IMG/VR virus record: IMGVR_UViG_3300008262_000836
Location: 1-22,241 of that record
Strand: one strand, 5' to 3'
Origin: a virus
Length of the DNA: 22,241 nt
Under the pieces are notes generated by a model, which saw only the letters and a program-made list of their open reading frames with translations, had not been told where the DNA came from and did no database searches. Shown piece after piece: positions 1-22,241 of this stretch (within the stretch, counting starts at the first letter, position 1; the number at the start of each line of letters is the position of its first letter). Both the position numbers and the translations under genes were made by a program.

Positions 1-1335
1 GTCTTCTTCAAGATCAAAGTCAATTTCTTCTAACGGTGCTTCTTCCGCTTTTTGTTTTGATCCTGCTTTGTTGATCAGGCTGTAATAGAATGTTTTCAAT
101 CCCCAGTAGTGTGCCTGCATCAGGTTCTTGGCAATCAATGTAGTTGGAACTTTACGATCTGCAAAGTGTGCCGGATTATAGAATGTGTTGGTTGAGATTG
201 ACTGATCAATGTAGGCTGCTAGTACTGCCGCTGTCTTCAAGTAGCCGTCACAATCTTTTTGTGCCCACATCTGTTGATATTTGTTTTTCAACTTGTGATA
301 CTCAGGCACAACCTGTGTCAAGCTACCTGCTTTGGATTCTTTTACTGAGATCAAACTCATGGGCATTTCAATGCCGTTGGTTGAGTTAATAACAACTGAA
401 CTGGACTCTACGGGAGCAATGGCCATTTGGGTGGCATTGCGTACACCATAACTGCGCATTTCTGCACGTAGGCCTTCCCAGTTCAGTTCAGGAGTAAAGT
501 CTGTGAGTTCATTAACACCGTTGGCCCGTTGTTCCCACGGAAAAATGCCTTGGCCGTAGCGTGTTCGGTCTGAGTCTTTGCAACGACCACGTTCCTTGGC
601 CAGTTCAACTGATGCTTCTGTTAGGTAGTAGGCCTGGTGTTCCATCCACGTCTTGACGTCAGCCAAGGCGTCTCGCTCTCCGTATTTGAATCCACGCTTG
701 GCGTGCCAATAAGCTAAGTTGGTGACTCCAATACCCAATGGGCGTATTTCATCATTTGACAGTTTTGACTGGATGGACAGAAAGTCCTGATAATCAAGAA
801 TGTTATTAAGACTGCGATGCAAGATACGGCAAGCACGTCGCATATCTTCTGGGTTACGGAACGCACCCCAGTTGATTGAACCGAGCGTACAAAGTGCAAT
901 ACGCCCATCAGCATCATCCAAACGCCTAAAAGATTTAGTGGGTAATAGAATTTCACAACATAAGTTACTCTGGTAAATTGTATGATATTCAGGATCAAAT
1001 GGTCCTTGTTTCATAACATTATCAATGAACACTAGATAGATACGTCCTGTGTCTGTGCGTTCTTTGAGAATGCCGCCTTTGAATACTTCTTCAGCACTCA
1101 TTGTTTTTGTTCTTAGGTCCTTGCGTTTTTCGTATTCGCAATAGAGCTGTTCAAACCGTTCTGTGTTTGAGTAGAAGGCTTCATATAAATCTGGAACTTC
1201 ATTTGGATCAAAGAATGTTATTTGTTCTTTGTTTTTAAATCGTCTCCAGAAGAAAGCACTAAGCACAACCCCATAATCCATATGACGGACTCGGGTTTCT
1301 TCTGTTCCTTCCTTGACTGCATGAGCGTAGGTCAC
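1..1335 (-). CDS. nrdA: Ribonucleoside-diphosphate reductase alpha subunit, C-terminal part (frame-broken; cut by window edge)
   Basis: This is the larger, catalytic part of the class Ia ribonucleotide reductase large subunit, which reduces ribonucleoside diphosphates to deoxy forms for phage DNA synthesis. Recognisable homology starts near 1309 with GTEETRVRHMDYG, a hallmark NrdA segment. It continues through SNLCCEI (the active-site Asn-Cys-Glu triad seen as NLCLE in E. coli), the LCTLGSINWGA strand, and a segment matching the E. coli MPSETSSQ and NATNGIE region. The frame is open to position 1, so the C-terminal redox-cysteine tail lies outside the window. No natural start is expected here: a GTG at 1335 merely opens the frame. 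The N-terminal part is in another frame at 1259-2212. About 27-30 residues between the two parts, including the substrate-specificity loop 2, are missing. Confidence 0.85.
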   Translation of the reverse strand, partial: MTYAHAVKEGTEETRVRHMDYGVVLSAFFWRRFKNKEQITFFDPNEVPDLYEAFYSNTERFEQLYCEYEKRKDLRTKTMSAEEVFKGGILKERTDTGRIYLVFIDNVMKQGPFDPEYHTIYQSNLCCEILLPTKSFRRLDDADGRIALCTLGSINWGAFRNPEDMRRACRILHRSLNNILDYQDFLSIQSKLSNDEIRPLGIGVTNLAYWHAKRGFKYGERDALADVKTWMEHQAYYLTEASVELAKERGRCKDSDRTRYGQGIFPWEQRANGVNELTDFTPELNWEGLRAEMRSYGVRNATQMAIAPVESSSVVINSTNGIEMPMSLISVKESKAGSLTQVVPEYHKLKNKYQQMWAQKDCDGYLKTAAVLAAYIDQSISTNTFYNPAHFADRKVPTTLIAKNLMQAHYWGLKTFYYSLINKAGSKQKAEEAPLEEIDFDLEED

Positions 1336-2212
1336 CAAACCATTTCTTCAAGAAGGGTATCATACCTGTGTGCATAATCTCACCACCTCTGATGGGAGAA
1401 CCTAACGACCGTAGTCGGCCAATCTCCAATCCAATGCCGGCACGTTTGCTGGCATACTTGGCCATCATCTCACCGCTGGCGAATATGCTATCTAAATCAT
1501 CATCGCTGCGAATAAGGACGCAACTTGAGAATTGCTTAGTCGGTGTTCCAAGGCCAGCAAGCACAGGTGTTGCCAAGGTAAAAAGTCCGTCCGAAGCCGC
1601 TGTGTAATACTCTTTGATGTAGCGCATTCTCGCTGAGTTCGGTTCTTCTGAGTGAAATACAGTAGCGGCCGCGACCATGTATCTAATTTGCGGAGTTTCA
1701 TATATTTGTTTGGTACTACGGTTCTTGACCAAGTACTTCTCTATTAATTGTTCAATGGCCGCATATGAATATGTTTCATCTTTTGAGTGATCCAACATGT
1801 CATTCATGCGGTTCCAGTCATCCTCTGTGTACCAATCCAGCAGTTCAGGAGTGTACAAGCCAGTGGCCACATTGGTCTTTACAATCTCATACAAGTGTGG
1901 TGGAGTATAACTGCCGTACACATCTTTGCGCAACATTGATAAACGTTGTTTACCAGCTACGAATTGATAGTTGGTGTGACCCACATCGGGATTTGACTCT
2001 ACGTCAATAAGGTCAACTATGGCACGTAAGGTAATCTCATCAATTTCCTTGGTGGTGATTCCATCATAAAAATGCAACTGTGCTTTGATCTCTACCATGC
2101 TCTGGCTCACGTCTGCAATGCCTGAACATATTTTGGCAATCTGGGTCTGCCATTTTTCCAATGCCAAAGGCTCCCGCTGCCCATGGCGCTTTACAACTGT
2201 TATTGTTTTCAT
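1259..2212 (-). CDS. nrdA: Ribonucleoside-diphosphate reductase alpha subunit, N-terminal part (frameshifted end)
   Basis: This is the N-terminal part of class Ia NrdA. Residues 1-90 form an ATP-cone allosteric domain (VVKRHGQREPLALEKW). The barrel then begins, with the first redox cysteine in FSSCVLIR (C231, equivalent to E. coli C225), AGIGLEIGRLRSLGSPIRGGE and SCSQG at 297-301. After SCSQG the expected GGVRGGAAT-like loop is absent, and the last 16 residues are unrelated and end at a stop, so the reading has shifted frame. The true reading resumes in another frame near 1309. The ATG at 2212 is preceded by GGAGT at a normal spacing. T4-like phages usually carry nrdA with nrdB; nrdB would be expected beyond the left edge. 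As it stands the gene cannot encode an active enzyme. Confidence 0.88.
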   Translation of the reverse strand: MKTITVVKRHGQREPLALEKWQTQIAKICSGIADVSQSMVEIKAQLHFYDGITTKEIDEITLRAIVDLIDVESNPDVGHTNYQFVAGKQRLSMLRKDVYGSYTPPHLYEIVKTNVATGLYTPELLDWYTEDDWNRMNDMLDHSKDETYSYAAIEQLIEKYLVKNRSTKQIYETPQIRYMVAAATVFHSEEPNSARMRYIKEYYTAASDGLFTLATPVLAGLGTPTKQFSSCVLIRSDDDLDSIFASGEMMAKYASKRAGIGLEIGRLRSLGSPIRGGEIMHTGMIPFLKKWFGDLRSCSQGRNRRNPSPSYGLWGCA

Positions 2213-2251
2213 TCTACTCCTACTTTATTTGTAGTTTTATTTGGTTTTGTG

Positions 2252-2554
2252 TTATAAATTGTCGCTATCCACCTCTACAAGCACCGCATCTTGTAGGTCG
2301 GGTCTATCAAGTATTGTTATAGTATACAGGATTCCCAGCCCTCGAGCAAGGCCACAATACAAGTTGTCATCCAGTAATTGCCAGGGATCTGGCCAATTTG
2401 CACGGTCGTCCCAGTGCAGGTGATAAGGTGTCCAGGGGGTGTCAAACCACCATGTGTTGATGGCTGTGAGGGTTGCATCAGTGCTCAGGGTTTCGCACTG
2501 GCGACGAAGATCGGACCAACTTGCTAGTCGGTCACTAAAGGTTTTATGCCACAT
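2252..2554 (-). CDS. Small tryptophan-rich phage protein of unknown function
   Basis: A 100-residue acidic protein beginning MWHKTF and notable for many aromatic residues (WWFDTPWTPYHLHWDD, NWPDPWQLL). It has no signal peptide or membrane segment. It resembles small unknown proteins that I associate with tail genes of marine T4-like phages, but I can assign no function. Its ATG at 2554 shares an A with the TGA of the tailspike gene (TGATG), so it is probably translated with the tailspike and may be a chaperone or partner; that is inference. A TTG one codon earlier could extend it by one residue. The 39 bases to nrdA hold only the nrdA ribosome binding site and A/T-rich sequence. Confidence 0.7.
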   Translation of the reverse strand: MWHKTFSDRLASWSDLRRQCETLSTDATLTAINTWWFDTPWTPYHLHWDDRANWPDPWQLLDDNLYCGLARGLGILYTITILDRPDLQDAVLVEVDSDNL

Positions 2555-4350
2555 CAAGCTAGGTGGGTGATAGAGTAAGTTATTGATCCGGCTGTGCCAG
2601 TTGGGGTGGCATCTGTGTACGATACAGTGACTACACTGGAGGCTTCTGCGGCTGACAGCACAAAGCCTGTTGAAGCATTGTCTGAGTAGTCATCAGTGAA
2701 TGAGAACGTGGTGCCTGACACAATGGTGATTGTGCCTGTGCGATAAGTTGTGCCACGCTTGATAGTGTAGTCCATTCGGAATGCTCGGATACCTGTGGCA
2801 CTGCTGTCCACAGTGAACAAGGTAGAAGTTGCGGCTGAATCGGCCAAGGTAGATACCACACCAGTGGTGCGCACATACTGACCCAGGTTCAGTTGGTTGG
2901 CAATGGTGGTATTGGCCACTCCTGATATCACATAACCAATCTTGCTGGTGTTCATGCCAAATGCAATACTTCCAGTGGTGCCCAGGCTCACGCGAGGATA
3001 GGTTGCACTTTGTGCAGTGGTACGTTCAAACATGTCGCCCATGCTGACATTGTTGTCAGTGTCAAAACTGATTACTGGTGTAGTGGCTGTGACAGTGTAG
3101 TTGTTGCCCACATCATAGAATATGTTGTAGGCACTAACGTTGAAAGTTGCACCAGTAATCTCAATTCCTTGTCTGTACACATTATCAAAGGTATTGTGTA
3201 CCATGCGAACGCCTGTGGGACTTTGTCCTGTTATGGGATTGTAGTCTAAAATGATGCCTTGGTACATGGCATCAAAATAACTGTTGCTGATCGTGACACC
3301 TTGTGTTGTGGCATCTGCAAATATGCCATAGGTAACTCCAGTGAATCTACAGTTATCAAAATTGATCTGATTGCAAATGTATGTTCCTGGACTTGCAAAT
3401 TTCACACCGCTGATGCGAGCGTCACTCACTGTGTTAATGTCTGTAGAGGTAGTAAACGGACCGCGAAACGTAACATTAGTAAAGGCAACTTGTGTGGCTG
3501 CTTCAACACGCAAAATATTATGAGATTGAGTTGAATCGCTGTCTGAATTCAACGTTTGGAAGCACATGTTTGTTACTTCAATGCTCTGCGGAGCATAGGT
3601 AGCACCACTGCTTACCCCGCCAGTTTGTTGTAAATTGTCTGTGGTACGAACAACATATTCAGGTAATCCTTCAGGTACTGGATCCCAGTAACTGGTATTT
3701 GAAATAGCTGTTCCTACAGGAACTGCGGCAACAGAGCGGAAATAATAGGCGCCACCTGATCCTGCTGGATAATACACCAACACCCCTGTGTCATAAGGAA
3801 TAGCATTAGTCCATGTTTCCACGGAAAATTTAATAATACTTGAGTTAGGACCTTCGCCGTACAACTGTGCAAAGGGTGGGATTAAAATAGTGTCAGTAAT
3901 CAAATATGTGCCAGCGGGGAAAAACAAACTTCTACGAACTTGTGTGTTGAGTTGGCGGCAATACAACTGAAACAGCGCACGATTGATAGCGGCTGTGTCG
4001 TCAGTTACTCCGTCGCCAGTGGCACCAAAATCAGTGACTACAGCATAGCTGTCTAGTCTACTCTGCAGACTCTGACTTACAGGCGATCCTGATGTGGCTC
4101 CTGTTTGTACATCGTAGCCAGCGGCAGCACCTTTGTAGGTATAGGCTGTGGTAAATTCCAAGATGTCTGAAAACTCTGTCAGGATTTCAGTATTGCCAAC
4201 AACAGGCGCACCTTCTGTTAGTTCTCCATTGCCAATGAACAATTGTCGTGTGTCTACTGCCCAGCCCAGCTCTGCGCCAGCTAGTGGCTCAGGTAAGTCT
4301 TGTGCTAGACCTTTTCGTTGTGTAATTCTAGATATTTGTAAAATGGCCAC
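2554..4350 (-). CDS. Tailspike/tail fibre protein with pectate-lyase-like beta-helix
   Basis: A 598-residue protein. Residues 1-50 (ITQRKGLAQDLPEPLAGAELGW, then DTRQLFIGNGE) resemble the short N-terminal domain of Mtd-type phage receptor-binding proteins, which attaches the fibre to the tail. Residues 106-122 (TDFGATGDGVTDDTAAI) are the classic opening of a pectate-lyase-type right-handed beta-helix. They are followed by repeated short strands typical of such helices (FDNCRFTGVTYGIF, ISNSYFDAMYQGI, MVHNTFDNVYRQGI). The C-terminal 120 residues are Thr/Ser-rich and probably the trimer tip. Its role is probably host receptor binding, possibly with polysaccharide-degrading activity. It starts at GTG 4350 with GAGG seven bases upstream, and a late-type CTAAATA box lies 22 bases upstream. 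It overlaps the next gene by TGATG. Confidence 0.85.
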   Translation of the reverse strand: MAILQISRITQRKGLAQDLPEPLAGAELGWAVDTRQLFIGNGELTEGAPVVGNTEILTEFSDILEFTTAYTYKGAAAGYDVQTGATSGSPVSQSLQSRLDSYAVVTDFGATGDGVTDDTAAINRALFQLYCRQLNTQVRRSLFFPAGTYLITDTILIPPFAQLYGEGPNSSIIKFSVETWTNAIPYDTGVLVYYPAGSGGAYYFRSVAAVPVGTAISNTSYWDPVPEGLPEYVVRTTDNLQQTGGVSSGATYAPQSIEVTNMCFQTLNSDSDSTQSHNILRVEAATQVAFTNVTFRGPFTTSTDINTVSDARISGVKFASPGTYICNQINFDNCRFTGVTYGIFADATTQGVTISNSYFDAMYQGIILDYNPITGQSPTGVRMVHNTFDNVYRQGIEITGATFNVSAYNIFYDVGNNYTVTATTPVISFDTDNNVSMGDMFERTTAQSATYPRVSLGTTGSIAFGMNTSKIGYVISGVANTTIANQLNLGQYVRTTGVVSTLADSAATSTLFTVDSSATGIRAFRMDYTIKRGTTYRTGTITIVSGTTFSFTDDYSDNASTGFVLSAAEASSVVTVSYTDATPTGTAGSITYSITHLA

Positions 4351-4367
4351 GGTGCGTCCTCAATAGA

Positions 4368-5084
4368 TCACGTATTTAGCAGATAGAACTGCTCAACCCG
4401 GCGCCACCATAAATCTCTATATTTGTCGTACTCACTGCCCTCTAGTACAAACTCTTGATATTCTGGGGGTTTAATGATGTTGAATTGTTCATCTACATCG
4501 GGTTTCACGCACATGAGAATCACACCCTTACGTATGCGTGTGCCATGCACTTCATTGTGTGCTTCTGCATAGGCGCACAATTGCACAAAATAGTCCTCAA
4601 TCCATTCACGACGTTTAGGCTTGTTGCTTTGCTTGTAGTCTAGAATGGCTTCTTCATTCAAATGAATCCCAGCGCCATCTGTTGTGCCTGCATAGATCCC
4701 GGGAAAGTATAGTGGAACTTCAATGCCCCAAAATTCATTCACATTCTTCAAACCCTTTTCCACCACTACATGTGCCATGGCATGACTGGCCCAGCTGTAA
4801 GGATTTGTAGTGCGTTCTTTGATTTCACCTGTCTTTACATAGTCCTCAAGATAGGTGTGCATGCGTGTGCCGCGGTTGGCAGCTTCGGTGGTGATTTGTT
4901 GTGCTTTTTCTGCACCCACGCTGCGTCTCCATCGATTCAGTGCTTCTCGACTTTCTTCGCTTTTGGTCTTGTCAAGTATTGTGGTAACTGAAGGTAAGTT
5001 TTTGCCATCTGGTGTGGAGTAAAAACGTTTGCCTTCAACTACTACTCGGGGAATGGGTTGGTAATCAAATTTAGGATTGTACAT
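4368..5084 (-). CDS. PD-(D/E)XK nuclease, RecB/Cas4-like exonuclease family
   Basis: A 238-residue predicted nuclease. The core motifs are visible in order: a conserved His in RGTRMHTYLE (H76), GTTDGAG with D136, ILDYKQS with D149 and K151 (the D-x-K part of PD-(D/E)XK), and QLCAY at 168-172, matching the QxxxY motif that follows the core in RecB-like enzymes. These residues bind Mg2+ and cut DNA. Its probable role is phage recombination, DNA processing or host DNA degradation; the exact substrate is not visible. It is the last gene of the Fe-S/radical SAM operon and overlaps the radical SAM gene before it by 14 bases. The ATG at 5084 is chosen; a TTG one codon earlier is less likely. A CTAAATA box for the tailspike lies in its last codons. 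Confidence 0.82.
   Translation of the reverse strand: MYNPKFDYQPIPRVVVEGKRFYSTPDGKNLPSVTTILDKTKSEESREALNRWRRSVGAEKAQQITTEAANRGTRMHTYLEDYVKTGEIKERTTNPYSWASHAMAHVVVEKGLKNVNEFWGIEVPLYFPGIYAGTTDGAGIHLNEEAILDYKQSNKPKRREWIEDYFVQLCAYAEAHNEVHGTRIRKGVILMCVKPDVDEQFNIIKPPEYQEFVLEGSEYDKYRDLWWRRVEQFYLLNT
4373..4379 (-). promoter_or_regulatory. Late-promoter-like CTAAATA box before the tailspike
   Basis: GCTAAATACG on the minus strand ends 22 bases before the tailspike GTG. The same box occurs at a similar distance before other virion-type genes in this window. It overlaps the last codons of the upstream nuclease gene. By analogy with the T4 late box TATAAATA read by gp55, I call it a late promoter. Confidence 0.5.
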
Positions 5085-6471
5085 CAAGTTTCTTAAAGAA
5101 TGCCACCCGGTGAGTTATTTCTTGAGAGAATTGTTTTTCTATATCAATATCATTGGTCATGATATCTATCAATTCTTTGTCAGGGGCATCTAGTAGATTA
5201 TACAGTCTTTCGTTGAGCATAGCAAATGATTGGTCAGTCTTTTTGTCAAAATAGGCATTATGGCTTAGAAATTTTAACCATTGTTCATGACTTTCGGGCA
5301 TGTTCTTTAATTCTTCAATTGTGGAACTTATAAAATTAAAAAGCATTCGAGTCTGATTGGGATATTTCCTAAAGATTTTGTGTTCTAAACAGGTTTGTAA
5401 AAATTTAATCAATGTTGCTCGATATCGTATGGGTAGAGCCTCAATGTCAAGATGTTGTGTGCGGTCAATCAAATTAATAGGTTGAATGGGAAATGAATAA
5501 TGCTGTTGATCAAACCAAGCTGACCAATAGGTCATAAATTCATCAATGTACATGATGTTGTTGAGACTAAACACTGGCGTAATCAAACAACGCCATCTGG
5601 GAGTGTATGTTTTCTTTCCAGACACAATACTCAAAGTGTTTTGATGGCTCATCAGTGTGGCCAAGTTGTTTTCAATCTTTTCAAATTTAGCCGGCCAACG
5701 TAGATATTGATAATTGTCGCCCACTGAGTCAATGCTTAAATTGATATCTACATCTCTGAACTGTGACATCTTGCTCATGAGATCGTATCCTGGACGTACT
5801 GACAGTGCAGTGGTCACACGCAGATGCACACGCGGGGCAATGCCTTGAGCGATCATCCAGTTCAAGAGTTTTTTCATGCCTGGCTGCACAAGACTTTCCC
5901 CGCCAATGAAATGCACATAAAAATGCTCTACCTTGGGCAATTTTTCTAATATGGTGGTGGTAATCAATTCCCAGTGTTCTGGACTTGTACTAATATCTAT
6001 TTCATACTGTTCGCTCACAGGAGTATTGGTTATTCTGGCCCAGGTTGAGCTTTCTGTTTCAGTGCAACTTCTGCAGGCTAGATTACAAAAGTTACTGAAT
6101 TTGACCCGCAGTTCAAACTCAGGAAGTGTTTGTTTTTCTACAAAACTCTTCAATCTATCTTCAATGTATCCTAGAAATCCATTCACACGCTCGCTAGCAC
6201 CACCGTGGTCTTCCTCAGACTTACAGCGCCAGCATGCTTCGGGCCATTGTTCATTTAACTGTTGCTCTTTGATATCAGCAAATGGATCAGCGCCTGCACT
6301 TGGCACAAATGTTCTGTCGTCAAGACTGCAACAACAGGTTTTAAACACAGGTTCTGAACTGAATTCAGAATAACGTGTGTCTAGTGTGACATAGGGATAT
6401 ATGCACAGTGTGGGATTTTGTTCTGCCCACAACAGGCGTTGGTCTACAGACTTTTTCAGTGTGTCGGTCAT
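5071..6471 (-). CDS. Radical SAM protein, twitch type with N-terminal cysteine cluster
   Basis: A 466-residue radical SAM enzyme. The CX3CX2C motif that binds the SAM-cleaving [4Fe-4S] cluster is C129-C133-C136 (FCNLACRSC). GGESLVQPG at about 200 fits the GGE SAM-binding motif. An N-terminal segment has C23, C46-C48 (KTCCCSLDD) and C80/C83 (CWRCKSEED). This CC plus CxxC arrangement is seen in twitch-type phage radical SAM proteins and probably holds an auxiliary cluster. The substrate is unknown; such enzymes often modify peptides or proteins. The ATG at 6471 overlaps the iscA TGA (ATGA), and the 3' end overlaps the nuclease gene by 14 bases. Placement directly after iscA suggests its product receives clusters from it (inference). 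It is the same broad type as the gene at 16458-17648. Confidence 0.88.
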   Translation of the reverse strand: MTDTLKKSVDQRLLWAEQNPTLCIYPYVTLDTRYSEFSSEPVFKTCCCSLDDRTFVPSAGADPFADIKEQQLNEQWPEACWRCKSEEDHGGASERVNGFLGYIEDRLKSFVEKQTLPEFELRVKFSNFCNLACRSCTETESSTWARITNTPVSEQYEIDISTSPEHWELITTTILEKLPKVEHFYVHFIGGESLVQPGMKKLLNWMIAQGIAPRVHLRVTTALSVRPGYDLMSKMSQFRDVDINLSIDSVGDNYQYLRWPAKFEKIENNLATLMSHQNTLSIVSGKKTYTPRWRCLITPVFSLNNIMYIDEFMTYWSAWFDQQHYSFPIQPINLIDRTQHLDIEALPIRYRATLIKFLQTCLEHKIFRKYPNQTRMLFNFISSTIEELKNMPESHEQWLKFLSHNAYFDKKTDQSFAMLNERLYNLLDAPDKELIDIMTNDIDIEKQFSQEITHRVAFFKKLDVQS

Positions 6472-6788
6472 ACTCTAAAACTTTCTCCGCAACCGCAACG
6501 GTCACGTTCATTGGGATTGCGAAATTCAAATCCTTCATTTAGGCCGTTGCGCACAAAGTCCACAGTTACACCTTGCAAATAAGCACAACTCTTGGGATCT
6601 ACATATATTTGACATCCTGCACATTCAAAACATTGATCTTCTGCTTTGGGTGCGTCAACATATTCCAACACATAAGCCAGTCCTGAACAGCCTGTGGTTC
6701 TCACACCCAGTCTGATGCCCACACCGTGCCCGCGACGAGTCAGTGTTTGTTGTATTTTTCTAGCGGCTATTTCAGTTAAGGATACCAT
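6468..6788 (-). CDS. iscA: A-type iron-sulfur carrier protein (IscA/SufA/HesB family) with four extra cysteines
   Basis: A 106-residue A-type carrier, close to E. coli IscA length (107). It has the family's three cluster-binding cysteines: C34 in TTGCSGLAYVLEY, and C98 and C100 in CGCGESF. The NEGFEFRNPN segment before CGC is also typical. A-type proteins accept Fe-S clusters from IscU and pass them to apo-enzymes. Unusually, four more cysteines are present: C53-C56-C59 (CFECAGC, a CX2CX2C run) and C68 (KSCAYL), at positions where E. coli IscA has non-cysteine residues. The start MVSLTEIAA at 6788 matches the family N-terminus; an earlier ATG at 6815 would add a non-conserved MQYILFKEI. It overlaps the radical SAM gene upstream by 13 bases and the one downstream by ATGA. 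Confidence 0.92.
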   Translation of the reverse strand: MVSLTEIAARKIQQTLTRRGHGVGIRLGVRTTGCSGLAYVLEYVDAPKAEDQCFECAGCQIYVDPKSCAYLQGVTVDFVRNGLNEGFEFRNPNERDRCGCGESFRV

Positions 6789-7771
6789 GATTTCTTTGAA
6801 CAATATGTATTGCAAGCAGTCAACTGCTTGCCGGTATCAAATGTATCTATTATACGATTGAACCAGTCAATACCTTTTTCCAAGGTGTTAATTTCCGTTG
6901 ACCCTTGCAGTTGATGCACATCATTCACATAAGTAGCAGTTGATTTGCTAAAGTTTCCAATAAAACAGCAAGGATCTATTGTGCCATCGGCAGCAATATA
7001 CATACTTATCGGTCCCCAGTCGTGTAATGCTTTGCATCTGACTTCATTGTGGGGTACTGCTGGTAAATTACGAGCCCCGTGCCGATTGATCCATTCTTTT
7101 GTGATTTGGTCTGGATACGTTGTACCGGTGTCTTTTTTAAGTTCGAATACTTTTTGTCCGTTTTGATTGTATACCGGACCCCAGTTTCGACCATGATTTC
7201 TCAACTTGAATTTTCCAAAACCCAGTTGTTCACTGCGCCTGCGAGCTTCATCAATTTGATGACGATTGTGATCAAATTCAGTCATGCACCAATCTGCTCG
7301 ACCTCCTGCGGCAATAAAATATTCTGCGTTACGGATCACTGTTTCGTACAAGGTATTCTGTCTATACAGGTGATGTGTATCTTCTAAGCCGTCAATACAA
7401 AACTGTATTTCTACATCGATGGCAGCCAGTTTCTGCCAGAACTCCCGCCCTTGTGCACCCCCATTGGTAAATGCAGTAATGTCCAAGGGCTTTTGTCCTG
7501 CACGACCGTGTTGTCTAAACCAGGCCAGAATGTCCGGAGTTTCTGGGTTCATAACCAAATCTCCGAGGTTTCCGTTTATCAACACACAATCCAATTGCGC
7601 CACCACAAACTCAGGCACAATTTGTTTGATTTTATCCAGGGAGAGATTCAGTTCTTCATACCCAAAGTTATAAGGAAACCCGTGATAGTTCCGTAAGCAC
7701 ATTGGACATCTGGCATTGCACAATGAACTGATTTCTATTTGTAGCTCTCGTATGTCGTTGATACTAACCAT
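6776..7771 (-). CDS. Radical SAM protein with SPASM/twitch-like C-terminus (paralogue 2)
   Basis: A 331-residue radical SAM enzyme. C18-C22-C25 (SSLCNARCPMC) is the CX3CX2C cluster motif at the very N-terminus. A conserved core contains FCIDGLEDTHHLYRQNT. Near the C-terminus, CKALHDWGP...ADGTIDPCC fits the C-x(n)-G-x4-C start of SPASM/twitch auxiliary cluster domains, and CNTYC is near the end. It is a tandem paralogue of the gene at 7771-8745, alike over its whole length, with near-identical runs such as TEFDHNRHQIDEAR. The start at 7771 is chosen because it aligns with the paralogue, has AGGA four bases upstream, and overlaps the paralogue's stop as TAATG. An ATG at 7786 would add MRPGL inside the upstream gene. 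The substrate is unknown. Confidence 0.9.
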   Translation of the reverse strand: MVSINDIRELQIEISSLCNARCPMCLRNYHGFPYNFGYEELNLSLDKIKQIVPEFVVAQLDCVLINGNLGDLVMNPETPDILAWFRQHGRAGQKPLDITAFTNGGAQGREFWQKLAAIDVEIQFCIDGLEDTHHLYRQNTLYETVIRNAEYFIAAGGRADWCMTEFDHNRHQIDEARRRSEQLGFGKFKLRNHGRNWGPVYNQNGQKVFELKKDTGTTYPDQITKEWINRHGARNLPAVPHNEVRCKALHDWGPISMYIAADGTIDPCCFIGNFSKSTATYVNDVHQLQGSTEINTLEKGIDWFNRIIDTFDTGKQLTACNTYCSKKSWYP

Positions 7772-8745
7772 TAATCCTGGCCGCAATATATGTTACAAAT
7801 ATTCAATTGACCATCAGTTCCAAAGGTGTCTATCACACGATTAAACCAGGCAACGTTTTTTTCTAATGTATCTATATTTTCTCTTCGCAACAAAGATAAA
7901 TCATTTTGATTCCAGTTGTTGCTGGGCTTGGTATAGTTACCAATCAAACAACAAGGGTCTAGTGTACCATCAGCGGCAATGTACACACTTACAGGCCACA
8001 CAGTCAATGCTTCGCAGGTGATTTTTTTATGAGGTATAACTTTAGGATTGCGATCTTGCTGATTTACCCATTCGGTTGTGATCTGGTCAGGCAACTGATA
8101 TCCATTAGCAGTTTCTTGTTTGAGTACAAACACTTTTTTTCCATGCTGATCATACACAGGTCCCGAGTCTCTTCCGGTATAACGTGTGAAGAATCTATCA
8201 AACCCCAGTTTTGTACTACGCTCACGTGCTTCGTCAATTTGATGCCGATTGTGATCAAATTCAGTCATACACCAATGAGCACGGCCGCCGGCAGCCATGT
8301 AATAACCAGCGTTGCGTATCACTGTTTCGTATAGCGTATTTTGTCTGTACAAGTGATGTGTGTCTTCAAGTCCGTCAATACAGAAATTTATGTCTAAGTC
8401 AAGTGCTCCAAGTGCTTCCCAGAATTCACGTCCGCGAGCACCCCCATTGGTAAACACATCTATTTTAAAATTCTGATGTCCGTGTTCACGAAACCAAGCT
8501 AGAATTTCTGGCGTTTCGGGATTCATTAACATGTCGCCATAATCGCCATTGACCATCAAATGATCCAGTTGCGCTACTACCGACTCGGGAACAATTTCTT
8601 TAAGTCGAGCTAGTGAAAGATCTGTCTCTGCATAGCCAGTGTTGTGGGGGAATCCGTGAAAATTTCTAATGCACAAGGGGCATCTTGCATTGCATCGTGA
8701 GCTCAACTCAATATTGATTTCTCGTATGTCATCAATGCTAATCAT
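7771..8745 (-). CDS. Radical SAM protein with SPASM/twitch-like C-terminus (paralogue 1)
   Basis: A 324-residue radical SAM enzyme. C18-C22-C25 (SSRCNARCPLC) binds the catalytic [4Fe-4S] cluster. The C-terminal CEALTVWPV...ADGTLDPCC and CNIYC cysteines (C317, C321) fit a shortened SPASM or twitch auxiliary cluster domain. Its ATG follows the iscU TGA with no gap (TGAATG), and its stop overlaps the next paralogue, so the three genes are probably co-translated. The N-terminal SSRCNARCPLCIRN type resembles radical SAM families that modify peptides or proteins, but no precursor peptide is evident. A third, more divergent copy is at 18278-19312. Being directly behind iscU suggests dependence on phage-supplied cluster assembly (inference). 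Confidence 0.9.
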   Translation of the reverse strand: MISIDDIREINIELSSRCNARCPLCIRNFHGFPHNTGYAETDLSLARLKEIVPESVVAQLDHLMVNGDYGDMLMNPETPEILAWFREHGHQNFKIDVFTNGGARGREFWEALGALDLDINFCIDGLEDTHHLYRQNTLYETVIRNAGYYMAAGGRAHWCMTEFDHNRHQIDEARERSTKLGFDRFFTRYTGRDSGPVYDQHGKKVFVLKQETANGYQLPDQITTEWVNQQDRNPKVIPHKKITCEALTVWPVSVYIAADGTLDPCCLIGNYTKPSNNWNQNDLSLLRRENIDTLEKNVAWFNRVIDTFGTDGQLNICNIYCGQD

Positions 8746-9057
8746 TCAATGTCGTTTCCTGTAGTCTTCTACTGCGGCCTTGATTGCGTCCTCTGCTAGT
8801 ATTGAACAGTGAATCTTAACAGGAGGTAATGCTAGTTCTTCGGCGATTTCGCTGTTTTTGAGTTGACTGGCTTGGTCGATGTGCATGCCCTTGACCCACT
8901 CCGTAACAAGGCTTGAGCTCGCAATAGCCGATCCGCAGCCATACGTTTTAAAACGTGCATCTGTAATAATACCTGTATCATGGTCAACCTTTATCTGTAG
9001 TTTCATTACGTCGCCGCAAGCAGGTGCGCCAACCATACCAGTACCAATATCAGTATC
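8746..9057 (-). CDS. iscU: Fe-S cluster assembly scaffold IscU, N-terminus missing
   Basis: 103 residues of IscU, on which nascent [2Fe-2S] clusters are built from IscS sulfur. All three ligand cysteines are present: GAPACGD, YGCGSAIASSS and KIHCSILAEDA. The LPPVK motif bound by the chaperone HscA is also intact, so the protein could plug into the host HscA/HscB system. Similarity to beta/gammaproteobacterial IscU is extremely high, suggesting acquisition from a host. IscU normally has about 128 residues; the first 25 or so (the HYENPRNVGS region) are absent. Upstream of DTDIGTGM the sequence is the His-rich gene in another frame. The frame stays open to an ATG at 9162, but that stretch is not IscU. 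An ATG at 9036 could give a 96-aa product. Either the junction is a deletion or the gene is truncated. Confidence 0.85.
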   Translation of the reverse strand, partial: DTDIGTGMVGAPACGDVMKLQIKVDHDTGIITDARFKTYGCGSAIASSSLVTEWVKGMHIDQASQLKNSEIAEELALPPVKIHCSILAEDAIKAAVEDYRKRH

Positions 9058-9224
9058 ACAATAACAGCACCTACTACTCCGCCAATGATTAATGGTGCAA
9101 CCCAGCCACTGTGTCCGTAGTATCTGGCATGTCCATGATGACCGTGGTGGCCATGTCGCCAATGTTGTGCTAGAGCAGGCACAGTGACCATTAACAATGC
9201 TAGTGAAATTAAGATCTTTTTCAT
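9006..9224 (-). CDS. His-rich exported small protein, 3' end fused out of frame into iscU
   Basis: A 72-residue reading frame starting MKKILISLALLMVTVPALAQ, a textbook Sec signal peptide with an AxA site. Residues 21-38 hold eight histidines (HWRHGHHGHHGHARYYGHS), followed by a Gly-rich hydrophobic segment, WVAPLIIGGVVGAVIV. Residues after about 56 (ILILVLVWLAHLL) are iscU DNA read in the wrong frame, so the natural C-terminus is probably lost. The chance hydrophobic run would nonetheless make a long membrane segment. A periplasmic metal-binding or membrane role is suggested by composition only. It is the first gene of the Fe-S/radical SAM operon, with AAAGGAG at 9231-9237 and a strong promoter close upstream. 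Small His/Gly proteins like this are common in proteobacteria and some of their phages; I cannot name the family. Confidence 0.65.
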   Translation of the reverse strand: MKKILISLALLMVTVPALAQHWRHGHHGHHGHARYYGHSGWVAPLIIGGVVGAVIVILILVLVWLAHLLAAT

Positions 9225-9230
9225 AGTGAT

Positions 9231-9237
9231 CTCCTTT
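9231..9237 (-). promoter_or_regulatory. Strong Shine-Dalgarno before the His-rich gene
   Basis: AAAGGAG lies six bases before the ATG at 9224. It is the best ribosome binding site in the window and supports this ATG as the operon's first start. Confidence 0.75.
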
Positions 9238-9242
9238 AAGTT

Positions 9243-9271
9243 ATTATACTATATATAACGCCTAAAGTCAA
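9243..9271 (-). promoter_or_regulatory. Near-consensus sigma-70 promoter of the Fe-S/radical SAM operon
   Basis: On the minus strand TTGACT (9271-9266) and TATAAT (9248-9243) are separated by exactly 17 bases, five of six and six of six matches to the sigma-70 consensus. The predicted start of transcription is near 9236, giving a leader of about 12 bases that begins at the ribosome binding site. This differs from the CTAAATA-type boxes of the virion genes and implies reading by host RNA polymerase, probably early in infection. Confidence 0.75.
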
Positions 9272-9283
9272 CCAAATGTTGAC
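9267..9283. promoter_or_regulatory. Palindromic operator candidate over the -35 box
   Basis: GTCAAC-CAAAT-GTTGAC is a perfect 6-base inverted repeat with a 5-base spacer. It overlaps five of the six -35 bases of the operon promoter, a position where a bound dimer would block or modulate RNA polymerase. It has no T-tract and is A/T-rich, so a terminator is unlikely. The binding protein is unknown. Confidence 0.5.
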
Positions 9284-9291
9284 AGTTTTGA

Positions 9292-9651
9292 TTAAACGCC
9301 GCGGGATTTGTTCATTGCCGATTTGGCAGCATTGGCCACTATGTCTTGTGCTTTGTTCACAGGCATAGCAACCGGTTCGGCAGGTTCGCCTTCACCTTTG
9401 AATATGATTTCTTGTGCTTCTGGGGTCATGGGTTCTAGCACTGAACTCAAGGGAGGTTGTCCCACAATCTCTTCAATGTTGTCTTCGGTCACATTGATAC
9501 CCAGACTTTGTGCAAGACTGATAAATGCACCTCGAGAAATTTGTTTTTGTGCGCCTTCGTCGTCAGCACGGCCAGCAAGAAAATTGACCAGCCCTAACAG
9601 TTCATCGGGGCTGGGTGTTGTGGATTCCGTTATGAATTCACGGAATCGCAT
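9292..9651 (-). CDS. Virion-type protein with capsid-targeting-like N-terminus
   Basis: A 119-residue acidic protein of unknown function, starting MRFREFITE. This strongly resembles the capsid targeting sequence of T4 internal head proteins (MKTYQEFIAE), which the gp21 protease cuts after [LI]xE. The remainder (DELLGLVNFLAGRADDEGAQ, then SRGAFISLAQSLGINVTEDN) looks helical, and the last third is Pro/Ala-rich. Its ATG at 9651 overlaps a TAA at 9653 (TAATG) that would be the natural stop of the upstream gene once that gene's frameshift is corrected. It is the last gene of the late block. A role as an internal head protein or packaging component is inference. Confidence 0.7.
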   Translation of the reverse strand: MRFREFITESTTPSPDELLGLVNFLAGRADDEGAQKQISRGAFISLAQSLGINVTEDNIEEIVGQPPLSSVLEPMTPEAQEIIFKGEGEPAEPVAMPVNKAQDIVANAAKSAMNKSRGV

Positions 9652-9734
9652 TATCTACGTGCTCGGCCCAGTCCAGCGCCGCCTGCGGCTGCTTCTGGTT
9701 CTGCAGGCATTTCAGGTGGCATTTCGCCGCCCAT
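9651..9734 (-). pseudogene. Displaced C-terminal tail of the 259-aa gene (frameshift)
   Basis: Reading from 9734 in the +1 frame gives MGGEMPPEMPAEPEAAAGGA and then GLGRARR before a TAA at 9653-9651 that overlaps the next ATG as TAATG. This Pro/Ala/Glu-rich tail continues the composition of the upstream gene better than that gene's own ending (GANGRRNAT), and it restores the tight TAATG coupling typical of this window. I read it as the true C-terminus, lost to a small indel near 9735. Confidence 0.6.
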
Positions 9735-10491
9735 TTGCACCAGGTGCTGGAGCACTGGCCATGCCAGCGTCAGGAGCAGGTGCTTGACCTGTTACCACGC
9801 CCAGGGCTTGATCCAAGGCAGCTTTGGCGCCTTGTAAGTTTTGTACCAAGCCAGCAAGAGCGGCTGTAGCATCTGTGTTGAATTGTGTGGCTTGATCAAT
9901 GCCCACTTGGTTCTTGATAGAGTCAACTAGAGCTGGCAATTCTTTGAACTGCAACTCAGTTACATCTTCCAACATGCCTTGCATTTTGTCAACCATGTCT
10001 TGTGCGGCCAACACAACTTGAGCTTGTTGAACTTCTGATTCGTTTAGTCGAGTCATTACACGACGCAGTCGGCTTTCGGCCTGCATCATGGCAGCGCCAG
10101 CAACTAGCTTTTGCTCGTCTGGATTGAGTGTTTGACCACTTTGACTCTTCTTCAAGGCAGCGGCAAGTTTAGGATCCTTAACTTGCACAGTGCTTGGTTG
10201 TGCAGGCTTGGCACCAGCGCCAGTGGGCGCAACAGGCACAGCTTCTTCAGCCATACGTGCGGTCAAGGCCTGTTCCATCATTACCAGTTTAAGGTAACCT
10301 GGGTTTTGTTGGCTTTGATATCTGTCTGACCCTGAACGATGCTCACGTAGCAAACCTTGCACACGTTGCAACAGGTGCTGAGTTTGACGCTGTGTCAAGC
10401 GGTCAAATTCAATATTAGAACCAAAGTAACTTTCGAAAACTTTAGCGATTTGTTTTGTTGGCGACGGGGCGGCCAGTTCTTGCAGTTTCAT
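9712..10491 (-). CDS. Ala/Gln-rich virion-type protein of unknown function (frameshifted at C-terminus)
   Basis: A 259-residue protein beginning MKLQELAAPSPTKQIAKVFESYFGS. The middle (about 130-215) is a predicted long helical or coiled-coil region (EVQQAQVVLAAQDMVDKMQ, then VTELQFKELPALVDSIKNQV). The C-terminus is low-complexity Ala/Pro/Gly. The start MKLQE contains an LxE site near the N-terminus, as in head proteins cut by a gp21-type protease. The ATG at 10491 has AGAGG upstream and a CTAAATA box 23 bases upstream. Its first 50 bases overlap the end of the gene at 10442-10939 in another frame. The real product probably ends at 9651 after correcting a frameshift. A scaffold, head or tail accessory role is possible; I do not recognise the family. 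Confidence 0.7.
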   Translation of the reverse strand: MKLQELAAPSPTKQIAKVFESYFGSNIEFDRLTQRQTQHLLQRVQGLLREHRSGSDRYQSQQNPGYLKLVMMEQALTARMAEEAVPVAPTGAGAKPAQPSTVQVKDPKLAAALKKSQSGQTLNPDEQKLVAGAAMMQAESRLRRVMTRLNESEVQQAQVVLAAQDMVDKMQGMLEDVTELQFKELPALVDSIKNQVGIDQATQFNTDATAALAGLVQNLQGAKAALDQALGVVTGQAPAPDAGMASAPAPGANGRRNAT

Positions 10492-10939
10492 TTGAGAATC
10501 CTCTAATTTGCATATATTTAGCCGAAATTAAACATTTCTCTAATTCGGCATCCAAGGCTGACAGACGATCTATCTTGCTTTGAATTTTGGTGGAAACACA
10601 TTCGTAGAAATCTTCGCGATTGCTACGATTGGCCAGGGCTTGTCGGCAGTGTATATCCGCCGCTAGGCTATGTTTTTTGGTATCTAGTGTGAGTATGTAT
10701 CGTGCGAGATTGTTTTGATTGTGCTGATCAGCAATGCACCAGCTGATAGCACTTTTTTTGCTGCCAAAAGAGATGGTATCTTGATTTTTAATTTCAACTC
10801 GGAACTTGTAATCTGCGGGAATAATGTTGTATTTTCCAAATGCAATAATGCCGCCGCGGCCATCATCCACAATCAATTTATCAGTTAAATTGAGTAGTTC
10901 TTTTGCGGCAAAGGCTTCTAGCTTGTTTTGTTTGTTCAT
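10442..10939 (-). CDS. Phage protein of unknown function, 165 aa
   Basis: A 165-residue basic protein. It starts MNKQNKLEAFAAKELL, has a central region rich in short strands (GGIIAFGKYNIIPADYKFRV), and a helical C-terminal part (QSKIDRLSALDAELEKCL) ending in ETARTGRPVANKTNR. It has no signal peptide or membrane segment. The ATG at 10939 overlaps the TGA of the preceding membrane gene (ATGA), so the two are translationally coupled. Its last 50 bases are shared, in another frame, with the start of the next gene, and they also contain that gene's promoter box and ribosome binding site. The function is unknown; the position within the late block suggests a virion or assembly role. Confidence 0.7.
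   Translation of the reverse strand: MNKQNKLEAFAAKELLNLTDKLIVDDGRGGIIAFGKYNIIPADYKFRVEIKNQDTISFGSKKSAISWCIADQHNQNNLARYILTLDTKKHSLAADIHCRQALANRSNREDFYECVSTKIQSKIDRLSALDAELEKCLISAKYMQIRGFSNETARTGRPVANKTNR
10515..10521 (-). promoter_or_regulatory. Late-promoter-like CTAAATA box before the 259-aa gene
   Basis: GCTAAATATATG on the minus strand, 23 bases before the ATG at 10491, inside the 3' end of the upstream gene where it encodes Ala-Lys-Tyr. It shares GCTAAATA with the tailspike box. Confidence 0.5.
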
Positions 10940-11196
10940 TTAAATACATACGTTGTGACTAGCCAGCCAACAGTGGCCAACAACATGCCAATGATACCCG
11001 ATCCCCAGGTGACCAATTGATCATTGCGTTTTGCTGCCATTATTTGCACCATGTCATGCACTTCATTAATGGTGGTTTTTAAACTGTCAACATTAGATTC
11101 AAGAGTCTCTAATTTAAGTTCAAGTAACTTATATCGTTCGGCACACAATTCAACATGTGCTTCAAGACTCTTTTTCTCAATATCAGTTGTGTCCAT
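10936..11196 (-). CDS. Coiled-coil protein with C-terminal membrane anchor
   Basis: An 86-residue protein. Residues 1-60 are a charged helix with heptad-like leucines (YKLLELKLETLESNVDSL). Residues 65-85 form one transmembrane helix (GSGIIGMLLATVGWLVTTYV). The layout resembles XhlA-type haemolysin-associated proteins and other small phage membrane proteins found near lysis or tail genes, but the match is by architecture only. The ATG at 11196 has GGGAG seven bases upstream and a CATAAATA box about 17 bases upstream. It is followed by the 165-aa gene through an ATGA overlap. Possible roles are in lysis or as a membrane-tethered assembly factor. Confidence 0.75.
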   Translation of the reverse strand: MDTTDIEKKSLEAHVELCAERYKLLELKLETLESNVDSLKTTINEVHDMVQIMAAKRNDQLVTWGSGIIGMLLATVGWLVTTYVFK

Positions 11197-11208
11197 TGTA
11201 GGCTCCCA

Positions 11209-11637
11209 TCATTTATTTATGGGTTCAAACCAAATGTTCTGATCCGGGCCGTCAGTTACCAGTGTGTATTGAGTTGTGAGTGTTTCAGTAAGCCCTGTGA
11301 GCATGGGTACTCCTGCGCACTCTGCAATCAGTCCTGACAGGTCAGTGTTGTAGACTTCGGCATGCTCTACAGAGAATTCAAAACGCCATTCTCCAGGAGC
11401 ACTGATCACTGGCTCTACATCAAATACCTGTGTGCGCAGGCTGATCAACTGGTTCAGTGTTTCCCAGTTGCGCTGTTGATTCCTGGCAAACATCCAGGCA
11501 TTTTGATTTTCAATTGTGTTGCCTGCACCATCCTGAAACGGCACTTGGCTGGGTCTATAGTGTCCCGTGACACCAGTGGCCGAAACCAGCAGCTTGTGTG
11601 CTGGCATTGCCGAAAGCGCCTGTTGGGTATGTAGCAA
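11209..11637 (-). CDS. Phage structural-type protein, 5' end disrupted
   Basis: The reading frame is open from an ATG at 11637, but the first 17 or so residues lie over the preceding gene in another frame and look non-native. Coherent protein sequence begins around VTGHYRPSQVPFQDGAGN, then NQQRNWETLNQLISLRTQVF, and ends in FEPINK. The segments GHYRPSQVPF and QQRNWETLNQ recall small tail or structural proteins of marine T4-like phages; I cannot give a precise role. There is no ribosome binding site at 11637. Either the start of this gene was deleted together with the end of the 11555-11899 gene, or both are halves of one protein split by an indel near 11588. It ends in a TGA that overlaps the promoter box of the membrane gene. 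Confidence 0.6.
   Translation of the reverse strand: MLHTQQALSAMPAHKLLVSATGVTGHYRPSQVPFQDGAGNTIENQNAWMFARNQQRNWETLNQLISLRTQVFDVEPVISAPGEWRFEFSVEHAEVYNTDLSGLIAECAGVPMLTGLTETLTTQYTLVTDGPDQNIWFEPINK
11214..11221 (-). promoter_or_regulatory. NATAAATA late-promoter-like box
   Basis: CATAAATA on the minus strand, 17 bases before the ATG at 11196 and overlapping the last codons of the gene upstream. It matches seven of eight bases of the T4 late box TATAAATA and fits the NATAAATA form described for marine T4-like phages. Confidence 0.45.
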
Positions 11638-11899
11638 AGCTCAATACTGTACCATCAACTTGGTACATGGCGATTGTGGCAGTTTGTTGAATAGCGTTGA
11701 TAACGTTAGCAACATATTCTTGCACGCCTTGTTGTGACACAACAGTAGTGTTGGCAACAGCGCGGAAGAAGTCCAGCTTAGGACCAGCAGGTTGTACTGG
11801 TGTAGCGGCAGTAGAAGCGGATGGAGAAACAGGACCGTTTTGTACGTCTAGTGCAAATACCGGTTGTGCGTCACCATTTACAGGGGTAATATAAGCCAT
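11555..11899 (-). CDS. Phage structural-type protein, 3' end disrupted
   Basis: A 114-residue reading frame. Residues 1-104 look native: MAYITPVNGDAQPVFALDV, a Pro/Ala/Ser-rich linker, GPKLDFFRAVAN, then a helix and strand segment (GVQEYVANVINAIQQTATIA, MYQVDGTVLSFATYPTGAFG). The last ten (GFGHWCHGTL) are the next gene's DNA read out of frame. The start is well supported: ATG at 11899, AAGGA nine bases upstream and a CTAAATA box 42 bases upstream. The family is typical of small abundant virion proteins in marine T4-like phages; the exact role is unknown. It was probably longer before the junction near 11588. Confidence 0.6.
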   Translation of the reverse strand: MAYITPVNGDAQPVFALDVQNGPVSPSASTAATPVQPAGPKLDFFRAVANTTVVSQQGVQEYVANVINAIQQTATIAMYQVDGTVLSFATYPTGAFGNASTQAAGFGHWCHGTL

Positions 11900-11941
11900 T
11901 TTAATTTTCCTTTAAGTTTGTGGTCTCGGAGGACCTGCTTT

Positions 11942-11948
11942 TATTTAG
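11942..11948 (-). promoter_or_regulatory. Late-promoter-like CTAAATA box before the MAYITPV gene
   Basis: GCTAAATAAAAG on the minus strand in the 63-base gap between the 630-aa gene and the ATG at 11899, leaving a leader of roughly 30-35 bases with AAGGA near its end. It is the third exact GCTAAATA in front of a virion-type gene and the only one outside coding sequence on both sides. Confidence 0.55.
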
Positions 11949-11962
11949 CCTTTTGGCAAAAA

Positions 11963-13855
11963 TCACGCACCTTGAGGGTTATTTCTCTGCCTATTTTGAG
12001 CGGCAAAAGCATTGGGGTCAAATCGATTCACAGCTTTGGCATAGCCTGCAGGGGTGGCCATGACCCAGCCTTCTTGTCCCGGATGCTCTAGATCCGCTTG
12101 CTTTAGGATATCCATCTTTAGATCATGCAATAACAAGAACGCTGTAAATGCCGCTGCCAGTGCAGGGGTATTGCTAGTAGGGCTTTCCAAGTATTCCACA
12201 ATGTTGCGGAACTTGCTGGGAGTTACCTTGCTTTGTAACCATTCACCAAACTCAGGCAACAGTGTTTGTGGATTCAGTGGTGCACCAACCTTGGTGTTGA
12301 TGTAGTCCACGCACAGTTTGGCAAGGTCGGTGATCTTGTGTGCCCGCAGTTCAGCAGGGTTAAACAAGGTAGCAATGGCAGCACCATCTGTACGAATCAA
12401 CTGCTTGAGTTGTTTTACTTTGGCAGGTTCAGCAGTCAGCGCCCGGGGAGTTGCAGGACGCTCTAGCATGAGTCCAGGAACTTCATTAAACGTCACACCC
12501 TTTAACGGCTGACGTGCATCGCCTGCATCAGAGTACATGCTGTGTACTGCAATGCCAATGTCACTGTTGGCTATGCGTTGTCCCAAGTTACTTCGAGCTG
12601 GAATTTTGTACTCAACAGTGTTGGGACGGAAAACATAGTTTCCTGCAATCTCAGGAGGTGTTGACATGTACAACAAGTCGCCTTTGACATAGCCACGGAA
12701 ATTGGCGGGCAAACTAGCTTCCAGCACAGGGAATAGCTGTGCATACAAGTTGATCAGTTCATCACGATTTCCTGACCGTGTGCGTTGAATAGCTGCCATC
12801 ATTTCTGGACTGGTGGCAAGACCGTCGTAGCCTTTAGCTTCAAATCCTGACCCATCAGTTAACACAAACTCGCCTGTGGCGGGTTTACGACCCCAGATCA
12901 CAGCAGGTTTGCCGTCCCACTTGGCAGTGGTTGTTTTGGGATTTTCAGTGGCGTGTTGTACAATTTCCAGTGCATCTTGAATGCCTTGTGTGCCACGACG
13001 AAACACTAGATCTTCCAAGTGTTCAATGCCCTTGGCTCTGCCGCCCACACCAGGCTCTTCTGCTTCTACTAGAGCAACATAGCCACGATTGACAATACGA
13101 TCGCGCAGGCGTCCTAGGAAACTCACATCATCTTCTGACACTGACAGTTGAGGTTCTTTTAATCCTTCACGTGCTAGATATTCACGGAAGTCTTTTAGCT
13201 TGGCATCTTTATTGGGATCATTGCTCAATGCGGCGTAGATGCTTTCCACATTCTTTAAATTTTCTTTTGTGAATGCAGGACCCAATAACACTCGTGCCAC
13301 CTGGCTGGCATCCAGGCCGCCTTTGACCAGTTCTTCAGTTGATCGACTGAACATGCCATTTGCACCCACTTTGAACCCCAGGGCCTTGGCCATTGAACTC
13401 ATTAGCACATTACGATGCATGCCTTTGTATGCGGAGCCGTCAGCACCGCCATAATAGAACGTGCCCCAGTCTAGATCAGGAAAAAACATAAAGTCAGTTT
13501 GCACATAGCCTTTGTTGGGATCGCCGGCAATGGGAGTACGGAAATGTACTTCGCCTTTTTTCACAACCCATTCACGCGGGTCAAGATTTTGACTGGTCAC
13601 AATCTTTTGTAATGCACCAGCCAATTGATCTTTATCAATTTCATTTAGGTCCACAGCAAGATCTAAATCGCCAGATGTGGGTTTGCGACCTGTGGATCCC
13701 AGCCAACGTTCCGGAGGAAATTGAATTCCCAGAATGTTTTCGATATAAGCAATAGTTGCAGGCACATCTGCTTGATTGATACGTTGTGTGAGTGGCTGGC
13801 CCTGCTTGTCTTTAAAGACATTGCCGCCTTCTAATAGTTTAGCTAGATATTTCAT
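11963..13855 (-). CDS. Nucleotidyltransferase fused to ATP-dependent ligase-like domain
   Basis: A 630-residue two-domain protein. Residues 50-125 carry a pol-beta-type nucleotidyltransferase signature: G53-S54, D63-L-D65 (SGDLDLAVD) and a third acid, D121 (VQTDFMFF). From about 270 a second domain carries a covalent nucleotidyl transfer motif, K312-W-D-G315 (AKWDGKPAVIWG), then GYVKGDLLY (389-396, like motif III) and VEYKIP (414-419, like motif IV of DNA/RNA ligases). Both sets of catalytic residues look intact, so it could adenylylate itself and join or repair RNA or DNA ends; the substrate is unknown. I recognise this as a large uncharacterised protein type of marine T4-like phages. The N-terminus MKYLAKLLEGG has an LxE site like capsid-targeted proteins. 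The stop of the upstream gene lies one base before its ATG. A simple structural role cannot be excluded. Confidence 0.72.
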   Translation of the reverse strand: MKYLAKLLEGGNVFKDKQGQPLTQRINQADVPATIAYIENILGIQFPPERWLGSTGRKPTSGDLDLAVDLNEIDKDQLAGALQKIVTSQNLDPREWVVKKGEVHFRTPIAGDPNKGYVQTDFMFFPDLDWGTFYYGGADGSAYKGMHRNVLMSSMAKALGFKVGANGMFSRSTEELVKGGLDASQVARVLLGPAFTKENLKNVESIYAALSNDPNKDAKLKDFREYLAREGLKEPQLSVSEDDVSFLGRLRDRIVNRGYVALVEAEEPGVGGRAKGIEHLEDLVFRRGTQGIQDALEIVQHATENPKTTTAKWDGKPAVIWGRKPATGEFVLTDGSGFEAKGYDGLATSPEMMAAIQRTRSGNRDELINLYAQLFPVLEASLPANFRGYVKGDLLYMSTPPEIAGNYVFRPNTVEYKIPARSNLGQRIANSDIGIAVHSMYSDAGDARQPLKGVTFNEVPGLMLERPATPRALTAEPAKVKQLKQLIRTDGAAIATLFNPAELRAHKITDLAKLCVDYINTKVGAPLNPQTLLPEFGEWLQSKVTPSKFRNIVEYLESPTSNTPALAAAFTAFLLLHDLKMDILKQADLEHPGQEGWVMATPAGYAKAVNRFDPNAFAAQNRQRNNPQGA

Positions 13856-13856
13856 G

Positions 13857-14543
13857 TTAAGGCTGCGGGTTTTTCAGTAGTTTTTGTTGCAGTGTCAATG
13901 CCATTTTGTGAGAAGGGTCATTGGCGTTGTAGGGTTTGCCATTATACAACGCATTACCGCTAGGGTCAAATGTCACTGTGGCAACTTGATTGTTGGCAGC
14001 ATCGTCAGCCCCTTGACTGAAGTTTTTAATGCTTTTGGCACGTTGAATACTTGTGGCCAGGGGCAGCCAAACATCAGCTCCAGGATTGGGTTTTTGTGTG
14101 TTGGCAATGGCAGCGGTGATCTGTGGCTTGATTTCAGTTTTTAACAAGTTGGCCTGCCCAGATCCATCGTCTTTTAATTCGCCAATGTCAACACCAGCCA
14201 GGGCATTTACAAACTGATATAATTCTTTTTCCAGTACACCACGATCAAGTTGAGCCGCTGACGTAACAGGATCGTTCGTTTTTGGGTCGACAGATTTCAA
14301 CAGTAGTTGCTGAACATTTTGTGCCCAACGTTTTTGCATTTCTTTGGCCAATGGTGCCAGTAATGTCTTGTTCATTTCGCCAGCGGCACCTTGACGTAAA
14401 TTACTAGCAACTTTTGGTCCAAGACGGGTTTGGTCCAAGGAATCCAAGGGATTGGCCACCCCTGCTGATTTGTACAGCATGTTGGTAAGTCCAGACACTA
14501 CATCTTCTTTTATTGGCTTGCGTGTTATTTCATGAATCTGCAT
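13857..14543 (-). CDS. Virion-type protein of unknown function, 228 aa
   Basis: A 228-residue mainly helical protein beginning MQIHEITRKPIKEDVVSGL. The middle is rich in Gln/Leu/Ala helices (EMQKRWAQNVQQLLLKSV). The C-terminal region has a conserved-looking stretch, ATVTFDPSGNALYNGKPYNA, that reads like a small beta-hairpin module. The start at 14543 is chosen because AGGA lies six bases upstream. An ATG at 14579 lies further inside the upstream gene and adds a non-conserved segment. It overlaps the upstream gene by 14 bases and ends one base before the 630-aa gene's ATG. The N-terminal [LI]xE pattern resembles that of its neighbours. The function is unknown. Confidence 0.72.
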   Translation of the reverse strand: MQIHEITRKPIKEDVVSGLTNMLYKSAGVANPLDSLDQTRLGPKVASNLRQGAAGEMNKTLLAPLAKEMQKRWAQNVQQLLLKSVDPKTNDPVTSAAQLDRGVLEKELYQFVNALAGVDIGELKDDGSGQANLLKTEIKPQITAAIANTQKPNPGADVWLPLATSIQRAKSIKNFSQGADDAANNQVATVTFDPSGNALYNGKPYNANDPSHKMALTLQQKLLKNPQP

Positions 14544-14778
14544 TGGTTTTCCTAACGGATCTGGAAAACTTTCCAGCATCCTTTGTTCTTATGGCATTGA
14601 GCAATTTTCTTGTGAGATTTTCTGCTTGTTCAGCACCAAACTCATGCTCAATTTGTTCTACTAATCTGATGGCACTGGCGATGATATTGTCAGCACGACT
14701 TTCGATTATCAGGCGACGATCACGCTCAACATACATTGAGTCTAATTCTTCTAACAAACTGCGTGTCTTTTTTTGCAT
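14530..14778 (-). CDS. Small charged helical phage protein
   Basis: An 82-residue, strongly charged, all-helical protein (SLLEELDSMYVERDRRLIIE, then RADNIIASAIRLVEQIEHEF, ending KFSRSVRKTNADS). It has no membrane segment or known motif. It resembles small conserved proteins found among head and tail genes of marine T4-like phages. The ATG at 14778 is the first gene behind a CTAAATA box, so it opens the minus-strand late block. It overlaps the following gene by 14 bases. Its role is unknown, perhaps assembly or head-completion. Confidence 0.72.
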   Translation of the reverse strand: MQKKTRSLLEELDSMYVERDRRLIIESRADNIIASAIRLVEQIEHEFGAEQAENLTRKLLNAIRTKDAGKFSRSVRKTNADS

Positions 14779-14798
14779 TCGATCAAGAGCCTTTGGAT

Positions 14799-14805
14799 TA
14801 TTTAG
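14799..14805 (-). promoter_or_regulatory. Late-promoter-like CTAAATA box (minus strand) opening the late block
   Basis: CACTAAATAATC on the minus strand, 20 bases before the ATG at 14778, in the 82-base divergent gap with the plus-strand fibre gene. Confidence 0.5.
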
Positions 14806-14820
14806 TGCTTTTGGAATTCT

Positions 14821-14828
14821 AATAAATA
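14821..14828 (+). promoter_or_regulatory. NATAAATA late-promoter-like box (plus strand)
   Basis: AATAAATA on the plus strand, 32 bases before the ATG at 14861, with AAGGA at 14850-14854 as ribosome binding site. It stands back to back with the minus-strand box at 14799-14805, so the 82-base gap is a divergent late promoter region. Confidence 0.5.
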
Positions 14829-14860
14829 TCTATTACTGCTTTTAAAGCCAAGGAACACAA

Positions 14861-16477
14861 ATGACCAGTCAAATCAATCCATCAAATATCGATGCTACAT
14901 ATCCTGTAGCAGGGCAACCCAATAACACACAGGGTTTCCGCGATAATTTCACTGCCACACAGACCAATTTCAACTATGCCGCAACTGAAATAACAGATTT
15001 ACAAAACAAAGCAGTACTAAAGGCAGCACTCACAGGCACCACGTTGGACAACAACATGAATGATGCACTGCTTTATGCTGCCAAGATACAAGATTTTAGC
15101 GCAACTGCGGTGAATCTTACAACCACTTCGGGACCAGTCACAGTGGATTATACCACCGGACATTATCAAAGACTGGCACCGTCCACTGGCAGTGTGAGTT
15201 TGGGTTTTGTGAAATGGCCACCCAGTGGTAGTTATGGTTATCTTAAATTGCAAATTGTTGTTACCAATACTGCTTACACAGTGACATTGCCTGCGTCTGT
15301 GACACTTGGTGTCACTGGTATACAAGGATATTCGGGCGGAGTTATTACATTTGCTGCCACAGGCACATATGAATTTGGATTTGGTACTAGCGATGGTGGA
15401 ACCACAATCACTGTGTTTGATTTAAATCGTCCGTTAAGTACATTTTCTGGTCCAGTGAATATCACAGCCAACACAGTGAGTACCAGCACTACCACAGGTG
15501 CATTAACAGTTGCTGGCGGTGTAGGTATTGTGGGCAACATAAACATTGGCGGTAATTTAAAGACTTATACCAGCTCAGGCAATGTGGCGTTTCAGGCTCT
15601 GGACACTGGCATTGTGGAATTTAGAACTCCTGCCCTGATCCCGGCCAACACCGCTGGTGCACTAAACATTGTGGGCAGCGCCGATGGTTCGTATCAGCCA
15701 GTATACAACACTGGAAGCATGGTGCATGTGACAGGCAATGATGGTGTGTCATGCAGAACCACACTTGACACATTTGGAACCGGCGCTGCCGTTCAGTCAT
15801 CACTGGTAATGCGATTAGCTCGCGGCACAGCGGCCGCGCCAACAGCAGTGCAGTCTGGTGATATTTTAGCACGAATAACTGGTTCAGGATTTGGCAACGC
15901 CAGTGGCTATGTGTTGGCCGCAGGCAACATTGGAACCTTGGGTATTGACTTTGTTTCCTTGGAAAACTACACCACTGCCAACGCAGGCAGTGCTTTGAAG
16001 TTTTACACCTCGCCTGTTGGCGCTGTTACCAAAACACTCAGCGCCAACATCACTGCCAATGTGAGTACATTCCCAAGTATATCAAGCACAGGCAACGTTC
16101 TTACCAGTGCAGGTAATGTGCTAATCACAGGCGGCTTGGGAGGAGTGGGGTATACTAATGGTGCTGGTGGTGCGGTTGTGCAGACTGGTAACAAAGGTGG
16201 TGGCGTTGGACTCAACAAACAGTCTGGTGAGATCACCATGCAAAACACCAACTTGGCTGCAGACACTATAGTAAGTTTTGTATTGACCAACACCACAATT
16301 GGTGCAAATGATTTATTAGTATTACAGCATCAGAGTGGTGGCACACTGGGTGCGTACACTCTCAATGCCTCTTGTGCAGCAGGTAGTGCCACAATATATG
16401 TTAGAAACAATACTGCTGGTACACTTGGCGAAGCATTGGTCATACGCTATGCTGTGATCAAAGGTGCTGTTGCCTAA
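14861..16477 (+). CDS. Fibre-like structural protein
   Basis: A 538-residue Gly/Thr/Ser/Ala-rich protein with few charged residues, typical of phage fibres. The N-terminal segment (QINPSNIDATYPVAGQPNNT, then QGFRDNFTATQTNFNYAATE) resembles the conserved head of fibre or baseplate-attached proteins in marine T4-like phages. The middle has TTTGALTVAGGVGIVGNINI, a beta-repeat motif common in fibre shafts. The C-terminus (YTLNASCAAGSATIYVRNNT) looks like a compact beta domain. It is one of only two plus-strand genes in the window, with its own late-type box, a good AAGGA site, and a terminator 30 bases after its stop. Its last 20 bases overlap the convergent radical SAM gene. Receptor binding or virion decoration is likely. 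Confidence 0.78.
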   Translation: MTSQINPSNIDATYPVAGQPNNTQGFRDNFTATQTNFNYAATEITDLQNKAVLKAALTGTTLDNNMNDALLYAAKIQDFSATAVNLTTTSGPVTVDYTTGHYQRLAPSTGSVSLGFVKWPPSGSYGYLKLQIVVTNTAYTVTLPASVTLGVTGIQGYSGGVITFAATGTYEFGFGTSDGGTTITVFDLNRPLSTFSGPVNITANTVSTSTTTGALTVAGGVGIVGNINIGGNLKTYTSSGNVAFQALDTGIVEFRTPALIPANTAGALNIVGSADGSYQPVYNTGSMVHVTGNDGVSCRTTLDTFGTGAAVQSSLVMRLARGTAAAPTAVQSGDILARITGSGFGNASGYVLAAGNIGTLGIDFVSLENYTTANAGSALKFYTSPVGAVTKTLSANITANVSTFPSISSTGNVLTSAGNVLITGGLGGVGYTNGAGGAVVQTGNKGGGVGLNKQSGEITMQNTNLAADTIVSFVLTNTTIGANDLLVLQHQSGGTLGAYTLNASCAAGSATIYVRNNTAGTLGEALVIRYAVIKGAVA

Positions 16478-17648
16478 TTAATTTGTAAAATTCAGGAAAC
16501 GTAGAGGCTAGATCTTGTTTGCGCAACAGGTCTAGCTTTTTTGTTGTGCTCCAAAACTTTGCCCATAACTCGGGTTGATTGTCTAGTGGCATGTCCATGA
16601 AGTCTAGTATGCTAGCAACTTGATGTCCGGCTCCTGCAAGATGTGTTCTAACTTGTGCTTTGACTAGATCAGGCAACACCCGCACATTGATATGTTGTGG
16701 ATGATGCACCATGTTAAAGAAGTAGCCTATACCACGCTGTTTAAAATACTGTTCAATGTCTTGAATGTACCAGATGTTGTAGGCACACACAGTTACACAA
16801 ACGCACATGCTGATATTAGGGTGTTTGCGTACTAGTTCTTGATAGCGATCCAGATTCTTTTCTACTGTACTCCAAGTTTCTCCATAGCGTATGTAATCAA
16901 AGTGCGGGCCAATACCATCTACACTGATATCTAGTGCCACATGTTTGAATTGGGTCAATGTATCAATGTATCGTTGATTCCAAATTGTACCATTGGTATT
17001 GATGTGCAGACTTTGTTCATGTGCTAGATTTTTATCCACAGCCTGTTTCAAGATGTCAAACACATTACTCAACAGCATGGGCTCAGCACCATAGATGTCA
17101 TAGTATTTGACATCAGTCAACCAGGACTCAAGTTCTGTCCATAATCTAGTGTTTTCGGGTTCGTAACTACTCTTAATTCTTCCCCAGCTGGCCAGATACT
17201 TTTTGTAGTCAGGTTCTTGCTTGTGTGCTTCTAGTTCCCAATAGTCACGATACCATTTGCTTGACACTTCGGGCCAGCATGTTCTACAGGCCAGGTTACA
17301 GGTGTTTCCAGGTTTGAGATCAACCAGCTGTGGACGATGTGCGTTTTGTGGCAGGTACTTGAACTGCTGATTGGCCACAAGTCTTCGACTGCTACGTCCG
17401 GCATTTTCTTCTGCCCAGCAAGCACTACAGTTAGGGTGCTGAATGCCTGCATCTAGGTCTGCTTGTATCTGTTGTCTAGTAGGACTAGTCCATGCATCCT
17501 GCAATGTGTTGACGTCAAGGTACAAGTCTTGTTGATTGTTGTCCTGTAGGTATGTTTGGCTGTGACAACACAACAGGCATCTGCCCGAATTGTGTAATGC
17601 AATGCCTGAATCTGCCCAGGCGCAATATAATGTTGACTCTTGTTTCAT
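16458..17648 (-). CDS. Radical SAM protein, twitch type with N-terminal cysteine cluster
   Basis: A 396-residue radical SAM enzyme. C117-C121-C124 (TCNLACRTC) is the catalytic CX3CX2C. LHINTNGT follows at a normal distance, and LDISVDGIG matches a conserved core strand. N-terminal cysteines C9, C24, C27/C28 and C74/C77 (NCSACWAEE) have the same layout as in the 5071-6471 protein, suggesting an auxiliary cluster. The substrate is unknown. It is divergent to the 2OG oxygenase gene: the two ATGs are only nine bases apart if 17658 is used, so the promoter must lie within coding sequence. Its 3' end overlaps the fibre gene stop by 20 bases and contains that gene's terminator on the other strand. 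I see no clear ribosome binding site before the ATG at 17648. Confidence 0.87.
   Translation of the reverse strand: MKQESTLYCAWADSGIALHNSGRCLLCCHSQTYLQDNNQQDLYLDVNTLQDAWTSPTRQQIQADLDAGIQHPNCSACWAEENAGRSSRRLVANQQFKYLPQNAHRPQLVDLKPGNTCNLACRTCWPEVSSKWYRDYWELEAHKQEPDYKKYLASWGRIKSSYEPENTRLWTELESWLTDVKYYDIYGAEPMLLSNVFDILKQAVDKNLAHEQSLHINTNGTIWNQRYIDTLTQFKHVALDISVDGIGPHFDYIRYGETWSTVEKNLDRYQELVRKHPNISMCVCVTVCAYNIWYIQDIEQYFKQRGIGYFFNMVHHPQHINVRVLPDLVKAQVRTHLAGAGHQVASILDFMDMPLDNQPELWAKFWSTTKKLDLLRKQDLASTFPEFYKLIRQQHL
16507..16542 (+). terminator. Rho-independent terminator of the fibre-like gene
   Basis: GCTAGATCT pairs with GGTCTAGC plus one base (nine pairs including one G-T). A one-base bulge and three more pairs then close a five-base loop, TGCGC, followed directly by TTTTTT at 16537-16542. 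It is oriented for the plus-strand gene ending at 16477. It lies wholly inside the antisense coding sequence of the convergent radical SAM gene, where it encodes KKLDLLRKQDLA. Confidence 0.8.
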
Positions 17649-17657
17649 GTTGTAAAT

Positions 17658-18323
17658 ATGTATATGGAAACTACCCTCAACACTAAATTCATTGGTATTC
17701 GACGCTTTGTAAGCGAACTAAAATTAGAGTTACCATTTGAGCGAGCGCAGATTATCCAGGAACTTGATGACGAAGCGTGGGTGCCGCACGGAGACGTTGC
17801 TCCTGTGGGACACAATCCTTGGCCCAACACACGCTACAAGTGTCTGCGCCCGCAATGGAAGCATAAAGCACTCACTGCCGTCAGTAGATACTTTGGCAGC
17901 GTAGAATTCAAGCGTCAAGCCATTGACTGGATGTATCAAGAGTACCACGGTATTGATGTTACTTGGGGTATGGGTGCTGATGAAATGTGCCGTAAATCAA
18001 GAACACACATTGAGTTTACCAAAGACATGCCTGGCTTTGTTAACGACATACACACAGATTATCGTCAACTGATTGCCACAGGTATGATTTATTTCAGCGA
18101 TCACGACACTCCAGATCTAAGTTCTTATTTTTACACTGATCAAAATCGCAGTAATCCCACACGCATTACAACTGCATTTGGAGATGGATGGTGGCACATG
18201 AACAACTACGATACCTGGCACGAGGGATGGAATCGCACTGATCAAGTGAGATACAGTGGGCTATTGGGCTTGACTATCTACACCGCCGACTTGCCTGAAG
18301 ACGATCCACAATTCCCACACTGA
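17658..18323 (+). CDS. 2-oxoglutarate/Fe(II)-dependent oxygenase
   Basis: A 221-residue predicted dioxygenase. The metal-binding facial triad is visible as H132-x-D134 (NDIHTDYRQ) and H188 (DTWHEGW). R198 (QVRYSGLLGLTIY) follows at the spacing expected for binding 2-oxoglutarate. ATGMIYFSD after the first motif is a typical core strand. Such enzymes hydroxylate proteins, nucleic acids or small molecules and are frequent in T4-like phage genomes; the substrate here is not evident. The ATG at 17658 is chosen; ATG 17664 is also possible, and neither has a clear ribosome binding site. A TTG at 17640 would overlap the divergent gene. The last 46 bases overlap the convergent radical SAM gene. It stands between two radical SAM genes, so this segment is dense in iron enzymes. 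Confidence 0.82.
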   Translation: MYMETTLNTKFIGIRRFVSELKLELPFERAQIIQELDDEAWVPHGDVAPVGHNPWPNTRYKCLRPQWKHKALTAVSRYFGSVEFKRQAIDWMYQEYHGIDVTWGMGADEMCRKSRTHIEFTKDMPGFVNDIHTDYRQLIATGMIYFSDHDTPDLSSYFYTDQNRSNPTRITTAFGDGWWHMNNYDTWHEGWNRTDQVRYSGLLGLTIYTADLPEDDPQFPH

Positions 18324-19312
18324 CGATTGCATATAACCAAGCGTCCTTGATCAAACTCAGGGATAGACCAGGTTTTTTCAATTTCCTCAAACCAAGCCAT
18401 ACACGCTTCCAAACTGTGTTCTATAGCATTGTTAAAACCAATCATGTGTGAGAACTGTGCATTGGCAGCATCGTGCCAGGCACCTCGTCCAAATGTTTTT
18501 GGTTCAAATCCAAGATAGCAACAAGGATACACATCTCCTGTGCTGGACACATAGATTGATTTTTTCTTTTCAACTTCACATGCAATAGGTTGCGGAGTTT
18601 GCCCTTGTGTGATTTCTTCAAATGTAGTTGACCCATTGATCCGTCGATTTAACATGTCATCAAAACTGCTGTACCACTCCGGCTGTTGACCAATAAAGTG
18701 CGTGAGTTTTCCTTTGCGGTCAAACACAGGCCCGACATTTCTGCCATAGTCCATGAGCTGGAAACGTTTAAATCCCATGCTCTCGCTAAGTTCACGTGCT
18801 GTCTGTTGCTGATGACGGTTGTGATCAAAGTCAATCATACGCCAAGTAGCATGCCCTCCCGCATCAATAAATGCTCGAGCATTTCGAATCACTGTGCTGT
18901 ACACAGTATTTTGTCTGTACAGGCTGTGTGTATCTTCTAGGCCATCAATGCAGAAAAACACACAGACATCAAGTTCAGCAAGCCTTTGCCAGAAGTCTGC
19001 GCCACGTGCTCCGCCATTGGTGCTGATACCTACGTGTATACGTGATGAATGCGATTGAAAATATTCGATTATATCAATAGTCTCTGTATTCATTACTGCA
19101 TCGCCAAAGTTACCATTGATATACAATTCATCTAGCTGTTGAATAAATTTAGGTTGAAAAATGCGTTGCGCATCTTCAAGTGTTAAGTCGCGCTCAGTGT
19201 ACCCATTGTTGTATGGGTATCCGAAGAAACTTCTAGGGCACAATGGACAATTTGCATTGCACCTACTAGAAATTTCCAAATGTACATGACGTATTTGGTC
19301 AAATGCGTACAT
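18278..19312 (-). CDS. Radical SAM protein with SPASM-like C-terminus (paralogue 3)
   Basis: A 344-residue radical SAM enzyme of the same subfamily as the tandem pair at 6776-8745. It has C18-C22-C25 (SSRCNANCPLC) at identical positions, the core FCIDGLEDTHSLYRQNTVY, and DFDHNRHQ. The C-terminal CEVEKKKSIYVSSTGDVYPCC fits CX(9-15)GX4C of SPASM domains. The final CNRQCGNCG adds an extra CxxC not present in the tandem pair, so the auxiliary cluster may be more complete. Its ATG overlaps the helicase TAA (TAATG), meaning it is translationally coupled to the replicative helicase and probably expressed with replication genes. The 3' end overlaps the convergent oxygenase by 46 bases. The substrate is unknown. 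Confidence 0.88.
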   Translation of the reverse strand: MYAFDQIRHVHLEISSRCNANCPLCPRSFFGYPYNNGYTERDLTLEDAQRIFQPKFIQQLDELYINGNFGDAVMNTETIDIIEYFQSHSSRIHVGISTNGGARGADFWQRLAELDVCVFFCIDGLEDTHSLYRQNTVYSTVIRNARAFIDAGGHATWRMIDFDHNRHQQQTARELSESMGFKRFQLMDYGRNVGPVFDRKGKLTHFIGQQPEWYSSFDDMLNRRINGSTTFEEITQGQTPQPIACEVEKKKSIYVSSTGDVYPCCYLGFEPKTFGRGAWHDAANAQFSHMIGFNNAIEHSLEACMAWFEEIEKTWSIPEFDQGRLVICNRQCGNCGSSSGKSAV

Positions 19313-20763
19313 TAGCCAGTTTTGATCTTTCCAAGTAACTGTCTGAGCTTGGCGCTTTGCACGTCACCATCTACTTTGGCCGGTGGTTGTTCCCATGCAG
19401 GAGTTCCTGTAGCTCGCTCCCAGGATGTGGACTTGGGAGTGTTACCTTCTATTTCATCTGCTGCCTTGACTTGACTACGAGCTTTGATACTATCCATTAG
19501 AGAACTTTGTGGCTTGTTGTAGCCTGTGCCCTCGTCGCCACCTTCGTCTGTGATACGCATGGTTTCAATATTGTATTCCAAGTCAATCTTTTGTCCCACA
19601 CCTGTTGATGAGCGAGACTTCATACACTGGATCTGATACTTGCCGCGCTCTTTCATGGCACGACTTGTAAAGATACCGAACACGTTATCCGCTGTGTTGA
19701 TCTTGGAAATACCACCTGAAATGTGTGAGTGATCAAACTCAATCTCTTCCACAGCACTACGATTCAACTGCGATGCTGTTACCATTAGCACGCCCAGTTC
19801 CTTGGCCAAGTTACGCAACTCCTCACTCACGTACTTGTCTTTGACAAACAAGTCATTGGGACTGACTTTGGCAGAGACTGGCATCAGCAAGTCCAAGTAG
19901 TCAATCATCATAAAGTCCACTTTGATGCCTGTTTGGATCTGTACTTCTTTAATGTAACTGCGGATGTCGTTAATGTTGCTTTGCGCTGGCAATGCTTTAA
20001 CACGATACTGTCCAGACTTCTTGCCCACAAGCATGACCTTCATTGTGGTTGTGTCAATGTCCTTGCGAATATCTTTGGTGCTCATTTGCGTTAACATAGC
20101 ATCTGTACGCAAACTTGTGAGCTCTTCTGAAAGTTCTAGTGTAATATACACACCACTCAAACCTTGTTGTAACCAGTTCAATGCAATGTTCATCATCACA
20201 AGCGATTTACCTGAGCCTGATCCACCTGCAAAGATGTTGAGTTCACCACGGCTGAATCCACCATACAACAACTTGTCCAGTTGTGGCCAACCTGTTGAAA
20301 CTTGCCCACCTGAATTAAAGTACTTGTTAATACGAGCACTGGGATCAGCAAAGTAGTCTGTACCCATGTCTTTGGTCAAGCTAATCTGCACGGCGTCTTT
20401 GATCAGTTTCTCTACTGGATCAAACTCGCCCTTTTCCAACAAGTCTGCTGCCTTTAAAATAGCACGTTCAAGTTCTTGACGTTTGGTAAATGCTTCAAAC
20501 TCCTGCATGAACCAATCATAGTGTCCTTGATTCAAGTCTGGCACTGGCGCAAGTTTAACTCCTGTGGTTGCAGAAATCTGCAACCTGTCGGGCATGGTCT
20601 TGTGCTTGTCACTGTGTTCTTTGATGAACTCTGCGGCTTTGCGCAGACTACGGTCAAAGTTCTCTGGGTTGTAAATATTTTGAATGCGCACATAGCTAGA
20701 CGCATCTTCTAACATCATCTCTAAAAATAGTCTTTGGACATCAAGTCCGTAATCTTTTATCAT
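19312..20763 (-). CDS. 41: Replicative DNA helicase, T4 gp41 / DnaB family
   Basis: A 483-residue hexameric helicase that unwinds DNA at the fork and partners the gp61 primase. The RecA-like core has Walker A GGSGSGKS (180-187), a family strand YITLELSEE, Walker B MMIDYLD (D288), and the DnaB-type sensor TASQLNR (329-335), then SGGISKINTADNV. The N-terminal 140 residues are the helical collar domain. The length matches T4 gp41 (about 475). The last 60 residues are a Ser/Lys/Pro-rich tail. The ATG at 20763 has AAGG ten bases upstream, in an 11-base gap. The TAA overlaps the next radical SAM gene. Confidence 0.92.
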   Translation of the reverse strand: MIKDYGLDVQRLFLEMMLEDASSYVRIQNIYNPENFDRSLRKAAEFIKEHSDKHKTMPDRLQISATTGVKLAPVPDLNQGHYDWFMQEFEAFTKRQELERAILKAADLLEKGEFDPVEKLIKDAVQISLTKDMGTDYFADPSARINKYFNSGGQVSTGWPQLDKLLYGGFSRGELNIFAGGSGSGKSLVMMNIALNWLQQGLSGVYITLELSEELTSLRTDAMLTQMSTKDIRKDIDTTTMKVMLVGKKSGQYRVKALPAQSNINDIRSYIKEVQIQTGIKVDFMMIDYLDLLMPVSAKVSPNDLFVKDKYVSEELRNLAKELGVLMVTASQLNRSAVEEIEFDHSHISGGISKINTADNVFGIFTSRAMKERGKYQIQCMKSRSSTGVGQKIDLEYNIETMRITDEGGDEGTGYNKPQSSLMDSIKARSQVKAADEIEGNTPKSTSWERATGTPAWEQPPAKVDGDVQSAKLRQLLGKIKTG

Positions 20764-20774
20764 TGTGCCAACCT

Positions 20775-21389
20775 TTACTCTGTTTTAATTGTTGCTTGAA
20801 ATATATCATTGTCTATGTGTGTCCAAGTTATCAATGAATCATTGAGTAAACAAGCATCACCACATTGTGATTTGTTATCTAGATGTAAAAATCCACTGGG
20901 TGTTCCATATATACGAATTCCTAGTTGTTCTGCAACCTTGCACAAGTTAACTAATCCAATACTTTTTCTGTGAACACAAGGAATCCAGGCCTGTCCTACT
21001 ACTAACCAGGATTTAACATGTGGGACTGATGTAGTATAATGCTTGATAAAACTGTCAATGCTGTATAAAGCAAATGTGCTCGGGCCAAAAACTCTGTCAA
21101 TCATGTGCTGACTCATAACATAATTATTGCATTGTTTTACCAACTCTGACATAACATCTGCATCATATTTTCTCCAATTATAATGCAACAGTGTGTTATA
21201 GATACTTGGATCAGAATAATCAATTTTGGTGTGATATGATGCATTTATAATACTATGCCAAGAATATTGACTGAGATTTTGACTTAGTTGATCCAACCAA
21301 ATCAATTGTTGTGGTGTTACATTTTTATCGTTTGGTATTTTTTCCCAAAGATTAATGCATATTAATCCGTTTATATCATCTAAGGTCAT
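20775..21389 (-). CDS. Phage protein of unknown function between primase and helicase
   Basis: A 204-residue protein I cannot assign. It is visibly more A/T-rich than its neighbours, with many Asn, Ile, Tyr and Lys codons. The C-terminal half contains SWLVVGQAWIPCVHRKSIGL, a pattern I associate with uncharacterised proteins of marine T4-like phages, then GIRIYGTPSGFLHLDN. There are no transmembrane segments or catalytic motif I can name. The ATG at 21389 overlaps the primase TGA (ATGA), so it is coupled to the primase. Its place between two replisome genes hints at a replication-linked role, but composition suggests a separate origin. Confidence 0.7.
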   Translation of the reverse strand: MTLDDINGLICINLWEKIPNDKNVTPQQLIWLDQLSQNLSQYSWHSIINASYHTKIDYSDPSIYNTLLHYNWRKYDADVMSELVKQCNNYVMSQHMIDRVFGPSTFALYSIDSFIKHYTTSVPHVKSWLVVGQAWIPCVHRKSIGLVNLCKVAEQLGIRIYGTPSGFLHLDNKSQCGDACLLNDSLITWTHIDNDIFQATIKTE

Positions 21390-22241
21390 TTTTTAATTTT
21401 ATTAAGTTTTTTAACAAGATGTTTTTTAGATATTTCTATCTTGATTTTACTTGTTTCTCTTGATTGCATTATAGTCAGCAAGGTACCAAGTCGGCCCAAC
21501 TCTACCACAGCGTCATTTACATCTTTAATGTGCGCAGGCCAGTTGGGTATGCTCACAGCCCATCCTAGTTCTACAGCACGATCAATTAGTTCTAGGCCAG
21601 CCACGTCTTGATCTGGCACTACTGTTATTTGTTTTCCTAGACTGCGTATGAGTCTAGCCTGTCCATCGCTGATGGTGTTGTGCATCACGGCAAGGCCTCC
21701 AATGCTGAGTGCATCAAAGATACCTTCCATTACTAACGCATGGTCCCAGGCTTTGTTTTGTAGATCTGTGCCAAACACGTAGTTAGGTTGGCTGTCGGAT
21801 ATGTACTTAGGCGTTTTGTTGTCGAGAAATCTACATGTATAACCCACAATCTGGTCATTATGGGTAAATGGAATTATCACATGCGGTCTTGTCCAGTGGA
21901 TGCCGTCATTTTGTATCTGCACCATGACAGGAAAGTCTTCTGGCACCTTCCTTGAACGCACATAGTCTCTGTAGTTGCCTTCATCAGTCAACAGTTCAGC
22001 GAACGGTGGCAAGTCACGTTCTTCAAACTCAATTGCAGAAAGTGAGTTAAAAGTTTTTTGACGATCTTCTAAGATGCCATTGATACTTCTGTGCCGCAGA
22101 CTTTCTAGATTGAGATGATCAATCTCAGCATCGGGTACACCAAACCAGTTCAAGAGCCTACGGGCCTTGTAGCTCACTGAGCGGCCAAGGATAAAGCTGG
22201 CGGTGTATCCACAGTTGAAGCAGTGATAACTCCAGCCCTGT
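21386..22241 (-). CDS. 61: DNA primase, T4 gp61 / DnaG type (5' end outside window)
   Basis: The first visible residues, QGWSYHCFNCGYTASF, hold one CxxC pair of the zinc-ribbon that reads the priming site; the preceding part lies beyond the right edge. The TOPRIM catalytic domain follows: VMEGIFDAL with the catalytic Glu, and VPDQDVAG with the D-x-D metal site. The product lays RNA primers for lagging-strand synthesis with the gp41 helicase two genes downstream. An internal ATG at 22177 is not the true start, because the frame and homology run to the window edge. The C-terminus is Lys-rich. It overlaps the next gene by ATGA. Confidence 0.88.
   Translation of the reverse strand, partial: QGWSYHCFNCGYTASFILGRSVSYKARRLLNWFGVPDAEIDHLNLESLRHRSINGILEDRQKTFNSLSAIEFEERDLPPFAELLTDEGNYRDYVRSRKVPEDFPVMVQIQNDGIHWTRPHVIIPFTHNDQIVGYTCRFLDNKTPKYISDSQPNYVFGTDLQNKAWDHALVMEGIFDALSIGGLAVMHNTISDGQARLIRSLGKQITVVPDQDVAGLELIDRAVELGWAVSIPNWPAHIKDVNDAVVELGRLGTLLTIMQSRETSKIKIEISKKHLVKKLNKIKK

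Follow-up and report, generated by a model that had tools for sequence, protein, structure and literature searches.

Conserved iscU and iscA genes with adjoining radical SAM genes in a lineage of jumbo phages

Genes for Fe-S cluster assembly and genes for radical SAM (rSAM) enzymes lie side by side in the viral DNA analyzed here, a stretch of 22,241 nucleotides (the window) from a lineage of jumbo phages whose relatives measure 200-350 kb. Do the assembly proteins exist to supply the rSAM enzymes, or do the two gene types merely share a neighborhood? A preliminary description favored a self-contained supply-plus-consumer operon, in which IscU and IscA provide clusters to three rSAM enzymes and a nuclease. 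The combination of suppliers and users in phages is already in print. Nishimura et al. 2017 (PMC5332604) report T4-like environmental phage genomes, from marine sources, that encode IscU and/or an A-type carrier along with many rSAM genes, 12 in one case, and propose phage proteins as additional clients of the assembly proteins; six of their IscU sequences group with Gammaproteobacteria. Likewise, all eight records longer than 200 kb in our lineage combine an IscU or A-type gene with several rSAM genes. In the Fe-S section of that paper, however, neither a common operon nor a promoter or an rSAM hotspot next to iscU/iscA is described. A literature search, in which most matches were looked at superficially, found no published phage operon of this kind, and the terms looked for are absent from the jumbo-phage overview of Iyer 2021 (PMC7824862). 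The phage iscU/iscA operon and the rSAM hotspot seem new.

Gene content of the run

According to the ORF list of the window, seven consecutive, tightly packed ORFs occupy positions 4368-9224 on the minus strand. They encode a small His-rich exported protein (9006..9224), IscU (8746..9057), the paralogues rSAM3 (7771..8745) and rSAM2 (6776..7771), the A-type Fe-S carrier IscA (6468..6788), the N-terminal-twitch protein rSAM1 (5071..6471) and a PD-(D/E)XK exonuclease (4368..5084). The ATG of rSAM3 (8745) directly follows the iscU stop, that of rSAM2 (7771) shares 1 nt with the rSAM3 stop, and the starts of iscA (6788), rSAM1 (6471) and the nuclease gene (5084) overlap the preceding genes by 13, 4 and 14 nt, respectively. 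The close packing first described is therefore borne out by ORFs and coordinates, and so are the iscU, iscA, three rSAM and nuclease assignments; iscU lacks its 5′ end, and the end of the supposed exported protein is iscU sequence in a shifted frame.

Upstream of the unit, also on the minus strand, lies a sigma-70-type promoter-like site (9243..9271, TTGACT-17-TATAAT, 11/12), which is unchanged in loci L002-L006. Of 70 related loci, 55 have a site of this kind (at most 2 mismatches in 12) after the upstream core gene, with 3.2 expected from base shuffling; after any other core gene such sites occur in at most 9/78. A scan of the entire window shows no enrichment (9 found versus 11.6 expected). 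Judged from these sequence features, iscU and iscA likely belong to one transcription unit.

The window IscU matches NifU_N with 147.4 bits (E = 3e-43, Pfam cut-off 22) and retains the ACGD, YGCG, LPPVK and HC motifs. The ligand region of IscU comprises Cys, Asp and His, and LPPVK is the HscA-binding motif. Retention of LPPVK, as initially noted, extends to all 121 distinct near-full-length phage IscU sequences, which also invariably contain YGCG and KIHCS; ACGD is present in 120. IscA is recognized by PF01521 (E = 1.5e-18) and passes the NCBIfam TIGR02011 cut-off (152 versus 150.6 bits).

All five rSAM proteins of the window contain the CX3CX2C motif and match PF04055 with E-values from 6e-9 to 4e-5. 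The initial count of three is right for the run and incomplete for the window, since rSAM4 (16458..17648), a second twitch protein in another variable slot, and rSAM5 (18278..19312), both on the minus strand, lie outside it. Only rSAM4 exceeds the curated PF04055 cut-off of 29.5 bits (36.8), with rSAM1, 2, 3 and 5 at 24-28 bits; the three proteins of the operon have E-values of 4e-6 to 4e-5 (rSAM2, 9e-6; rSAM3, 4e-5), all below cut-off, as are the matches of rSAM5 to PF04055 (E = 2.7e-6) and PF13186. The twitch-rSAM model NF033640 (cut-off 170 bits) identifies rSAM1 (188.9) and rSAM4 (282.8); its cut-off is not reached by rSAM2 and rSAM3 (35 bits each) or by rSAM5 (26 bits). rSAM2 is 64% identical to rSAM3, and rSAM5, a SPASM-like relative of both, is 42% identical to rSAM3.

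The predicted rSAM3 structure (pLDDT 79.7), whose sequence carries the motif CNARCPLC, finds its closest folds in SuiB, SkfB, MoaA and BlsE (Z = 16.0-16.7). It aligns along its length with these SPASM/twitch enzymes and anSME (Z = 15.0-16.7), although the identity is just 13-18%, and shares with the SPASM/twitch group a C-terminal part with further conserved Cys residues. rSAM1 has seven invariant Cys (alignment A4), four of them additional to the motif; its model (pLDDT 89.5) gives a weak PDB comparison, with a best E of 1.2e-5 and a TM of 0.35. The putative rSAM assignment is thus supported by NF033640 for rSAM1 and by the modeled fold for rSAM3.

Neither of the remaining two ORFs is supported as part of an Fe-S module. 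The nuclease matches the phrog_298 exonuclease (E = 7e-53) and falls just under the Pfam PDDEXK_1 cut-off (21.1 versus 22 bits). Cas4/AddB-type Fe-S nucleases are defined by four cluster-binding Cys. The window protein has two Cys and so lacks this set; the only conserved Cys columns are two in all 81 sequences, including its own. The exonuclease is also present in 6/6 isolated jumbo relatives without isc genes. These findings rule out the proposed cluster consumer, and the exonuclease is a core phage gene outside the module. Membership of the His-rich protein is unsupported, because a weak homologue (45%, E = 2e-4) persists in G048, a relative without iscU and iscA.

The truncated iscU of this contig

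The window copy of iscU is not intact, contrary to what was first assumed. At 9058..9059 on the minus strand, 206 bp are missing that are present in all six cleanly aligning relatives (L002-L006 and the 320-kb G001), removing the end of the His-rich gene and iscU codons 1-23. The gap joins the His-rich ORF to IscU codon 24; the 72-residue "exported protein" has sequence of its own only at approximately 9059-9224, and its tail is iscU read in a shifted frame. The IscU ORF consequently matches NifU_N from profile position 22 only (22-123) and, owing to the missing 206 bp, falls below the TIGR01999 cut-off (177.9 versus 192.4 bits). This score is that of the window copy alone; IscU is full length in the relatives.

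The truncation is most likely an assembly fault. Three further gaps of 83, 91 and 187 bp occur in the same contig, one of them splitting nrdA, relative to sequences up to 99.9% identical, which suggests a damaged contig; the 28-mer across the junction is unique to this contig among the viral contigs of the collection. The four joins lie at 1310, 2255, 9058/9059 and 11582/11583. A real allele, leaving the operon without a working scaffold, would fit the lack of any N in the contig and the junction ends, whose longest common word is at most 6 bp, so that reads probably cross the join. At another gap site (11582/11583) contig L167 also departs from the rest. Set against the additional gaps and the unique junction, we consider this explanation very unlikely.

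Conservation of the pair and its insertion slots

Seventy loci sampled through the exonuclease gene span the isc site. Both genes of the pair are present in every one, arranged as in the window, and no order violation is seen among 80 loci. By our rSAM profile, 31/70 carry one to three rSAM genes beside the pair and 39/70 carry none. These counts are minimum values, because the profile misses a 581-residue rSAM-B12 insert, identified by Pfam, in one of the 39 (L162). The condition first set to refute the coupling, iscU/iscA lying away from rSAM genes in relatives, gives a mixed picture, as each of the eight records above 200 kb has 12-21 rSAM genes somewhere.

By the same profile, rSAM genes account for 30/47 insert ORFs between iscU and iscA and 26/35 between iscA and the exonuclease gene. 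Leaving aside these two gaps and the one that precedes iscU, the remaining 13 hold 22 inserts, none of them rSAM. A second slot, beside the helicase gene, is also rich in rSAM, with 10/18 families versus 9/25 beside the isc pair. Counted by ORF it holds 29/82, as opposed to 56/82 at the isc site, or 29/42 once a 40-member family, presumably a fiber gene, is dropped. At the isc site the rSAM share of insert families is 9/25 at 50% identity and 6/21 at 35%, and by this measure the excess beside iscU is modest. A GNAT acetyltransferase and a 2OG-Fe(II) oxygenase are among the other cargo there. Of 10 inserts not called rSAM, five have no Pfam match and two more only matches below cut-off; among seven neighbors of the rSAM-rich stretch in G001, carbamoyltransferase is the only match. 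In a set sampled through iscU, 8/71 loci with sufficient room show no downstream iscA.

The strong form of the supply-plus-consumer operon is rejected, because 39/70 pairs lack an rSAM neighbor by our profile and the helicase slot is rSAM-rich as well. What stands of the proposed coupling is a conserved pair, often accompanied by rSAM genes, in phages rich in them; many pairs are rSAM-free.

Cluster supply and competing readings

Each of the eight records longer than 200 kb, six of them sampled regardless of isc genes, encodes one IscU (NifU_N), two A-type carriers and 12-21 rSAM proteins; the window itself has IscA and five rSAM genes. The lineage is not self-contained as first proposed. Searches with E. 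coli IscS, HscB, HscA, Fdx, IscR and IscX give no match in 320,000 of the 320,175 bases of G001, and the large records yield 0/8 for Fer2 (PF00111) and 0/8 for aminotransferase-V (PF00266) above cut-off, with one weak match. The bacterial isc operon (iscR-S-U-A-hscB-hscA-fdx) encodes homologues of both IscU and IscA, arranged as in the phage. It differs in including the components without a match in G001, whereas the phage unit has rSAM genes between and after iscU and iscA; IscS with HscB/HscA/Fdx next to IscU/IscA, the mark of a complete isc operon, is not seen in the phage lineage (all four components searched for in G001, the aminotransferase-V and Fer2 domains in the eight large records). 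Among the matches listed, the nearest bacterial IscU proteins are mostly from Comamonadaceae (up to 87%). The full operon is present at 66/80 loci of the nearest bacterial IscU, so such a host could supply the remaining components.

We give even odds to a reading in which the scaffold/carrier pair tops up the cluster supply of rSAM-rich jumbo phages, using host IscS, HscBA and Fdx. A host-type sigma-70 promoter would drive iscU and iscA, with rSAM genes inserted in the adjoining slots. Phage IscU would take sulfur from host IscS, clusters would be released with host HscB/HscA and ferredoxin, and phage IscA would pass them on, or convert them to [4Fe-4S], for phage rSAM enzymes. The clients would be the 12-21 rSAM proteins per large record, including those co-translated in the operon. 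The cluster transfer, a preference for phage rSAM clients and the expression time are what we infer here. The invariant pair, the recurrent promoter-like site, the rSAM-rich inserts, the rSAM load of the large records and the Comamonadaceae-type isc operons all argue for top-up supply. So does purifying selection: iscU, iscA, the three rSAM genes and the exonuclease gene are under strong constraint, with dN/dS of 0.07-0.18 in 9/11 pairs, the other two being saturated. Against top-up supply stand the helicase slot, the rSAM-free pairs, the iscU loci without iscA and the unenriched window-wide promoter scan.

The rSAM load of other records cuts both ways. One relative, the 88-kb G048, has lost the iscU/iscA pair, which counts against top-up supply; it retains the exonuclease gene, is the sole such record seen, and has no PF04055 match either, which is in line with top-up supply. 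Both isc genes are missing from a 32-kb record (G057) too, which is uninformative on isc loss because its exonuclease gene is also absent. Another point against it is that some partial isc-bearing records hold few rSAM genes for their size (two over 114 kb, three over 104 kb and three over 130 kb), and 7/45 isc-bearing records, all under 45 kb, hold none. Together with the pairs that lack an adjoining rSAM gene by profile, the rSAM-rich second slot and the acetyltransferase and oxygenase cargo, these low counts would suit a pair that serves host Fe-S metabolism or repairs clusters damaged by infection, the rSAM genes being unrelated cargo in permissive slots. All eight of the >200-kb records are rSAM-rich, so that every long isc-bearing record seen has a high rSAM load, and we regard host support as possible but rather unlikely.

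A functionally unlinked block, in which an ancestor captured iscU-iscA and the rSAM expansion has a separate cause, appears improbable. The IscU tree, built on few columns and with many open forks, places phage IscU mostly apart from bacterial IscU with three label changes, so a single origin is possible, and rSAM-rich phages without isc genes do exist: four phages have 4-11 rSAM genes and no isc gene. Conversely, an A-type carrier without any rSAM occurs in two huge phages; both observations also count against top-up supply. Strong purifying selection, and the fact that both genes persist downstream of the recurrent promoter-like site, weigh against mere inheritance.

Beyond top-up supply, we offer a bolder and distinctly tentative proposal, itself unlikely to hold in full: a private Fe-S supply line of IscU and two A-type carriers under a host-type promoter may exist to load a rapidly changing set of 12-21 rSAM enzymes, with the adjoining slots taking up new cluster-dependent enzymes whose joint output would be a modification specific to the phage or a small product. 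More generally, a conserved phage operon linking cofactor assembly to the users of that cofactor would show that metallo-cofactor supply can limit a viral program, and would offer a tractable test of whether co-expression determines which clients A-type carriers choose.

Among isolated phages, C48C1 carries a NifU-like gene along with a single rSAM gene, and tblastn with rSAM3 identifies three Campylobacter records (27%) and with rSAM1 two Vibrio records (24%). Matches to iscU number 14, some of them bacterial-looking; the Acinetobacter record inspected has housekeeping genes next to a full isc operon.

Gene order and conservation of the phage operon

The window is an entire virus record of 22,241 bases, a fragment with zero N. 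Its replicative helicase has its nearest isolated-phage match in Pseudomonas phage PA5oct (48%), and the longest close relative, record G001, spans 320 kb; the source is therefore probably a jumbo phage. As the preliminary description had claimed, the (-) strand carries a consecutive run that reads, in transcription order, a small His-rich exported protein (9006-9224), iscU (8746-9057), the radical SAM genes rSAM3 and rSAM2, iscA (6468-6788), rSAM1 (5071-6471) and a PD-(D/E)XK exonuclease (4368-5084). Downstream of the exonuclease lie a tail-spike-like gene and then nrdA, named from sequence reading alone. With rSAM4 (16458-17648) and rSAM5 (18278-19312), both beyond the operon, the window totals five radical SAM genes. 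An ORF adjoining this last pair (17640-18323) has no Pfam match; its likeness to 2OG-Fe(II) oxygenases is a guess from reading.

The phage iscU-iscA operon is real, conserved and under selection. Loci were sampled through the exonuclease regardless of isc genes and are close relatives, since the best 80 of 548 were taken. The 70 loci that span the region, from the upstream core gene (ORF 9292-9651) to the exonuclease, all contain iscU (70/70) and iscA (70/70), and order violations number 0/80. dN/dS is 0.07-0.18 in 9/11 gene pairs drawn from iscU, iscA, rSAM1-3 and the exonuclease (two are saturated), indicating that these genes are maintained by selection. In a separate set sampled through iscU, iscA starts ≤50 bases downstream in 59/80 loci and within 1.5 kb in four more; 8/80 are without iscA despite 2 kb of room, and 9/80 have no room. 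The helicase-sampled contig G048 has the exonuclease but lacks iscU and iscA at the site, where two genes that read as acetyltransferase-like and deaminase-like take their place, and it yields no PF04055 match across 88 kb. This joint absence is suggestive only, because seven of 45 other records are likewise PF04055-free (all fragments <45 kb) and three records of 104-130 kb hold merely 2-3 radical SAM genes each.

A predicted promoter, TTGACT-17-TATAAT (11/12 bases), lies ahead of the operon at 9271-9243. The scanned region overall shows no enrichment (9 promoter-like sites, 11.6 expected). In 55/70 loci a site with ≤2 mismatches comes after the upstream core gene, against 3.2 expected from single-base shuffling, a count that is no probability because the loci share kinship. 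The same search after 13 other core genes returns none for nine, and 1/39, 1/65 and 5/75 for three; after iscA, promoter-like sites occur in 9/78 loci (4.5 expected). The conserved site supports transcription by host RNA polymerase, in a unit that would begin there.

The interrupted iscU of the window contig

The scaffold gene iscU is broken in the window contig itself. Six relatives (L002-L006 and G001) align cleanly over 9058/9059, and in comparison with each the window is missing 206 bp; L002 is 99.9% identical on either side of the join. In the remaining compared relatives that reach this position, the His-rich gene is absent or the site is rearranged. Lost in the gap are the final part of the His-rich gene and iscU codons 1-23, and the frame is shifted; intact IscU is readable in L002 and L003. 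An 83-bp gap at 1310, shown by 5/5 spanning relatives, splits nrdA into two frames. A 91-bp gap at 2255 appears in 4/5 relatives, the fifth (L071) having a net 40 inside a long unaligned stretch. The gap at 11582/11583 is 187 bp, and 187-196 bp in 11/12 relatives with a narrow gap. Four gaps over 22 kb, in sequence that otherwise almost matches the relatives, make an assembly fault the probable cause of the broken iscU. That the truncated gene is instead a real allele of the phage is improbable, though the twelfth relative, L167, slightly raises its chance by also breaking at 11582/11583, yet without net excess. The two ends of the 206-bp gap share words of 6 bp at most and suggest no mechanism. 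The four gaps may affect other findings on this contig.

The iscU genes of L002 (2997-3374, compared with L004-L006) and L003 group with other contigs than that of L005, despite close flanking genes; recombination may have swapped iscU alleles among such contigs.

Radical SAM cargo and the predicted enzymes

The expected proximity of radical SAM genes to iscU/iscA in relatives holds in part. A profile made from the window's own radical SAM proteins places one to three radical SAM ORFs between the upstream core gene and the exonuclease in 31/70 spanning loci and none in 39/70, although one of the latter, L162, holds a radical SAM-B12 protein that the profile missed. Among inserted ORFs of ≥90 aa, in counts that contain near-copies, radical SAM genes make up 30/47 between iscU and iscA, 26/35 between iscA and the exonuclease, and 1/48 ahead of iscU, a slot filled mostly by the His-rich gene and genes resembling it; 22 extra ORFs fall in the 13 remaining gaps, none of them radical SAM. 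Clustered at 50% identity, the inserts from iscU to the exonuclease form 25 families, nine being radical SAM. Another variable slot, next to the helicase (50 loci), is also rich in them (10/18 families, 29/82 ORFs), compared with 22/313 ORFs in the whole of G001. Slots rich in radical SAM genes thus number at least two, the iscU/iscA neighbourhood among them. In the G001 locus, an ORF without Pfam match (L088, 6499-7305), SGNH-type hydrolase-like by reading, replaces rSAM3 between iscU and rSAM2.

The rSAM2/3/5 family has a CX3CX2C motif and five more invariant Cys in its C-terminal part. The predicted rSAM3 structure (pLDDT 79.7) matches SuiB, SkfB, MoaA, BlsE and anSME, members of the SPASM/twitch group, at Z 15.0-16.7, and viperins at Z of about 14. 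Proteins of the rSAM1 type carry four invariant Cys ahead of the radical SAM motif, which would fit a second cluster. Given these extra Cys, each enzyme may need more than one cluster.

Cluster supply and genome-wide radical SAM load

Eight distinct records >200 kb, among the matches listed, each contain 12-21 PF04055 matches (G001 21, G015 16, G027 12, G033 17, G039 13, G040 19, G046 12, G047 13) together with a single NifU_N gene and two A-type genes. The exonuclease or helicase served to sample six of them, and an iscU search yielded G039 and G040; G040, having no exonuclease, is probably another lineage. Fer2 has no match in any of the eight, and aminotransferase-V (the IscS family) none over cut-off, with one weak, stop-containing match. 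In G001, tblastn with E. coli IscS, HscA, HscB, Fdx, IscR and IscX gave no match.

Eleven comparison phages were taken from the helicase search (six), radical SAM searches (K566, F379), the iscA search (two huge uncultured phages) and the iscU search (C48C1), the last five being a non-neutral sample because of how they were chosen. NifU_N, A-type and PF04055 matches are all absent from PA5oct, XaC1, 2.275.O and SCTP-2. Radical SAM genes occur without isc genes in Atu_ph07 (4), Phosso (4), K566 (6) and F379 (11), the two huge phages have one A-type gene each and no radical SAM, and C48C1 has IscU and one radical SAM gene. Members of the lineage thus show the coupling consistently, other phages only loosely. 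The F379 record (L272), from an isolated Campylobacter phage of 183 kb, combines its 11 PF04055 matches with absence of both IscU and the A-type carrier.

The nearest bacterial IscU proteins among the matches listed are mostly from Comamonadaceae, e.g., Rhodoferax (up to 87%), and 66/80 of those loci have the order iscR-S-U-A-hscB-hscA-fdx; that the phage infects a Comamonadaceae-like host is a guess. Phage IscU is largely separate from bacterial IscU in a tree of 194 sequences built on a short alignment (three label changes), a result compatible with a single origin but no proof of one.

Nishimura et al. 2017 (PMC5332604) describe environmental genomes of T4-like phages that encode A-type carriers, IscU or both alongside as many as 12 radical SAM genes, and suggest that phage assembly proteins serve phage proteins besides host ones; the central idea of the preliminary description was therefore already published. 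Our literature search, with most subscription papers outside its reach, turned up no account of the conserved operon, the promoter or the radical SAM hotspot. We regard supply of clusters to phage enzymes by IscU and IscA as the most likely reading, with about an even chance of being right.

One stretch of G001 (L435, G001:95001-115000) has seven (+) radical SAM genes and one (-) in ~15 kb, plus a carbamoyltransferase, and looks like a candidate phage biosynthetic cluster.

Follow-up and report, generated by a model that had tools for sequence, protein, structure and literature searches.

A single gene on the minus strand of the DNA that we analyzed (the window, a whole stretch of 22,241 nucleotides from a freshwater virus) encodes a 630-amino-acid protein in which a nucleotidyltransferase is fused to a ligase-like domain. 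We give slightly better than even odds (about 0.52) to the reading that this fusion protein is packaged in the phage head and repairs the ends of nucleic acids, with RNA a likelier substrate than DNA. Contigs of 320 kb and 331 kb (L007 and L009) carry very similar genes, which suggests that the window is from a jumbo phage.

The fusion gene and its parts are as follows.

11963..13855, minus strand: nucleotidyltransferase-ligase fusion gene (630-aa frame starting at ATG)
13829..13855, minus strand: leader MKYLAKLLE (residues 1-9), capsid-targeting-like, with LxE directly before GGNVF
13244..13828, minus strand: predicted pol-beta-type nucleotidyltransferase domain (residues 10-204), with GSTG at 53-56, D63, D65, D121, W130, K144-G145, and R148
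13040..13243, minus strand: connector (residues 205-272), helical and low-confidence in the AlphaFold model
12020..13039, minus strand: putative covalent-ligase-like domain, DUF6267 (residues 273-612), from Pfam, motifs, and the model of a homologue
12911..12922, minus strand: motif I, KWDG (K312), invariant in 96 distinct homologues
12668..12685, minus strand: candidate motif III, KGDLLY (D393; Asp replaces the usual Glu), invariant
12086..12448, minus strand: mostly helical insertion between motifs IIIa and IV (about residues 470-590, ~120 residues), from AlphaFold
12023..12073, minus strand: probable motifs IV and V, E595-G-W-V to K607-A-V-N-R611, from sequence comparison and invariance

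The fusion protein and its nucleotidyltransferase domain

Residues 277-612 of the protein match Pfam DUF6267 (PF19782) with E = 5.1e-29 and 102.2 bits, as compared to a gathering cut-off of 27; its match in PHROGs is to a family without a functional annotation. In viral contigs, we found 138 full-length loci that encode fused homologues, or 96 distinct proteins. Twelve residues (G53, S54, D63, D65, D121, K312, D314, G315, D393, E595, K607, and R611) are invariant in all 96 of these, and dN/dS is mostly 0.05-0.12 in the seven comparisons that we computed, which indicates purifying selection. Given the DUF6267 match, the invariance, and the low dN/dS, the catalytic motifs are not chance matches. 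An earlier, sequence-only reading of this gene had described a complete pol-beta triad (D63, D65, and D121) and an adenylylation motif (KWDG, with K312). All of these residues are where it placed them, and the conservation of K312, D63, and D65, on which its proposal depended, is complete. Its motif III (KGDLLY, at residue 391) is also in place, with an invariant D393, but with Asp where Glu is usual. In our scan of bacterial genomes, every contig returned was phage-like or metagenomic and had DUF6267 of the cyanophage type, so we have no evidence for a cellular origin.

An AlphaFold model of the whole protein, built with 60 sequences, had a mean pLDDT of 75 (about 80-95 in the nucleotidyltransferase; poor in the final 20 residues). 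When we compared this model to the PDB with Foldseek, most of the best rows were family X DNA polymerases, and the solved structures nearest to the nucleotidyltransferase were pol beta, pol lambda, pol mu, and TdT. VIA-align placed residues 15-204 on residues 139-335 of pol beta (Z = 10.6, rmsd 3.4, 163 residues). The predicted fold of the N-terminal part thus agrees with the pol-beta superfamily, as the earlier reading had expected, and the signature of that superfamily (a GS motif, DxD, and a third Asp) is formed by invariant residues within this fold. The 8-kDa domain of family X enzymes is absent, as it is in Pol X of African swine fever virus (ASFV). At the level of sequence, the Pfam Pol X domain had no match in the nucleotidyltransferase at E up to 10, and the RlaP profile (PF10127) matched none of seven members, while it does find the RlaP of phage Atu_ph07. 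Using hhalign, we also compared an alignment of the nucleotidyltransferase to an approximate pol beta fragment; SGDxD alone matched, which lends no support.

Partners of the nucleotidyltransferase and the DUF6267 domain

The same kind of nucleotidyltransferase is found unfused in other jumbo phages. A search with the N-terminal domain identified relatives in Atu_ph07 (E = 2e-15), Phosso (2e-13), and PA5oct (1e-6), and the alignment with unfused relatives preserves the G-G/S-G-x-x-F start, GSxG, DxD, the third Asp, W, and KG..R. (When the Phosso protein was used as the query, no relatives were found in viral contigs.) In Atu_ph07 and Phosso, the nucleotidyltransferase gene overlaps, and lies directly 3' of, a gene whose product has KLDG along with ligase motifs. 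PA5oct encodes a KIDG ligase upstream of its nucleotidyltransferase, with two genes separating them. The Atu_ph07 ligase is named RNA ligase in UniProt, and it matches Pfam RNA_ligase below the cut-off (E = 0.002). Atu_ph07 also encodes RlaP and Rnl1 elsewhere in its genome, so the pair would be an additional system there; in the 320-kb and 331-kb relatives of the window, we found neither RlaP nor Rnl1.

DUF6267 also has other partners. It is present in over 460 phage records of the collection that we searched, mostly from marine cyanophages. In S-PM2 its fusion partner is a HIGH-type cytidylyltransferase-like domain, and in other cyanophages such a protein is encoded by the adjoining gene. 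These fusions and adjacencies suggest a ligase module that is paired with two unrelated nucleotidyltransferase folds. The HIGH-type partner might serve to recycle NMN if the ligase uses NAD+.

Several neighboring genes were seen in passing. In EniLVp02, Melnitz, and L350, the gene adjoining DUF6267 upstream has possible PD-(D/E)xK nuclease motifs, as judged by eye (L233:4994-5893, L234:4881-5966, and L350:2154-2933). In Flavobacterium phage immuto, a 907-aa protein (L087:4797-7520) adjoins a free nucleotidyltransferase that starts with MGGNVF; it appears to combine a putative HExxH metallopeptidase with an NMN-adenylyltransferase-like domain (a weak match in Pfam) and another region that resembles a nucleotidyltransferase. 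Soon after the nucleotidyltransferase of Agrobacterium phage Atu_ph07 are tandem genes of ~250 aa (L085:9606-16441); the two that we read have a common LYRG-type stretch, which suggests an expanded family.

From the motifs and the models, we identify DUF6267 as a probable covalent ligase domain of the KxDG type. The lysine of motif I is also present in distant DUF6267 proteins, and hhalign of DUF6267 against the three split ligases aligned motifs I, IV, and V (E = 0.008). The sequence-only reading had proposed VEYKIP (residues 414-419) as motif IV. We rejected this candidate because it comes after motif III but ahead of motif IIIa; a likelier place for motifs IV and V is 595-607. In our judgement, motif IV is probably EGWVMATP (E595) and motif V is probably YAKAVNR (K607). 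This stretch reads EGWVMATPAGYAKAVNR in the fusion protein and SPEGFVAIKDGxAxKLVDRxEFS at the C-terminus of cyanophage DUF6267, and the C-termini of the split ligases read EGYVIRTPSMQVKIVDK (PA5oct), EGVVFETTFKTKIFD (Atu_ph07), and EGVVIS...KVVDK (Phosso). The spacing from E to K is 12 in the fusion protein, in cyanophage EGFVAIKDGxAxK, and in PA5oct EGYVIRTPSMQVK. MAFFT, in four modes, favors another register, with cyanophage NGYRVTSPEGF against EGWVMATPAGY of the fusion protein and a gap of 7 residues. We prefer the ungapped register because E and K are then conserved and as far apart as in the split ligases, and because of a hairpin in the AlphaFold model (596-601/604-609).

As a stand-in for the fusion protein's own domain, we modeled a cyanophage-type DUF6267 homologue (L088; pLDDT 76). 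A plain Foldseek search with this model gave no significant match. With VIA, the best 15 rows were all covalent ligases (Z = 6.0-6.7), led by the Naegleria RNA ligase (a modest Z of 6.7 over about 180 residues). T4 Rnl2, TbREL1, and T4 Rnl1 were further rows, and DNA ligases ranked lower, so for the C-terminal part as well, the structure comparison is consistent with what the earlier reading had expected. DNA ligase IV was also listed by Foldseek for the whole-protein model (E = 2e-3). Sequence searches of PDB families with the fusion protein or with profiles gave nothing usable. When the modest Z is combined with the motif set, placement of DUF6267 in the covalent nucleotidyltransferase/ligase superfamily is well supported by sequence and modeling, and the models favor the RNA-ligase side of the superfamily. 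Just 23 residues follow K607, so the C-terminal OB domain that is usual in DNA ligases, and that a capping enzyme would also have after motif V, is predicted to be missing.

These results bear on whether the substrate might be DNA. A packaged protein with a minimal family-X-like polymerase and a ligase could fill short gaps and seal nicks or ends of the incoming genome, in the way that ASFV uses its own Pol X and ligase. This would fit the DNA polymerases and the DNA ligase IV among the structural matches and the position of the fusion gene within a replication cluster (see below), and the 174-aa Pol X of ASFV works without the 8-kDa and thumb domains (PMC5330486). We nevertheless consider DNA repair unlikely, if a serious contender, because the ligase domain is closer to RNA ligases, the protein ends too soon after motif V for an OB domain, the Pol X domain is unmatched, and the 320-kb and 331-kb relatives encode a separate, ATP-dependent DNA ligase. 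(The NAD-dependent ligase, PF01653, is absent from the relatives.)

We give little credence to the idea that the two domains put nucleotides on a host protein or a small molecule for tagging or signaling, as T4 Alt does with ADP-ribose, because the set of ligase motifs (I, IV, and V, with a candidate III) and the KxDG ligases that are encoded separately in other phages point to polynucleotide ends. That T4 Alt is itself a packaged, nucleotide-using enzyme (PMC9026906) speaks for tagging, as does the small-molecule type of the HIGH nucleotidyltransferase that is the fusion partner in S-PM2 and the neighbor in cyanophages.

A capsid-type leader and the genome setting

The sequence-only reading had placed this gene amid virion genes and not with the genes for replication. 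The first half of this claim stands, as the neighbors include virion-type genes, but the island that contains them lies between the genes for primase/helicase (gp61/gp41) and NrdA. The order of the island is the same in PA5oct: nine genes of the window are collinear (gp61, gp41, the 82-aa gene, the nucleotidyltransferase, the 259-aa gene, an exonuclease, a 598-aa gene, a small gene, and NrdA), and many genes in the PA5oct block are annotated with ESI-MS/MS and "structural protein." The neighbors that matter here are:

14530..14778, minus strand: 82-aa virion protein in PHROG 11854 (head and packaging); PA5oct, Phosso, and Atu_ph07 have homologues at the corresponding position
13857..14579, minus strand: upstream neighbor, 240 aa, with start probably at MQIHEITRK
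9712..10491, minus strand: 259-aa virion protein, PHROG 14154, whose PA5oct homologue (EST35_0237) is in virions (ESI-MS/MS)
9292..9651, minus strand: 119-aa protein whose N-terminus, MRFREFITE/S, is another capsid-targeting-like leader

Phosso and Atu_ph07 have a gene of similar size at the position of the 240-aa neighbor, with no detected sequence similarity. Elsewhere in the window are five radical-SAM-like genes with CxxxCxxC-type motifs (minus strand; 5071-6471, 6776-7786, 7771-8745, 16458-17648, and 18278-19312), and amid them are IscA-like (6468-6815) and NifU-like (8746-9162) genes; such an Fe-S/radical-SAM set is unusual for a phage block. NrdA is split into two frames near 1259-1340 (minus strand), as compared to a single 776-aa frame in the 331-kb relative, which could reflect either a genuine lesion or misassembly.

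A likely answer to the puzzle of a repair enzyme among virion genes is the leader. Wherever the start of a fused homologue could be read, a few residues precede GGNVF. Among 40 distinct leaders, which vary in length from 5 to 9 residues, all end in LxE/GG: position -3 is always L and position -1 is always E, while nine different residues occur at -2. Unfused nucleotidyltransferases have no leader and start with MGG (Atu_ph07, Phosso, and immuto) or MSG (PA5oct), and the M-GG start of the first three coincides with the N-terminus that a cleaved fusion protein would have. The consensus for cleavage by gp21, to which the leaders conform, is L/I-x-E, which is consistent with the published LIE-9 site and the data for positions 8 and 10. 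In T4, the prohead protease gp21 removes a 10-residue capsid-targeting sequence from internal proteins (PMC9026906, PMC10229621). Both the 320-kb and the 331-kb relatives encode gp21 (Peptidase_S77; E about 1e-23), which is not in the 22-kb window. The sequence pattern suggests that the leader is a capsid-targeting tag and that the fusion protein is packed in the head.

Related proteins show a similar pattern. In Melnitz-like phages, DUF6267 itself has a leader (for example, MINFSSFLTE/D). Cyanophage DUF6267 has none; its partner cytidylyltransferases have a leader of the type M(K/R)F..F(I/L)xE in 77 of 77 cases. One of these, the citidylyltransferase T4-GC190 of S-SM1, adjoins DUF6267 (T4-GC71), has the leader MKKFSAFLNE/A, and was detected in purified virions by mass spectrometry (PMC3037559). 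Similarly, the PA5oct nucleotidyltransferase (EST35_0231) is named "structural protein" and annotated with ESI-MS/MS; the separate ligase of PA5oct has no such mark.

Could the enzyme act, unpackaged, in the cell that produces the phage, with the LxE leader a fortuitous or structural N-terminus? The unmarked PA5oct ligase and the leaderless cyanophage DUF6267 are in line with this. We find it improbable, given that the L and the E of the leader are fixed even as its length and middle residue vary, that the predicted cut coincides with the start of the unfused relatives, and that homologous and partner proteins are present in virions.

Across the 331-kb relative, we counted 35 LxE starts versus 22.7 ± 4.5 expected, a moderate excess with a crude gene finder. 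In this relative (G002), other proteins with capsid-targeting-like leaders are clustered at 158434-162670 and 184569-187913. Their leaders (MFRHLLE, MKITDVIKE, MKINQIIHE, and MRAHEFLSE) make them candidates for further injected proteins.

Proposed mechanism and known systems

The sequence-only reading had suggested end-healing plus sealing, and this is supported by both predicted folds, by the invariance of K312, D63, and D65, and by the unfused pairs that are encoded near each other. In the mechanism that we propose, the fusion protein would be made late, and its leader (MKYLAKLLE) would bring it into the prohead core. There the cut by gp21 would fall behind LLE, so that the mature enzyme would begin with GGNVF, and this enzyme would be ejected along with the DNA. 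Once inside the next host, its pol-beta-type domain (D63/D65/D121, with two metals) might put one or a few nucleotides on a 3' end. The DUF6267 domain would then adenylylate itself on K312, transfer AMP to a 5' phosphate, and seal the ends. The likeliest substrate would be RNA that was broken by a host defense, such as tRNA, which would be mended ahead of phage gene expression. We infer each of these steps, from cleavage, packaging, and ejection to catalysis and substrate.

That RNA is preferred over DNA is a judgement, as the solved structures nearest to the nucleotidyltransferase are DNA polymerases. RNA is favored by the structural neighbors of the ligase, by the lack of an OB domain, by the presence of another gene for a DNA ligase in the relatives, and by the precedent of RlaP (PMC7824862); the resemblance to pol X and the analogy to ASFV (PMC5330486) favor DNA. 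We put somewhat short of an even chance on a broader proposal: a head-carried, injected, one-chain enzyme that adds nucleotides and then seals and that, as a preloaded counter-defense, would mend broken tRNA or incoming DNA ahead of any phage gene expression, with DUF6267 as a ligase module for two unrelated nucleotidyltransferase folds.

If the enzyme is packed in the head, broken nucleic acid could be mended from the start of infection, and if it is injected, phages would bring nucleic-acid repair along rather than making it after RNA-cleaving defenses of the host strike. The reading as a ligase gives DUF6267, which has so far had no assigned role, a function that can be tested, and it bears on the neighbor of DUF6267, the virion "citidylyltransferase" that was reported without a function in 2010. 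Taken together with the leader, the occurrence of the two activities as a fusion and as split pairs predicts a GGNVF N-terminus in virions, adenylylation of K312, and nucleotide transfer that depends on D63/D65.

In the open-access literature, we found no description of the fusion, of DUF6267 as a ligase, or of a version with a capsid leader. The cooperation of a nucleotidyltransferase and a ligase in phage RNA repair is already known in concept: RlaP works with a ligase in RNA repair and is predicted to replace lost nucleotides before sealing (PMC7824862). What appears to be new, from sequence comparison, is the invariant LxE/GG leader on every fused homologue. Like the fusion protein, RlaP (PF10127) with phage Rnl1 or Rnl2 partners a nucleotidyltransferase of the pol-beta superfamily with a covalent ligase, but RlaP belongs to another sequence family, and the fusion is a single chain with a capsid-type leader.

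Atu_ph07, Phosso, and PA5oct share with the window a homologous nucleotidyltransferase, its catalytic set, and a block after gp41 and the 82-aa gene; they differ in having two genes, a leaderless nucleotidyltransferase, and ligases that do not match DUF6267. The cyanophage proteins have a homologous C-terminal domain, encoded between gp41 and the gp61 or NrdA genes, but it stands alone or is fused to a HIGH-type nucleotidyltransferase (S-PM2) instead of a pol-beta type. The Naegleria RNA ligase, T4 Rnl2, T4 Rnl1, and TbREL1 resemble DUF6267 in the core fold and in motifs I, IV, and V, as judged by structure and motif comparison, with undetectable sequence similarity; unlike them, the fusion protein has Asp in motif III and a large helical insertion ahead of motif IV. 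In ASFV, a minimal family-X-like domain and a ligase also occur in one virus, but as separate proteins without such a leader, and the ASFV ligase acts on DNA. Finally, IPI-III and Alt of T4 have a similarly short N-terminal leader with a gp21-type L/I-x-E end. The mature T4 proteins are not homologous to the fusion protein, and they are delivered with the DNA, whereas packaging of the fusion protein is predicted.
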